From Pseudomonas anuradhapurensis (GTDB lineage Bacteria > Pseudomonadota > Gammaproteobacteria > Pseudomonadales > Pseudomonadaceae), in assembly GCF_014269225.2 (NCBI RefSeq), contig NZ_CP077097.1, forward strand, positions 5,329,637-5,393,636: a stretch of 64,000 bases of DNA. Reading direction: 5' to 3'. Numbering within the stretch: the first letter of the stretch is position 1; each line of letters starts with the position of its first letter. The translations under genes and the position numbers were made by a program. Of this stretch, positions 1 to 64,000 are shown in pieces. The notes under the pieces were generated by a model that was not told the DNA's origin, made no database searches, and saw only the letters and a program-made list of their open reading frames with translations.

Positions 1-1313
1 AACTTGCGGCCAATGTCCGGGAACATGGCGAAGGTCAGCACATCTTCTTCACAACGCGCCAAGGCACCGATGTCGGCACGCAGCTTGGCCATTTCCGGCT
101 TCAGCAGGTCGGCCGGGCGTACGTCGATCACTTCTTCGCTGCCGATCGCCTGGCGACGCAGCTGCTCGTTGACTACACCCGGGGCCTTGCCGTAGCCGCC
201 TTGCAGGTACAGCTTCACCTCGTTGGTGATGGTCTTGTAACGTTCGCCAGCCAGCACGTTGAAGAACGCCTGGGTACCGACGATCTGCGAGGTCGGGGTC
301 ACCAGCGGCGGGAAACCGAGGTCTTCACGCACACGCGGGATCTCTGCCAGCACTTCGTTCATGCGGTTGAGCGCGCCCTGCTCCTTGAGCTGGTTGGCCA
401 GGTTGGAAATCATGCCGCCCGGCACCTGGTTGACCTGCACGCGGGTGTCCACGGCGGTGAACTCGCTCTCGAACTGGTGGTACTTCTTGCGCACGGCATA
501 GAAGTACAGGCCGATTTCCTGCAGCAGTTCCAGGTCCAGGCCAGTGTCGAACTCGCTGCCCTTGAGCGCGGCAACCATCGACTCGGTGCCGGGGTGGCTG
601 GTGCCCCAGGCGAAGCTGGAAATGGCGGTGTCGATGTGGTCGGCACCGTTCTCCACGGCCTTCAGCTGGCACATCGCGGCCAGGCCGGCAGTGTCGTGGG
701 AGTGGATGAACACCGGCAGCGACTGCTCGGCCTTCAGCGCCTTGACCAGTTCGCCGGTGGCGTAAGGGGTCAGCAGGCCGGCCATGTCCTTGATCGCCAC
801 CGAGTCGCAACCCATGGCTTCCATCTGCTTGGCCTGGTTGACGAAGGCTTCGATGGTATGCACCGGGCTGGTGGTATAGGCGATGGTGCCCTGGGCGTGT
901 TTGCCGGCAGCCTTGACCGCCTCGATGGCCACGCGCAGGTTACGCACGTCGTTCATGGCGTCGAAAATGCGGAACACGTCGATGCCGTTGACGGCGGCCT
1001 TGGCGACGAAGGCCTTGACCACGTCGTCGCTGTAGTGGCGGTAGCCCAGCAGGTTCTGGCCACGCAGCAGCATTTGCAGGCGGGTGTTGGGCAACGCTGC
1101 GCGCAGCTTGCGCAGGCGCTCCCACGGGTCTTCTTTCAGGAAGCGCACGCAGGCGTCGAAGGTGGCGCCGCCCCAGACTTCCAGCGACCAGTAGCCGACC
1201 TTGTCGAGCTTGTCGCAGATCGGCAGCATGTCTTCGGTACGCATGCGGGTGGCCAGCAGGGACTGGTGGGCGTCGCGCAGGATCGTGTCGGTTACGTGAA
1301 TTTTCTTGGACAT
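1..1313 (-). CDS. oadA: Pyruvate carboxylase subunit B / oxaloacetate decarboxylase alpha (3' end missing)
   Basis: This is the carboxyltransferase subunit of a two-subunit pyruvate carboxylase, which moves CO2 from biotin to pyruvate to make oxaloacetate. About 437 codons are present. The start is the ATG at 1313, and the frame is open to the left edge, so the C-terminal biotinyl domain lies outside. Visible family signatures are DTILRDAHQSLLATRMR near the N terminus, the metal-binding HSHDTAG motif and the SVAIKDMAGLL segment containing the catalytic lysine. The gene follows pycA by 11 bp on the same strand, so the two form an operon. Naming varies between oadA and pycB. No sodium-pump beta or gamma subunits are visible nearby, which favours the anaplerotic carboxylase reading. 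Confidence 0.93.
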   Translation of the reverse strand, partial: MSKKIHVTDTILRDAHQSLLATRMRTEDMLPICDKLDKVGYWSLEVWGGATFDACVRFLKEDPWERLRKLRAALPNTRLQMLLRGQNLLGYRHYSDDVVKAFVAKAAVNGIDVFRIFDAMNDVRNLRVAIEAVKAAGKHAQGTIAYTTSPVHTIEAFVNQAKQMEAMGCDSVAIKDMAGLLTPYATGELVKALKAEQSLPVFIHSHDTAGLAAMCQLKAVENGADHIDTAISSFAWGTSHPGTESMVAALKGSEFDTGLDLELLQEIGLYFYAVRKKYHQFESEFTAVDTRVQVNQVPGGMISNLANQLKEQGALNRMNEVLAEIPRVREDLGFPPLVTPTSQIVGTQAFFNVLAGERYKTITNEVKLYLQGGYGKAPGVVNEQLRRQAIGSEEVIDVRPADLLKPEMAKLRADIGALARCEEDVLTFAMFPDIGRK

Positions 1314-1324
1314 TATGGGATTCC

Positions 1325-2740
1325 TCACAGGCCTGCGTGGGCGGCGATGGCGGCGGCGATGGCCAGGGCCAGCTCTTCGGGTTTGCGCTTGATCGAGTAG
1401 TTGGTCAGTTCGGGGTGGCTTTCGACGAAGCTGGTATTGAACTGGCCGCTACGGAATTCGGGATTGCGCAGGATTTCCTGATAGTACGCGGCAGTGGTCT
1501 TCACCCCTTGCACGCGCATGTCGTCCAGGGCCCGCAGGCCGCGGTCCATGGCTTCTTCCCAGGTCAACGCCCAGACCACCAGCTTCAGGCACATGGAGTC
1601 ATAGAACGGTGGAATGGTGTAGCCGGTATAGATCGCCGTATCGGTACGCACGCCCGGGCCGCCGGGGGCGTAGTAGCGGGTGATCTTGCCGAAGCTGGGC
1701 AGGAAGTTGTTCTTCGGGTCTTCGGCGTTGATCCGGAACTGCAGCGCGTAGCCGCGGTGCTGGATGTCTTCCTGCTTCACCGACAGTGGCAGGCCCGAGG
1801 CAATGCGGATCTGCTCACGGACAATATCGATACCGGTGATTTCCTCGGTGATGGTGTGCTCCACCTGCACCCGGGTGTTCATTTCCATGAAGTACACCTC
1901 GCCATCGGCGAGCAGGAACTCCACGGTACCGGCGTTCTCGTAGTTCACCGCCTTGGCGGCACGTACCGCGAGGTCACCGATGTAGGCACGCTGCTCGGGG
2001 GTGAGCTGCGGGCTTGGGGCGATCTCGATGAGCTTCTGGTTACGCCGCTGGATCGAGCAGTCGCGCTCGAACAGGTGCACCACGTTGCCGAAGCTGTCAC
2101 CGAGGATCTGCGCCTCGATATGCTTGGGGTTGACGATGCACTTTTCCAGGAACACCTCGGCCGAACCGAAGGCCTTGGTGGCTTCGGAGATGACCCGTGG
2201 GAAGTTCTGTTCCAGTTCTTCGCGGCTGTTGCAACGGCGAATACCCCGACCGCCGCCACCAGAGGTGGCCTTGAGCATGACCGGGTAACCGATGCGGTCA
2301 CCTTCCCTCAGGGCTTCGTGGATATCGGCAACGTTACCCTCGGTGCCGGGGGTCACCGGCACGCCGGCAGCGATCATGGTACGGCGTGCTTCGGTCTTGT
2401 CGCCCATGCGGCGAATGACATCGGCGGCCGGGCCGATGAACTTGATCCCGCGTTCGGCGCAGATCTCCGCCAGCTCGGCGTTTTCCGAGAGGAAACCGTA
2501 GCCCGGGTGCAAGGCATCACAGCCGGTTTCCACAGCCAGGTTGACCAACTTGCGCGGGTTCAGGTAACCGGCCAGCGGCTCGGCACCGATGCTGTGGGCT
2601 TCGTCGGCGCGCTTGACGTGCAGCGCATGCCGGTCGGCATCGGAATAGATCGCTACCGAGCGAATGCCCATCTCGGCGCAGGCACGCACGATGCGCACTG
2701 CGATTTCACCTCGGTTGGCGATCAGGATTTTTTTTATCAC
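1325..2740 (-). CDS. pycA: Pyruvate carboxylase subunit A (biotin carboxylase)
   Basis: This 471-residue protein is the ATP-grasp biotin carboxylase half of the pyruvate carboxylase, charging biotin with bicarbonate at the cost of ATP. The N-terminal KKILIANRGEIAVRIVRA segment is the family signature. The glycine-rich ATP loop SGGGGRGIR lies near residue 160, and EMNTRVQVEHTITEEITGID contains the catalytic residues. It is slightly longer than a typical AccC. It is the first gene of the pycA-oadA operon and is transcribed divergently from a LysR regulator across a 189-bp gap. An accC paralogue call is possible from sequence alone, but the adjacent carboxyltransferase gene settles it. Confidence 0.93.
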   Translation of the reverse strand: MIKKILIANRGEIAVRIVRACAEMGIRSVAIYSDADRHALHVKRADEAHSIGAEPLAGYLNPRKLVNLAVETGCDALHPGYGFLSENAELAEICAERGIKFIGPAADVIRRMGDKTEARRTMIAAGVPVTPGTEGNVADIHEALREGDRIGYPVMLKATSGGGGRGIRRCNSREELEQNFPRVISEATKAFGSAEVFLEKCIVNPKHIEAQILGDSFGNVVHLFERDCSIQRRNQKLIEIAPSPQLTPEQRAYIGDLAVRAAKAVNYENAGTVEFLLADGEVYFMEMNTRVQVEHTITEEITGIDIVREQIRIASGLPLSVKQEDIQHRGYALQFRINAEDPKNNFLPSFGKITRYYAPGGPGVRTDTAIYTGYTIPPFYDSMCLKLVVWALTWEEAMDRGLRALDDMRVQGVKTTAAYYQEILRNPEFRSGQFNTSFVESHPELTNYSIKRKPEELALAIAAAIAAHAGL

Positions 2741-2848
2741 TGGAGTCTTCCCAAAGCCGTAGGAACAGTCGAGCCGGTTCTACCGGTCGGCGCGTGACCA
2801 GGCGTCGCTGGCCAGTCGCACATTCACCCTAGCGCTGTGGGTCGATAA

Positions 2849-2866
2849 ACAAAAATCAATATTTGT
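2849..2866. promoter_or_regulatory. Candidate LysR-type operator between pycA and its divergent regulator
   Basis: ACAAAAATCAATATTTGT is an imperfect palindrome in which 7 of 9 base pairs match. It lies in the AT-rich part of the divergent gap. Dyads of this kind with T-N11-A spacing are typical LysR operators. The assignment to this LysR protein is inference from position. Confidence 0.35.
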
Positions 2867-2929
2867 TAGACGCTGTATTAGTAAAAGCTTATGGTGCGGT
2901 AACAAGGTATTGCCGAAGGGCGGGCTAAA

Positions 2930-3892
2930 ATGCGTAAGTCATTGATGCGTATGACATTGCGTCAACTACAGATCTTCAACGAGGTGTGCGATTTGCGCTC
3001 GTACAGCCGCGCTGCGGAAGAGATGGCGCTGACACAACCCGCCGTTAGTCTACAGATCCGTCAACTCGAAGAGCTGATCGGCCAGCCGCTGTTCGAGTAC
3101 GTAGGCAAGAAGCTCTACCTGACCGAAGCGGCCGAAGCCCTGCAACGTGCCAGCCGCGACATATTCGGCCGCCTGGAGAGCCTGGACATGCAGCTGTCGG
3201 ATATGCAGGGCTCACTCCAGGGGCAACTGAAACTGGCGATCGAGTCCAGCGCCAAATACTTCGTGCCACACCTGTTCGCCGCCTTCAAGCAGCGTCACCC
3301 GGAGGTCAACCTGACCCTGACCGTGGTCAACCGTGCCCAGGCCATCCGCCGCCTTTCGGACAACCGCGACGACCTGATCATCATGTCCATGGTGCCGCAG
3401 GACATGGGCCTGGAGTTTCTGCCGTTCCTCAACAACCCGATCGTCGCGGTGGCGCCACCCGAGCATCCGCTGTGCAAACTGGAACGACTGCGCCTGCAGG
3501 ATCTGGAACCTCATACGCTGCTGGTCCGCGAACAAGGTTCAGGTACGCGCAAGGCCTGCGAGGAGTACTTCAAGGACAAGCGTGTGCACTTCACCCAGAC
3601 CCTGGAAGTGGCCTCGGCCGACGCCCAGCGTGAATGCGTGATCGCCGGCCTGGGTATTGCCCTGCTCACCCGCCATGCAGTCAACCTCGAGCTGGCCACC
3701 GGTGTGCTGAAGGAGCTGCCGGTAGAGGAGCTACCGCTGTACCGCAGCTGGTGCGTGGTGCAGTCCAAGGCCAAACGGCAGTCGCCGGTTGCCTTGGCCT
3801 TCCTGGCGTTCATCCGCAGCGAACGTGCGCTGATCAGCGGCCTGGTTGAGCGTTTTTCGGGGAAATTGCCGTCGACGCCTGCCAAACCGTGA
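2930..3892 (+). CDS. LysR-family transcriptional regulator
   Basis: This 320-residue regulator has an N-terminal winged helix-turn-helix of about residues 8-67, with the LysR pattern SYSRAAEEMALTQPAVSLQIRQLEELIG. A periplasmic-binding-protein-like effector domain follows. It is divergent from pycA-oadA and probably controls that operon, as is common for LysR genes, but the effector cannot be read from sequence. Two further in-frame ATGs lie at 2945 and 2951, and the annotated start is the longest sensible one. Its 3' end overlaps the convergent small gene below by 59 bp. Confidence 0.9.
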   Translation: MRKSLMRMTLRQLQIFNEVCDLRSYSRAAEEMALTQPAVSLQIRQLEELIGQPLFEYVGKKLYLTEAAEALQRASRDIFGRLESLDMQLSDMQGSLQGQLKLAIESSAKYFVPHLFAAFKQRHPEVNLTLTVVNRAQAIRRLSDNRDDLIIMSMVPQDMGLEFLPFLNNPIVAVAPPEHPLCKLERLRLQDLEPHTLLVREQGSGTRKACEEYFKDKRVHFTQTLEVASADAQRECVIAGLGIALLTRHAVNLELATGVLKELPVEELPLYRSWCVVQSKAKRQSPVALAFLAFIRSERALISGLVERFSGKLPSTPAKP

Positions 3893-4052
3893 GGTCTTGC
3901 AACTCGGGGTAGTCCACCAGGTCGCGCAGTAGTTGACGTTGGTCGCAGTAGCTTTCGATCGCGCGGCGGTATTCCATGCGGCGCTGATCCTTTTCCTGCT
4001 GCTTGCGAGCCTTGGCGCTGGGTTGGTAAGTACCGTCGTAATCACGAGCCAT
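3834..4052 (-). CDS. Small basic/charged protein, possibly PA3496-family
   Basis: This 72-residue protein begins MARDYDGTYQPSAKARKQQ and is rich in charged residues, with the segment DQRRMEYRRAIESYCDQRQL in the middle. It has no signal peptide or membrane span. It resembles the small Pseudomonas proteins labelled PA3496-family putative envelope integrity proteins, but that is from memory. The gene converges on the LysR gene with a 59-bp tail overlap, which is unusual for two real genes. The composition and the family resemblance still favour a real gene. No function is known to me. Confidence 0.65.
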   Translation of the reverse strand: MARDYDGTYQPSAKARKQQEKDQRRMEYRRAIESYCDQRQLLRDLVDYPELQDLTVWQASTAISPKNAQPGR

Positions 4053-4152
4053 TGCCTGTCTCCCAGATAGGATGCGGGAGTTTCAGACTGGCCTTGGTGG
4101 TTTACGGTTTGACTGTGGAATGGTGACAAAACAGTGAAATTTCACTGTCTGT

Positions 4153-4252
4153 ACCGGCCCATTCGCGGGCTTGCCCGCTCCCACAGGTACTGCGCACTTT
4201 TTGAAATCGGCGCAATCCCAGTGGGAGCGGGCAAGCCCGCGAAGAGGCCGGT
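4153..4252. repeat. Inverted pair of REP-type elements
   Basis: Two copies of the Pseudomonas REP core face each other: ATTCGCGGGCTTGCCCGCTC from 4161 and GAGCGGGCAAGCCCGCGAA ending at 4242. Short flanking arms ACCGGCC and GGCCGGT extend the palindrome. The element sits just downstream of the RpiR gene and could act as its terminator or stabilise its transcript. Confidence 0.9.
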
Positions 4253-4260
4253 GCAGGCGT

Positions 4261-5127
4261 TCAGTCGTCGGTAGCCTTGATCGACTTGGGCGACAGACGC
4301 AGGCTGCGCAAGCTGCGCTTCACGCTCTTGAGGTGATTGACCAGGCTCGGCCCACGCGCCATGGCCACGCCCATGGCCAACACGTCGATCACCACAAGGT
4401 GGGCGATACGCGAGGTCAGCGGGGTGTAGATCTCGGTGTCTTCATGCACGTCGATTGCCAGGTTGACCGTCGACAGTTCGGCCAGCGGCGTCTGGCTGGG
4501 GCACAGGGTGATCAGGTTGGCGCCGCTCTCACGCACCAGGTTGGCGGTAATCAGCAGGTCCTTGGAGCGGCCCGACTGGGAAATGCACACCGCCACATCA
4601 CCCGGCTTGAGGGTCACCGCCGACATCGCCTGCATGTGCGGGTCGGAGTAGGCAGCCGCGCTGAGCAGCAGGCGGAAGAACTTGTGCTGGGCATCGGCCG
4701 CCACCGCACCGGAGGCGCCAAAGCCGTAGAACTCCACACGTTGCGCCTGGGCCATGGCGGTTACCGCCTGCTGCAGTGCCTGAGGGTCGAGATGCTCACG
4801 CACTTCCATCAGGGTGTGCAGGGTGGTGTCGAAGATCTTCAGGCTGTAGTCGGCAACCGAGTCGTCTTCATGGATGGCGAACTGACCGAAACTGGCCCCG
4901 GCGGCCAGGCTCTGTGCCAGTTTCAACTTCAGGTCCTGGAAGCCCGAGCAACCGATGGCACGGCAGAACCGCACGATGGTCGGTTCACTGATACCTACGC
5001 TGTGCGCCAAGTCGGCCATGGAGCTGTGCATGACGGCAGCCGGGTCGAGTAGCACGTGGTCGGCTACCTTGAGTTCCGATTTGCGCAGCAGGTGGCGCGA
5101 TTGGGCGATATGTTGCAACAGATTCAC
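4261..5127 (-). CDS. RpiR-family regulator, HexR-like
   Basis: This 288-residue protein has an N-terminal RpiR helix-turn-helix (about residues 1-77, with ISEPTIVRFCRAIGCSGFQD). A C-terminal SIS sugar-phosphate-binding domain (about residues 120-260) contains GFGASGAVAADAQHKFFR and ISQSGRSKD. HexR proteins of this family sense 2-keto-3-deoxy-6-phosphogluconate and repress zwf, edd and gap genes. It is divergent from a zwf gene and a HexR-type operator lies between them, so it probably controls that gene and itself. The start used is the GTG at 5127, and no strong ribosome-binding site precedes it. Whether it is HexR itself or a paralogue cannot be decided here. Confidence 0.88.
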   Translation of the reverse strand: MNLLQHIAQSRHLLRKSELKVADHVLLDPAAVMHSSMADLAHSVGISEPTIVRFCRAIGCSGFQDLKLKLAQSLAAGASFGQFAIHEDDSVADYSLKIFDTTLHTLMEVREHLDPQALQQAVTAMAQAQRVEFYGFGASGAVAADAQHKFFRLLLSAAAYSDPHMQAMSAVTLKPGDVAVCISQSGRSKDLLITANLVRESGANLITLCPSQTPLAELSTVNLAIDVHEDTEIYTPLTSRIAHLVVIDVLAMGVAMARGPSLVNHLKSVKRSLRSLRLSPKSIKATDD

Positions 5128-5171
5128 AGGCTGGACTCGGTTATGATCGGCTGGCCGGGTTGTAGCTTTCT

Positions 5172-5186
5172 TGTAGTTATACTACA
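5172..5186. promoter_or_regulatory. HexR-type operator
   Basis: TGTAGTTATACTACA is a perfect 6+6 palindrome with a 3-bp centre and matches the known HexR consensus of the form TGTARTWWWAYTACA. It lies 45 bp before the zwf start and 45 bp before the divergent RpiR start, an ideal place to repress both. Confidence 0.8.
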
Positions 5187-5230
5187 TGGACGCCAACCCG
5201 CCCAGTTAAACGAACGTGGAGAGTGGTGGT

Positions 5231-6673
5231 TTGACTATTCCTTGCGACATTCTGGTTTTTGGCGGCACCGGCGATCTGGCCCTGCACAAATTGCTTCCGG
5301 CGCTCTACCACCTGTTTCGCGAGGCCCGTCTGAACAATGCCGTGCGGATCATCGCGCTGGCGCGACGCAACCTGCCACGCAACGACTATCTCAAGCTCGC
5401 CGAACGCCATTGCCGAGCCCAGATCGCCCGCAACGATTTCGACGAAGATGTCTGGCGGCGGTTTTCCGCGCGGGTCGACTATTTCCCCATGGATGCTTCG
5501 CAAAGCGCCGATTTTGGCCGGCTGGCGCGCTACCTGGGCGAGCCCGGCGGCTTGACGCGCATCTTCTACCTGGCCACCGCCCCCAACCTGTTCGTGCCCA
5601 TTGCCAACCACCTGCGTAACGCTGGCCTGGCCGACGCCGAAGCGCGCATCGTGCTGGAAAAGCCGATCGGCCACTCGCTGCAATCGGCTACCGCCATCAA
5701 CGAAGCGATTGGTGCGGTGCTGGAGGAAAACCAGGTATTTCGCATCGACCACTACCTGGGCAAGGAAACCGTGCAGAACCTCATGGCCCTGCGCTTTGCC
5801 AACGCCCTGCTGGAGCCGGTATGGCGCAACAGCCAGGTCGACCATGTGCAGATCAGCGTATGCGAGACCCTGGGGGTCGAGAACCGGGGTGCTTACTACG
5901 ACCGCGCCGGGGCGATCCGCGACATGCTGCAGAACCACCTGCTGCAATTGCTGTGTCTGGTGGCCATGGAACCTCCCGCACAGTTCGAGGCCGAAGCGGT
6001 GCGTGACGAAAAGGTCAAGGTCCTTCGCGCCCTCAAGCCGATCACCGGCCAGGACGTGCAGGACAAGACCGTGCGCGGCCAGTACGGCGCCGGGCGCATC
6101 GGTGGCCAGGAAGTGCCAGCCTATTACTTCGAAAAGGACGTCGACAACGATAGCGACACCGAAACCTTCGTCGCCATCGAGGCGCACATCGACAACTGGC
6201 GCTGGGCGGGCGTGCCCTTCTACCTGCGCACCGGCAAACGCATGGCACGGCGCTCGTCGCAGATCGTCATCCAGTTCAAGCCAGTGCCCCATGAGCTGTT
6301 CATGGGTGGCCAGGTCAACCAGTTGCTGATCCAGTTGCAACCAGACGAACGCATCAGCCTGCGCATGATGACCAAGAGCCCGGGCAAGGGCATGCGCCTG
6401 GAGCCGGTGGACCTGGACCTGAACCTGGCCCAGGTGTTCAGCCAGACCCGCCGCTGGGAGGCCTACGAGCGCTTGCTGCTGGATGTGCTGGAGGGCGACT
6501 CGACGCTGTTCATGCGCCGCGACGAAGTGGAAGCGGCCTGGGCGTGGATCGACCCGATCATCAAGGGTTGCGAAGAACACTTCCAGGCACCACGACCGTA
6601 CCCGTCAGGCACCAATGGCCCGGAGCAAGCCATCAGCCTGCTCGCCAGACATGGCAGGCATTGGCATAGCTGA
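5231..6673 (+). CDS. zwf: Glucose-6-phosphate 1-dehydrogenase
   Basis: Zwf oxidises glucose 6-phosphate to 6-phosphogluconolactone with NAD(P), feeding the Entner-Doudoroff and pentose phosphate routes. The N-terminal GGTGDLALHKLLPALYHL is the nucleotide-binding motif, EKPIGHSLQSA and RIDHYLGKE carry the substrate-binding and catalytic residues, and the length is normal for the family. I place the start at TTG 5231 because GGAG at 5218-5221 is correctly spaced from it. A GTG at 5216 would add five residues but has no ribosome-binding site. No pgl or eda follows, so this is a second zwf locus separate from the usual hexR-zwf-pgl-eda cluster. Confidence 0.93.
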   Translation: MTIPCDILVFGGTGDLALHKLLPALYHLFREARLNNAVRIIALARRNLPRNDYLKLAERHCRAQIARNDFDEDVWRRFSARVDYFPMDASQSADFGRLARYLGEPGGLTRIFYLATAPNLFVPIANHLRNAGLADAEARIVLEKPIGHSLQSATAINEAIGAVLEENQVFRIDHYLGKETVQNLMALRFANALLEPVWRNSQVDHVQISVCETLGVENRGAYYDRAGAIRDMLQNHLLQLLCLVAMEPPAQFEAEAVRDEKVKVLRALKPITGQDVQDKTVRGQYGAGRIGGQEVPAYYFEKDVDNDSDTETFVAIEAHIDNWRWAGVPFYLRTGKRMARRSSQIVIQFKPVPHELFMGGQVNQLLIQLQPDERISLRMMTKSPGKGMRLEPVDLDLNLAQVFSQTRRWEAYERLLLDVLEGDSTLFMRRDEVEAAWAWIDPIIKGCEEHFQAPRPYPSGTNGPEQAISLLARHGRHWHS

Positions 6674-6684
6674 AGCACTGCCCT

Positions 6685-6747
6685 GCTCCTGTGATGGATG
6701 AAAGGGACGACAGTTGCGCTGTCGCTACTTTCAACCATCACAGGAGC
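6685..6747 (+). promoter_or_regulatory. Long hairpin that buries the ribosome-binding site of the next gene
   Basis: GCTCCTGTGATGG (6685-6697) pairs perfectly with CCATCACAGGAGC (6735-6747). An inner stem GAAAG/CTTTC (6700-6704 with 6728-6732) and an innermost CGACAG-TTGCG-CTGTCG (6708-6724) extend it. The AGGAG at 6742-6746 that should start translation of the gene at 6754 lies inside the 3' arm. The structure could act as translational control or as a zwf transcript end; no T-run follows it. Confidence 0.7.
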
Positions 6748-6753
6748 AAATCA

Positions 6754-7068
6754 ATGGCTACCATCGCCAATCTCGTTGCAATCAATGACATCGCCGACGG
6801 CGAACAGACCTTCAAGGTCCATTGCACCGTCACGGTCGCTTCCCCGGCTATCGAACCGGTGCTGGTCGAACCCAAGATACGCCACCGGGGAGGCTGGGAA
6901 GTGCTGGAGCTTCAGCTGCTGGACAGCGGCGAGATCGCCCCGCAAGTGCTGACGGAAAAAACCGTGACGTTTGAACGCGCGGGTGGCACCCACTGGAAAA
7001 TGCTGGAAATCACTCACGCCGGTTCGCAGCAGCGCTGCGAAATACGCACCGTAGAGATGATCGACTGA
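6754..7068 (+). CDS. Conserved small protein of unknown function
   Basis: This 104-residue soluble protein starts at ATG 6754, seven bases after AGGAG. It has no signal peptide, membrane span or recognised motif. The sequence is rich in beta-prone stretches (TFKVHCTVTVASPAIEPVLV, WEVLELQLLDSG, RCEIRTVEMI), so an all-beta fold is likely. It lies 80 bp after zwf on the same strand, and its ribosome-binding site is inside a long hairpin. I do not recognise the family. Confidence 0.75.
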   Translation: MATIANLVAINDIADGEQTFKVHCTVTVASPAIEPVLVEPKIRHRGGWEVLELQLLDSGEIAPQVLTEKTVTFERAGGTHWKMLEITHAGSQQRCEIRTVEMID

Positions 7069-7140
7069 ACCGTGGTTGACCGGGCCGCCCGAGCGGCGGC
7101 CTGGCGCCTGCCATCGGGTCGATGAACGGCCGCTGGCAAG

Positions 7141-7156
7141 GTGAATATTTATACAG
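7141..7156. promoter_or_regulatory. LexA-like SOS box upstream of uvrD
   Basis: GTGAATATTTATACAG matches the LexA pattern CTG-N10-CAG except for its first base, and the right half TATTTATACAG is ideal. It ends 42 bp before the uvrD start. SOS control of uvrD is established in E. coli; here it is inferred. Confidence 0.5.
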
Positions 7157-7198
7157 TAGAGGTTTGCCCGTTCCCCTGCCGCGCCCTAGAATGGCCCG

Positions 7199-9385
7199 AT
7201 GCACACAGACGACCTCTCCCTCCTGCTGAATTCCCTCAACGATGCCCAACGCCAGGCCGTAGCGGCCACGCTCGGGCGTCAACTGGTGCTTGCTGGCGCC
7301 GGTTCCGGTAAAACCCGCGTGCTGGTGCACCGCATCGCCTGGCTGATCCAGGTCGAGCAGGCATCGCCGCACTCGATCCTGTCGGTGACCTTCACCAACA
7401 AGGCTGCGGCTGAAATGCGCCAGCGGATCGAGCAATTGCTGGGGATCAACCCGGCGGGCATGTGGGTCGGGACCTTCCACGGCCTGGCCCACCGCCTGTT
7501 GCGGGCACACTGGCAGGAAGCGCGGTTGGTGCAGAATTTCCAGATACTCGACAGCGACGACCAGCAGCGGCTGATCAAGCGGGTGATGCGCGAGCTGGGC
7601 CTGGACGAACAGAAATGGCCGGCACGCCAGGCCCAGTGGTTCATCAACGGGCAAAAGGATGAAGGCCTGCGTCCACAGCATATCCAGGCCGGTGGCGACC
7701 TGTTCCTGTCGACCATGCGCGACGTCTATACCGCTTATGAACAGGCCTGTGAGCGCGCCGGGGTGATCGACTTCTCCGAGCTGCTGCTACGCGCCCTGGA
7801 CCTGTGGCGTGACCATCCGGGCCTGCTCGAACACTACCAGCGGCGCTTCCGCCACGTACTGGTGGACGAGTTCCAGGATACCAACGCCGTGCAATATGCC
7901 TGGCTGCGCCTGTTGGCGCGCGGCGGTGACAGCCTGATGGCGGTGGGCGATGACGACCAGTCGATCTACGGCTGGCGCGGGGCCAAGATCGAGAACATCC
8001 ATCAATACACCGCCGACTTCCCTGACGCCGAGATGATCCGCCTGGAGCAGAACTACCGCTCCACCGGTGGCATCCTCAAGGCGGCCAACGCGCTGATCGC
8101 CAATAACAGCGGGCGCCTGGGCAAAGAGCTGTGGACCGATATGGGCGAAGGCGAACCCCTGACCCTGTACGCGGCCTACAACGAGCACGACGAGGCGCGC
8201 TACGTGGTGGAAACCATCGAGGGCCTGGTCAAGCAGGGCAATGCGCGCAACGAAATTGCCATCCTGTACCGTTCCAACGCCCAGTCGCGGGTGCTGGAAG
8301 AAGCCCTCCTGCGCGAACGCATTCCCTACCGTATCTACGGCGGTCAACGCTTCTTCGAGCGCGCCGAAATCAAGAACGCCATGGCCTACCTGCGCCTGAT
8401 CGAAGGCCGTGGCAATGATGCCGCCCTCGAGCGGGTGATCAACGTACCGCCACGCGGGATTGGCGAGAAAACCGTCGAAGCCATCCGTGAGCATGCCCGC
8501 CACAGCCAGCTGTCGATGTGGGAAGCCATGTGCCAGCTGCTGGCGGCAAAGGCCCTGAAAGGCCGCGCCGCCAGCGCCCTGGGTGCGTTCATCGAGCTGA
8601 TCGAGGGGTTGGCTGCCAAAGTTGTGGACATGCCGCTGCATACCATGACCCAGACCACCATCGAGCAGTCCGGGCTGATCATCTATCACCAGGAAGAAAA
8701 AGGTGAAAAGGGCCAGGCACGGGTAGAAAACCTTGAGGAACTGGTCAGCGCGGCGCGCAACTTCGAGTCCACCGAAGAAGACGCCGACCTCTCGCCACTT
8801 TCGGCGTTCCTCGGCCATGCCTCGCTCGAGGCTGGCGATGCCCAGGCCGACGAGCATGAAGACAGCATCCAGCTGATGACCTTGCACAGCGCCAAGGGCC
8901 TGGAGTTCCCGTATGTATTCCTGGTGGGCATGGAGGAAGGCCTGTTCCCGCACAAGATGAGCCTGGAAGAACCCGGCCGCCTGGAAGAGGAACGCCGCCT
9001 GGCCTACGTCGGCATCACCCGCGCCATGCGCCAGCTGGTCATGACCTACGCCGAAACGCGCCGCCTGTATGGCAGCGAAACCTACAACAAGGTGTCGCGT
9101 TTCGTACGTGAAATTCCGGCTGGTCTGGTTCAGGAAGTGCGCCTGTCCAACAGTGTCAGCCGCCCGTTTGGTGGGGCCAAGACCACTACCAACAGCAACC
9201 TGTTCGCCAATGCCAATATCCCGCAGACGACCTTCAACCTCGGCCAGCGTGTGCAACATGCGGTGTTTGGCGAGGGCGTGATCCTCAATTTCGAGGGCTC
9301 CGGCGCGCAGGCACGGGTGCAGGTGAATTTTGCCGAAGGCAGCAAGTGGCTGATGCTGGGCTACGCCAAGCTCGAAGCCATCTGA
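7199..9385 (+). CDS. uvrD: DNA helicase II
   Basis: UvrD is the superfamily 1A 3'-5' helicase of nucleotide excision and mismatch repair. The 728-residue protein contains the Walker A motif AGAGSGKTRVL near residue 35, the DEFQDTN Walker B region, GDDDQSIYGWRGA, LHSAKGLEFPYVFLVGMEEG and VGITRA in the expected order. It ends with a small Tudor-like domain (GQRVQHAVFGEGVILNFEG). The length is normal. The ribosome-binding site is poor. A LexA-like box precedes it and a large REP palindrome follows it. Confidence 0.97.
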   Translation: MHTDDLSLLLNSLNDAQRQAVAATLGRQLVLAGAGSGKTRVLVHRIAWLIQVEQASPHSILSVTFTNKAAAEMRQRIEQLLGINPAGMWVGTFHGLAHRLLRAHWQEARLVQNFQILDSDDQQRLIKRVMRELGLDEQKWPARQAQWFINGQKDEGLRPQHIQAGGDLFLSTMRDVYTAYEQACERAGVIDFSELLLRALDLWRDHPGLLEHYQRRFRHVLVDEFQDTNAVQYAWLRLLARGGDSLMAVGDDDQSIYGWRGAKIENIHQYTADFPDAEMIRLEQNYRSTGGILKAANALIANNSGRLGKELWTDMGEGEPLTLYAAYNEHDEARYVVETIEGLVKQGNARNEIAILYRSNAQSRVLEEALLRERIPYRIYGGQRFFERAEIKNAMAYLRLIEGRGNDAALERVINVPPRGIGEKTVEAIREHARHSQLSMWEAMCQLLAAKALKGRAASALGAFIELIEGLAAKVVDMPLHTMTQTTIEQSGLIIYHQEEKGEKGQARVENLEELVSAARNFESTEEDADLSPLSAFLGHASLEAGDAQADEHEDSIQLMTLHSAKGLEFPYVFLVGMEEGLFPHKMSLEEPGRLEEERRLAYVGITRAMRQLVMTYAETRRLYGSETYNKVSRFVREIPAGLVQEVRLSNSVSRPFGGAKTTTNSNLFANANIPQTTFNLGQRVQHAVFGEGVILNFEGSGAQARVQVNFAEGSKWLMLGYAKLEAI

Positions 9386-9401
9386 AACCCGCCCCGGCCA
9401 T

Positions 9402-9515
9402 TGTAGGAGCGGCCTTGTGTCGCGATGGGCTGCGCAGCAGCCCCAGGATTTCGCCTGGACGCTGAGACTGCTGGGGCTGCTGCACAGCCCATCGCGACAC
9501 CAGGCCGCTCCTGCA
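9402..9515. repeat. REP pair forming a large palindrome after uvrD
   Basis: TGTAGGAGCGGCC with TGTCGCGATGGGCTG on the left mirrors CAGCCCATCGCGACA with GGCCGCTCCTGCA on the right. Inner arms GCAGCAGCCCCAG and CTGGGGCTGCTGC add to the dyad. This is the standard Pseudomonas REP sequence in inverted pairs and could serve as a transcript end for uvrD. Confidence 0.9.
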
Positions 9516-9640
9516 AGCGCCAGCCCCAGCCAGCTTGGTAATATTCAGGCAAAAGCTAGAAACATTATGTCGCTGGTCATGTGCCAGGGAACCTGTGCAC
9601 CATGACGCGCGTGCAATCCACAACAGGGGATATCCCATTT

Positions 9641-10501
9641 ATGCAACGTTTTCTTAGCATCGCTCTGGCGCTGTGCGTCGGCCTGACGCTGAGCCTGGAC
9701 GCCAACGCCAAGCGTTTTGGCGGCGGCAAGAGCTCGGGCTCCGCGCCTATCCACCAGACCCGTCAAGCCACGCCAACCACGCCAACTGCGCCTGCTGCCG
9801 CGCCGACCGCACCTGGCCGCGCCGCGCCGGCCGCCAGCGGTGCTTCGCGCTGGCTGGGCCCACTGGCCGGCCTCGCCGCCGGTGGTCTGCTGGCCTCCAT
9901 GTTCATGGGTGACGGTTTCGAAGGCTTCCAGATCATGGACTTCCTGATCGTGGCGCTCATCGCCTTCCTGGTATTCCGCTTCATCGCCGCGCGCCGCCGC
10001 CAGCAGCAGCCGCAAATGGCCATGCCAGGCCACGCGCCGATGCAGCGTGAAGCCCACGCCCAAGCTGCCCAGCCTTCGATCTTCGGTGGTTCGGCCGCAC
10101 CTGCCGCCGCTGCACCGGTGATCAATGCCCCGGCCTGGTTCAACGAGCAAAGCTTCCTGGCTGCCGCTCGTAACCACTTCCAGGCCCTGCAGCAGCACTG
10201 GGACGCCAACGAGATGGACAAGATCGCCGAATTCGTCACCCCGCAAATGCTCGAGTTCCTCAAGCGCGAGCGGGCTGACCTGGGTGACGGCTTCCAGTCC
10301 ACCTACATCGACAACCTTGATGTGCAACTGGACGGTGTCGACGACCGTGCCGACCGCACCGACGCCACCCTGACCTTCCGTGGCGTGTCGAAGAGCTCGC
10401 GCTTCGACCAGGGCGAAGTGTTCAGCGAAAGCTGGCACATGGTCCGTGCCCAAGGCGAAAACCAGCCTTGGCTGGTCGCCGGTATCCGTCAGAACGGCTA
10501 A
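9641..10501 (+). CDS. Tim44-like domain membrane-anchored protein
   Basis: This 286-residue protein has a signal-peptide-like N terminus (MQRFLSIALALCVGLTLSLD) followed by the KRFGGGKSSG stretch seen in bacterial Tim44-like proteins. An Ala/Pro/Thr-rich linker and two hydrophobic segments follow (WLGPLAGLAAGGLLASMF and IMDFLIVALIAFLVFRFIA). A C-terminal Tim44-like domain spans about residues 165-285. ATG 9641 is chosen because the signal sequence starts there and AGGGGA lies 10 bases upstream. An earlier in-frame ATG at 9581 would hide the signal. The specific role of these proteins in Pseudomonas is unclear. Confidence 0.88.
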   Translation: MQRFLSIALALCVGLTLSLDANAKRFGGGKSSGSAPIHQTRQATPTTPTAPAAAPTAPGRAAPAASGASRWLGPLAGLAAGGLLASMFMGDGFEGFQIMDFLIVALIAFLVFRFIAARRRQQQPQMAMPGHAPMQREAHAQAAQPSIFGGSAAPAAAAPVINAPAWFNEQSFLAAARNHFQALQQHWDANEMDKIAEFVTPQMLEFLKRERADLGDGFQSTYIDNLDVQLDGVDDRADRTDATLTFRGVSKSSRFDQGEVFSESWHMVRAQGENQPWLVAGIRQNG

Positions 10502-10517
10502 CCGCTGCGTGCTGCAC

Positions 10518-10550
10518 AAAAAACCCCGGGGCTGCCCCGGGGTTTTTGCT
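10518..10550 (+). terminator. Rho-independent terminator after the Tim44-like gene
   Basis: An A-run, then AACCCCGGG and CCCGGGGTT flanking a short loop, followed by TTTTTGCTTTT, forms a strong GC stem with a T-tract. Confidence 0.9.
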
Positions 10551-10615
10551 TTTGCCAGACTAGGCTACTAGGGTATAACGCGCAGCGTTGTCATCTAGGT
10601 CAGAGGAAGTGAACC

Positions 10616-11023
10616 GTGGAAGAAGTGATCGAACAACTCCGTGAAGCCAATGAGCCAGTGCCGGTGCCGCTCGAGCTTCCCGACGAGGACCAGCTGGTCG
10701 AAATCGAGGAAGAGCTGTTCATCAACATTCCGTTCGTGTTCAAGGAGTTTCTGCTGACCGTCAGCGACGTGGTGTACGGCTCGCTGGAGCCAGTGACCGT
10801 CACCGACCCACAGTCGCACACCTACCTGCCCGAGGTTGCTGCCAACGCCTGGGATGCCGGCGTGCCGCGCGACCTTATTCCACTGTGCCAGGATGGCGAC
10901 AACTACTACTGTGTCGAAGAAGACGGCACCGTGGTGCTGTGGGATGCCGAAGAAGAAAGTATCGGTGAAGACAGCTGGGAGTCTGTCTGGCACTGGGCGC
11001 GGGATGTCTGGCTGGAGAGCTGA
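10616..11023 (+). CDS. SMI1/KNR4 (SUKH) family protein
   Basis: This 135-residue acidic protein has the SUKH-fold pattern: an N-terminal helix with E-E-L then IPFVFKEFLLTVSD, the YLPEVAANAW segment, and a C-terminal LIPLCQDGDNYYCVEEDGTVVLWD stretch. SUKH proteins include immunity proteins against polymorphic toxins, but housekeeping members are also common. No toxin gene lies beside it, so I infer the latter. The start is GTG 10616, six bases after AGAGGAAG. Confidence 0.85.
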   Translation: MEEVIEQLREANEPVPVPLELPDEDQLVEIEEELFINIPFVFKEFLLTVSDVVYGSLEPVTVTDPQSHTYLPEVAANAWDAGVPRDLIPLCQDGDNYYCVEEDGTVVLWDAEEESIGEDSWESVWHWARDVWLES

Positions 11024-11069
11024 TCGCCAGTCGCAAAATTATGGCTCAGTGCCATTAATGCAGTTAACA

Positions 11070-11094
11070 TCGCCAGGCTTTCTGCGCCTGGCGA
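11070..11094. terminator. Hairpin between convergent genes, possible terminator
   Basis: TCGCCAGG and CCTGGCGA form a perfect 8-bp stem around a 9-nt loop between the convergent SMI1 and antiporter genes. There is no T-run on either side, so the function is uncertain. Confidence 0.4.
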
Positions 11095-11155
11095 CATCGC
11101 TACCGCTCCATCCCCTCGGACGACGGTGAAGTTGGCGCAGGGAGCGTTGCCTTGC

Positions 11156-12916
11156 TCAGTGCGAACTCTCGCGACTGTGCTCCAACGTCTCCAGCAAGGC
11201 GATCTGCATCCGTGTGTGCACGCGGATAAACCAGCGCCACAGCAAAGCCACGACCACCGCTGCCACCACGGCAATCACCAGCAGCAGCTCGCTGGTCGGC
11301 AGAATGCTCGCCGACAACGCTGACAGCAGCAGGAAGATCACCAGCAACGACAGCAGCGGAATCACCTCGGCAATCACGCGGCGCACGCGCTGTGTATGCC
11401 GCCCGGCCATCTCTGGTTTCACGCCCATCTCCGCCAGCAGCATCGATAGCGCCTTGAGCTTGCGATAGGCGGCAATCAGGAACGGCAGCGACAACAGCAA
11501 TGCTGCGCCCCAGATCAAGGCTTTCTGCTGGCTGACATCGCTGACCCACTCGCTGAGCCAGTTACCGATACGCCCGGCGAAATAGCCGCCAGTGAAAAAA
11601 ATCGCGATAACCAGCGCCAGGTTGACCCCCACCTGCAACAGAATGCGCCGGATCATCGCCGCCAACATGGCACCCTCACCCTGTGGCTGGATACTGCGCA
11701 ACCATTCGCCGTACAACGACAACACCCGCGCCAGGCGGGCGGGCACTGCCTTGCCCAGCTTGCGCGACAGCGGGTCAGCCGCACGGATCAGGTACGGTGT
11801 CAGCAGCGTGGTAATTGCCGATACCGCCACCGCCACCGGGTAGAGAAAGTCGCTGGTCACCTGCAGGGTCATGCCCAGTGCGGCGATGATGAAGGAAAAT
11901 TCGCCAATCTGCGAAAGACCCATGCCAACCCGCAGCGACGTGCGCCCGTCATTTCCGGCAATGAACGCGCCCATGCCACAGGACAGCATCTTGCCCAGCA
12001 CCACTGCCAGGGTAATCACCACGATCGGCCAGGCGTAGTCGACCAGCACCAGAGGGTCGATCATCAGGCCGATGGCGACGAAGAAGATGGCACTGAACAG
12101 ATCGCGTACCGGTTCGATCAAGCGCTCGATTGCCAGTAGCTGGCGCGATTCGGCCATGATCGCGCCAATCAGGAATGCGCCCAGCACCATGCTGTATTCG
12201 AGCTTCACTACCAGCAGACAAAAGCCGAAACACAGGCCTAGCACGGTAATAAGCAACATTTCGTTGCTCTCGAACCTGGCCACGTAAGCCAGCAGCCGCG
12301 GTACCAACAGGATGCCGATGACCAGCGCGACGATCATGAACAGCGACAGCTTGCCCACGGTGGAAAACACCTCGCCCGAACTGACCGTACCGCTGACGGC
12401 GATGCCCGACAGCAAGGCAATGATGCCGATGCCGAGAATGTCCTCGACGATCAGCACTCCAAAGATGAGCTGGGCGAAGCGCTCGTTCTTCATCTTCAGG
12501 TCATTCAGCGCCTTGACGATGATGGTGGTCGAGGAAATTGCCAGGATCGCCCCCAGGAACAGCGAATCCATGGTGTTCCAGCCGAACCAGCGGCCAATCT
12601 CGAAACCGATCCAGATCATCAGCACGATTTCCAGGAACGCCGCGATAAAGGCGGTAGCGCCGACCTTGAACAGCTTGCGCAGGCTGAACTCGAGCCCAAG
12701 GCAAAACATCAGGAAAATCACGCCCAGCTCGGCCAGGGTCTTGATGGTGTCTTCATCGTGAATAAGGCCGAACGGGGGCGTGTGCGGGCCGATGATGAAG
12801 CCGGCGACGATGTAACCCAGCACGACGGGTTGCTTGAGGCGGTGAAAGACAACGGTGACCACGCCAGCGACCAGCATGATCACTGCCAGGTCCTGGATGA
12901 AGCTGATGGCATGCAT
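11156..12916 (-). CDS. CPA2-family cation:proton antiporter
   Basis: This 586-residue inner-membrane protein has the CPA2 core: about twelve membrane spans in the first 390 residues, with GYIVAGFIIGPHTPP, the SSTTIIVKAL segment and GMGLSQIGEFSFIIAALG. The last 190 residues hold about four further hydrophobic segments and a basic tail. A TrkA-N nucleotide-binding domain, usual in KefB, KefC and YbaL, is not visible. The ion specificity cannot be assigned from sequence. Confidence 0.88.
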   Translation of the reverse strand: MHAISFIQDLAVIMLVAGVVTVVFHRLKQPVVLGYIVAGFIIGPHTPPFGLIHDEDTIKTLAELGVIFLMFCLGLEFSLRKLFKVGATAFIAAFLEIVLMIWIGFEIGRWFGWNTMDSLFLGAILAISSTTIIVKALNDLKMKNERFAQLIFGVLIVEDILGIGIIALLSGIAVSGTVSSGEVFSTVGKLSLFMIVALVIGILLVPRLLAYVARFESNEMLLITVLGLCFGFCLLVVKLEYSMVLGAFLIGAIMAESRQLLAIERLIEPVRDLFSAIFFVAIGLMIDPLVLVDYAWPIVVITLAVVLGKMLSCGMGAFIAGNDGRTSLRVGMGLSQIGEFSFIIAALGMTLQVTSDFLYPVAVAVSAITTLLTPYLIRAADPLSRKLGKAVPARLARVLSLYGEWLRSIQPQGEGAMLAAMIRRILLQVGVNLALVIAIFFTGGYFAGRIGNWLSEWVSDVSQQKALIWGAALLLSLPFLIAAYRKLKALSMLLAEMGVKPEMAGRHTQRVRRVIAEVIPLLSLLVIFLLLSALSASILPTSELLLVIAVVAAVVVALLWRWFIRVHTRMQIALLETLEHSRESSH

Positions 12917-13268
12917 GGCGTGATACTCCCTTTTTCGTCCTTTGGCGGGTGCCGGGGCAGACCGCTCCTCGACCAGGGCAGCCTTGTGCGAGCAGCGCGT
13001 ACATACTGTTGTGGACGCGCAATGTGGCCATGTTGCATGGGCATGGTCAGGTTAACATCGCACTCCGCCGCAAAAAGCCGGTGCAATATGCAGAAACAGA
13101 TCGGCAGGAAAAGCGCCGCTGATGGCATGATCAGCGTGACGATGGCGCGTCAGCCAGCGTCCCGTAGCAAGACGGCTAATTCACATGAGGGGAAAAGAAG
13201 TGTCTTCAGATAACGATCCCCAACGGCCCCATTCGCCCGATTCAGCGCAACCTCACCGTGAGCACACT
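12917..13268. other. Intergenic region between antiporter and thioesterase genes
   Basis: This gap should contain the two divergent promoters. It holds weak REP-like fragments near 12960-13000 (GACCGCTCCTCGACCAGGGC) and an in-frame extension of the thioesterase reading frame with poor codon bias. I see no other structure. Confidence 0.5.
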
Positions 13269-13754
13269 ATGGAACCTGGAAACGCCCAGCTGAGCATGAC
13301 CGTCCTGATGACCCCGGACATGGCCAACTTTTCTGGCAACGTACATGGCGGCACCCTGCTCAAGTACCTCGACGAAGTGGCCTATGCGTGCGCCAGCCGC
13401 TATGCCGGCAGCTATGTGGTCACCCTGTCGGTCGACCAGGTTATCTTCCGCGAGCCGGTACACGTGGGTGAACTGGTGACCTTCCTGGCGTCGGTCAACT
13501 ACACCGGCAACACCTCGATGGAGGTGGGCATCAAGGTGGTGACCGAGAATATCCGTGAACGCTCGGTGCGCCATTCCAACAGCTGCTTCTTCACCATGGT
13601 CGCGGTCGACGACAACCGTCGCCCGGTACCGGTACCACCCCGCCAGCCGCAAAGCAGCGAGGAGAAGCGCCGCTTCCTGCAGGGCCAGCAGCGCCGGCAG
13701 ATCCGCCAGGAGCTGGAAAAGCGCTACCAGGACCTGAAGACCGACGCCATTTAA
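13269..13754 (+). CDS. Acyl-CoA thioesterase, hotdog fold
   Basis: This 161-residue single-hotdog enzyme hydrolyses acyl-CoA esters. [20 protein letters not shown] is the family signature, with the conserved N-H-GG-L and the catalytic Asp region. A basic, Gln- and Arg-rich C terminus follows. I choose ATG 13269 because codon bias upstream is weak, although GTG 13200 after AGGGGA is a credible alternative adding 23 residues. The 3' end overlaps convergent pdxY by 4 bp. Confidence 0.9.
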
Positions 13755-14623
13755 AGCGTCAGCAACTGCGCCTCGAAGCGCACCCGTGGGTGCGCGATGC
13801 GGTCCTGGGCCCGCACCAGTTGCAACTCGTAGCTGGCGCAGGCCTGGGTTTCCAGCAGCACTTCGTGCACGGCCGCAGCGCTGTATTCGAACGCCTGTAG
13901 CCAGCTGTCGCCAAGCAGCACGCGGGCCAGGAACAGGCCCGAGGTCAGGTCGCCCACCCCAACCGGCTGCCGCGGGAACGCCAGCAGCGGGCGACGCAGG
14001 TGCCAGCTGTGCTCGGCGGTCACCAGCAGCATCTCGAACTGGTCTTCGGCCCGCCCCGGGTAGGCCAGGTGCTTGACCAGTACCACCTGCGGCCCGCGCT
14101 GCAGCAGGCTGCGCGCCATGCGCACGCAGTCCTCCAGCGACTGCGCACGGCGCCCACAGAAGCTGTCCAGCTCCAACTGGTTGGGGCACAGGATGTCAGC
14201 CGTGGCGGCCGCTTCGTCGAGCAGGAACTCGCTGACTTCCGCCGGCACGATGCAGCCCTTCTCCGGGTGCCCCATGACTGGATCACACAAGTACAAAGCC
14301 TTTGGGTTTACCGCCTTGATCCGCGCGACCCCCGCCAGAATCGCCCGGCCTTGCTCGGCACTGCCCAGGTAGCCGGACAACACCGCGTCGCAATTGCCCA
14401 GTTCGCCAATGTTGGAAATGCCTTCCACCAACGCAGGAATTTGCGCCGGAGCAAGCACTTCACCCGCCCACTGGCCATACTGTGTGTGGTTGGAGAACTG
14501 CACGGTATTGAGCGGCCAGGCATTGATCCCGATACGCTGCATGGGGAACACCGCCGCGCTGTTGCCGGCGTGGCCGAACACCACGTGGGACTGGATGGCG
14601 AGCAGGTGCGGAGTACGTTTCAT
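13751..14623 (-). CDS. pdxY: Pyridoxal kinase PdxY
   Basis: PdxY phosphorylates pyridoxal in the vitamin B6 salvage pathway. The 290-residue protein begins [20 protein letters not shown], a typical PdxY start, and carries [19 protein letters not shown] near the C terminus with the catalytic Asp and anion hole. The reading frame is open further upstream, but the homologous start is ATG 14623. It is a ribokinase-fold enzyme of normal length. Confidence 0.92.
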
Positions 14624-14743
14624 GCGGGAGATTTCCAAAGCTGTTTCAAGGATTGTGCGCAACGCAGTATGGACTCGATTGCCACCTGTACGACAGGCCA
14701 GGGACGCAGTTAAGCTGGATCGACCTGTTTGGAGCAGATGCAA

Positions 14744-15136
14744 ATGTTGACCCTGGAAAACCTCTTAGTCCTGATGCTGGTAGCCACGGCAGGCGCCTGG
14801 CTGTGGCACAACCACGGTTTGCGTGAAAAAGCCCTGGAACGGGTCAAACAGCACTGCGCCAAACTCGACCTCGAGTTGCTCGACGATGCCGTCGCGCTCA
14901 AGCGCATCGCCTTTGTCCGTGACGCCAATGGCCGCAAGCGCCTGGCGCGCGTCTATGCCTTCGAATTCACGGTTACCGGTGAGCAACGCCATCCCGGTAC
15001 CATAACCCAGTTCGGCGCCCACAGCGTGCAGATCGAACTGGCGCCCTATCCGTTCGAAATCAAGACCCCTCCTCGCGCCGACAATGTCATCGAGATGCAG
15101 CAGTGGCGCCAGGAGCACAACCGTTGGCGCAACTGA
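14744..15136 (+). CDS. DUF3301 membrane-anchored protein
   Basis: This 130-residue protein has one N-terminal membrane span ([18 protein letters not shown]) and a cytoplasmic domain of DUF3301 type containing [18 protein letters not shown]. The start at ATG 14744 is supported by GGAG nine bases upstream. It is divergent from pdxY and its stop codon abuts that of the convergent COG0523 gene. The function is unknown. Confidence 0.85.
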
Positions 15137-16105
15137 TCAGCTGACGCGGCACTCGCTCAAACCGGCTTGTAACGCCGGCTGCGACTGTGGCTGGTCGAAA
15201 ATCAGCTCGATGCGGGTATCCCGGCGCCAGTCGCTGGGCTGCCAGATGGGCATGTCGCCGTTCAGGCCATTGAATGATTGCCAGCCTTCCACGGTGTGGA
15301 TAACCCCTTTCGCACGCCGCCATGGCCAGGCGTGCAGGAACGCCAGCAGCCGCTGTGGATAAAATCGTTGGCCGGGATGCCAGCGCCAGCCGATGCTCCA
15401 ACCTCCCTCCCCTTGCTGGGCGAGGCAGATCGGCTGGCCAGGGTCTGCCCAGAGTGGCGGGGGCATCACCCTATTGTCGGGAATCAGGTTATCCACAAGG
15501 GCATTGGCAGCCGCACTGGTGGGTACAGTGGGCAGGTCCGACACGGGCAGCTGCCCTTCGATCGTCCAGAACACTTTCTTGGCGGGAAACCTGTCTGTTA
15601 TCGATGCCTTGCAAGCATCACCCACCGACTCTGCCTTGTTGAAGACAACATTCTCCGCTGCATCGAGCGCCTGCTGTTGCGCCTCCGCCAGCCGTTCGTT
15701 GCGAACCATCGACTGCGCATCCATGACCATCAGCAACGGCTGTACCGCCAGCACCCCAGCCCAAGGTGCTTGTTGCAACTGAGCAAGCAGCTGCAGCGGA
15801 TGGCCCAACCCGGACGGCTCTATGAACAGCCGGTCAGGCCGGGACTTGCGCAGCAGCCGGCCCAGGCCGACCTGGAACGGCATGCCGTTGACGCAGCACA
15901 GGCAGCCACCCGCGACCTCGCCGATGGCGATCCCGTCCTCGTCACGGCTGAGCAAGGCCGCATCAAGCCCGACCAGGCCGAACTCGTTGATCAGCACTGC
16001 CCAGCGCTCATTGCGCGGACGTTGGGCCAACAGATGGCGGATCAGGGTGGTCTTGCCGGCCCCGAGCGGGCCGGCAATCACATGGGTGGGAATATTCTGC
16101 AGCAT
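15137..16105 (-). CDS. COG0523 GTPase (CobW-like), second copy
   Basis: This 322-residue G3E GTPase has the Walker A GPLGAGKTT near residue 12, the metal-binding CxCC motif GGCLCCVNG near residue 68, EPSGLGHP, and a degenerate NKxD motif (FNKAES). A CobW C-terminal domain follows. Members of this family are metallochaperones that deliver zinc or cobalt using GTP. It follows the DUF1826 gene by 40 bp and belongs to the zinc-limitation operon headed by the gene at 17977. It is divergent enough from the first copy to be a different subfamily. Confidence 0.88.
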   Translation of the reverse strand: MLQNIPTHVIAGPLGAGKTTLIRHLLAQRPRNERWAVLINEFGLVGLDAALLSRDEDGIAIGEVAGGCLCCVNGMPFQVGLGRLLRKSRPDRLFIEPSGLGHPLQLLAQLQQAPWAGVLAVQPLLMVMDAQSMVRNERLAEAQQQALDAAENVVFNKAESVGDACKASITDRFPAKKVFWTIEGQLPVSDLPTVPTSAAANALVDNLIPDNRVMPPPLWADPGQPICLAQQGEGGWSIGWRWHPGQRFYPQRLLAFLHAWPWRRAKGVIHTVEGWQSFNGLNGDMPIWQPSDWRRDTRIELIFDQPQSQPALQAGLSECRVS

Positions 16106-16145
16106 GGCGTGGCTTCGGGCGATGGCAATGCCTCACTATGCGCCG

Positions 16146-16772
16146 TCAGGCCAGCCAGTCAAGGCTGAGCAACAGTCGCCCCTGCCGCTCCGGAGGCGAA
16201 CGATGCACCAGGCCAGCGCCTTCGTTGCCATGCCACTTCTCGCCCTTGAGCACTGCCACATCGCCTGCGTGCAAACGCTGAATGTTATCCACAGGCGGCT
16301 GCGCTGTGCGCAAATCGACGCACGCACTGGCCTGCACGGGCAACCATTCGGTGCCTGGGCCAGCGTAGCTGGTAAGCAAGCGCAGCGGCACGTTATCCAC
16401 ATGGAAGCGTGGGCACATGGGCCCCGCCAATACCCGCAAGCGCAAGCCGACCCGCCGTGCACCCACCAGGCAGGTGTAGGCCGCCAGCAGCCAATTCACA
16501 TCGGCAACGAACGCTTCATAGCCGTGCAAATCTGCCGTTTCCCGCAACAGCTCTGTCAATACCGGCATGCGCTGCTCGTCCACGTCGATAACGCGCTGGT
16601 CCGCCAATGGCTGGCCAAGGCTGATGGCCAGCGCGGCAAAGTCCTCCAGCTGTGCCGGCAAGCGCCGGCGCCACACCGCCAGGTTGACGCCGTCCTGCAG
16701 CACCTCGGTCAGCACCTGAGGTGTATCGCCGCTTACCTGAAAGATATCCACAGGTGTGCGTATGGGGATCAT
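16146..16772 (-). CDS. DUF1826 protein
   Basis: This 208-residue protein is of the DUF1826 family, typically found beside Zur-regulated COG0523 GTPases. It contains conserved Cys, His and Trp residues ([20 protein letters not shown] and [17 protein letters not shown]), compatible with metal binding or a cupin-like fold. The start is ATG 16772, which overlaps the stop of the upstream GTPase as ATGA. AGGAGGAGG lies upstream, so translation is coupled. The biochemical role is unknown. Confidence 0.88.
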
Positions 16773-17977
16773 GCTGCGGCCTCCTCCTGCCATGGACCGA
16801 ACGGGTCGGGCAGGCGTAACCAGCCCATGGGTCCCAAGGCCATTTCTTCATCGGTCAACAGGCATGCATCGAGTGCTGTGGATAATTCCGCGAAATCGAT
16901 ATTCTGCCCGATGAACACCAGCTCCTGGCGGCAATCACCACTCTCGGCTGTCCAGTTTTCCAGGATCGCAGCGGTGTTATCCACATTTTGCGGCCACTGT
17001 TCGCGCGATACGAAGCGCCACCAGCGGCCCGCCAGCCCATGACGCATCATCCCGCCCGCTTGCGACCAGCTCCCCGCCTCCTGGAACTTGCTGGCCAACC
17101 AGAAAAAGCCTTTTGAACGTAGCAGCCGGCCATTGCTCCAGGGCGTGTGGATAAAATCGAAAAAGCGCTGTGGGTGAAACGGCCGCCGGGCCTGCCAAGT
17201 AGTGGCTGCGATACCGTACTCTTCGGTTTCGGGTACATGTTCGCCTCGCAGTTCCTGCAACCAACCGGGTGCCTGGGCGGCCTGCTCGAAGTCGAACAAG
17301 CCGGTATCCAGGATACGCGCCAGCGGGACCTGGCCCATTACCATGGGGATGATCTGCGCTCGCGCGTTAAGGCTACGTAGAATGGCCATCAGCTCTTCGC
17401 GCTGATGCTGGCTGATCAGGTCGATCTTGCTCAGCAACAACACATCGGCGAACTCGACCTGTTCGATCAACAGGTCGCTGATCGAGCGCTCGTCCTCTTC
17501 ACCCAGGGTTTCGCCACGGCTGGCCAAGCTGTCGGCCGCCTGATAATCACGCATGAAGTTCAGGCCATCGACCACGGTGACCATGGTGTCCAGCCGCGCC
17601 ATGTCAGAGAGGCTACGGCCCTGTTCGTCGCGGAAGGTAAAGGTCTCGGCTACCGGTAGCGGCTCCGAGATCCCCGTGGATTCGATCAGCAAGTAATCGA
17701 ACCGACCTTCTTCGGCCAGCCGTGCCACTTCCTCGAGCAGGTCTTCACGCAGCGTGCAGCAGATACAGCCATTGCTCATCTCCACCAGCTTTTCTTCAGC
17801 ACGGTTGAGGCTGACGTTGCGCTGTACCTCGCTGGCGTCGATGTTGATCTCGCTCATGTCATTGACGATGACTGCGACTCGCAGGTTGTCGCGGTTGCGC
17901 AGCACATGGTTGAGCAATGTGCTCTTGCCGGCGCCAAGGAAGCCGGACAGCACAGTAACAGGGAGACGATTGGACAT
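16769..17977 (-). CDS. Zinc-responsive COG0523 GTPase (ZigA/YeiR-like)
   Basis: This 402-residue G3E GTPase has Walker [16 protein letters not shown] near residue 11, the CICC motif near residue 71, ESTGISEP, a KID G4 motif, and a long CobW C-terminal domain with several His and Trp residues. Members of this subgroup are zinc metallochaperones made when zinc is scarce. It is the first gene of the operon with DUF1826 and a second COG0523 gene. A Zur-type operator lies 49 bp upstream of its start. Confidence 0.9.
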
Positions 17978-18025
17978 GGCGAAACCTCTTCAGGCGAAGC
18001 GCATTCGAAACGATGCATTGCACAA

Positions 18026-18040
18026 TGTTATAAAGTAACA
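18026..18040. promoter_or_regulatory. Zur-type operator
   Basis: TGTTATAAAGTAACA is a 5+5 palindrome and matches the Zur consensus TGTTATAATATAACA at 13 of 15 positions. It sits in the divergent gap between the COG0523 operon and the small secreted gene plus folE2. All of these fit the known zinc-starvation regulon of Pseudomonas. Confidence 0.75.
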
Positions 18041-18092
18041 ATACAATTTCGCCAAGCCGTTCTCGACGAACACGTGCTGACAAAGGATGAAA

Positions 18093-18473
18093 ATGAATCT
18101 GCTACGCGACTCGGTGCTGCTATTGCTCGCGCTGCCCACGGCACTGTATGCCATGCCACAGGGTGGCCCATTGGCGCTCTGTACCCGCAGCTCGACACTG
18201 CTCGCCTGTCAGGACGGCAAGGGCAGTTACTACAGCGTTCGCAGTGAAGGCAGCACGTTCTATCTGCGTGGTTTCGACTTCAATAGCCGTCGCCTTTGGG
18301 CGCAAACCAACAGCCGCTACGGCTCGCTGACCTTTTTCACCGGCCTGGCCAGCGATGGCGAGGCTTGGGTGGGTTATAGCCGCCGCATCGGCTGGACCAC
18401 CGTGAACCGTGTTTCCAGCTCCAGTGGTCAGCGCTTCAGCCTGCATTGCAGTTTGATCGCCGGCTGCCGCTGA
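18093..18473 (+). CDS. Small secreted protein of unknown function
   Basis: This 126-residue protein begins with a signal peptide (MNLLRDSVLLLLALPTALYA). The mature part is rich in Ser, Arg and aromatic residues and has four Cys that could form two disulfides. I choose ATG 18093 because AAAGGA is six bases upstream; the ATG at 18087 abuts it. The gene lies between the Zur-type site and folE2, so it is probably zinc-regulated. I do not recognise the family. Confidence 0.75.
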   Translation: MNLLRDSVLLLLALPTALYAMPQGGPLALCTRSSTLLACQDGKGSYYSVRSEGSTFYLRGFDFNSRRLWAQTNSRYGSLTFFTGLASDGEAWVGYSRRIGWTTVNRVSSSSGQRFSLHCSLIAGCR

Positions 18474-18497
18474 CCTACCAATTGTTTGGAATGCCAA

Positions 18498-19403
18498 ATG
18501 ACCCAGCTCAAGCTCCCCGACATCGCCGCACAGGCCCAGGAACACACCTTGCCTTTGAACTGGGTGGGAATGTGCGGGATAGCCCTGCCGATCCATTTCG
18601 AAGGGCGCATCGCGGCTGCTACGGTGGATGCTGGCGTCAGCCTGGTGGACGGCAGCTCACGTGGAATCCACATGTCGCGGCTTTACCTTGCCCTGGAAGC
18701 TCTGGAACACCAGCCCCTTACGCCACTGGTCATTCGCCAGCTATTGTCTGACTTTCTGGACAGCCATGACGGGCTTTCTGCTGCTGCCTATCTGCGTTTG
18801 CGCTTTGAACATCTGCTGAAAAGGCCCGCTCTGGTCAGCCCCTTGCACGGCTGGAAAAGCTATGCGGTAACGGTCGATGCAAAGATTGAGAAAGAAATGT
18901 TCCACGTGGAACTATCCGTTTGCGTTCCCTACTCGTCGACCTGCCCGTGCTCGGCTGCGCTTGCACGCCAACTGATCCAGCAACAGTTCCAGGCGGACTT
19001 CAGCACCGACCAAGTCGACAAGTATGCGGTGATGCAGTGGCTTGGTAGCGCCGAGGGCATCGTCGCAACACCCCACAGCCAACGCAGTAGCGCGCATGTG
19101 CAGGTGAGGCTACGCAGCAATCAGCAGCAGTTGCCAATTACCGAGCTGATCGATTGCGTGGAGGCGAGCCTGGGGACTGCGGTACAGACCGCAGTAAAGC
19201 GCGCCGATGAACAAGCCTTCGCCTTGGCCAATGGCCAGAACTTGATGTTCTGTGAAGATGCTGCTCGGCGTTTGCACAAGGCGTTGCGACAAATCGACTG
19301 GAGCACCGCCTTCAAACTACGCGTGGAACATGCAGAAAGCCTGCATGCCCACGATGCTGTCGCGGCCAGCCAGTGGCAGTGGGATATCAGCTGCGCGGCC
19401 TGA
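18498..19403 (+). CDS. folE2: GTP cyclohydrolase FolE2 (type IB)
   Basis: FolE2 makes 7,8-dihydroneopterin triphosphate from GTP, the first step of folate synthesis. It replaces zinc-dependent FolE when zinc is limiting. The 301-residue protein has the conserved VDAGVSLVDGSSRGIHMSRL segment and the active-site Cys motif SSTCPCSAAL near residue 150. The start is ATG 18498, seven bases after GGA. It follows the small secreted gene by 24 bp, downstream of the Zur-type site. The coding sequence contains a parS-like palindrome, and the 3' end overlaps the convergent DUF3617 gene by 17 bp. Confidence 0.93.
   Translation: MTQLKLPDIAAQAQEHTLPLNWVGMCGIALPIHFEGRIAAATVDAGVSLVDGSSRGIHMSRLYLALEALEHQPLTPLVIRQLLSDFLDSHDGLSAAAYLRLRFEHLLKRPALVSPLHGWKSYAVTVDAKIEKEMFHVELSVCVPYSSTCPCSAALARQLIQQQFQADFSTDQVDKYAVMQWLGSAEGIVATPHSQRSSAHVQVRLRSNQQQLPITELIDCVEASLGTAVQTAVKRADEQAFALANGQNLMFCEDAARRLHKALRQIDWSTAFKLRVEHAESLHAHDAVAASQWQWDISCAA
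18898..18913. other. parS-like centromere site within folE2
   Basis: TGTTCCACGTGGAACT matches the Pseudomonas parS sequence TGTTCCACGTGGAACA at 15 of 16 positions and includes the perfect 14-bp palindrome GTTCCACGTGGAAC. ParB (encoded at 54610-55482) would bind here. It lies about 45 kb from the expected oriC. Confidence 0.85.
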
Positions 19404-19914
19404 CCGAACCGCAGTCCCTACCCAACCACACGGCGCGGGTGTTCATGCTGCCCTGCTGCTGCACACCCGACGCGTTGAACGTACCGTTCACCTGGGTAGT
19501 GAATTCCCGGTCGCTGAGGAAAGTCGCCTGGCCACTGCCCTGTGCTCGCGGGCAGCTGAACTGGAACTTCCACACATTGCCGGTGCGGTCGGTGATCTTC
19601 TGGGTGCAACCTGACTTAGGGTCCTGTAGCGGGATGTCATTGGTTGCCACTTGCTCTGGCGTCAAGCAAGAACGCACCCCCTTACCACCCACAGTCACCC
19701 CCTGCTTGGCCAGCACGCCTTCCATCATCGCGCGCTGTTCCGGTGGCAGGTTCTTCAACTGGCCGAGCATGAACTCCATGTCGGGTAACGGCTTGCCATC
19801 GACCTGCATGTTGCTGGTGGTCAGCTCCCACAAACCTGGCTGCAGCATCTGAGCATGCACCAACGGGCTGCTCATACCTAGGGCCAACGCCAACAGTGGC
19901 AGACGAATCTTCAT
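19387..19914 (-). CDS. DUF3617 periplasmic protein
   Basis: This 175-residue protein starts at ATG 19914, supported by AGGAG nine bases before it. It has a signal peptide (MKIRLPLLALALGMSSPLVH). The mature part carries the DUF3617 pattern QPGLWELTTSNMQVDGKPLP and GVRSCLTPEQVA, with paired cysteines. The function is unknown. The tail overlaps folE2 by 17 bp. Confidence 0.87.
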   Translation of the reverse strand: MKIRLPLLALALGMSSPLVHAQMLQPGLWELTTSNMQVDGKPLPDMEFMLGQLKNLPPEQRAMMEGVLAKQGVTVGGKGVRSCLTPEQVATNDIPLQDPKSGCTQKITDRTGNVWKFQFSCPRAQGSGQATFLSDREFTTQVNGTFNASGVQQQGSMNTRAVWLGRDCGSVRPRS

Positions 19915-20047
19915 GGACGAACGCTCCTGGAAAAAAAGCCGGCCAACCGGGCCGGGCTGAGCCTTAGACGCCAAATCCACCTTCCGGTTGCAAGGCAGAG
20001 CGGGAACGTGTTCTGTTACTCGAGTGTACTCGGCAAGCAGGATGCAT

Positions 20048-21487
20048 ATGGATTACCACAGCCCCTACTTCTTTGGTTACCTACTCGGCCTGGTCCACCT
20101 GCTGGGTATCGTCGCGGCACTGCATGCGCTGTTCACCGTGCGTACTGCCCAAGGCGCAATTGCCTGGGCCATGCCATTGTTCTTCATCCCCTACCTCACC
20201 TTGATCCCTTACCTGGTCTTCGGTGCGCGTTCGTTCTACGCCTACATCAAGGCCAGGCGCCAGGCCAACCAGGAAATGCACGTTGCCATGGCCAACCTCA
20301 ACTGGCGGCCATGGGTAGAGGAAGCCCTCACCGCTCGCGAGTCGGAAAGCTACGCAGCCTTGCGTGCCATGCCCAAGCTTGGCCGCATGCCCTGCCTGGC
20401 CAACAACCAGGTGAAACTGCTGATCGACGGGAAAGCGACGTTCGATGCCATCTTCGCTGCCATCGAAAATGCCCGCGACGTGGTGCTGGTCCAGTTCTTC
20501 ATCATTCATGACGACAGCCTTGGTAAGGCGCTGCAACAACTGCTGCTGCGCAAGGCTGCCGAAGGCGTGCAGATATTCGTCCTGTACGACCGGGTCGGCA
20601 GCCACGCCCTGCCGGCCAGCTACAGCCAGGTCCTGCGTGAAGGCGGTGTGCAGATCCATGCCTTCGCCACTCGCCGAGGCTGGTTCAACCGCTTCCAGGT
20701 GAACTTTCGTAACCACCGCAAGATTGTCGTGGTGGATGGCCTGCTCGGTTTCGTCGGTGGCCATAACGTGGGCGACGAATACCTGGGCGCGCATCCGCAG
20801 CTCTCGCCATGGCGCGATACCCATGTGCAGATCACCGGGCCGGTGCTGGCGTGCCTGCAAGAGTCGTTCGCCGAGGATTGGTATTGGGCCACCCGCCAGT
20901 TGCCGCCGCTGATCCTGCCTGACGCCTACCCGGAGGACGGCGTACTTTGCCAAGCCTTGGCAAGCGGCCCGGCCGACCCACAGGAAACCTGTTCGCTGTT
21001 CTTCATCGAAGCGATCCATTCCGCTACCCGGCGAGTATGGATCACCAGCCCGTACTTCATCCCCGACGAAGCGGTATTCGCCGCGTTGCGCCTGGCGGTC
21101 CTGCGTGGGGTCGATGTACGCGTGCTGATACCGTCACGCCCTGACCACCGTATCGTCTATGCCGCCTCCAGCCTGTTTGCCTTCGAAGCGGTACGTGCCG
21201 GGGTGCGCATGTTCCGCTACCAACCTGGGTTCCTGCATCAGAAGGTAGTGCTGGTGGATGACGACATCAGCGCGATCGGCAGTGCCAACCTGGACAACCG
21301 CTCGTTCCGCCTGAACTTCGAAATCACCCTGTTGACGGTCGACCGCAGCTTCGCCGACCAGGTCGAGAATATGTTGATCAATGACTTTGAACAGGCTCGG
21401 GAAATCACGGCGGAGGACAGCCGTGATACCCATCGTCTACAGCAACTGGGGATGCGGATTGCGCGGCTGATTTCGCCGATTCTGTAA
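20048..21487 (+). CDS. clsA: Cardiolipin synthase A
   Basis: Cls condenses two phosphatidylglycerol molecules into cardiolipin at the inner membrane. The 479-residue protein has two N-terminal membrane spans and two phospholipase D HKD motifs, [12 protein letters not shown] and [11 protein letters not shown]. The start [13 protein letters not shown] matches my memory of the P. putida homologue; ATG 20042 two codons earlier is possible. The length is normal. Confidence 0.95.
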
Positions 21488-21549
21488 GGTACACAGCCCA
21501 CTCGCGGGAGCAGCCTCGGGTCGTCATTGGTGCTGGCTATTCGAGCAAT

Positions 21550-21563
21550 TTGACTTTGATCAA
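21550..21563 (+). promoter_or_regulatory. ANR/FNR-type site upstream of the metal islet
   Basis: TTGAC-TTTG-ATCAA matches the ANR/FNR consensus TTGAT-N4-ATCAA at 9 of 10 defined positions. A -10-like TAGATT at 21585-21590 would place the site at about -40 to -41, the normal activator position. Low-oxygen control of the islet is inferred. Confidence 0.5.
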
Positions 21564-21627
21564 ATGCGCCTTTGCTTTGCCAGCTAGATTGAAACCAATA
21601 CGACTTGATTGGTCGAGGTCATACCTC

Positions 21628-22026
21628 ATGTACTGGTTCCGTCGACACCGCCAAAGCATCTTGTACCTCACCCTCGCCGCATGGGTGCTAGCTTTGGCCG
21701 TGATGACGATCCATGGCTGCCTGGTACAACCGAATCACGATATCACTGCTGCCCACCATGCCGAGCTGCATGTGGGCCATGCGCATGATCTCCACGCCAA
21801 TGGTTGTCTTCAGAACTGCGAGGACGTTGCTGCAGCAATAAGACCTGCAGCACAGATGATCCAGATGATGGATCCTCTCCATTGGCCCATTCTTTTGCTG
21901 TTAACTTCGGCATTGGTAATCGTGCTCGGTCCTGCGCAAAAGTCATCCCTTGCCGTTCTGGCACTGAAGCTCCACACACCATCAAAGCGCCCTGCCCGCC
22001 TGATTTTCGCCCGCCTCAACGATTAG
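21628..22026 (+). CDS. His-rich membrane protein
   Basis: This 132-residue protein has an N-terminal hydrophobic span (SILYLTLAAWVLALAVM), then a His-rich loop with AAHHAELHVGHAHDLHANGC and a further Cys. A second span (WPILLLLTSALVIVLG) and a basic tail follow. The loop looks like a periplasmic metal-binding region, resembling CopL/DUF2946-type proteins in architecture. A perfect GAGGT-CAT-ACCTC dyad overlaps its ribosome-binding region. No family can be assigned with confidence. Confidence 0.7.
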   Translation: MYWFRRHRQSILYLTLAAWVLALAVMTIHGCLVQPNHDITAAHHAELHVGHAHDLHANGCLQNCEDVAAAIRPAAQMIQMMDPLHWPILLLLTSALVIVLGPAQKSSLAVLALKLHTPSKRPARLIFARLND

Positions 22027-22133
22027 ACCTCACTGCATATCGGCAAAGCACTGATTGCGCTGTCCTGCTGCGCCGTTTCTTCGCGGCTCGGCTATCTGTC
22101 CATGTTCACTTCTGACGATCCCTGGAGTTCACC

Positions 22134-22541
22134 ATGCAAAAGCATCCTAAATTCGTTCTGGCTGCAATCCTGGCTGGTTGCACCCTCATCGCCTCTGCCG
22201 AAGATGCCCATCACCCAGACGCTGCGCCCGCTGACTCAGCCACGAGCCCCGCCCCCGTGTCGAGCGACCTGACCAAAGCCATGAATGAGCAAATGCAGAA
22301 GATGCAGACGGCACACGACAAAGCGGCAGCGGCCAAGACGCCCGCCGAACGCCACGCTGCCATGCAGGAAGGCATGCAAGTGATGAAGGACAGCATGGCC
22401 ATGATGAACAAGGATAAAGGCGCAATGGATTGTATGGGCATGCATGGAGCCAAGGGCGGTTCAGGCATGGGCATGATGAACATGATGATGCAGATGATGG
22501 AGCAGCAGTCATCGATGATGGATATGCCAACTAAAAAGTGA
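22134..22541 (+). CDS. Met-rich exported protein, probable lipoprotein
   Basis: This 135-residue protein starts with a signal sequence that contains a lipobox (LAGC, Cys16), so it may be a lipoprotein. The mature part has an alpha-helical middle and a C-terminal third extremely rich in Met and Gly with Cys and His (DCMGMHG, GMGMMNMMMQMMEQQ). Such clusters bind Cu(I) or Ag(I). It is preceded by a hydrophobic His-rich protein gene and followed by a methyltransferase-like gene of the same islet. Confidence 0.75.
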   Translation: MQKHPKFVLAAILAGCTLIASAEDAHHPDAAPADSATSPAPVSSDLTKAMNEQMQKMQTAHDKAAAAKTPAERHAAMQEGMQVMKDSMAMMNKDKGAMDCMGMHGAKGGSGMGMMNMMMQMMEQQSSMMDMPTKK

Positions 22542-22567
22542 GCGCGTAACAAAGAGGGGTGCCCGCC

Positions 22568-23254
22568 ATGAACCACAATGAGCCGGCCTACGGCCTCTGG
22601 TCGCTTGTTATCCTCAATTCGCTGGTGTTCATCTTGTTCGCCTTCAGCTTCGCCCGGCCGAAGACAAGCCGAGATTGGCGCTCCTTCAGCATGTTTTCAG
22701 CATTCCTGGTGGCTCTGTTTAGCGAGATGTACGGTTTCCCGCTGACAATCTACCTGCTGATGCCCTGGCTCACTCGCAACTTCCCCGGCATCGATTTCCT
22801 CTCGCACGATGCCGGGCATTTGCTCGAAACGGTGCTGGGCTGGAAGGTCAACCCGCATTGGGGGCCGTTTCACGTCATCAGCAATTTTCTGATCGCGGGC
22901 GGTTTCTGGTTATTGGCGGCTGCGTGGCGGGTCCTCTACCAAGCCCAAGCGAGTGGACGACTTGCACTTGAGGGCCCCTATGCGCGGATCCGCCATCCAC
23001 AGTACGTCGGCTTCGTGCTGATCATGTTTGGCTTTTTACTGCAATGGCCAACCCTGATCACCCTGCTGATGTTTCCAATTCTCTTGTTCGTGTACATCCA
23101 ACTTGCGAAACGGGAAGAGCGTGAATTGCTTGCGCACTTCGGCGATGCCTACCGCGTTTACCGTGCAAAGACGCCAGCGTTCCTGCCTTGGTTAACCCGT
23201 CGCAGTCCCGACATCCCGTCCAACGCACCTCCCAGTTCAGGTAAACAATCATGA
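22568..23254 (+). CDS. Isoprenylcysteine carboxyl methyltransferase-family membrane protein
   Basis: This 228-residue protein has about five hydrophobic segments and the ICMT/PEMT C-terminal signature: [20 protein letters not shown] followed by [18 protein letters not shown]. Bacterial members next to metal-efflux ATPases have no established substrate. The start is ATG 22568 after a GAGGGGT site. The stop overlaps the next start as ATGA, so the genes are coupled. Confidence 0.85.
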
Positions 23255-23520
23255 ACGCTCCTTGGAAAACCGGTCTCTCCCTGGCCTTGACCATGGCTGT
23301 TTCCTATGCGGTCTGCACGCTGCTGTATGTGCTATGGCCGGTGCAAGGTATCGCTTTTCTGAACGCCTTGTTCCACGGGCTCGACTTCAATCGCCTGCAA
23401 ACTACGCAGGGCTACGGAATGATGACTTTCCTCGGCCCATTACTGGTCCTGACCCTATGGGGCGCGATAGTCGGAACCTTGTTCGCCTGGCTGTCAGGCA
23501 AGCTCCATGGCAAGTCTTGA
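23251..23520 (+). CDS. DUF5676-type small membrane protein
   Basis: This 89-residue protein has two hydrophobic segments separated by a loop ([20 protein letters not shown] and [21 protein letters not shown]). The layout fits the DUF5676 membrane proteins found in copper and silver resistance clusters. It overlaps the upstream gene by 4 bp. The role is unknown. Confidence 0.78.
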
Positions 23521-23544
23521 ACGTCGACGCAGGCAGAAGACGAA

Positions 23545-25728
23545 ATGAACGAATCGCCTATGCAGCATAATCACCAGCCGTTGGCGTCCGCCTCCAGGAA
23601 CCTGGCGAAAGACCCGATCTGCGGAATGATGGTGGACAAGACCAGCGCACTGTCACGCGAACGTGGCGGCCGTACCTATTACTTTTGTAGCGATGCGTGC
23701 CTGCGTACCTTCGAATCGCCAGAAAGGGAATTGAAGGCAATCAAGACCCGCGTGACTATCGCCCTCACCGGTGTACTCGCCCTGGCCCTTCTGCGCGCGG
23801 GCGCCTTCATTGCGTTGGCCGCCGGGGCCACCTTACTGACCTGGGTGCCAATCCCGGCGCTCCCTTGGTTCACCTGGGGGATATGGCTTTTCCTGTTGGT
23901 CACTCCGGTCCAGTTCATCGGTGGCTGGAGTTTCTACAAGGGCGCGTGGAACGCCATTCACACCCGCAACATCAACATGGACTTCCTGATCGCCCTCGGC
24001 ACATCGGTGGCGTATTTCTACTCGGTAGCGGTGTTGTTCTTCCCGGACGTCCTACCGGTGAAAGTGTACGAGCGCGACGTCTATTTCGAAGTGTCTGCAG
24101 TCATAATCGCCTTCGTGCTGCTCGGCAGGTACATGGAGGAGATCATCAAGAAAAAATCCTCCGCTGCAGTGCGACGCTTGCTTGAACTCAAACCGGCGGT
24201 CGCACATGTCATGCGTGACGGACAAGAAATCGACCTGCCTGCTGAAAGCGTCATGGCTGGCGAGACACTAATCGTCAAGCCTGGCGAAAAGATCCCTACC
24301 GATGGCGAAGTCAGTGACGGCCAGTCGACGGTGGATGAGTCCATGCTGACCGGCGAATCGATGCCGGTGGACAAACACCGGGGCAGCTCGGTGATCGGGG
24401 GTACGCTCAATGGCAGCGGTGTACTCACGATCAAAGCGAGCAGGATCGGCGCCGATACTGCACTGGCGCAGATCATCAAGATGGTTGAGGAAGCACAGAG
24501 CAGCACCGCGCAGATCCAGCGCTTGGCCGACCAGGTCACTGGCTACTTCGTGCCTGCGGTTGTGGCCGTCGCCCTCCTGGCATTGCTCGGTTGGTCCGTG
24601 GTTGGGAATTTTCCGCAGGGCCTGTTGGCCTTTATCGCGGTACTGATCATCTCCTGTCCCTGCGCACTCGGCGTGGCGACGCCCGCTGCCTTGATGGTCG
24701 GTGTCGGCAAGGGCGCTGATAACGGCATTCTCATACGGGGCGGCGAGGTACTGGAGCGGGCAGAAAAACTGACTACGGTGGTTTTCGACAAGACCGGCAC
24801 CATCACCCGAGGTGAACCTGACGTAACCGACGTGATTGCAATTGGAACAGCGTCGGAAATCGAGGTGTTGGGGCTCGCTGCTGCCGTGGAGTCCGGTTCG
24901 GAACATCCGCTTGGAGCAGCGATAGTGCGCGCCGCCCGGCATCGTGACATCCACCTGCCAAAGGCCACCGACATAAGCGGGATCGCCGGTCACGGCATCC
25001 AAGGCAGTATCGACCATGGCAAAGTCTGGTTGGGCAATCGGCGCTTGTTCGACCGCCAAGGCATTTCAACCGAGGCAGCCGAAGAGCACTTGGTAGGCCT
25101 TGAGGCCGACGGCAAGACCGCCATGCTGGTTGGTGTCGACAACCGCCTGCTTGGGGTAATTGCGGTGGCTGACACCATCAAGCCAGAGGCAGCTGAAGCG
25201 GTAACGGCATTGCAGGCAAGCAACATCAAGGTCGTGCTGCTGAGCGGTGACAACCGCCGCACTGCCGAAGCGGTCGCCCGACAGGTCGGCATCGGGCGGG
25301 TGATTGCAGAGGTGTTGCCAGACGACAAGGTCGCAGTGATACGTCAATTGCAAAGCGAAGGGCAGGTCGTTGCCATGGTTGGCGACGGGGTCAACGATGC
25401 ACCGGCATTGGCCGCCGCCGACATTGGTATCGCCATCGGCTCGGGGTCCGATGTCGCCAAGGAAACGGGCGGCATCATCTTGCTCAAGAACGATGTACGC
25501 GACGTGGTCAACGCGATCGAGCTGTCGCGCGCAACCATGGTCAAGATCAAGCAAAACCTGTTCTGGGCATTTCTCTACAACGGCATCGGTATCCCGATTG
25601 CAGCCTTCGGATTGCTTAATCCGATCATCGCTGCCGCCGCCATGGCGCTCAGTTCTCTATCGGTAATCGCCAACTCTGCGCTGCTGAAACGCGCCCATAT
25701 CGGTTTGAGTCACGAGGCGAAATCATGA
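23545..25728 (+). CDS. P1B-type Cu+/Ag+-translocating ATPase with N-terminal YHS domain
   Basis: This 727-residue inner-membrane pump exports monovalent copper or silver from the cytoplasm. The N terminus has a YHS domain ([10 protein letters not shown]... [12 protein letters not shown], about residues 22-58) in place of the usual HMA domain. Membrane helices follow, then the TGES actuator motif, CPC in ISCPCALG near residue 370, DKTGT near 415, SEHPLG near 453, GDGVNDAP near 612 and the NLFWAFLYN helix typical of P1B-1 pumps. It overlaps the next small gene by 4 bp. Copper versus silver preference cannot be told from sequence. Confidence 0.93.
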
Positions 25729-25943
25729 AACGCGAAATCCTGCTGTTCTGTCTGCTGCTGACGGGTGTGGGCATTACCACGGTGCTTTATCTGATGGGGC
25801 TCAGCGGTAAATCGTTGGCCATGGCAGCCCTATTCCTGCTGTGCCCGGTTTTTGTCGGGGTGCAGCTCTTGCGCGGCGTGCGCCAGTTCGACAAGGACAT
25901 GAGCGAGGCGCGCCGTATCATGCAGAAGAAAAACCTGCCCTGA
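25725..25943 (+). CDS. Small two-span membrane protein
   Basis: This 72-residue protein has two hydrophobic segments ([20 protein letters not shown] and [19 protein letters not shown]) and a charged C-terminal tail. Its ATG overlaps the ATPase stop as ATGA, so it is translationally coupled and may be an accessory subunit of the pump. I do not recognise the family. Confidence 0.7.
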
Positions 25944-25986
25944 TACGGTTGTGTCGTCTGTGCCGTTTCGTCCAAGGAGCGCCATC

Positions 25987-26328
25987 ATGAACCGACCCGA
26001 ATCACGCCCCCACCGCTCACGGGGAACCAACTGGTACCTACTGGGCTTTCTGGCCATCGCCGGCTATTTCCTGTTCCTTGAACACAGGGCTCACATCATT
26101 CCGTATCTGCCCTTCCTGCTGGTGCTGGCCTGCCCCTTGATGCATTTGCTCATGCACCGTGGGCATCGCACACATGCGCGCGAGGAAAATGATGGACATG
26201 AACACGACAGCGCAGGCGAACGTCACAGTTGCTGCGGCCACCCGCACACCCAGGAAGGCCATGACCGAGAGCCGGAGCACCCTGTTCTATCCGATAACCC
26301 GACTAAATACCCCGATCGCCCTGCATGA
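25987..26328 (+). CDS. DUF2933 His-rich membrane protein
   Basis: This 113-residue protein has a hydrophobic core (WYLLGFLAIAGYFLFLEHR and IIPYLPFLLVLACPLMHLLM) characteristic of DUF2933. A C-terminal tail rich in His with two Cys (GHEHDSAGERHSCCGHPH) could bind metal. ATG 25987 follows AAGGAG by seven bases. It is the last gene of the islet. Confidence 0.8.
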   Translation: MNRPESRPHRSRGTNWYLLGFLAIAGYFLFLEHRAHIIPYLPFLLVLACPLMHLLMHRGHRTHAREENDGHEHDSAGERHSCCGHPHTQEGHDREPEHPVLSDNPTKYPDRPA

Positions 26329-26376
26329 CCCTTCGCGACACGAGGCCGCTCCCACCGGAGCAGCCTTGTGTGATTT

Positions 26377-27561
26377 TCAGCGATACAGGTCTTCCCGCGT
26401 CCACGGCAGATCATGGTGGCCATCGGCATAAGGCTTGACCGCCAGTATCTGGTGCAGGTTGATCCAGCCCTTTTCGAAGGCATAGGCACACCCGGCCAGG
26501 TACAGGCGCCAGATACGCAAGGTCTTCTCGGGCACCAGGGCCGCCGCCTTGTGCAGCTGGTTCTCCAGGTTCGCGCTCCAGTGGTGCAGGGTTTTGGCGT
26601 AGTGCAGACGCAAGCTTTCCACGTCTACCACTTCCAGCCCCGCTTCACAGATGCTGGCACTGATCATCGACAGGTGCGGCAGCTCGCCATGGGGGAACAC
26701 GTAGCGGTCGATGAAGTCGCCAGCGCCACGCCCGACCGGGCGGCCATCGACGTGCTTGGCGGTGATGCCGTGGTTCATCACCAGGCCCCCTTCCCTCACG
26801 GCACCGAACAGCTTCTGGCAATACAGCGCCAGGTTGGCATGGCCCACATGTTCGAACATGCCAACGCTGACCACCTTGTCGAAGCGGCCATCCTGCGGCA
26901 GGTCACGGTAGTCGAGGATCTGCAGATCGACCTTGCCGCCGAGCCCCTCTGCCTTGACACGCTCGCGGGCAAGCTTGAGCTGCTCCTTGCTCAAGGTGAT
27001 GCCGAACACCTTGGCCCCATATTCGCGGGCAGCGAAACGCGCCAGCCCACCCCAGCCACAGCCTACGTCGAGCAAGTAGTCGCCGGCGTCCAGGCGCAGC
27101 TTGCGACACAGATGATCGAACTTGTCCTGCTGCGCCTGATCGAGGGTGTTGTCCGGCTCGCGGAAGTAGGCGCACGAGTAGGCCATGTCCTGATCCAGCC
27201 ACAACTGGTAGAACGCGTTGGAAACATCATAGTGGTAGGAGATGGCTTCGGCATCGGTGCTCTTGTCATGCGCCTGCCGTTGCGGTGGAGCGTCTTCTTC
27301 CTCGGTCAGCAGCGCTTCACTGAGCTCATCGCACACGCGTATGGCTTCACCGATATCCCCTTCCAGCTCCAGCTTGCCCTCGACGAATGCCGTGCCCAGC
27401 TGGTCCATGCTCGGGTGGCTCAACTGGCTGATCAGCTGCGGCTCCTTGACCAGGATGGTGACCTGAGGGCTAGGCCCCAGATCGAACTCGTTACCGTCCC
27501 ACAGTTTCAGCCGCAGCGGCAGATGCAGGCTCTGCAATGCCGGTGGAAGTTGCGCAAGCAT
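26377..27561 (-). CDS. cfa: Cyclopropane-fatty-acyl-phospholipid synthase family
   Basis: This 394-residue SAM-dependent enzyme methylenates unsaturated acyl chains in membrane phospholipids. An N-terminal accessory domain is followed by SYHYDVSNAFYQLWLDQDMAYS, the SAM-binding VGCGWGGLARFAA near residue 170, and the conserved VSVGMFEHVG. It is probably the second Cfa of the species rather than the main stress-induced one, which is inference. It is divergent from lpd. Confidence 0.92.
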   Translation of the reverse strand: MLAQLPPALQSLHLPLRLKLWDGNEFDLGPSPQVTILVKEPQLISQLSHPSMDQLGTAFVEGKLELEGDIGEAIRVCDELSEALLTEEEDAPPQRQAHDKSTDAEAISYHYDVSNAFYQLWLDQDMAYSCAYFREPDNTLDQAQQDKFDHLCRKLRLDAGDYLLDVGCGWGGLARFAAREYGAKVFGITLSKEQLKLARERVKAEGLGGKVDLQILDYRDLPQDGRFDKVVSVGMFEHVGHANLALYCQKLFGAVREGGLVMNHGITAKHVDGRPVGRGAGDFIDRYVFPHGELPHLSMISASICEAGLEVVDVESLRLHYAKTLHHWSANLENQLHKAAALVPEKTLRIWRLYLAGCAYAFEKGWINLHQILAVKPYADGHHDLPWTREDLYR

Positions 27562-27768
27562 GAACGACCCTCCTGTCCGTATTTGGCCACGACGCCTGAA
27601 ATTTCGAACGTCGCCGAATCAGAGTAGTTCATTCGTGGGATGTTTCCTGTTATCCAGACCATGGTCGAGCATTGGTCGATCTTATCCAGGCGTCAGATTG
27701 TATACAATTTTTGCTTCTCAGCTTAACCTTGTGCCCCTCTCGTGCTTCCTCATCCTGGAGTTGAACCC

Positions 27769-29169
27769 ATGAAATCCTATGACGTGGTGATCATCGGCGG
27801 TGGCCCTGGCGGCTACAACGCAGCCATCCGTGCTGGCCAGCTGGGCCTTAGCGTAGCCTGCGTGGAAGGCCGCTCGACCCTCGGTGGTACCTGCCTGAAC
27901 GTGGGCTGCATGCCCTCCAAGGCACTGTTGCACGCGTCCGAGCTCTACGAGGCTGCCAGCGGTGGCGAATTCGCCCACCTCGGTATCGAAGTGCAACCTT
28001 CCCTCAATCTCGCCCAGATGATGAAACAGAAGGATGAGAGCGTGACTGGCCTGACCAAGGGCATCGAGTACCTGTTCCGCAAGAACAAGGTCGACTGGAT
28101 CAAGGGCTGGGGTCGCCTGGATGGCGTTGGCAAGGTCGTGGTCAAGGCCGAGGACGGCAGTGAAACCGCACTGCAAGCCAAGGACATCGTCATTGCCACT
28201 GGCTCGGAGCCTACGCCGCTGCCAGGCGTGGCCATCGACAACCAGCGCATCATCGACTCGACCGGCGCCCTGTCCCTGCCGCAGGTACCCAAGCATCTGG
28301 TCGTCATCGGTGCCGGCGTTATCGGCCTCGAACTCGGTTCGGTATGGCGTCGCCTGGGCAGCCAGGTCACGGTCATCGAATACCTCGACCGTATCTGCCC
28401 CGGCACCGACGAGGAAACCGCCAAGACCCTGCAGAAAGCATTGGCCAAGCAAGGCATGGTGTTCAAGCTGGGCAGCAAGGTGACCCAGGCCAATGCCAGC
28501 AACGACGGTGTCAACCTGACCCTGGAGCCAGCCGCAGGTGGCAGCACGGAAACCCTGCAGGCCGATTATGTACTGGTCGCCATTGGCCGCCGCCCTTATA
28601 CCCAAGGGCTGAATCTGGAAAGCGTGGGCCTGGCAACCGACAAGCGCGGCATGCTCGGCAACGAACACCACCGAACTTCCGTGCCAGGCATCTGGGTGAT
28701 TGGCGATGTCACCTCCGGCCCAATGCTGGCGCACAAGGCCGAGGACGAAGCGGTGGCCTGCATCGAACGCATCGCCGGCAAGCCCCATGAGGTCAACTAC
28801 AACCTCATTCCCGGGGTGATCTACACGCGGCCGGAACTGGCTAGCGTGGGCAAGACCGAGGAGCAGCTCAAGGCCGAAGGGCGGGCCTACAAGGTCGGCA
28901 AATTCCCCTTCACCGCCAACAGCCGGGCCAAGATCAATCACGAGACCGAAGGCTTCGCCAAAGTCATCGCCGATGCCCAGACCGATGAAGTATTGGGCGT
29001 GCACCTGGTGGGCCCAAGCGTCAGTGAGATGATTGGCGAATTCTGTGTGGCCATGGAGTTCTCGGCCTCGGCGGAAGACATCGCCCTCACCTGCCACCCG
29101 CACCCGACCCGCTCCGAGGCCCTGCGCCAGGCGGCGATGAACGTGGACGGCATGGCCATGCAGATCTGA
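27769..29169 (+). CDS. lpd: Dihydrolipoyl dehydrogenase
   Basis: This 466-residue flavoprotein reoxidises dihydrolipoamide of 2-oxoacid dehydrogenase or glycine cleavage complexes. Visible features are GGGPGGYNAAIRAGQLG for FAD, the redox disulfide GGTCLNVGCMPSK, the NAD-binding GAGVIGLELGSVWRRLG, and the C-terminal catalytic HPHPTRSE. ATG 27769 follows CTGGAG by eight bases. No E1 or E2 gene is adjacent, so it is a stand-alone paralogue. Confidence 0.95.
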   Translation: MKSYDVVIIGGGPGGYNAAIRAGQLGLSVACVEGRSTLGGTCLNVGCMPSKALLHASELYEAASGGEFAHLGIEVQPSLNLAQMMKQKDESVTGLTKGIEYLFRKNKVDWIKGWGRLDGVGKVVVKAEDGSETALQAKDIVIATGSEPTPLPGVAIDNQRIIDSTGALSLPQVPKHLVVIGAGVIGLELGSVWRRLGSQVTVIEYLDRICPGTDEETAKTLQKALAKQGMVFKLGSKVTQANASNDGVNLTLEPAAGGSTETLQADYVLVAIGRRPYTQGLNLESVGLATDKRGMLGNEHHRTSVPGIWVIGDVTSGPMLAHKAEDEAVACIERIAGKPHEVNYNLIPGVIYTRPELASVGKTEEQLKAEGRAYKVGKFPFTANSRAKINHETEGFAKVIADAQTDEVLGVHLVGPSVSEMIGEFCVAMEFSASAEDIALTCHPHPTRSEALRQAAMNVDGMAMQI

Positions 29170-29196
29170 CGGCGGCGAAAAAGGCTGTGCCTAAAC

Positions 29197-29225
29197 AAAG
29201 GGCGAACCGTGAGGTTCGCCCTTTT
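29197..29225 (+). terminator. Rho-independent terminator of lpd
   Basis: AAAGGGCGAACC, loop GTGA, GGTTCGCCCTTTT: a perfect stem with a T-run, 27 bp after the stop. Confidence 0.92.
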
Positions 29226-29259
29226 CATGCACTTGCCGATTTGCTCTGGCCAAACGTAA

Positions 29260-29700
29260 TCAGCCAGTGGGATTGAGCAACTGCCACACTTGAATGAGCC
29301 CGACCAGGTGCACAAGGCCATACAGCAAGCATATTGCCGAGCTGACCACGATGAAACGGCCACTGCGCCCGGTACCAGCCAGAGCAAAAGGCCCGAGTAC
29401 ACCGCGTAACAGGTAGATTACGGTAATGGCGATCAGCGCCGGCCGTAACAGCGGCAATGGATCGACCACTCCGGCTCCCGACAGGGCATAAACGCCCCAG
29501 GTAGCGAGAACCAGGGCGATGCCCGCCGTTACTACCGCCGGATACCAGCGCCCAGCCTGGGCCGCACGCACGAAACGCTCGCCTGCGCCGAACAGGCGAT
29601 ACCACGATGGCCCCACCAGGATTACCCCCACGTGCAGGATCGACGCCAGCAGGCTAAGCCCCGCGGCCAGCAGCAAAGCGGTGTTGTAGTCATTCGACAT
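29260..29700 (-). CDS. Four-span membrane protein of unknown function
   Basis: This 146-residue protein has four hydrophobic segments (LLLAAGLSLLASILHVGVIL, YPAVVTAGIALVLATWGVYA, LLRPALIAITVIYLLRG and FIVVSSAICLLYGLVHLVGL). The start is ATG 29700, preceded by AAGGAGA at good spacing. It lies just downstream of the biosynthetic cluster and I believe it is a core gene of the group. The function is unknown. Confidence 0.8.
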   Translation of the reverse strand: MSNDYNTALLLAAGLSLLASILHVGVILVGPSWYRLFGAGERFVRAAQAGRWYPAVVTAGIALVLATWGVYALSGAGVVDPLPLLRPALIAITVIYLLRGVLGPFALAGTGRSGRFIVVSSAICLLYGLVHLVGLIQVWQLLNPTG

Positions 29701-29778
29701 ATCATCTCTCCTTGATGAATTGCACGGCGCCAGCTGCCTCATGCACTACAGGGCGTTATCGACCGACATTGGGTGGGC

Positions 29779-31425
29779 TCAAGTGCTCGCCTGGGCCTCG
29801 GCACGCGTGCCGACATCCATGATCTGGTAGCGTAGCTTGCGCCCGTCGACAGCGGCAGCGGCTTCGACACCACCCGTCATAGCGCCGAATATCCCGTGCC
29901 CGGTGCGGGTGGATGCGCCACACAAGAACAGGTTTCGTATTTCGGTTTTGGTACCCGGCCGATTATGCAGGAAGTACTCAGGAGTGAATGCCAGGCCATA
30001 AGATGTCCCCCCGGCTGAACCGATGAAACGGGTCACCGAGAACGGAGTGGAGACTTCCTGATACACGATATGCTGCGACATATCTGGTATCACGCGTTCA
30101 GCCAGTGCAATCAGTTGCCGGGCATACCATTCCTTTTTCGCCAGGTACGCCGGGTTGTTCCGATAGCTGCCATCCGCTACCTCGGCCTGGGTAACACCCC
30201 AGCTTTCCGGGTTCGAAGGAACTGCCGACATCAATTGCAGGTTGTAGATGCCAGGCGGGGCAATGGCCGGATTGTCCGGGTCCTTCATCGTGGCGTTACC
30301 GATGAACAGATGCGGCTCATCCGGGAATTGACCGGCGAACACCTCACGGTAGGCACGCTCATAGTCGCAACCGGGATAGATGCGATAGTTGGTGTTTTTA
30401 AAGCCCATCGCCTTCAGGTCCATATCGATGCCCAGGTAAACCACGCCCATGGCCGGCGACATTTCGAAACGCTCTGCCCTGGTGACGGTCTTCGCCTTGA
30501 GCTGGTCCCGTCCGATCAAGTCCAGCAAGGTGTGCTTGATGTCGGCGTTGCAGATCACCGCGTCTGCCTTGACCGTACGTTTGCCCAGATGCTTGTTGCT
30601 GAATTCGACACCTACCGCGCGGCCCTTCTCGACCAGGATACGTTCGACCTTGGAACGCAGCAGGATCTTTCCTCCGTTGCGTTCGACAACCGCGCCGAGT
30701 TTGTCAGAGAACATCTGGCCCCCTCCCGAAGGGTAATACGACCCTTGCAGGAAGTGGTTGACCACCGCAGCGTGGCCAGCCATGGTCGCCCTGCTGGGAG
30801 GCTGATGGTAAACGCCGAGCTGTCCGGTCAGGATGGCGCGCAGTCGCTGATCATGGGTGCAGGTGTCGAGGAACTGGGCAACCGTCGATTTCGAATGGCG
30901 CATCAGCATCCACGAACGTGGCAGCACCCACAGCGCGGAGAGCGGCCGGGAGTGGATGCCCATGAAGTCCCAGACTTGCTGCAGCATCTTGAAATAGCGG
31001 TTGATGCCGGATTTTTCCTTGGGGAACGCTTCGATAAGCCTTTCCCGGAAGCGCTCATATCCACGCGGCACGGCAAATTGAAAATCGGGGAAGCAGAGGG
31101 TTTCGAAACCTTCTGGATCCTGCTCGATAAAATTGATTTCGCCATCATCGATGCCGGCCCCGCGCAAAATACGCGGGATCAACCCGTCCTTGCCACAGTC
31201 GCCGATGTAATGAAGACCTACGTCGAACTCGTAATCCTTGCCCTTACGATGAAAGACCGTGGCGCAGCCCCCCATCTCATAGTGCATGTCCAGCACCAAT
31301 ACCTGCTTGCCACGATTGGCGAGGGTCGCGGCTGCGGTCAGTCCACCAATGCCGGCACCCACGACAATCACGTCGAAGGTATCGCTTTCCAGCGTCTTGA
31401 AGCGGTCATAGCTTTGCATGGGCAT
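29779..31425 (-). CDS. Phytoene-desaturase/retinol-saturase-like flavoprotein (1 of 3)
   Basis: This 548-residue protein has an N-terminal FAD-binding GAGIGGLTAAATLANRGKQV motif, then MGGCATVFHRKGKDYEFDVG, typical of the CrtI/retinol saturase/carotenoid isomerase superfamily. Its C-terminal CGASTRTGHGIFGAMTGGVE is the second FAD-contacting region. It is the last gene of the operon and lies 15 bp after the ferredoxin gene. Members desaturate, saturate or isomerise polyene chains. The substrate is not deducible, but an ACP-bound acyl chain fits the context. Confidence 0.85.
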   Translation of the reverse strand: MPMQSYDRFKTLESDTFDVIVVGAGIGGLTAAATLANRGKQVLVLDMHYEMGGCATVFHRKGKDYEFDVGLHYIGDCGKDGLIPRILRGAGIDDGEINFIEQDPEGFETLCFPDFQFAVPRGYERFRERLIEAFPKEKSGINRYFKMLQQVWDFMGIHSRPLSALWVLPRSWMLMRHSKSTVAQFLDTCTHDQRLRAILTGQLGVYHQPPSRATMAGHAAVVNHFLQGSYYPSGGGQMFSDKLGAVVERNGGKILLRSKVERILVEKGRAVGVEFSNKHLGKRTVKADAVICNADIKHTLLDLIGRDQLKAKTVTRAERFEMSPAMGVVYLGIDMDLKAMGFKNTNYRIYPGCDYERAYREVFAGQFPDEPHLFIGNATMKDPDNPAIAPPGIYNLQLMSAVPSNPESWGVTQAEVADGSYRNNPAYLAKKEWYARQLIALAERVIPDMSQHIVYQEVSTPFSVTRFIGSAGGTSYGLAFTPEYFLHNRPGTKTEIRNLFLCGASTRTGHGIFGAMTGGVEAAAAVDGRKLRYQIMDVGTRAEAQAST

Positions 31426-31440
31426 TCGTCCAGGGGCACT

Positions 31441-31812
31441 TCAAGCGTGCTGCAGATGGTGGTCGCGGGTCGGATCGACCGCTTCGGCTTCGCGCACGAG
31501 GTGTGCAAGTTTGTTCGGCTGGTGACTCCACTTCTGGTAATCGCCCAGCGGTGGGATGCTCTGGAGAATGACGGGCCAATGTTGTGCAAGCTCGGCATTC
31601 AACGCCAGGAAGTGCCGATTACCGTCATCCAGGCGGTTCTCCGGCAGAATCGCCTCTTCAGGGCATTCCGGCAGGCAGAGACCACAATCGACGCATGCCT
31701 CCGGGTTGATCACGATGAAGTTCGGCCCCAGGTGGAACGCGTCTGCAGGGCATATATCCACACAGTTGGTGTGTCGGCACTGGATGCAGTTGTCAGTCAC
31801 TACATAAGTCAT
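31441..31812 (-). CDS. Ferredoxin, two-cluster FdxA-like
   Basis: This 123-residue protein has two Cys-rich motifs, CIQCRHTNCVDICP and CVDCGLCLPECP, giving sites for two iron-sulfur clusters as in seven- or eight-iron ferredoxins. A C-terminal extension of about 50 residues follows. The dedicated gene between two flavoprotein genes suggests it supplies or accepts electrons for the desaturase-like enzymes or for the diiron oxygenase. Confidence 0.9.
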   Translation of the reverse strand: MTYVVTDNCIQCRHTNCVDICPADAFHLGPNFIVINPEACVDCGLCLPECPEEAILPENRLDDGNRHFLALNAELAQHWPVILQSIPPLGDYQKWSHQPNKLAHLVREAEAVDPTRDHHLQHA

Positions 31813-31852
31813 GGTTAGTCTCTCGAGGTCGCATTTACGGGCACATCACCGC

Positions 31853-33358
31853 CTAGAAGTAGCGGTCAACCAACAAGCGGGCAGACAACATCGTTCCGAT
31901 GAAGCCCGCACCAGGGAACGTCCAGGCGCCCACCTGGTAGAGCCCCTTTACCGGATACTTCTGCGGAAAACGGTTGAACAGTCCGGACTGTTGAGGCGTT
32001 TGTTCGAAGCCGTAGATCGCACCCTGGGGGTTCTGGGTGAACTTGGTCATGGTGCGCGGAGAGCCTGCTTCACAAACTTCGATGTGGTCGCGCAGGCCTG
32101 GAATGACGCGCTCGGCATTAGCGATCAACAAGTCGGTCAGCGCGGCTTTCTTGCGGCGGTAAGCCAGTTTGTCCAGCGAGTGCCAGACGTCGGGGCCGGT
32201 CAGGGTGAACAGGCCAAGGCTGGACTTTCCAGGTGGCACCATGGACGGGTCGACATTGGAGAAGTAGTTGATCGACCAGCTGGTGTTGTCCTGATGCAGC
32301 TCGCCTGCCTGGATATGTTCGAATTGCGTGCGCTGCGTTTTCCCGGGTGAGAAGAAGTGGATGTATTCCTCAGGGCCGACACCCAGTTCACTCAGCGGGC
32401 AATCCAGGCCCAGGTACACCTGGAAGCCGGATACCGAGAACTTCAGCTTGTCCAGCCGAGTGAGGTACTTGCTGGGGAAGTGCTGTTTTCCTGCCAAGCC
32501 CACCACGGCATGCGGGGAAACATTGGCCACCACGTTGCGGGCCTTCACCGGCCCCGATCTGCGCGTGACAACGCCGGTGACCCTGCCTCGGTCGACCAAT
32601 ATCTGCTGGACTCCCGACTCCAGTTCGACACGGCCGCCGTGCGCCTCGATAACCTCGACCAATGCCGAGGAAAGCGCCTGCGAGCCGCCTTTGATCGAAT
32701 AGCCGCCGTTTTCCAGATAGTCGATGAAGGGGTACGAGAAATAGCCGAATGCCAGGTCTTTCGCCGGCAGCCCGTAGTAGCTCCACTGCGCCGACAGTAC
32801 TTCCTTCAGGCGTTCGTTGCGGGTGAACCTGGAAAAGTACTTATCCACCGTTTCATGGCCATAGCGCAGGACCCGCGGATAGGCGAAGGGGGTAGCGACA
32901 AATCGCATCCAGAACGGTTTGGGTGAATAAAGGAAGCCACACAGGTCCTTGTAGTTGCGCTTGGACTCGGCGAACAACCGATCGATGTTGTCGATTTCTT
33001 CGGGGAAGCAGCGATACAGGGTCTGTTTGTAACCTTCCAGGTCGCGGTGCCCGACGGTGATGTCGATATCGGGAGAACGGTAGCGATAGAGCGTCGGATG
33101 ATGGAGAAACTCGACCTTGTCCGCGACGCCACAAGCCTCGATCACCTTGAATGAATGCGCACCGCGGACCACCCCATCGAACGAATGCAGAGACACATCG
33201 AAGGTGAAGTCTTTACGACGAAAATTGCTCGCGTAACCACCGGGTATATTGTGCTTTTCTACCACCAGGACCTTCTGGCCCCGTTGGGCCATCAGGCTGG
33301 CGCTGGCGAGCGCGCCCAGCCCTGATCCTACAAAAACAGTATCGTATGATTGACTCAT
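31853..33358 (-). CDS. Phytoene-desaturase-like flavoprotein (2 of 3)
   Basis: This 501-residue protein has FAD-binding GSGLGALASASLMAQRGQKV and the superfamily motif PGGYASNFRRKDFTFDVSLH. The C-terminal GAWTFPGAGFIGTMLSARLL is the second FAD motif. ATG 33358 is preceded by CGGAG at six bases, which favours it over the earlier in-frame ATG at 33376. It is clearly a different subtype from the other two flavoproteins of the cluster, so the three are not recent duplicates. Confidence 0.85.
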   Translation of the reverse strand: MSQSYDTVFVGSGLGALASASLMAQRGQKVLVVEKHNIPGGYASNFRRKDFTFDVSLHSFDGVVRGAHSFKVIEACGVADKVEFLHHPTLYRYRSPDIDITVGHRDLEGYKQTLYRCFPEEIDNIDRLFAESKRNYKDLCGFLYSPKPFWMRFVATPFAYPRVLRYGHETVDKYFSRFTRNERLKEVLSAQWSYYGLPAKDLAFGYFSYPFIDYLENGGYSIKGGSQALSSALVEVIEAHGGRVELESGVQQILVDRGRVTGVVTRRSGPVKARNVVANVSPHAVVGLAGKQHFPSKYLTRLDKLKFSVSGFQVYLGLDCPLSELGVGPEEYIHFFSPGKTQRTQFEHIQAGELHQDNTSWSINYFSNVDPSMVPPGKSSLGLFTLTGPDVWHSLDKLAYRRKKAALTDLLIANAERVIPGLRDHIEVCEAGSPRTMTKFTQNPQGAIYGFEQTPQQSGLFNRFPQKYPVKGLYQVGAWTFPGAGFIGTMLSARLLVDRYF

Positions 33359-33401
33359 GAATGCTCCGGGCATCACCGCACAGCAGATCGCGCAAGGCGA
33401 A

Positions 33402-34157
33402 TCAGGCCGTCAGGCCACCGTCGATCAGGAAGGTCTGGCCAGTGATGTAGTCGGCTTGCGGTGACAACAGGAAGCTGGCCAATGCAGCAACTTCGTGTAC
33501 TTCGCCGAAGCGCTTGAGGGGGATGTTGTCGGTGATCGACTTGCGCACGTGATCGGGGATCTGGTCGATCATGTCCGTGGCGATGTAGCCGGGAGCAATG
33601 GCATTGACATTGATCTTGAAGCGCGCCAGTTCCAACGCCATGGTCTTGGTAATCCCGATCATCGCGGCCTTGGTTGCGGAATAACCCAATTGGCCCTTGT
33701 TTCCCTTGACGCCACTGACGGAGGACATGTGCAAAATCTTGCCCCGCCGCTCACCAGCCATGGCCGGGACCAACGACCTGCTGAAATAAACTGCCGAGTC
33801 GAGGTTGGTCGCAACCACGTCGCGATAGCGCTCGACGTCGAGGTTGAACAGCAGCTGGTCGCCAGTCACGCCCATGTTGTTGATCAAGCCATAGGGGCCG
33901 CCGAGATCGTTGACCAACTGTTCGCACAATGAACTGACCGACTGGAAGTCCCGACCGTCACAGGCATGCCCATGCGCACGGCCGCCGCTGGCGGCTACCT
34001 CCTGTTCGAGCTGGCGAGCAGCGTCAGCGGAGGACTGATAGGTGAACGCAACTTCATAACCTTCACGCGACAGGTGTTGTACAAGTGCGCGCCCTATACC
34101 GCGGGTACCGCCGCTGATGAGTATCCACTTGCCTTTGCCGAGCTGTTGGACATCCAT
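33402..34157 (-). CDS. Short-chain dehydrogenase, FabG-like ketoreductase
   Basis: This 251-residue SDR has the NADP motif SGGTRGIGRALVQHL, the NNMGV segment, catalytic Ser in HMSSVSGVKGN, and YSATKAAM with catalytic Tyr and Lys. The C terminus ITGQTFLIDGGLTA is typical of FabG. In context it should reduce beta-ketoacyl-ACP made by the KAS of the cluster. It lies 31 bp after the hydrolase gene. Confidence 0.9.
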   Translation of the reverse strand: MDVQQLGKGKWILISGGTRGIGRALVQHLSREGYEVAFTYQSSADAARQLEQEVAASGGRAHGHACDGRDFQSVSSLCEQLVNDLGGPYGLINNMGVTGDQLLFNLDVERYRDVVATNLDSAVYFSRSLVPAMAGERRGKILHMSSVSGVKGNKGQLGYSATKAAMIGITKTMALELARFKINVNAIAPGYIATDMIDQIPDHVRKSITDNIPLKRFGEVHEVAALASFLLSPQADYITGQTFLIDGGLTA

Positions 34158-34188
34158 GTTCTGTTTCCTTAAGTCAAAGAGCCCGTAG

Positions 34189-35028
34189 TCAGGCCGTTAC
34201 AACGGGTTTATGAGATTCAGCACGGGCGAAGAACGCGAAGATCTCCTGGAAGTACTGATCCCGGTGCTTCTTGTGGTTTTCCAGGTGGCGACACGCTTCG
34301 AAGCCGACCACATGCAGGGATGTGCAATCCAGGCTCAGCCTTGCCACGCTCGCCTCTGGGATATAGCGGTCACTCAACCCGTAGAAGTAGGCGATTGGCA
34401 GGTGCTGAACATGCTTCAGGGAATGGTCGATCGCACAGGTACCGGTAGGCACTGCCAGACGGCTCCCGCTGATCCAGCGCATGGCGAGGCGCAACGGACC
34501 ACGCGTGAAATAGCTGCGAACCGAGACAGGCACACTGTCCAGGACGGCCGAGGTGAAGGGCGAGGCGTCACGTGCCAAGGCATGTGACAGGTGGTAGCCA
34601 CCGAATGAGCAGCCGACCAGGTGAATCGGCAGGCCTGGGTATTCCCGTGCGATCTTTCGCGCAATGGACAAGACGTCATCGGCGAATGCATGACCACCGA
34701 TGGTGCTGCGCCCGAAGCCTTTGAAGTTGAAGGCAACGACGTGGTAGCCCTGTTCCAGGAACGCCTGATCGATGCCGTTCTCGAAAAAGTAATGCATGCC
34801 ATATTTCAAGAACGGATGGCACAGCAGCACGACACCCTTGGCTTTGGCTGGGTTGGCCAGCAGTACCGCCCCCTCCAGCTTGCTGCCGTCGCTGGCCGTC
34901 TCAACGAAGCCCTCGGCCCGGCTGGGCACGTCGCGCTTCCACCCTTGTACCTGCCTGAACATCACGCGAATGAACAGTTTGGAAACGGCGACCCCAAACC
35001 AGCTGGGCGAGTGTGCATGCGTTGTCAT
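34189..35028 (-). CDS. Alpha/beta hydrolase
   Basis: This 279-residue hydrolase has the nucleophile elbow GCSFGGYH near residue 135 and the oxyanion region LLCHPFLKYGMHYFF. A C-terminal HLENHKKH segment provides candidate catalytic His residues. The start at ATG 35028 overlaps the upstream stop as ATGA and has GGAG six bases before it. In context it could release the product from ACP as a thioesterase or cleave an ester; this is inference. Confidence 0.85.
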   Translation of the reverse strand: MTTHAHSPSWFGVAVSKLFIRVMFRQVQGWKRDVPSRAEGFVETASDGSKLEGAVLLANPAKAKGVVLLCHPFLKYGMHYFFENGIDQAFLEQGYHVVAFNFKGFGRSTIGGHAFADDVLSIARKIAREYPGLPIHLVGCSFGGYHLSHALARDASPFTSAVLDSVPVSVRSYFTRGPLRLAMRWISGSRLAVPTGTCAIDHSLKHVQHLPIAYFYGLSDRYIPEASVARLSLDCTSLHVVGFEACRHLENHKKHRDQYFQEIFAFFARAESHKPVVTA

Positions 35029-36548
35029 GCCCGTCTCCATTGCCTGGCTTTCATCTCGGCATAGCCAAAGGCGGCTTCATAACTTGGGCCCGCGACCCAA
35101 GCGCTGAGAAACTGCACGCCCTGCACCGGGAAGCCATGGTGGAAGACATGCCCTTTGAGGTCGGTACCGACCATCGCCCCGTAGCCAGAGCCATCGGTGT
35201 TGTTGGTGAAGCGCACATAGGTATGCGGGGTAGCCACTTCGGTATGCAAAATGTGGCCACGCAGCTGAGGAACCTGGACCAGCAGCCGCTCTACCAGCAC
35301 CTCACACGCGCGTTGCTTTTTCGCGCGATATTGCGCCGTACGCCGGGCAGGCCAATGGGCGATGGAATCAAGCACGTTGATACACACGACCTTGCCGCCA
35401 GCGGGTGCCAGGGCGTGATAGTTGGTGACCTCGATCGGGGACATCGCCCAGAAGGCCTGTTCGCAGAGCTCTGGCTGAAAACCGCTGCGCTCGGCGTCGA
35501 TGCGCAGCTCGGCTGCCAACGCGGGGTCCGCAGCAAACAGCATCGACTCGCTATGCCGCAGCCCAAGCTGTGCGGGCGCTTGATCGGTGGTCAGGTACAC
35601 CGTGGTGGTCGAGCGTGCCGGCTTCAACGCGGCCAGTTTCTCTCGGGTGCTCGTCAGGTCCACATCCGCCTGGAACAAGTGCTCCACCGCATAATGGGGC
35701 GAGGTATTGATGAACACCTGTGGCGCATGAAACTCACCGGCCCGGGTGCGTACCCCCGTGACATTGCCGTTGCTGTCGGTGGTCACTTCTTCTACAGGCG
35801 TGCTGAGCATGATCTTGCCCCCAGCCTGTTCGACCTGCTGCGCCAGCAGGTCGGACAGGCGCTGGGACGAGCCTGCAACGTAGGCGTTGCCGCGATTGAG
35901 CGTGGCATACACCACGTGCAGGTAGTACAGGTAGCCCAGGTCCTCCGAGTAGCCACCGACATAAATGCCAGGGGCTGCCAGGATTTCAATCAGGTAGGGG
36001 TCATCGAACAACTCGTGCAACGCCTCACGCACGGTCTTGTGCTTGAGGTTACGATGGGCCCAGCGCAACTGCGCCATGTCAGGCTCGAAACTGCCATCGA
36101 GCATCTGGAACTGGTAGTAGCCGTTGCGCCCATAGGTGCGTACCTGAGTGAAAAAGGTAACCAAGCGCTCTGCCTGATGAGGGAACCGTTCGATCAGTTG
36201 CCGTTCGACCTGGTCGGCATCGTTAGCCAACGGCAGCGCCGTGCCGTTCTGGTAGGCGCAGAAATAGTCGTTGGGGTAGACCAGGTTCAGTTCATCCTCA
36301 AGGCCCAGATCCCGCAGGATGCGGATCAGGTTGCCGCCTTCCGACATACCGCTGAGCTTGTGCAGGCTGCAATCGAAGATCGCCGATTGCTTGGGCCGGC
36401 TGAACGTCGAGGCATAGCCCCCAACCACAATATGCTTGTCGAGCATCAGGACGCGTGCACCGCGATCACGCTTGACCAGCATGGCCGCGCAGGCCAGGCT
36501 CGTGATCCCGGTACCCACGAAGATCGCGTCCCAGGTCGAAGAACTCAT
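35025..36548 (-). CDS. Phytoene-desaturase-like flavoprotein (3 of 3)
   Basis: This 507-residue protein has an FAD motif slightly altered from the norm, VGTGITSLACAAMLVKRD. It is followed by VGGYASTFSRPKQSAIFDCSLHKL and a C-terminal GAWVAGPSYEAAFG-like region (seen as SAWVAGPSYEAAFGYAE). It overlaps the oxygenase gene by 4 bp and the hydrolase gene by 4 bp, so all three are translationally coupled. The third glycine of GxGxxG is replaced by Ser, which may alter cofactor binding. Confidence 0.83.
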   Translation of the reverse strand: MSSSTWDAIFVGTGITSLACAAMLVKRDRGARVLMLDKHIVVGGYASTFSRPKQSAIFDCSLHKLSGMSEGGNLIRILRDLGLEDELNLVYPNDYFCAYQNGTALPLANDADQVERQLIERFPHQAERLVTFFTQVRTYGRNGYYQFQMLDGSFEPDMAQLRWAHRNLKHKTVREALHELFDDPYLIEILAAPGIYVGGYSEDLGYLYYLHVVYATLNRGNAYVAGSSQRLSDLLAQQVEQAGGKIMLSTPVEEVTTDSNGNVTGVRTRAGEFHAPQVFINTSPHYAVEHLFQADVDLTSTREKLAALKPARSTTTVYLTTDQAPAQLGLRHSESMLFAADPALAAELRIDAERSGFQPELCEQAFWAMSPIEVTNYHALAPAGGKVVCINVLDSIAHWPARRTAQYRAKKQRACEVLVERLLVQVPQLRGHILHTEVATPHTYVRFTNNTDGSGYGAMVGTDLKGHVFHHGFPVQGVQFLSAWVAGPSYEAAFGYAEMKARQWRRA

Positions 36549-37444
36549 TGCCGCAGCCCCAACTTGTCGATCCAGGCGTAAATTTCGGCGAATCGAGCGT
36601 CGTTCAGTCGAGCATTGTTCGGTGAACGCCAGACCTCTTCGATCTTTGCCTTGTCATCCACTGCAATCGGGAACTCGAAGGAAGTGTGCAACGCGATCTC
36701 GGGGTTGTAGGTGAACATGTCGATCAGCGCCGGAATGATTTTCCGGCTCATGACTTTGACCTGGGCGATCGACTCAGCGCTGGCAGTCTCGAAGAAGGAC
36801 TCGCTGATCCAGCGGCCAAAGGCGATGTGCCGTGCCTCGTCATAGTGATGCTCACGGAACAGGGTGCGGGTCATCGGCTCTACCGCTGCGCCCTGGGAGG
36901 TGTGCATGGCGCCCATTTCGGCAACCCATTCGATCAACAGCGTGAACAACACGCCAACCGCCGGCTCCATTTTCGGCAGTGTCTGGGTCAGCAACTCATA
37001 GAGCCCGACCGGTGGGTTCCAGATCTGCAGGCCGGCCTTGGCCATGAAGCGCTTGAAGGTGAGGGTATGAACGATCTCTTCCTTGGAAAAGATCATCAGG
37101 TATTCCTGCAGGTCCGGCGAAATACGGTCATGGAACTGGGTGATGTAGCCCATGTACAACGGCGGAATGGTCTGCTCGAGCCAGATGAACATGGAAATGT
37201 CACGGCCCGTCTCGAGCCAGGCCAGTTCCAGCTTCTGGGCGTCGGTCAAGCCTTCGCAATAGCGCGTTCCGTTGATCCACAGATGCTCGGGATCCTTGGG
37301 GTAAAGGCTTCGATTGATGTCCTGGTCCCATGGCAGTACGGTCGCGTGGTCCATCGTCTTGTGATGCGACACTTCGCTTAACTTGCGAACCTTCGACTCC
37401 CTCGCCGGGGAAATAGCGAGCACACTATTGTTCAGCGTAGACAT
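36545..37444 (-). CDS. AurF-type diiron oxygenase
   Basis: This 299-residue ferritin-like protein has the AurF/CmlI pattern of iron ligands: FSKEEIVHTLTF, then IEWVAEMGAMH, then HHYDEARHIAFGRW. Characterised relatives oxidise aryl amines to nitro groups or hydroxylate carrier-bound substrates. ATG 37444 is chosen because GGAGGAG lies upstream; a longer frame would start at 37459. No amine-forming enzyme is visible in the cluster, so C-hydroxylation or another oxidation of the acyl chain is as likely as N-oxidation. Confidence 0.85.
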   Translation of the reverse strand: MSTLNNSVLAISPARESKVRKLSEVSHHKTMDHATVLPWDQDINRSLYPKDPEHLWINGTRYCEGLTDAQKLELAWLETGRDISMFIWLEQTIPPLYMGYITQFHDRISPDLQEYLMIFSKEEIVHTLTFKRFMAKAGLQIWNPPVGLYELLTQTLPKMEPAVGVLFTLLIEWVAEMGAMHTSQGAAVEPMTRTLFREHHYDEARHIAFGRWISESFFETASAESIAQVKVMSRKIIPALIDMFTYNPEIALHTSFEFPIAVDDKAKIEEVWRSPNNARLNDARFAEIYAWIDKLGLRQ

Positions 37445-37476
37445 TTCCTGCTCCTCCATGAATTGGGTACAGCGGC

Positions 37477-37743
37477 TCAGGCTTCGACGGCAGTCGATTC
37501 CTTGAGCTCGACGATGAATTCACAGAGCTGGCGCAAAGTGGCGATCTTGCGGGTGACGAACGAATCCGGGTTGATCGCCACGCCGATCTTCTTCTGCACG
37601 ACCACCTGCATCTCGACGAAGTCCAGGCTGTCGAACTCCATCGCTTCAATGGTGGTATCGAGGGTCACTTCGCTTTCCTCGACATCCTTGAGGTCCAGGA
37701 TCAGATCACGAACGATGGTGAATACTTGGTCAACAGTGGTCAT
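37477..37743 (-). CDS. Dedicated acyl carrier protein
   Basis: This 88-residue acidic protein has the phosphopantetheine site DSL in MEFDSLDFVEMQ at Ser39. It overlaps the hotdog gene by 4 bp and is separate from the housekeeping acpP. It would carry the growing chain for the cluster's KAS, SDR and oxidases. Confidence 0.93.
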   Translation of the reverse strand: MTTVDQVFTIVRDLILDLKDVEESEVTLDTTIEAMEFDSLDFVEMQVVVQKKIGVAINPDSFVTRKIATLRQLCEFIVELKESTAVEA

Positions 37744-38546
37744 TGTTTCGCTCCAGTGGGGTTGAGAACGGTCTTGATCATCAAGCCGAGGGTTATGGTC
37801 ATTACATGGCTGCCGCTGACGACGACTCCGAGGTCGAGGGTGCCGACGGCCTTGCCTGGTGTTTCGATCAAGAGAATGTTGTCGATCTCGCAGCGGATAT
37901 CGGATTGCAAGCTGCCCAACGAACGCAGATGCGTGCAGAACGTGATCTGGTGACTGGTCTGCACGACCAGGTGATTGGTGATGTCCTCGATACGCTCAGG
38001 AACCTGGCGTTGGGCAAATTGCCCGGACAGGCGCTCGAAGATCACCCCCAGATGGTTGCGGATGAAGTGGGAAAATATCAGCGCATCCAGTGCCACCCAG
38101 TCATCCAGCCCCTTGCCCAATCCTTCGCGAAACTGGGTGAGCCAAGCCTCGACATATTCCCGGTCAAGGGCGAAGCCTGGGGATTTCGACGCCCACGTTG
38201 GCGGCGCAACTTGCGAGACATGGCCGAGCACATGCTCGCTGTCACTGTTCTCGGAACGCAGCGTGAATGCCGTGCTTGCACTGCGCGGGCGGGTGGAAAG
38301 CGCGACAGGGCGGTTGCGCAGAACCGGCGCCTTCAGTAGCGCCTTGAACTGTACCCAGTCCTCATCGCGGCCATCGGCGGCACGCCCCATTTGATGTTTG
38401 ATTGGCAGCAGCGCCAGCATGCCGTGCACCACGACATCCGCGGCGTCCATGCGCCGCGCCGCTTCCAGGTCAAAGTGAATAGGGTTGCGATCGCCGGAAA
38501 GATCAGCCCACGCCTCGATCTGTTCAGGGCCAAATTGCCACTGCAT
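37740..38546 (-). CDS. MaoC-like hotdog protein, probable dehydratase
   Basis: This 268-residue protein begins with a MaoC-type active-site motif (WADLSGDRNPIHFDLEAARR, with the D and H of the hydratase dyad) and VVHGMLAL. The second half is a degenerate hotdog-like region. MaoC proteins hydrate enoyl or dehydrate hydroxyacyl thioesters. ATG 38546 lies two bases after the KAS stop; an overlapping TTG at 38552 is also possible. It probably dehydrates 3-hydroxyacyl-ACP. Confidence 0.75.
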   Translation of the reverse strand: MQWQFGPEQIEAWADLSGDRNPIHFDLEAARRMDAADVVVHGMLALLPIKHQMGRAADGRDEDWVQFKALLKAPVLRNRPVALSTRPRSASTAFTLRSENSDSEHVLGHVSQVAPPTWASKSPGFALDREYVEAWLTQFREGLGKGLDDWVALDALIFSHFIRNHLGVIFERLSGQFAQRQVPERIEDITNHLVVQTSHQITFCTHLRSLGSLQSDIRCEIDNILLIETPGKAVGTLDLGVVVSGSHVMTITLGLMIKTVLNPTGAKQ

Positions 38547-38548
38547 GA

Positions 38549-39817
38549 TCAATGCACCTTGCGCAGCATGATGCCGGCATTGGCGCCACCGAAGCCGAAG
38601 CTCAGGTTCAGCACGTTGTCCAGCTGCCGCCCGTGCAAGTGCTCGTTAGGTACGAAGTTCAGGTCGCACTCAGGATCGGCCTCATCCAGATGGATGGTTG
38701 CCGGGATCGTGCCACGGGCCATGGCTTTGAGGCAGAAGATCGCTTCCATCGAACCTGCTGCACCAATCAGGTGGCCGGTGTACGACTTGGTGCTGGACAT
38801 CGGAATGCCATGGGCAGCGTCGCCCAGCGCCAGTTTGATGGAGCGGGCTTCATTGACGTCGTTCAGCGGTGTGGAGGTGCCATGCAAGTTGATGTAATCG
38901 ATGTGCGGCGCATCGACATTGGCTTGCCTGCATACTTCCTGGATCACCCGCACGCGAGCCTGCATGTCCTCGGCCGGGGCCGTCATGTCGAAGGCGTCCG
39001 AGTAGTTGGCGTAGCCGGTGATTTCGCCGAGGATCTTGGCGCCGCGAGCCTTGGCCAGCTCATAATCCTCAAGGCACAGTACCGCCGCGCCTTCGGAAAG
39101 GATGAAACCGCTTCGCCCTTTGCTGAACGGGCAGCAAGCCAGGCGCGGGTTTTCCTGCTCTTTGCTCAGAGCCTGGATGACATCGATCGACCAGACGTTG
39201 AACTGCTCTTTCAACGATTCGCTGCCACCGGCGATCATCATTTTCGCGCGACCGGCACGAATCGCCTCATAAGCTTCGCCAATGGCGATGGTGCCCGTGG
39301 CGCACGCTGCCACCGGGCTGTTTTGAACACCACGCATGTTCCAGTTCATGGTGATGGCCGCCGTCGCGGCGTTGCACATCGACATGACCGTGGCGAACGA
39401 GGTGGAAATGCCTTGTTGGCAATATTCGTTGTTATTGAAGTTCGCCGTGTCCAGCCCTCCCCAACCGGTGCCGAGAACGACACCACGGTCGAACGGTGCG
39501 ACCACGTCATCCAGTGGTGTGTCGCCATAAGCCATGTGCAATGCTTCATGGGCCGCCACCAAGCTGTACTTGGCGAACAGAGGCAACATCTTGGAAATCT
39601 TCTTCGAGAACGGCCGCATGGCCTCGCGGCCGAAGTCGTCGATGAAACCGAAGAAGCGCGCATGGATAGTCGGGTCATCAAAACGGTGCAGACGATAGCC
39701 GATCTGGTAATCCATCATCGCGTCCCAGATGGCATCGGCGTTCTGGCCGAGCGAGCAGATCGCACCGTAACCAGTAACGACGACGCGGCGAGGTGCTGGA
39801 GAGGCTGGCTTTTCCAT
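38549..39817 (-). CDS. Beta-ketoacyl-ACP synthase (FabF-like KAS)
   Basis: This 422-residue thiolase-fold synthase has the catalytic triad: Cys near residue 171 in AACATGT, His near 312 in LHGTSTPLND and His near 347 in TGHLIGAAGSMEA. It ends with LSFGFGGANAGIML. All three residues are present, so it is an active condensing enzyme and not a chain-length factor; no partner KAS is present. It is the first gene of the operon, 206 bp from lux box 1. Confidence 0.93.
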   Translation of the reverse strand: MEKPASPAPRRVVVTGYGAICSLGQNADAIWDAMMDYQIGYRLHRFDDPTIHARFFGFIDDFGREAMRPFSKKISKMLPLFAKYSLVAAHEALHMAYGDTPLDDVVAPFDRGVVLGTGWGGLDTANFNNNEYCQQGISTSFATVMSMCNAATAAITMNWNMRGVQNSPVAACATGTIAIGEAYEAIRAGRAKMMIAGGSESLKEQFNVWSIDVIQALSKEQENPRLACCPFSKGRSGFILSEGAAVLCLEDYELAKARGAKILGEITGYANYSDAFDMTAPAEDMQARVRVIQEVCRQANVDAPHIDYINLHGTSTPLNDVNEARSIKLALGDAAHGIPMSSTKSYTGHLIGAAGSMEAIFCLKAMARGTIPATIHLDEADPECDLNFVPNEHLHGRQLDNVLNLSFGFGGANAGIMLRKVH

Positions 39818-40023
39818 GGTCTTCCCTGATTGATGTGCTGGCGTGACAACCCGTGTATGAACAAGGGCGGCATTGAGTGCAGGCGCTAACTGCCAGGGCC
39901 GAACATACGAGGGTTTTCGATACCCATCGCAACCGTGTGCCTGGCAAATAACGTCTTGTAAGTTGTGAAAACTGGCGTCCTACACAACGACCCGGGAAGT
40001 GTGCCCAATTCTGCGATGGCAAC

Positions 40024-40043
40024 AACTGTATCTAGGTACAGGC
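40024..40043. promoter_or_regulatory. lux box 1
   Basis: On the minus strand GCCTGTACCTAGATACAGTT matches the Vibrio fischeri lux box arms ACCTGTA-N6-TACAGGT at 12 of 14 positions. It lies nearer to the KAS operon. I could not see a convincing -10 at standard distance on that side. Confidence 0.7.
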
Positions 40044-40046
40044 GCT

Positions 40047-40066
40047 CGGTATTTGCCGAAATACCG
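40047..40066. promoter_or_regulatory. Perfect palindrome between the two lux boxes
   Basis: CGGTATTTGCCGAAATACCG is an 8+8 inverted repeat with a 4-nt centre. It sits between the two lux boxes and could be an operator for a separate regulator or a hairpin. No repressor gene such as rsaL is visible between luxI and luxR. Confidence 0.6.
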
Positions 40067-40073
40067 ACGGGCT

Positions 40074-40093
40074 GCATGCACTTAAGTACAGGT
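40074..40093. promoter_or_regulatory. lux box 2 with luxI promoter
   Basis: On the minus strand ACCTGTACTTAAGTGCATGC matches lux box arms at 11 of 14 positions, with a perfect ACCTGTA half. A -10-like TAGAAT lies at 40114-40119. The implied start site near 40126 puts the box centre at -42.5, the standard position for LuxR-type activation. It is 50 bp from lux box 1, centre to centre. Confidence 0.7.
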
Positions 40094-40199
40094 TGCTCAG
40101 CGCCGACAGTTGATAGAATCAGCAGGTTGTATTTCGAAGGGCATGCTGTATACCAACGCCCACGCGACCGCCATACCTGAGGCAAGGGAACAGCCCAAT

Positions 40200-40868
40200 A
40201 TGATAACTATCGACTTTCACAAGATTGAATACCGTCGTGACCCACATCCTTGGGTTGCCGAGTTGTACGGCTTACGCAAGCATGTTTTCTGTGATCGCCT
40301 TAATTGGAAAGTCACGGTGAGAAATGGCATTGAATTGGATGAATATGACAACTGGAACACGACGTATCTGGTTGGCACTTGCCAAGGCATACCGTTGGCG
40401 GGGCTGCGCCTGATCAACACGCTACACCCTTATATGGTTGAAGGTCCCTTTCGCGATTTCTTCAGTTGCACACCGCCCAAGCGGGCCTTGATGGCTGAAT
40501 CCAGCCGCTTCTTCGTCGATAAGACCCGTTCACGCAAGTTGGGCCTGGCGCACTTGCCATTGACCGAAATGTTGCTTTTCAGCATGCATGACCACGGCGA
40601 ACTGACCGGCTTGAAATCGATCGTCACCGTGGTCAGCGATGCCATGGCACGCATCGTTCGACAGGCCGGCTGGCACTACCAGATTCTCGACAGCGGCGAG
40701 GCGTCGCCGGGTGAGACGGTGCATTTGCTGGACATGCCGATCAGTTCGTCCAACCGCCTGCGACTGCTCGAAAGCATTGCGCGCAAGCAACCGCTGTCAT
40801 CACTGCAGACCCAGCAATGGCCGTTGAGCCTGCAGTTGCACGATGTATCCGACAACCACATCGCCTGA
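40200..40868 (+). CDS. LuxI-family acyl-homoserine lactone synthase
   Basis: This 222-residue protein keeps the residues conserved in LuxI synthases: Arg and Phe in LRKHVF, Trp in LNW, the DEYD acidic pair, RLINT, and ESSRFF with Glu and Arg. Such enzymes join an acyl-ACP to S-adenosylmethionine to make an AHL signal. ATG 40200 follows AAGGGA by ten bases. The gene converges on luxR with no gap, a common LuxI/LuxR arrangement. The acyl chain length is not predictable here. Confidence 0.92.
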   Translation: MITIDFHKIEYRRDPHPWVAELYGLRKHVFCDRLNWKVTVRNGIELDEYDNWNTTYLVGTCQGIPLAGLRLINTLHPYMVEGPFRDFFSCTPPKRALMAESSRFFVDKTRSRKLGLAHLPLTEMLLFSMHDHGELTGLKSIVTVVSDAMARIVRQAGWHYQILDSGEASPGETVHLLDMPISSSNRLRLLESIARKQPLSSLQTQQWPLSLQLHDVSDNHIA

Positions 40869-41591
40869 TCAGATGATGCCCTGTCGCTTGGCCTCGTAGA
40901 CGGCTTGCTTGGCGTTGCCGACCTGCAATTTGCCAGAAATGTTCGACATGTGGAATTTCACTGTGCGCTCTGAAATTCCACAGTCCGTGGCAATTTCGCG
41001 GTAGGTCTTGCCGCGCATGACCAGTTGCAGCACGCCCAGTTCGCGGGTGGAAAGCGGCCCATCGGCTGCACTGGAAAACAGCTGATCGGTTTTGCGCGAG
41101 GTCATCAGCCAACTATGAAATTTGATCAGCAGCATTTGCAGCTGGCTTTGCTGCTTGGCCATACGTCGATCAAAATCCACTTGCGAACCCGCATCGCACA
41201 CACTCAAGGCACAGAAGGTTCCGGACGCATCGCGCAGGGTAAACGTGGTACCCGAGCAGATTCGATAACGGGTAGCGCGCCTGAAAAAGTCCACGCCTTC
41301 GGGACCGCTGTTGGCAAGGGCTTCGTGCCAAGAGAAAGGTGTGATCTCCCTCAGCCCATGCTTGATGATTGGGTCGATCAGATAGCTCTTGTTATCTTTA
41401 TAGCTTTTAACCCAGCTCGGTGGGTAATTTGAAATGATAATCGGCTCTACATTGCGATTATGAGTAGCGGCGTAGTACGCATATTTCAAATCTTTCACAT
41501 CACACAATTGAAGCTGCAGCTCGTCATGCAGGTATGTGATGGGGTGGTTTTTATCGCATGTAGTGGCTGCGTCCCGGTTTCGACTGTCCAT
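40869..41591 (-). CDS. LuxR-family AHL receptor/activator
   Basis: This 240-residue regulator has an autoinducer-binding domain with the conserved NYPPSW, SYLIDP and PFSW residues. A C-terminal LuxR helix-turn-helix contains LSTRELGVLQLVMRGKTYREIA and ERTVKFHMSN. ATG 41591 follows AGGAA by seven bases and gives the usual length; the frame is open to 41672. It should activate luxI and the biosynthetic operon through the lux boxes. The gene is more AT-rich than neighbouring core genes. Confidence 0.92.
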   Translation of the reverse strand: MDSRNRDAATTCDKNHPITYLHDELQLQLCDVKDLKYAYYAATHNRNVEPIIISNYPPSWVKSYKDNKSYLIDPIIKHGLREITPFSWHEALANSGPEGVDFFRRATRYRICSGTTFTLRDASGTFCALSVCDAGSQVDFDRRMAKQQSQLQMLLIKFHSWLMTSRKTDQLFSSAADGPLSTRELGVLQLVMRGKTYREIATDCGISERTVKFHMSNISGKLQVGNAKQAVYEAKRQGII

Positions 41592-41611
41592 GTCGTGTTC
41601 CTGCCGTTTCT

Positions 41612-41646
41612 CACGGCGCGATAAATGGCAAAGCCATTGCGCCGTG
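41612..41646 (-). promoter_or_regulatory. Strong hairpin in the luxR 5' leader
   Basis: CACGGCGC and GCGCCGTG form an 8-bp stem around an inner ATGGC-AAA-GCCAT stem, ending 20 bp before the luxR start. There is no T-run on the minus strand. It might affect luxR translation or transcript stability. Confidence 0.5.
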
Positions 41647-41848
41647 CAAATCATTTTAGAGTTGTTGCTCAAAAATCGTGAGCCTCGGATTACCGCGCAA
41701 GCGTGATAGTCGGTGATATTAAAATGTGAGTCAATGTGGATGCTGGAACTCTGTTTATCCGTTTGTCGTGGCTATCGCGATTACGACCAAGGTACGTGTC
41801 GCATGTGACATATAGATTGCGACTTTCGGATAAGTTCCATTCAGCGTT

Positions 41849-42457
41849 TTATTTGCTAGCCGACGCCATCAGAATACCAAAGCAAAAGAAGGTGATTCCG
41901 GAGAGCTTGCCGACGATTCGCGCGCCACGGTTGGTCGACAACCAGCCCCTGGCGCCATTGGCCATCAGCGCGTAGCCGGTGTGCACCAACACGACGAGCA
42001 AGGCATAGGACGAAACCAACAGGAAGAACTGCCGGTAGTAGTTGTCCTGGGGGCTGATGAATTGCGGAAACACCGCCAGGAAGAAGAATCCGGCCTTGGG
42101 ATTCAGCAGCTGGATCGACAACGCTTCGACGAAGCGCCGCCAGGGTTGCGTGGCGGTCACGGCGAGCTCCGGGATGAAACGCTGGGTACGCCACATCTTC
42201 ACGCCCAAGTACAACAAGTACAACGCGCCGACGTACTTGAGTACGGTGAACGCCGTTGCCGAGGTCGCCAGAACCAACCCCACACTACTGGCCGAGAGCC
42301 CAGCGACGATGAAAGCGCCCAAGGCGATACCGAAGATCCCCGGCAGGGCACCGCTCCAGCCATGGCGCAGGGCATTGGAGAGGGTCAGCACCACCCCGGG
42401 GCCGGGGCTCAATACGGTAAGGGTCGCGAGGATGAGAAACAGTCCATAACTGGCCAT
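41849..42457 (-). CDS. LysE-family translocator
   Basis: This 202-residue membrane protein has six hydrophobic segments. The LysE/RhtB signature LTVLSPGPGVVLTLSNALRHG is near the N terminus and LNPKAGFFFLAVFPQFI is in the middle. The family exports amino acids and related small molecules, including homoserine and homoserine lactone in some members. It adjoins the luxR gene on the same strand, but a link to quorum sensing is speculative. Confidence 0.9.
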   Translation of the reverse strand: MASYGLFLILATLTVLSPGPGVVLTLSNALRHGWSGALPGIFGIALGAFIVAGLSASSVGLVLATSATAFTVLKYVGALYLLYLGVKMWRTQRFIPELAVTATQPWRRFVEALSIQLLNPKAGFFFLAVFPQFISPQDNYYRQFFLLVSSYALLVVLVHTGYALMANGARGWLSTNRGARIVGKLSGITFFCFGILMASASK

Positions 42458-42964
42458 GCAAGGTGCCTCCTGGCAATCAACTCAACAGCTTCCGGGCGTC
42501 CACAACCTGTACTGCCAAGCAGCCCCGGTTAACAACGAGCCAGTACCGACCACGTGCAGTGACAGCTGCAGGCTGTGACAGCGCAGCCACCATCGCCCCC
42601 ACAGAGGTGCGACCTTTAGATTGGCGTGAAGCACACAAGCTTACAAACGCTTTAATTGCGCCTCTGCTGTGACTTAATTAGACACCTATCCCCTTTCTCA
42701 GCTGGCACTGCCGCTGATTTGCTAGTGCTATAGCGTGTCGCCGGCATCGGGCCCAGGCGACTTTGACAGGTGAAAAGCTATCGCCAGTAGGACGCTGTGG
42801 CAGGAGACGAGCTATTGGAAAAGGCGTGGACGAGAGGCGAAGCGGGTTGCGGCGAGCGCAACAGAGGCAGGAAGTGCTTGTCGCCGAAGGGAGCCACGGG
42901 TGGCTCCCTCCCTTTGCGACAGCTTCAGTTATCAGAAACCAACAGCTGCAGAAACTGCAGCGCC
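42458..42964. other. Gene-free region downstream of glmS with the attTn7 target
   Basis: The Tn7 attachment target is the 3' end of glmS, with insertion about 25 bp past the stop, here near 42940. No transposase gene or recognisable Tn7 end is seen, so the site looks empty. A hairpin GGGAGCCAC-GG-GTGGCTCCC at 42889-42908 is the likely glmS transcript end. Nothing else is recognisable. Confidence 0.7.
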
Positions 42965-44800
42965 TTACTCCACAGTCACCGACTTGGCCAAGTTACGCGG
43001 CTGGTCCACATCCGTGCCCTTGAGCACCGCCACGTAGTAGGACAGCAGCTGCAACGGGATGGTGTAGAGGATCGGCGCCAGGGCATCGATGATGTGCGGT
43101 ACCTTGATCACGTGGGTGCCTTCGCCGTTGCTCATGCCGGCCTGCTCGTCGGCGAACACCACCAGCTCGCCACCACGGGCGCGCACCTCCTGCAGGTTGG
43201 ACTTGAGCTTTTCCAGCAGTTCATTGTTCGGCGCCACGGTAACCACTGGCATATCGTTGTCTACCAGGGCCAGCGGGCCGTGCTTGAGTTCGCCCGCCGG
43301 ATAGGCTTCGGCGTGGATGTAGGAGATCTCCTTGAGCTTGAGCGCTCCTTCCATGGCCACCGGGTACTGGGCACCACGGCCCAGGAACAGGGTGTGATGC
43401 TTGTCGGCGAACAGCTCGGCGGTCTTCTCGACGATGGCGTCCATCGCCAGCGCTTCGCCCAGGCGGGCCGGCAGGCGGCGCAGCTCCTCCACCAGCTCGG
43501 CCTCGACACCGGCTTGCAGGGTACCGCGCACCTGGCCCAGGGCCAGGGTCAGCAGCATCAGCGAAACCAGCTGGGTAGTGAAGGCCTTGGTCGAGGCTAC
43601 GCCGATTTCCGGGCCGGCCAGGGTCAGCAGGGTCAGGTCGGATTCACGCACCAGCGAGCTGATGCCTACGTTGCAGATCGCCAGGCTGCCCAGGAAGCCC
43701 AGCTCCTTGGCGTTGCGTAGCGCTGCCAGGGTGTCGGCGGTTTCGCCGGACTGGGAGATGGAGACGAACAGGGTGTCCGCTTGCACTACAACCTTGCGGT
43801 AGCGGAATTCGCTGGCCACTTCCACCTGGCAAGGTATGCCCGCCAGTTCTTCCAGCCAGTAGCGGGCCACCATGCCGGCGTGATAGCTGGTGCCACAGGC
43901 AACGATCTGTACGTTACGCACCTTGGCGAACAGCTCGGCAGCCTGTGGGCCAAAGGCCTGGACCATGACGTGATCCTTGCCCAGGCGGCCTTCCAGGGTG
44001 CGCTGCACTACGCTTGGCTGCTCGTGAATTTCCTTGAGCATGAAGTGGCGATAGGTGCCCTTGTCGGCCGCTTCGGCGCCTTCGTGGTACTGCACGGTCT
44101 CACGCTGTACCTTGTGCCCGGCCTGGTCCCAGATGCTCACTTGGTCACGGCGGATCTCGGCGATATCGCCTTCTTCGAGGTACATGAAGCGGTCGGTGAC
44201 CTGGCGCAGCGCCAATTGGTCGGAGGCCAGGAAGTTTTCACCCAGCCCCAGGCCGATGACCAGCGGGCTGCCGCTGCGTGCCGCCACCAGGCGGTCGGGT
44301 TGGTTGGCACTGACCAGCGCCAGGCCGTAGGCGCCATGCAGGCGCTTCACCGCGGCCTTGAGCGCATCGGTGAGGTCAGGAACGAGCTTGAGGGTGTGAT
44401 GGATCAGGTGGACGATGACTTCGGTATCGGTCTGCGAACTGAAGACGTAGCCAAGGCCCTTCAGTTCCTCGCGCAGTTCTTCATGGTTCTCGATGATGCC
44501 ATTGTGTACCACCGCCACCGTGTCGCTGGAGAAGTGCGGGTGGGCGTTGCCTTCGGTCGGCGCACCGTGGGTAGCCCAGCGGGTATGGGCGATGCCCAGC
44601 TGCCCGGACAGTGGCTCGGCGGCAACCGCAGCTTCCAGCTCGCTGACCTTGCCGATACGGCGGCGGCGCTGCAGTTCACCGTTCTGGGTGAGCACGGCCA
44701 GGCCGGCGCTGTCGTAGCCGCGGTACTCAAGACGCTTGAGGCCTTCGATCAGGATGGCTGTGATGTTGCGTTCGGCGACGGCACCAACGATTCCACACAT
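42965..44800 (-). CDS. glmS: Glutamine-fructose-6-phosphate aminotransferase
   Basis: GlmS makes glucosamine 6-phosphate for cell-wall synthesis. The 611-residue protein has the N-terminal nucleophile Cys2 in [12 protein letters not shown] and the [10 protein letters not shown] glutaminase motif. Two SIS domains follow with the [15 protein letters not shown] motif. The C terminus [11 protein letters not shown] is the conserved TnsD target region at the DNA level. It follows glmR by 3 bp, so no glmS ribozyme is present. Confidence 0.97.
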
Positions 44801-44803
44801 GGT

Positions 44804-45580
44804 TTATTGCTCCTGGCTGATCGCGGCGCAGATCAGGTTGATGCCGCGGGCTTGAATTTGTTCGCGTGCCGCTGCGGGCAGGCGCTCATCAGTAATAAGG
44901 GTGTGCACGCTGCCCCAGGGCAGCTCAAGGTTGGGGATCTTGCGCCCGACCTTGTCCGACTCGACCATCACGATCACTTCTCGGGCGACTTCGGCCATGA
45001 CTCGGCTCAGCCCGAGCAGCTCGTTGAAGGTGGTGGTACCCCGGCCGAGATCGATGCCATCGGCACCGATGAACAGCTGGTCGAAATCATAGGAACGCAA
45101 TACCTGCTCGGCCACCTGGCCCTGGAACGATTCGGAATGGGGGTCCCAGGTACCGCCCGTCATCAGCAGCACCGGCTCATGTTCGAGGTCGCAGATGGCG
45201 CGGGCGACGTTCAGCGAATTGGTCATCACCACCAGGCCAGGCTGGCGCCCCAGTTCAGGGATCATCGCCGCCGTGGTGCTGCCACTGTCGATGATGATGC
45301 GTGCATGTTCACGAATACGGCCGACGGCGGCACGTGCAATGGCCTTTTTATAGGAAGATACGGGCTGGGCGGGTTCAGCGAGCAGCTCGTGCGGCACCGG
45401 GACTGCGCCACCATAACGGCGTAACAGGAGGCCGTTGGTTTCGAGGGCGGCCAGATCCTTGCGAATGGTCACTTCCGAGGTGGCGAAACGCTTGGCCAAC
45501 GCGTCCACACTCACCTCGCCCTGCTCGCTGAGCAATGCCAGGATGTTATGCCGCCGTTGTGGTGTGTTTCGTTTCGACAT
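44804..45580 (-). CDS. glmR: DeoR-family regulator upstream of glmS
   Basis: This 258-residue DeoR/GlpR-type regulator has an N-terminal helix-turn-helix (RRHNILALLSEQGEVSVDALAKRF then SEVTIRKDLAAL) and a C-terminal sugar-phosphate sensor domain. It is cotranscribed with glmS and probably controls it. A perfect TTTCGA-T-TCGAAA dyad lies 12 bp before its start, suggesting autoregulation. The symbol follows usage in Pseudomonas. Confidence 0.9.
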   Translation of the reverse strand: MSKRNTPQRRHNILALLSEQGEVSVDALAKRFATSEVTIRKDLAALETNGLLLRRYGGAVPVPHELLAEPAQPVSSYKKAIARAAVGRIREHARIIIDSGSTTAAMIPELGRQPGLVVMTNSLNVARAICDLEHEPVLLMTGGTWDPHSESFQGQVAEQVLRSYDFDQLFIGADGIDLGRGTTTFNELLGLSRVMAEVAREVIVMVESDKVGRKIPNLELPWGSVHTLITDERLPAAAREQIQARGINLICAAISQEQ

Positions 45581-45591
45581 TCGCGCCTAAG

Positions 45592-45604
45592 TTTCGATTC
45601 GAAA
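45592..45604. promoter_or_regulatory. Candidate DeoR-type operator of glmR-glmS
   Basis: TTTCGATTCGAAA is a perfect 6+6 palindrome. DeoR/GlpR regulators in Pseudomonas bind TTTCG...CGAAA-type sites. Additional TTTCG repeats at 45568-45575 extend into the glmR coding start. Confidence 0.6.
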
Positions 45605-45684
45605 GATAATGCTTGCAATCAAAACCTAAGATGGGAGATTCGTCAAGCTGTGGATAAAAGCCGAAGATAAATGGCCAACCGCTG

Positions 45685-45771
45685 GAAGTGGGTTCGCCTG
45701 CGAAGAACCACCTGTGGCTGGCACCGGCTTTGCCGGTGTTCGCGGCTGAAGCCACTCCTACAGGAATTGTG
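45685..45771. repeat. REP-like element with stacked hairpins
   Basis: GTGGGTTCGC and GAAGAACCAC, then CACCGGC-TTT-GCCGGTG, then GGCTGAAGCCACTCCTACA give consecutive short palindromes of the kind found in Pseudomonas intergenic repeats. Confidence 0.65.
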
Positions 45772-45802
45772 CAAAACTTATCCAAAATGGATGGGCCGCC
45801 CA

Positions 45803-45834
45803 CAAAAAAGCCGACTTATTCACATAAGTCGGCT
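45803..45834 (-). terminator. Rho-independent terminator of glmU
   Basis: On the minus strand AGCCGACTTA, loop TGTGAA, TAAGTCGGCT is followed by a T-run. It begins 25 bp after the glmU stop. Confidence 0.92.
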
Positions 45835-45859
45835 GTTGATCGAACCAGCTGTGTATAAC

Positions 45860-47227
45860 TCAGTTCTTCTTGATCTTCTCCGGCCGCTTCCAGCCCGCGA
45901 TGTTGCGTTGGCGGGCTCGTGCTACCGCCAGGTCGCCAGCCTCGACGGTCTGGGTGATGGTCGAACCAGCTGCAGTGGTCGCACCCGCTTGGATATCCAC
46001 AGGGGCAACCAGCGAATTGTTCGAGCCGATGAAGACATCTTCGCCCATCACGGTCTTGAACTTGTTGGCGCCATCGTAGTTGCAAGTGATGGTACCGGCA
46101 CCGATGTTGGTGCGTGCGCCAATCTCCGCATCGCCCAGGTAGGTCAGGTGGCCAGCCTTGGCCCCCTCCCCCAGGTGCGCGTTCTTCAGTTCGACAAAGT
46201 TACCCACATGGGCCTTGGCCTCCAGCACGCTGCCCGGGCGCAGGCGGGCGAACGGGCCGGCATCGCTGCCCTCACCCATCACGGCGCCTTCGAGGTGGCT
46301 GTTGGCTTTGACCACCGCGCCCTTGCGCAGGGTGGTGTTCTTGATCACGCAGTTCGGGCCGATCTGGACGTCGTCCTCGATGACAACCTTGCCTTCGAGA
46401 ATTACGTTGATGTCGATCAGCACGTCACGGCCGACGGTCACTTCACCGCGAACATCGAAGCGTGCCGGATCGCGCAGGGTCACGCCCTGGGCCATCAGGC
46501 GGCGGCCTTCGCGCAGCTGGTAGTGACGTTCCAGTTCGGACAGCTGGCGACGGTCATTGGCGCCTTGCACTTCCATAGGGTCGTGTGGCTGCTCGGTAGC
46601 CACTACCAGGCCGTCGGCCACCGCCATGGCGATGATATCGGTCAGGTAATACTCGCCTTGGGCATTGTTGTTCGACAGGCGACCCATCCAGTCAGCCAAG
46701 CGTGCGGCTGGCAGGGCAAGAATGCCTGTGTTGCCTTCCTTGATCGCTTTCTGCGCATCGTTGGCGTCCTTGTGCTCAACGATAGCGGTCACCTTGCCCT
46801 GCTCGTCACGCACGATGCGGCCATAGCCGGTCGGGTCGTCGAGGGTTACCGTGAGCAGGCCCAGCTGCTGGGAGTTGGCCTTGGCCAGCAGGCGCTGCAG
46901 CGTCTCCACTTCAATCAAAGGCACGTCGCCGTACAGCACCAGCACGGTGTCGGCAGTCAAGGCCGGCAACGCCTGGGCAACTGCATGGCCGGTGCCCAGT
47001 TGCTTGTCCTGCATGACGAAGTTCAGGTCGTCGGCGGCCAGGCGCTCGCGTACCAGCTCGGCACCATGGCCAATGACCACGTGAATACCTTGCGGCTGAA
47101 GCTGGCGCGCGCTGTGGATAACATGCCCGAGCATGGAATTGCCGGCTACCGGATGCAGCACCTTGGGCAGCGCCGAGCGCATGCGGGTACCTTGGCCGGC
47201 AGCGAGAATAACGATATCGAGTGACAT
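45860..47227 (-). CDS. glmU: Bifunctional GlmU (UDP-GlcNAc pyrophosphorylase/acetyltransferase)
   Basis: GlmU acetylates glucosamine 1-phosphate and then forms UDP-GlcNAc. The 455-residue protein has the N-terminal [11 protein letters not shown] uridyltransferase motif and YGDVPLI. A C-terminal left-handed beta-helix with hexapeptide repeats and the acetyltransferase residues ([21 protein letters not shown]) follows. The gene follows the atp operon and its terminator. Confidence 0.97.
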
Positions 47228-47284
47228 TACTGGCTACCAATCCTGGGCGGTCAGTGAAATGACCGGTTCTAAGGTTGCAAAAAA

Positions 47285-47311
47285 GAAAAAGGGTAGCCGA
47301 TGGCTACCCTT
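47285..47311 (-). terminator. Terminator of the atp operon
   Basis: On the minus strand AGGGTAGCC, loop ATC, GGCTACCCT is followed by TTTTCTTTTT, 29 bp after the atpC stop. Confidence 0.9.
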
Positions 47312-47339
47312 GTTCTCAATCTACATGAAGCCTGCGGAA

Positions 47340-47765
47340 TTAACCGCCGAACTTCTTGCGGATCTGCTGGACGGTACGCAGCTGGGCTGCGGCCTCGGCC
47401 AGACGTGCGGATGCGGCACTGTAGTCGAAATCCGCGCCTTTCTCATGCAGGGCCTTCTCAGCTGCCTTGACGGCATCCTGAGCGGAGGCTTCGTCCAGGT
47501 CGGCTGCACGTTGCACGGTGTCGGCGAGTACCTTGACCATGTTCGGCTGCACTTCCAGGAAGCCGCCAGAGATGTAGAACACCTCGCGCTCGCCGCCCTG
47601 CTTGGTCAGCGTAATCGGACCTGGCTTCAGATTGGTGATCAGCGGCGCGTGGCCCGGAGCGATACCCAGATCGCCCAGGTTGCCGTGCGCAACCACCATC
47701 TCGACCAGACCGGAGAAGATTTCTCCTTCCGCGCTGACGATATCGCAATGGACTGTCATAGCCAT
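47340..47765 (-). CDS. atpC: ATP synthase epsilon subunit
   Basis: This 141-residue subunit of the F1 central stalk inhibits ATP hydrolysis. It has the N-terminal beta-barrel domain ([17 protein letters not shown] and [18 protein letters not shown]) and a C-terminal helical hairpin. It is the last gene of the operon, 44 bp after atpD. The length is normal. Confidence 0.96.
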
Positions 47766-47809
47766 CTGCTTGCCTCAACCTGATTAGCGCCCCTTTCGGG
47801 GCGCCGGGA

Positions 47810-49213
<1,404 letters not shown>

Positions 49214-50074
49214 TTAAACCGCGGCAGCGCCGCCGACGATTTCCGAGATCTCCTGGGTGATCGCAGCCTGACGCGCCTTGTTGTAGATCAGCTGGAGTTC
49301 GCTGATCAAATCACCGGCGTTGTCTGTGGCGTTCTTCATGGCGATCATCCGGGCCGCTTGTTCAGCAGCGTTGTTCTCGACCACCGCCTGGTACACCTGC
49401 GACTCCACGTAACGCACCATCAAGCCGTCCAGCAGCTCTTTTGCGTCGGGTTCGTACAGGTAGTCCCAGTGATGCTTGAGATCCTGATCCGGGGTTGCCA
49501 CCAACGGTACCAATTGCTCGACCGTCGGTTTTTGGGTCATGGTGTTGATGAACTTGTTCGAAACCACCGAGAGGCGATCGATGCGGCCGTCCAGGTAGGC
49601 GTCCAGCATCACTTTGACGGAGCCGATCAGGTCGTTGATCGATGGCTCTTCGCCCAAGTGGCTGATCGCGGCTACGACGTTACCGCCAAAGCTGCGGAAG
49701 AATGCCGCACCCTTGCTGCCGATCACGCACAGGTCGATTTCAACGCCCTGTTCGCGGTTTTCGTTCATGTCCTTGACCAGGGCCTTGAACAGGTTGGTGT
49801 TCAAGCCGCCGCACAGACCACGGTCACTGCTCACCACGATATAACCGGCGCGCTTTACAGGGCGCTCGATCATGAACGGGTGGCGGTACTCCGGGTTGGC
49901 GTTGGCCAGATGACCGATCACCTGGCGGATACGCTCCGCATAAGGACGGCTAGCAGCCATGCGCAGTTGTGCCTTGCGCATTTTGCTGACCGCCACTTTT
50001 TCCATGGCGCTGGTAATTTTTTGCGTGCTTTTGATGCTCGCAATCTTACTGCGAATCTCTTTTGCGCCTGCCAT
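49214..50074 (-). CDS. atpG: ATP synthase gamma subunit
   Basis: The 286-residue central rotor subunit consists of two long helices that start [21 protein letters not shown] and end near [22 protein letters not shown] Rossmann-like middle contains [13 protein letters not shown]. It lies 48 bp after atpA. Confidence 0.97.
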
Positions 50075-50122
50075 GTATCACCTATCAGGTTAGCAAGCGG
50101 GGGCCAGGGCCCCCGCTGCGGC

Positions 50123-51667
<1,545 letters not shown>

Positions 51668-51688
51668 TGCTCTGCTGCCCCTTCAAAC

Positions 51689-52225
51689 TCAAGATTTCAA
51701 TGCTTCGGCCAGTTTCGCGATCTTGCCGCGAACCGAGCCATCGATTACCAGGTCGCCGGCGCGGATGACGACGCCGCCGATCAGGCTGGCATCCTCCGAC
51801 GCGTGCAGGCGCACTTCCCGGCTGAGCCGTGCACTGAGAACCTTGGCGAGTTTGTCTTGCTGTTCTTGGTTCAACGCAAAAGCACTGGTGACTTCCACGT
51901 CCACGGATTTTTCTTGCTCGGCCTTGTACAGGTCGAACAGGGCGGCAATCTCCGGCAGGAGCAGGAGACGGTCGTTTTCCGCGGCAACATGAATGAAATT
52001 CTGTGCCTGTGCATCGAACTTGTCACCGCACACTTCAATGAATGCGGCGGCCTTTTCTGCGCTTGTCAGTCGCGGGGCCTTGAGCAGGCGCTGCATGGTG
52101 TCGTCTTCCGACACCGCAGCAGCCAGGCCGAGCATGGCTGACCAATTGGCCAGTTGCTGATGGGCCTGGGCATGCTCAAAGGCAGCCTTAGCGTAAGGTC
52201 GGGCCAACGTGGTCAGTTCTGCCAT
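51689..52225 (-). CDS. atpH: ATP synthase delta subunit
   Basis: The 178-residue peripheral-stalk subunit links F1 to the b dimer. It begins with the helical [13 protein letters not shown] motif and ends with the conserved [21 protein letters not shown] segment. It lies 12 bp after atpF. Confidence 0.96.
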
Positions 52226-52237
52226 GATCGCCCTCGC

Positions 52238-52708
52238 TTAAATTTCAGCGGCCAGTTTGTTAACCAGCTCCGCATGCGCGTTTTGATCGATTGTGGCGCC
52301 AAGGATCTTTTCAGCACCGCCAACAGCCAGGGCACCCACTTGGGCACGCAGGGCGTCTTTGACGCTGTTCAGTTCCTGTTCGATCTCGGCTTGAGCCTGA
52401 GCCTTCACACGGTCAGCTTCGACGCGAGCCTGTTCACGGGCTTCCTCGACAAGCTGAGCAGCGCGTTTCTTGCTTTGCTCAATGATTTCGGCTGCCTGTG
52501 CCTTTGCTTCACGCAGTTGCTGACCCGCTTTCTCTTGGGCCAGCTCCAGGTCGCGAGCTGCGCGGTTGGCAGCGTCCAAGCCGTCGGCAATCTTCTTTTG
52601 GCGCTCTTGCAGAGCAGTGATGACCGGAGGCCATACATACTTCATGCAGAAGAGTACAAAAATCAGAAAAGCAACGGATTGGCCAATCAGGGTTGCATTA
52701 ATGTTCAC
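52238..52708 (-). CDS. atpF: ATP synthase b subunit
   Basis: The 156-residue b subunit has one N-terminal membrane span ([20 protein letters not shown]) and a long coiled-coil stalk rich in Ala, Glu, Gln and Lys. It lies 57 bp after atpE. Confidence 0.97.
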
Positions 52709-52765
52709 GCCAACACCTCGCTCGGTCTTTGTCCATCACACCAATCAACTCGTGGAAACGAGTGA

Positions 52766-53038
<273 letters not shown>

Positions 53039-53167
53039 TTACGTCGTATTGGTTAGGTTTTTAGTTTGAAGCGGTAAAACAAATCGTTTGGTACAGCATG
53101 CCCTTGCGGACTTTTTAAGCCCTCCCCCCAAACGAGCGGGGAAGGCTATCAGACACGCCAGGCGGTC

Positions 53168-54461
<1,294 letters not shown>

Positions 54462-54539
54462 CACAACTGCTCCTCGGAAGTCGACCAACAAGTCAGCTAT
54501 GACTTGGCATAATTTGTGCCGACAAAATGCGCGCAGAGT

Positions 54540-54561
54540 ATAGGGGTGGATTAACCCCTAT
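54540..54561. terminator. Palindrome between parB and atpI
   Basis: ATAGGGGT and ACCCCTAT form a perfect 8-bp stem with loop GGATTA. It may end the parAB transcript or lie in the atp promoter region. There is no T-run. Confidence 0.45.
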
Positions 54562-54609
54562 TCAACTCTTCGTAGTGATTTCCGACTGCACGCTACAACA
54601 GGAATTGTT

Positions 54610-55482
54610 TCAGCGGATGTGAGCAAGCACACCTTGCAACTCGTCAAGCGAGTTGTAGCGAATAACCAACTGGCCTTTGCCCTTGTTGCCATGACGGATC
54701 TGCACGGCCGAGCCCAGGCGCTCTGCGAGACGCTGTTCAAGGCGTGCGATATCCGGATCAGGTTTGCTCGGCTCGACCGGATCAGGTTTGTCGCTGAGCC
54801 ACTGACGAACCAGTGCCTCGGTTTGGCGCACGGTGAGGCCGCGTGCGACAACATGACGCGCCCCCTCTTCCTGACGGCCTTCTTCCAGCCCGAGCAATGC
54901 ACGCGCGTGGCCCATCTCCAGGTCGCCATGGGCGAGCATGGTCTTGATCGCCTCAGGCAAGGTGATCAGGCGCAGCAGGTTGGCCACGGTTACCCGCGAC
55001 TTGCCTACGGCGTCGGCCACCTGCTGCTGGGTGAGTTCGAATTCCTGCTGCAGGCGCTGCAGCGCCAGGGCCTCTTCCAACGGGTTGAGGTCTTCGCGCT
55101 GGATGTTCTCGATCAGCGCCATGGCGATGGCAGCTTCGTCGGGCACTTCGCGGACCATGGCCGGGATCTTGTCCAGGCCAGCCTGCTGGGTAGCACGCCA
55201 GCGGCGCTCACCGGCGATGATCTCGTAGCGGTTGTCGCCGATCGGGCGCACCACGATCGGTTGCATCACGCCATGGTTGCGAATCGAGTGCGCAAGCTCT
55301 TCCAGCGCCTCCGGGTCCATGTCCCGGCGCGGCTGGTACTTGCCACGCTGGATCAGCTCGACCGGCAGGTGTTGCAGTTCTTTCTGGTCGATCTTCACAG
55401 CCTGCTCTTCGAGCGCGCTGACGGAAGGACCACTGAGCAGTGCATCCAACCCACGTCCGAGACCCCGTTTCTTGACGGCCAT
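54610..55482 (-). CDS. parB: Chromosome partitioning protein ParB
   Basis: This 290-residue CTP-dependent DNA clamp loads at parS and spreads. It has the IQRGKYQPRRDMDPEALEELA start of the catalytic domain, AGERRWRATQQAG as the CTP-binding motif, and the helix-turn-helix LTQQQVADAVGKSRVTVANLLRL. The C-terminal dimerisation domain ends LDELQGVLAHIR. It lies 9 bp after parA. Confidence 0.97.
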   Translation of the reverse strand: MAVKKRGLGRGLDALLSGPSVSALEEQAVKIDQKELQHLPVELIQRGKYQPRRDMDPEALEELAHSIRNHGVMQPIVVRPIGDNRYEIIAGERRWRATQQAGLDKIPAMVREVPDEAAIAMALIENIQREDLNPLEEALALQRLQQEFELTQQQVADAVGKSRVTVANLLRLITLPEAIKTMLAHGDLEMGHARALLGLEEGRQEEGARHVVARGLTVRQTEALVRQWLSDKPDPVEPSKPDPDIARLEQRLAERLGSAVQIRHGNKGKGQLVIRYNSLDELQGVLAHIR

Positions 55483-55491
55483 ACGGATTCC

Positions 55492-56283
55492 TTAAGTTGT
55501 TTGTGCAGTGCGTGATTGACGGCGTTGGCGGCGGACCAGTTCCCCGGCCAGGGCCAGATACGCCAGCGCGCCGCGCGATTGCTTGTCGTAGGCCAGGGCC
55601 GGCATGCCGAAGCTCGGGGCCTCGGCCAGGCGAATGTTGCGCGGAATGACCGTGTCGTACAGCTGCGGGCCGAAGTGCTCCTTCAGCTGCGCCGAAACAT
55701 CGTTGTTCAGGCTCAGCCGCGGGTCGTACATGGTCCGCAGCAGGCCCTCGATCTTCAGCTCCGGATTCAACCGGGCAGCGATGCGCTTGATGTTATCCAC
55801 AAGGTCACTGAGACCTTCCAGCGCGTAATACTCGCACTGCATCGGGATGATCACGCCATCCGAGGCGACCAGGGCGTTGAGCGTCAGCATCGACAGCGAC
55901 GGCGGGCAGTCGATGAGGATGTAGTCGTAGTTGTCGCGGATCGGTGCCAGGGCGTTGCGCAGGCGGCTTTCCTTGACCTGCATTTCCAGCAGCACCACTT
56001 CGGCGGCAGTCAGGTCACGGTTCGCCGGCAGCAACTGGAAACCACCGTGCTCGGAGTAATGCATGGCCTGGGCCAGGTCGCATTCCCCGATCAACAGGTC
56101 GTAGACCGAGTGCTCGAGCTCGTGCTTGTCCACACCGCTGCCCATGGTGGCGTTGCCTTGCGGATCGAGGTCGATCAGCAGCACACGACGCTTGGTTGCG
56201 GCCAGCGAGGCAGCGAGATTGATACAGGTGGTGGTCTTGCCCACACCACCCTTCTGGTTCGCGATTGCGAATACCTTAGCCAT
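55492..56283 (-). CDS. parA: Chromosome partitioning ATPase ParA
   Basis: This 263-residue Walker ATPase has the deviant P-loop KGGVGKTTTCINLAASLA, the LLIDLDPQGNATMG motif and DYILIDCPPSL. With ParB and parS it moves newly copied origins apart. It lies 18 bp after rsmG. Confidence 0.97.
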   Translation of the reverse strand: MAKVFAIANQKGGVGKTTTCINLAASLAATKRRVLLIDLDPQGNATMGSGVDKHELEHSVYDLLIGECDLAQAMHYSEHGGFQLLPANRDLTAAEVVLLEMQVKESRLRNALAPIRDNYDYILIDCPPSLSMLTLNALVASDGVIIPMQCEYYALEGLSDLVDNIKRIAARLNPELKIEGLLRTMYDPRLSLNNDVSAQLKEHFGPQLYDTVIPRNIRLAEAPSFGMPALAYDKQSRGALAYLALAGELVRRQRRQSRTAQTT

Positions 56284-56301
56284 TGTTGCGTGTGTTCCCA
56301 G

Positions 56302-56952
56302 TCATGCCTTGCGGCGCAGTATCAGCAGATGGCGCTGGCCCTGGCAACCTGGAACGGTCAGGGCCTGCTCGCTTTCCACTGTGAAGTCTGCGGGCAATGC
56401 TACCAGTTCATCGGCAGGATGCAGCCCCTTCATTGCAAGCCATTGCGTCCCGGTGTCGCCCAGGTGGCGGGTCCAGTTGGTGAAATTTTCCATGCTGCTG
56501 AAAGCGCGGGAGATGATCCCGTTGAACGGTTGCGCCGGCTGGAAGGCCTCGACCCGGCTGTGGATAACCGTGAGGTTGTCCAGCTTGAGTTCCATTTTCA
56601 CCTGGGTCAGGAAGCGCGTCTTCTTGCCGTTGGCATCCAGCACCGTCACCCGCTTGTGCGGATGCAGGATAGCCAATGGGATGCCAGGCATGCCGCCGCC
56701 ACTGCCGACATCCAGCCAGTTGTCACGTTCGCTGTGGATAAACGGCATGACGCTGAGGCTGTCGAGCAGATGACGCGACACCATCTCGTCGGGGTCGCGC
56801 ACGGCAGTCAGGTTGTAGGCTTTGTTCCATTTGATCAACAGGGCCAGGTAGCCGAGCAGCTTTTCGTGCTGCTCGGCGCTCAGCTCGACACCGAGCTGGC
56901 GCGCACCTGTGGACAACTCTTCAGCGTGTTGCGGGGTGACCAGGGAACTCAA
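56302..56952 (-). CDS. rsmG: 16S rRNA m7G527 methyltransferase
   Basis: The 216-residue SAM-dependent enzyme has the SAM motif [19 protein letters not shown] near residue 75 and [20 protein letters not shown]. It overlaps mnmG by 4 bp, so translation is coupled. Confidence 0.96.
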
Positions 56953-58844
56953 GCGCTTTGCTCCAATTCGCGGCCAGCGCCGCGTTTCTTCAAGTGAATC
57001 AGCAACAGGGAAATCGCCGCCGGAGTGACGCCAGGAATGCGCGAAGCCTGGCCGAGGGTTTCCGGACGGGTCTGGCCCAGCTTGCCCTGGATTTCCTTGG
57101 ACAGCCCGGAAATGCCCGAATAATCGATATCCACAGGCAGGCGGGTGTCTTCGCTGGCACGCAAGCGAGCGATTTCATCCTGCTGCCGGTCGATGTAGCC
57201 GGCGTACTTGGTGCGGATCTCGACCTGTTCGGCGACCTGTGGATCGATCGCTTCGCCGCCGGTCGCCTCGATCAGACCGGCGTAGTCGATTTCCGGGCGG
57301 GCCAGCAGGTTGAGCAGGCTGTACTCGTGGCTGAGCGGGGTACCGAACTTATCCACAATGGCCTGGCCTTGCTCGGTGTTCGGCCGTACCCAGGTCGATT
57401 TCAGGCGTTGTTCCTCACGCTCGATGCCGTCGCGCTTGGCGCAGAAGGCGGCCCAGCGCTGGTCGTCGATCAGGCCGAGTTCACGGCCCTTTTCGGTCAG
57501 ACGCAGATCGGCGTTGTCTTCGCGCAGGATCAGGCGGTACTCGGCACGTGACGTGAACATGCGGTACGGCTCCTGGGTACCCAGGGTGATCAGGTCGTCC
57601 ACCAGCACACCGATGTAGGCCTCGTCGCGACGCGGGCACCAGCTGTCACGGCCCTGCGCCCGCAGGGCGGCGTTGGTACCGGCCAGCAGGCCCTGGGCGC
57701 CGGCTTCTTCGTAACCGGTGGTGCCGTTGATCTGGCCAGCGAAGAACAGGCCGCCGATGACTTTGGTTTCGAGGCTGTACTTGAGGTCGCGCGGGTCGAA
57801 GTAGTCGTACTCGATGGCATAGCCCGGGCGCACGATGTGGGCGTTTTCCATACCGCGGATCGAACGCACCAGTTCCAGCTGCACGTCGAACGGCAGCGAA
57901 GTGGAAATACCGTTGGGGTACAGCTCATGGGTGTTCAGGCCTTCCGGCTCGATGAACACCTGGTGGCTTTCCTTGTCGGCGAAGCGGTGGATCTTGTCTT
58001 CGATCGACGGGCAGTAGCGCGGGCCGACCCCTTCGATCACACCCGAGTACATCGGCGACCGGTCAAGGTTCGAGGCAATGATTTCGTGGGTGCGGGCGTT
58101 GGTGTGGGTAATCCAGCAGCTCACCTGGCGCGGATGCATCTCGGCATTGCCCATGAACGACATCACCGGAATCGGTGTATCGCCTGGCTGTTCGGTCATC
58201 ACCGAGAAATCCACAGAACGGCCGTCGATGCGTGGCGGCGTACCGGTTTTCAGGCGCCCGACGCGCAGCGGCAGTTCACGCATGCGGTGGGCCAGGGCGA
58301 TCGAAGGCGGATCACCTGCGCGACCACCGGAATGGTTCTGCAGACCAATGTGGATAAGGCCGCCGAGGAAGGTACCGGTGGTCAATACCACCGATTCGGC
58401 GAAGAAACGCAGGCCCATCTGGGTCACCACGCCTTTGACCTGGTCCTGTTCGACGATCAGGTCGTCGCAGGACTGCTGGAATATCCACAGGTTTGGCTGG
58501 TTTTCCAGGATTTCACGCACCACTGCCTTGTAGATGGCGCGGTCGGCCTGTGCACGGGTAGCGCGTACGGCCGGGCCCTTGCGGTTGTTCAGAACGCGGA
58601 ACTGGATGCCGCTCTTGTCGGTGGCCAACGCCATGGCGCCGCCGAGGGCATCGATCTCTTTGACCAGATGGCTTTTGCCAATGCCGCCGATGGCGGGGTT
58701 GCAGCTCATGTGACCGAGGGTTTCCACGTTATGGGTCAGCAGCAGGGTTTTCACACCCATGCGTGCAGACGCAAGCGCAGCCTCGGTACCGGCATGGCCG
58801 CCGCCGATGACGATCACTTCAAAACGGGAAGGGAAATCCACCAC
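56949..58844 (-). CDS. mnmG: tRNA uridine 5-carboxymethylaminomethyl synthase MnmG
   Basis: The 631-residue FAD protein works with MnmE to modify wobble uridine in tRNAs. It begins with [17 protein letters not shown] for FAD and has [22 protein letters not shown]. The second conserved Cys is in [17 protein letters not shown] CWITHTN. A C-terminal helical domain binds MnmE. The length is normal. It is the first gene of the mnmG-rsmG-parA-parB run. Confidence 0.97.
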
Positions 58845-58942
58845 GCACCTCGTGCCTGTTTTTGCGAATAGAGAAGGTAAGCGGACAAGTATAGGGACTT
58901 CACCCCCTTTAAAGAAACCGTCTGAGCAAATTTTGACCAGTC

Positions 58943-59217
58943 TGTGGATGAATGGCAGACAACAGAAATCAAAGAGGAAAAATTTAAAAAAGCTTTGTTT
59001 TTATGTTTATTCTTATGCACAGCCTTATCTGTGGATAAACTCACACAGCCCATGATTCACGCTACTTCGAGAGAAATTAAACCCTGTGGCTGGAGGGCCA
59101 TGAGGGCTCTGGATAACGCGATTTAGCCTGTGGATTAAATGCCTGTTTACCCACAGGGCGGTTTGTCCTCAGAAAAAAAGCCTGCTTATCAACGGAGCTG
59201 AAGGCGAGTTTTCCACA
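58943..59217. other. DnaA-box cluster between mnmG and mnmE (possible second origin region)
   Basis: Consensus boxes are TTATGCACA at 59013-59021 and TGTGGATAA at 59030-59038. Single-mismatch boxes start at 58943, 59108, 59129, 59147 and 59209. An AT-rich stretch lies at 58975-59015. The whole 58845-59473 gap has no gene. Two origin-like regions, this one and the dnaA-linked one, were described in Pseudomonas. Confidence 0.75.
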
Positions 59218-59422
59218 GGGCTCCTGAACGCGTTTTCAACCTCGAGCAGGAAAATCATCGAGATAGCGGCCAGTACAGACAAGGAGAAAGCGGGCGAGAC
59301 CGCGAAATATCGGTACAGCTACAGAATCTCAGGCTTTGTGAGGCGTTCTTCGTGGGCAGGCCCGTTCCCACAGGCACTCCGATCGCCTGGCCACGGGCAT
59401 CTGCTGTGATGAAATTCAGGGC

Positions 59423-59450
59423 AAAAAAAAGCCGCTCCCGAAAGAGCGGC
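59423..59450 (-). terminator. Rho-independent terminator of mnmE
   Basis: On the minus strand GCCGCTC, loop TTTCGG, GAGCGGC is followed by eight T residues. It begins 24 bp after the mnmE stop. Confidence 0.93.
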
Positions 59451-59473
59451 CCTTGGCCTTGCCTGGTTGTGGA

Positions 59474-60844
59474 TTACTTGCCGATGCAGAAACTGGAGAA
59501 GATCCGCCCTAGCAGGTCGTCAGAGCTGAATGCCCCGGTAATCTCGCCCAAGGCCTGCTGTGCCTGGCGGAGGTCTTCTGCCAACAGCTCGCCTGCCCCG
59601 GCCAGCGTCAGTTGGGCACGGCCATGCTCCAGATGCTCGCTGGCCTGACGCAAGGCATCCAGGTGGCGTCGACGAGCGCTGAAACCACTTTCGGCTGTCT
59701 GCTCATAGCCCATGCAGGCCTTCAGGTGGTCACGCAACAGTTGCAGCCCCAGGTCGTCCCCTTTGGCGCTAAGGGTTATCGTCACATGCCCGTCATCACA
59801 CTGCTCAAGCGCCACCGGCTCACCACTCAGGTCGGCCTTGTTGCGGATCAGCGTGACCTTGCCCGGGTCTGGCCGCTGGTCGAGAAATTCCGGCCACAGG
59901 GCGAAGGGATCGCTGGCCTCGGGCGCGGTCGAATCCACCACCAGCAGCACTCGGTCGGCCTCGCCAATGGCTTTCAGTGCGCGTTCCACACCGATCTTTT
60001 CCACATGGTCGTCGGTGTCGCGCAGGCCAGCGGTATCGACGACATGCAGCGGCATACCGTCGATGTGGATATGTTCACGCAGGATGTCCCGGGTGGTACC
60101 GGCGATATCAGTGACGATCGCAGCTTCCCGCCCGGCCAGCTGGTTCAGCAGGCTCGATTTGCCGGCGTTCGGCCGCCCGGCGATGACCACGGTCATGCCG
60201 TCACGCAACAAGGCGCCCTGCCCGGCTTCACGTTGTACTGTGGACAACGCCAGGCGTACTGCATCGAGCATCGACAGGACGTGGCCATCAGCCAGGAAGT
60301 CGATCTCCTCCTCAGGGAAGTCGATTGCCGCCTCGACGTAAATCCGCAGGGCAATCAACGCTTCGGTCAGGGAATGCACACGCTTCGAGAATTCCCCCTG
60401 CAGCGAACGCAGGGCATTGCGCGCCGCCTGGCTTGAGCTGGCTTCGATCAGGTCAGCGATGGCTTCAGCCTGGGCCAGGTCGAGTTTGTCGTTGAGGAAC
60501 GCGCGCTCGCTGAATTCGCCCGGGCGGGCCAAGCGGCAGCCAACTTGTACACAGCGCTGCAGCAACATGTCCAGGACCACCGGGCCACCATGGCCCTGCA
60601 GTTCGAGCACGTCCTCACCGGTGAACGAATTCGGCCCGGGGAAGAACAGCGCGATCCCTTCGTCTAGCACCAGCCCTTCCTCGTCGCGGAACGGGCCGTA
60701 GTGCGCATGCCGCGGAGTCAGCGTACGGCCGGTTATCAGCTGCCCGGCCTTGGCAGCCAGAGGGCCGGACAACCTGACAATACCGACACCGCCGCGGCCC
60801 TGGGCGGTGGCGATGGCAGCGATGGTTTCACGCACAATGTTCAT
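59474..60844 (-). CDS. mnmE: tRNA modification GTPase MnmE
   Basis: The 456-residue protein has an N-terminal tetrahydrofolate-binding domain ([20 protein letters not shown]) and a G domain with GRPNAGKSS and DIAGTTRD. The C terminus FCIGK holds the conserved Cys. It works with MnmG on tRNA wobble uridines. Confidence 0.97.
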
Positions 60845-60878
60845 GCTCGAAAGCCTCTACGACAAAACGACAGATAGC

Positions 60879-60905
60879 AAAAACGCCCCACTAGGGGGCG
60901 TTTTT
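60879..60905. terminator. Bidirectional terminator between yidC and mnmE
   Basis: AAAAACGCCCC and GGGGCGTTTTT flank a short loop. On the minus strand it ends the rpmH-rnpA-yidD-yidC transcript 26 bp after yidC. Confidence 0.92.
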
Positions 60906-60930
60906 ATTCACAGGCTAGCGCAGTAGCCTG

Positions 60931-62613
60931 TCAAGCAGCAGCTTTTTTGGTGGCTGCTTCGATGCTGCGGGTGATGTACCACTGCTGCGCGATCGACAAG
61001 CAGTTGTTCACAACCCAGTACAGCACCAGACCGGCTGGGAACCACAGGAAGAAGAAGGTGAAGATGATCGGCATCATTTTCATCACCTTGGCCTGCATCG
61101 GATCCGGTGGGGTCGGGTTCAGGCGCTGCTGGATGAACATGGTGGCGCCCATGATGATCGGCAGGATGAAGAACGGATCCTTGATCGACAGGTCGGTAAT
61201 CCACAGCATCCACGGGGCCTGACGCATTTCCACGCTTTCCAGCAGTACCCAGTACAGGGCCAGGAATACCGGCATCTGTACCAGGATCGGCAGGCAGCCG
61301 CCCAGCGGGTTGATCTTCTCTTTCTTGTACAGCTCCATCATCGCCTGGGACATCTTCTGGCGATCATCACCGAAGCGTTCCTTGAGCGCAGCAAGCTTCG
61401 GTGCAACGGCACGCATGCGCGCCATCGAGCGGTAGCTGGCAGCCGACAGCGGGAAGAACAGACCCTTGATGAGCATGGTCAGGACGATGATCGACCAGCC
61501 CCAGTTACCCAGCAGGCTGTGGATATGTTGCAGCAGCCAGAAGATCGGCTGGGCAATGAACCACAGGAAACCATAGTCGACGGTCAGTTCCAGGCCTGGG
61601 GACAACTCTTTCAGCTTGGACTGGATTTTCGGGCCGGCGTACAGCATCGCGCTGGTTTCAACCTTGCCGCCAGCAGGCACGCTGAGGGCCGGGCCGGTGT
61701 AGCCGATGATGTAGTTGCCTTGGCTGTCCTTGCGGGTCTGGACAACGTTGCTGTCCGACTTGGCCGGAATCCAGGCGGTCACGAAGTAGTGCTGCAGCCA
61801 GGCAACCCAACCGCCGGACACGTTTTCTTTCAAATTACCTTTGTCGATGTCCTTCATCGAGACCTTTTTGTAAGGCTCGGAAGCTGTCCACAAGGCAGCG
61901 CCCAGGTAGGTCGCAGTGCCGGTGGCAGTGCTCGACGACGGGTCGGAGCTGGCATCACGCTTGAGCTGGGCAAACATGTTGCCGTTCCAGGCCTGGCCAC
62001 TCTGGTTGTCGATCAGGTAAGTGACGGTCAGGTCATACTCACCACGCTTGAAGCTGAAGCGCTTGATGTAGTTGACACCGTTGTCGCTGAACTTCAGGTC
62101 GACCACCAGTTGGTCCTGGCCATCAGCCAGCTGGTAACCCTTCTGGTCGGCAGCGTACAGCGGGCGGCCAGTTGGGCGGGCGTCCGGACCGTTGACACCG
62201 GTCAGGCCGCTTTGTGCCAGGTAGACACGCTCGCCACCGTTATCGAACAGCTGGAACGGAATCTCCGGGTGGTCCTGGCGACGTGGGAACTTCGGCAGGT
62301 TCAGCTGGACGATGTCACCACCGACCGGATCGATAGCCAGGTCCAGGACATCGGTCTTGACCCGGATCAGGTCCTTGCTGACCGCAACCGGTGCCAGTTC
62401 GGCAGCGCTGGTTTCGGCATTGGCGCTCGGCACATCGGCGCTGGCGCCGGCATTACCGGCCGGTACGCCATCCGGCAGGCCCGGGGCAACAGTGCTGGCA
62501 GCAGTATTCTGAGTCGGCAGGGCAGCCTGGCCGTAGTCCTGGTTCCACTTGAGGACCATGACGTAGGACACGATTGCCAGGGCGACGATCAGGATCGTGC
62601 GTTTAATATCCAT
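60931..62613 (-). CDS. yidC: Membrane protein insertase YidC
   Basis: This 560-residue insertase has an N-terminal span (TILIVALAIVSYVMVLKW), a large periplasmic domain and five C-terminal spans with the conserved insertase groove (FPLSAASYRSMARMR, NPLGGCLPILVQMPVF). The start is ATG 62613, two bases after yidD. A longer frame to 62721 is a by-product of the yidD overlap. Confidence 0.97.
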   Translation of the reverse strand: MDIKRTILIVALAIVSYVMVLKWNQDYGQAALPTQNTAASTVAPGLPDGVPAGNAGASADVPSANAETSAAELAPVAVSKDLIRVKTDVLDLAIDPVGGDIVQLNLPKFPRRQDHPEIPFQLFDNGGERVYLAQSGLTGVNGPDARPTGRPLYAADQKGYQLADGQDQLVVDLKFSDNGVNYIKRFSFKRGEYDLTVTYLIDNQSGQAWNGNMFAQLKRDASSDPSSSTATGTATYLGAALWTASEPYKKVSMKDIDKGNLKENVSGGWVAWLQHYFVTAWIPAKSDSNVVQTRKDSQGNYIIGYTGPALSVPAGGKVETSAMLYAGPKIQSKLKELSPGLELTVDYGFLWFIAQPIFWLLQHIHSLLGNWGWSIIVLTMLIKGLFFPLSAASYRSMARMRAVAPKLAALKERFGDDRQKMSQAMMELYKKEKINPLGGCLPILVQMPVFLALYWVLLESVEMRQAPWMLWITDLSIKDPFFILPIIMGATMFIQQRLNPTPPDPMQAKVMKMMPIIFTFFFLWFPAGLVLYWVVNNCLSIAQQWYITRSIEAATKKAAA

Positions 62614-62615
62614 GA

Positions 62616-62861
62616 TTACTCGGCTATCGAAGAAGTTCGGGAGGAAGGAGCGGGAGGAACGGGATCGAAACCGCCGTCGTTCCACGGATGACAACGCCCC
62701 AGGCGACGAACGGCTAGCCACCCACCACGCCAGAGGCCGTGGTTTTCAATGGCTTCATAAGCGTAACAGGAGCAACTGGGGAAGAAACGACAGTGACTGG
62801 CCATCAGAGGACTAATGGCGTAACGGTAAAACTGGATCGGAACGAGGGCCAGTTTACGCAT
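62616..62861 (-). CDS. yidD: Membrane protein insertion efficiency factor YidD
   Basis: This 81-residue protein has the family signature [20 protein letters not shown] and the Cys pair, then [20 protein letters not shown]. It overlaps rnpA by 8 bp. Confidence 0.95.
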
Positions 62862-63258
62862 CTTGGCTGTCTACCCCTGCGGAATCGGCGGTAACTGCTG
62901 GAGCGGGCCGGCTGCGCGCCAGGCGTTTCCAGAGTTTGCCAAAGTGTTGGTGCAATTCCGGGTTTTCTATCTCACCCAATCCCTTGCGCGCGACGATCAC
63001 GATGTCCAGCCCGGCAAGCAAATGCTGGTTCAGACGAAAGGAATCGCGCATCAAGCGCTTGAGGCGGTTGCGTTGAACGGCGAGCTTGACGCTCTTCTTT
63101 CCGATTACCAGGCCTAGGCGTGGGTGATCGAGGCCGTTCTCGCGAGCAAGGATCAGCAGGTTTTTCCCTGGAACCTTGCCGGTTGGGGAGTCGAAGACCG
63201 CTTTGAAATGCCGGGGTGTAAGCAGTCGCTTTTCCCGACTGAAGTCCTGACTCACCAC
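62854..63258 (-). CDS. rnpA: Ribonuclease P protein component
   Basis: The 134-residue basic protein of RNase P assists tRNA 5' maturation. It has the RNR motif [15 protein letters not shown] and the [17 protein letters not shown] start region. The GTG at 63258 gives [10 protein letters not shown]; the frame stays open upstream across rpmH but that is not coding. Confidence 0.95.
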
Positions 63259-63271
63259 CTGTGCCGAAAAA

Positions 63272-63406
63272 TCAAATGGCCAGACGCTTACGGCCTTTGG
63301 CACGACGACGCGACAGAACAGCGCGGCCGTTCTTGGTAGCCATACGGGCACGGAAGCCGTGGGTGCGCGCGCGCTTGATGGTGCTTGGTTGGAAAGTACG
63401 TTTCAT
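63272..63406 (-). CDS. rpmH: 50S ribosomal protein L34
   Basis: A 44-residue protein starting [20 protein letters not shown] and ending [10 protein letters not shown], the complete L34. It ends 13 bp before rnpA. Confidence 0.98.
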
Positions 63407-63589
63407 GGCGTGTTACCTGGTTTGTCGACGACGGGCCGGGATGGCCCCCTTTTTAAGAGACCGGCGATTCTAGAGAAAGCAAGCCCATAGGTCAATTTCC
63501 AACCAGCCTTTCCATATAGAGCGTGTGATGGACGGTGGCTCAATCTGGCATCACCAAGGTGCTTGATCGGACAGCGACATTGGGGACAA

Positions 63590-63935
63590 CATGAAAAAAA
63601 AGAAGAGACATATAAAAAGCTTTTCTGAAGAACTTATAGATCTTAGGTGGATAACCTTCTGTGGATAACCTTGTGTAGCCCAGTAAAATCAATGCGTGCA
63701 GCGTTTCATAACTGTGTTTTCAACCGGTGCTGCGCTTGTTTTGTTCGTGGTCGAAAGCTGTGGATTAAATCAGTCGTTATCCACAGATGAGTTATCAACA
63801 GGGTGGCGCTCAGGGTTGTGCATAGCCCTCAAGGGCGTTTATCCACAGGGCTTATTCACACCGAGGCGAAGCCGTTTTGGTCGATAAATGGCTGTTTTGT
63901 CATGGCTCCTAACGTGTCCACATGTGGATAACTGG
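63590..63935. other. oriC: Chromosomal replication origin oriC (rpmH-dnaA type)
   Basis: Perfect TTATCCACA boxes (either strand) are at 63660-63668, 63777-63785, 63839-63847 and 63923-63931, with TTATTCACA at 63852-63860. One-mismatch boxes are at 63646, 63759, 63792 and 63817. An AT-rich stretch at 63592-63645 would be the unwinding element. The 63407-64000 gap has no gene, and dnaA should start just beyond the window. Confidence 0.9.
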
Positions 63936-64000
63936 GCGCTCGACCGGTACAATGGCGGTTTGTTTTTGCCTCATCCGGCTTTCAAACTCAGGGGAAATCC

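What the first reader, a model, noticed from the sequence alone, without database searches (positions are those of the whole stretch)
29779..41591. Quorum-sensing-linked cluster with KAS, ACP, AurF-type oxygenase and three phytoene-desaturase-like enzymes
The sequence shows ten coupled genes combining a minimal type II fatty-acid/polyketide set with three distinct CrtI-like flavoproteins, a ferredoxin, an AurF-type diiron protein and a hydrolase, beside luxI and luxR. CrtI-like enzymes with type II synthases are known from ladderane-lipid and cinnamoyl-lipid (skyllamycin-type) pathways, where they desaturate or aromatise polyenes. I know of no described Pseudomonas pathway with this set. The product is inferred to be an oxidised polyunsaturated, cyclised or aromatised acyl compound.
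Basis: partly seen in the sequence, partly recalled or inferred. Interest (0 to 1): 0.95.

Follow-up and report, generated by a model that had tools for sequence, protein, structure and literature searches.

The report
Signal-linked benzene-ring fatty acid pathway
A ten-gene Pseudomonas operon, sitting beside cell-density signal genes and shared with a few distant bacteria, likely folds a fatty chain into a benzene ring to make lahorenoic-acid-type compounds, and would be the missing target of the AurI/AurR signal system.

Summary
In detail: ten intact, tightly packed genes (KAS, MaoC, ACP, AurF-type diiron protein, CrtI-like C, hydrolase, FabG, CrtI-like B, FdxA, CrtI-like A) lie beside a divergent luxI and a luxR, with a near-perfect lux-box-like palindrome before KAS. 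Twenty fetched relatives share a core in the same order; 11 hold all ten genes, including Pseudomonas and Pseudoalteromonas rubra S2471. Published aurI/aurR primers of P. chlororaphis match luxI/luxR beside the operon in three relatives with 0-2 mismatches, so these are AurI/AurR orthologues, whose targets were reported unknown. P. chlororaphis makes lahorenoic acids (C16 ortho-dialkyl aromatic acids); P. rubra is, from memory, the source of similar rubrenoic acids. A hexanoyl starter, five extensions, ring closure and loss of 2H give C16H20O2 (lahorenoic acid C); plus O gives A. My reading, about 0.7: a proteobacterial route to ortho-dialkylbenzene acids with one ketosynthase and no chain-length factor. 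No phytoene synthase was found in the window genome, which argues against a carotenoid role. Product and enzyme roles are inferred, not shown. The operon was noticed before (P. chlororaphis GP72, guessed 'terpenoid').

The parts
38549..39817 (-). KAS: FabF-like beta-ketoacyl-ACP synthase, the only ketosynthase of the operon; Cys172, His312, Lys344 and His349 invariant in 10 of 10 aligned sequences (window included)
   Evidence: 38% and 35% to the two other KS matches in the genome
37740..38552 (-). MaoC-type dehydratase, TTG start; Asp21/Asn23/His26 invariant in 9 of 9 aligned sequences (window included)
37477..37743 (-). acyl carrier protein with DSL phosphopantetheine site
36545..37459 (-). 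AurF-type diiron protein; E95, E128, H131, E177, H204, E208, H211 (probable metal ligands, assigned from memory of AurF) invariant in 43 of 43 aligned sequences
   Evidence: model pLDDT 95.7; fold matches CmlI, AurF, R2lox, R2
35025..36548 (-). CrtI_C: CrtI-like flavoprotein of the core, present in all 20 cluster loci
   Evidence: model closest to 4rep gamma-carotenoid desaturase
34189..35040 (-). alpha/beta hydrolase with GCSFG nucleophile motif; likely product release
33402..34157 (-). FabG-type ketoreductase with S-Y-K residues
31853..33376 (-). CrtI_B: CrtI-like flavoprotein, in 11 of 20 loci
31441..31812 (-). FdxA-type ferredoxin (8 Cys), likely electron donor of the diiron protein
   Evidence: (NF045490 above cut-off)
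29779..31425 (-). CrtI_A: CrtI-like flavoprotein, in 11 of 20 loci; 85% to the protein of 'uncultured proteobacterium QS1'
29260..29742 (-). small hydrophobic protein 36 bp behind CrtI_A; relatives found in 13 of 20 loci by BLAST, and DUF3995 proteins follow the ferredoxin gene in L012 and L013
   Evidence: the window's own copy has no Pfam hit
40200..40868 (+). luxI-type AHL synthase, AurI orthologue
   Evidence: PF00765; aurI primers of PMC7048289 at 2 and 3 mismatches in the window, 0-2 in L001, L003, L004
40869..41591 (-). luxR-type AHL receptor/regulator, AurR orthologue
   Evidence: PF03472 + PF00196; aurR-F primer 1 mismatch at 40909, aurR-R without a match in luxR
40026..40041 (.). lux-box-like near-palindrome, CTGTACCTAGATACAG on the minus strand, 7 of 8 pairs symmetric, between luxI and the KAS operon
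   Evidence: identical in 5 of 10 intergenic regions, an exact CTG-N10-CAG in 9 of 10

Best explanation
This is a quorum-sensing-linked operon that likely makes lahorenoic/rubrenoic-type ortho-dialkyl aromatic acids, it would seem by building an acyl-ACP polyene and closing part of it into a benzene ring. Shown: the ten intact genes, the AurI/AurR-type pair beside them, the conserved lux-box-like site, the shared core, and no phytoene synthase hit in the genome. Inferred: AurR with its AHL would control the operon by cell density. KAS, FabG and the MaoC dehydratase would extend a C6 acyl starter on the dedicated ACP five times without enoyl reduction, giving a C16 pentaene. CrtI-like enzymes would set one double bond to Z so that carbons 4-9 close by 6-pi electrocyclisation, and would take away 2H to form the benzene ring. 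The AurF-type diiron protein, fed by FdxA, would act on the acyl chain and is the best candidate for the extra oxygen of lahorenoic acid A. The hydrolase would release the free acid. Which CrtI does which step is not known.
Against: No gene-to-product experiment was seen. The operon was not checked by sequence in the lahorenoic producers themselves (PB-St2, ARS-38, 16A1, 16B1, 23aP); the link rests on GP72's gene list and on aurI in PB-St2. That rubrenoic acids are ortho-dialkyl acids from Alteromonas (Pseudoalteromonas) rubra is recalled; PMC10054270 names them among 'this type of compound' in a sentence that also lists a quinone, and S2471 is (as far as I recall) not the strain of isolation. 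No CLF and no recognisable dedicated isomerase is present, unlike the described actinomycete route. AurF and CrtI_C are also in nine loci without CrtI_A and CrtI_B, so their role cannot lie only in the aromatic acids. One of the two ligase-linked AurF relatives (L037) also lies near a chorismate-binding enzyme and a class IV aminotransferase, a setting that could equally suit p-aminobenzoate. PA23 qPCR showed aurI up and aurR down in an AHL-free strain (PMC7048289), so the sense of control is unsettled. The C6 starter was chosen because it fits the formula.
Confidence: 0.7

Rival explanations
1. The operon makes a linear, oxygenated polyene acid; no benzene ring is formed, and the three CrtI-like enzymes isomerise or saturate double bonds.
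For: KS+KR+DH+ACP without ER suffices for a polyene. JGI names several CrtI_A and CrtI_C relatives all-trans-retinol 13,14-reductases. Core-only clusters (9 of 20 loci lack CrtI_A and CrtI_B) may well make such a product.
Against: Does not explain the coincidence of the full set with producers of ortho-dialkyl aromatic acids, nor what else would make the lahorenoic acids.
Confidence: 0.14
2. Polycyclic product by reductive cyclisation of a polyene, as done by CrtI-like enzymes in polycyclic tetramate macrolactam pathways.
For: Several CrtI-like genes act in series there (recalled); a set of three beside a polyene synthase looks alike.
Against: No gene long enough for a PKS-NRPS near the operon. 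No macrolactam cyclase sequence was obtained for comparison, so this is not tested.
Confidence: 0.06
3. Terpenoid or carotenoid pathway, as guessed for MOK_00955-00968 in P. chlororaphis GP72.
For: CrtI-like folds; the guess in PMC5594592.
Against: No phytoene/squalene synthase family hit in the window genome and in 6 of the 7 other Pseudomonas-type cluster genomes searched, nor in P. rubra (6 of 14 genomes have one); no CrtI-like protein reaches a carotenoid cut-off among the rows shown; the operon carries fatty-acid-type genes and an ACP.
Confidence: 0.02
4. N-oxygenation pathway: the AurF protein oxidises a nitrogen, giving a nitro, azoxy or diazeniumdiolate lipid.
For: Family PF11583 is named after an N-oxygenase, and the model matches CmlI and AurF. 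In Verminephrobacter a PLP decarboxylase sits beside the core (L016), and L037 has chorismate-type genes near its AurF relative.
Against: No amine-introducing gene in the operon; 12-16% identity to the solved N-oxygenases; AurF relatives beside AMP-binding ligases suggest acyl chains.
Confidence: 0.05
5. A modified membrane lipid (ladderane-like) rather than a secreted metabolite.
For: CrtI-like genes with FabF/FabG/ACP are proposed for ladderanes (recalled).
Against: RND-type export genes follow the full cluster in P. rubra and the MAG; AHL linkage suits a shared product. Ladderane genes were not compared.
Confidence: 0.03

Closest known systems
Highly reducing type II PKS of ortho-substituted cinnamoyl lipids (serpentene, youssoufene, skyllamycin side chain) in actinomycetes
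   Same: ACP-bound polyene made by KS/KR/DH; ortho-substituted benzene inside an unsaturated acid (PMC10054270, PMC9230751, passages and one introduction)
   Different: described there with KS plus CLF; here one KS only, a MaoC-type dehydratase, three CrtI-like enzymes, an AurF-type diiron protein with FdxA, and an AHL system beside it
Lahorenoic acids of P. chlororaphis subsp. aurantiaca PB-St2 and their unspecified candidate cluster
   Same: same genus, C16 formulas reproduced, AurI/AurR present in PB-St2
   Different: the cluster is not described in the text I read (PMC3900886, whole body and first 17 references); the link to this operon is mine
MOK_00955-MOK_00974 region (aurF, fabGZF, acpP, psyIR; QsyI/R in the text) of P. 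chlororaphis GP72, and 'uncultured proteobacterium QS1'
   Same: the same operon by gene content; QS1 protein 85% identical to CrtI_A of the window
   Different: deleted for genome reduction and guessed to be for terpenoids, not verified (PMC5594592)
AurI/AurR quorum-sensing system
   Same: luxI/luxR beside the operon match aurI/aurR primers in three relatives
   Different: targets reported as unknown (PMC5371074, PMC5115851); here the neighbouring operon with a lux-box-like site is proposed as target
AurF/CmlI arylamine N-oxygenases
   Same: Pfam family, conserved Glu/His set, R2-like fold
   Different: 12-16% identity; cluster setting suggests acyl substrates

Membership tests
Actinomycete-type HR type II PKS (cinnamoyl lipids) | KS and CLF pair | tested here: not met
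   one KS in the operon with full active site; three KS matches in the whole genome at E<=1e-3, the other two elsewhere in it
Actinomycete-type HR type II PKS (cinnamoyl lipids) | KR, DH and ACP, no ER | tested here: met
Actinomycete-type HR type II PKS (cinnamoyl lipids) | dedicated isomerase and dehydrogenase for ring formation | tested here: inconclusive
   CrtI-like proteins could serve; no reference sequences at hand
Actinomycete-type HR type II PKS (cinnamoyl lipids) | ortho-substituted benzene product | not testable with these tools
   needs LC-MS/NMR; formula agreement only
AurI/AurR quorum-sensing pair | LuxI and LuxR domains | tested here: met
AurI/AurR quorum-sensing pair | orthology to aurI/aurR of P. 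chlororaphis | tested here: met
   primer positions and orientation, 0-2 mismatches for all four primers in L001, L003, L004; in the window three of four at 1-3 mismatches, aurR-R without a match inside luxR. Primer stretches only; full aurI/aurR genes were not compared
AurI/AurR quorum-sensing pair | AurR controls the operon | not testable with these tools
   lux-box-like site only
AurF family (PF11583) | family profile and conserved Glu/His ligand set | tested here: met
AurF family (PF11583) | N-oxygenation of an amine | not testable with these tools
   needs enzyme assay
Carotenoid CrtI desaturases | curated phytoene desaturase family cut-off | tested here: not met
   155, 148 and 68 bits against TIGR02734 cut-off 238
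Carotenoid CrtI desaturases | phytoene synthase in the genome | tested here: not met
   no PF00494 match at E<=0.001 in G000
Ladderane cluster | anammox-type gene set | not tested
   no reference sequences fetched

The most novel reading that the evidence does not exclude
Proteobacteria build ortho-dialkyl benzene acids by their own route, apart from the actinomycete KS/CLF systems: a single FabF-like synthase makes the polyene, CrtI-type flavoenzymes fold and aromatise it, and an acyl-acting AurF-type diiron enzyme with its own ferredoxin oxidises it. One route would explain both lahorenoic acids (Pseudomonas) and rubrenoic acids (Pseudoalteromonas), and it would be the target of the orphan AurI/AurR signal system, drawing on the same C6 acyl pool as the signal itself.
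Probability: 0.55. Interest if true: 0.76.

Novelty: new variant of a known kind. Interest (0 to 1): 0.62.

Why it matters
It would give genes to two families of aromatic acids, lahorenoic and rubrenoic acids, with one gene set. It would supply the missing target of AurI/AurR in biocontrol pseudomonads. It would show a second way to make a benzene ring from a fatty chain, with a synthase that has no chain-length factor and with CrtI-like enzymes, and a role on acyl chains for the AurF diiron family. A single gene deletion in a biocontrol strain, with LC-MS for two known masses, decides it.

Tried and rejected

What I saw of papers: PMC5594592, PMC5115851, PMC5371074, PMC7048289, PMC11433735, PMC13273461, PMC9230751, PMC3944528, PMC6965584, PMC3566124, PMC3658600: passages only; PMC10054270: passages and the introduction; PMC3900886: whole body and the first 17 references. 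Other papers: search listings only. PMC3566124, PMC3944528 and PMC3658600 gave nothing for the question. The original lahorenoic paper and two cinnamoyl-lipid papers were asked for by DOI and are not held; the original rubrenoic paper was not looked for.
Full report
What is there. Ten minus-strand genes run from 39817 to 29779 with gaps of -16 to +40 bp: KAS, MaoC dehydratase, ACP, AurF-type diiron protein, CrtI_C, alpha/beta hydrolase, FabG, CrtI_B, FdxA, CrtI_A. A small hydrophobic protein follows 36 bp behind (29260-29742). luxI (40200-40868, plus strand) is divergent from KAS, and luxR (40869-41591, minus strand) is convergent with luxI, their stop codons abutting. Active sites look intact: KAS Cys/His/Lys/His (10 of 10 sequences), MaoC Asp/Asn/His (9 of 9), the AurF Glu/His set (43 of 43), FAD motifs of all three CrtI-like proteins, the ACP serine, the FabG S-Y-K and a GxSxG in the hydrolase.

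Relatives. A scan of genome contigs with the AurF protein gave 16 loci. With four longer stretches taken from genomes (L039, L040, L041, L062), 20 loci hold KAS, MaoC, ACP, AurF, CrtI_C and FabG, 19 of 20 also FdxA (none found in L062), all in the same order and on one strand. Several of the 3.9-kb loci from genome searches are the same or further clusters and are not counted here. Hydrolase, CrtI_B and CrtI_A are all present in 11 of 20: nine Pseudomonas-type loci (including Ap-967, labelled Pantoea), P. rubra S2471 and a gamma-proteobacterial MAG. Cy-639 (L007) has the hydrolase only. Two Stenotrophomonas, two Paraburkholderia, two Chromobacterium, Verminephrobacter and a second Pseudoalteromonas have none of the three in the locus.

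Distribution. AurF hits: 8 of 398 genomes of the window's genus (own genome included; the seven others all with KAS and CrtI_C beside); 2 of 369 of the class (own, and a weak AurF-only hit); 2 of 398 of the phylum (own, and L037, AurF only); 1 of 378 round Paraburkholderia (the centre itself); 4 of 61 round Chromobacterium (three clusters including the centre, and L038, AurF only); 1 of 119 round Stenotrophomonas (the centre itself); 2 of 56 Pseudoalteromonas-group genomes (P. rubra and the core-only L062). So the cluster is rare and scattered.

History. In a tree of four joined proteins from the window and 18 loci (L011 and L013 left out as near-copies), P. rubra and the MAG, both full, stand outside Stenotrophomonas (short), Cy-639 (short) and Pseudomonas (full), with support 100 for the whole group and 82 for the inner split; the core-only beta-proteobacteria and L062 lie outside (midpoint root). 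The simplest reading is one gain of the three extra genes followed by losses; moves between lineages are not excluded. Among the best 120 listed AurF relatives (of 305) and the best 120 listed CrtI_C relatives (of 177), 40 contig lengths coincide against 0.4 expected.

Signal system. Four published qPCR primers for aurR and aurI of P. chlororaphis PA23 (PMC7048289) fall inside luxR and luxI beside the operon in L001, L003 and L004, in the right order and direction, with 0-2 mismatches each. In the window aurR-F has 1, aurI-F 2 and aurI-R 3 mismatches at the right places, and aurR-R has no match in luxR. The csaR/csaI primers fit at 3-7 mismatches at scattered places. So the pair is AurI/AurR. 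Two papers state that the targets of this system are unknown (PMC5371074; PMC5115851). AurI makes C6- and 3-oxo-C6-HSL (same papers). Between luxI and KAS an exact CTG-N10-CAG stands in 9 of 10 regions examined (L005 has none); CTGTACCTAGATACAG, symmetric in 7 of 8 pairs, is identical in 5 of 10, and 4 of 10 carry two or more exact sites. Binding by AurR is inferred, and in PA23 the response of aurI and aurR to loss of AHL was mixed.

Product. P. chlororaphis PB-St2, ARS-38 and three endophytes make lahorenoic acids, ortho-dialkyl aromatic acids; A is C16H20O3 and C is C16H20O2 (PMC3900886, PMC6965584, PMC11433735). P. chlororaphis GP72 holds a region with this gene content (MOK_00955-00974: aurF, fabGZF, acpP, psyIR, and a phytoene dehydrogenase 89% identical to QS1), there guessed to be for terpenoids and not verified; 2-hydroxyphenazine rose in the strain in which it was deleted (PMC5594592). 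CrtI_A of my loci is 84-89% identical to the QS1 protein in the Pseudomonas-type clusters. The PB-St2 genome note speaks of a candidate lahorenoic cluster without naming it. PMC10054270 names rubrenoic acids among 'this type of compound', loosely; that they are ortho-dialkyl acids from Alteromonas rubra, now Pseudoalteromonas rubra, is my recall. P. rubra S2471 holds all ten genes. A hexanoyl starter with five malonyl units, ketoreduction and dehydration each time, ring closure and loss of 2H gives C16H20O2, and with one oxygen C16H20O3; fully unsaturated chains from acetyl or butyryl miss these formulas once aromatised. A heptenyl side chain on a cinnamic acid core, closed between carbons 4 and 9 as in youssoufenes (4,9-ortho ring, PMC9230751), would have this formula; I have not seen the published lahorenoic structures.

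Enzymes. No phytoene synthase family hit exists in the window genome, in 6 of 7 other Pseudomonas-type carriers, or in P. rubra (6 of 14 genomes have one), so the CrtI-like enzymes there probably have no carotenoid to act on. They are 23-31% alike among themselves, so separate jobs are likely. The AurF protein is 12-16% identical to solved N-oxygenases and shares the R2-like fold. Its 42% relatives in two other genomes stand beside an HxlR regulator and an AMP-binding ligase, one also beside an enoyl-CoA hydratase, with no CrtI there, which suggests acyl thioesters; but L037 also has a chorismate-binding enzyme, a class IV aminotransferase and fab-type genes within 10 kb, so the inference is soft. 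FdxA is the natural electron donor. Export by an RND pump is suggested in P. rubra and the MAG, where HlyD and AcrB-type genes follow; no such gene follows in the window.

Limits. No product has been tied to these genes by experiment that I could find in open-licence papers. The link rests on co-occurrence in two genera (one half recalled), AurI in a producer, and formula logic. The role of each CrtI and of AurF is a proposal. The core-only clusters probably make something else.

Verdict. It is a new variant of a known kind, with interest 0.62.

Noticed in passing
window 42965-44800 and 29260-42457: In the window and its 98% relative L040 the operon lies downstream of the 3' end of glmS, a known insertion hotspot (recalled); no glmS match in the other fetched loci. 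The 9-base Tn7-end motif has one match in the window, at 45796, not at the cluster's edge.
   Followed up: partly
L016:1-18585: Verminephrobacter carries the core with a PLP decarboxylase, two fatty-acid desaturases, an AMP-binding ligase, an MFS pump and a diverged luxI/luxR, as if an amine were added to the acyl product.
   Followed up: partly
L037:9435-12922 and L038:7202-10383: AurF relatives (42%) form a set with an HxlR regulator and an AMP-binding ligase, without CrtI: another diiron system whose job I did not look up.
   Followed up: partly
L062:6104-7747: A second Pseudoalteromonas has the core with an ABC transporter gene between CrtI_C and FabG.
   Followed up: no
L012:13939-14568: The Paraburkholderia core cluster is followed by an ICMT-type methyltransferase, which might methylate the product.
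   Followed up: no
L041 (C. violaceum-size chromosome): Chromobacterium violaceum holds the core operon; its product is unknown to me.
   Followed up: partly
L005:16031-17653: CrtI_A of Pseudomonas sp. TH31 has one in-frame stop within the aligned stretch; the public protein is 524 aa, so the C-terminus is probably just shorter.
   Followed up: no
window 41849-42457: LysE-type exporter gene between glmS and luxR; matched in L040 only among the fetched loci, so not clearly part of the cluster.
   Followed up: partly
window 26377-27561: Cyclopropane-fatty-acid-synthase-type methyltransferase near the operon; no match in the fetched loci, though the L040 stretch ends before that place.
   Followed up: no
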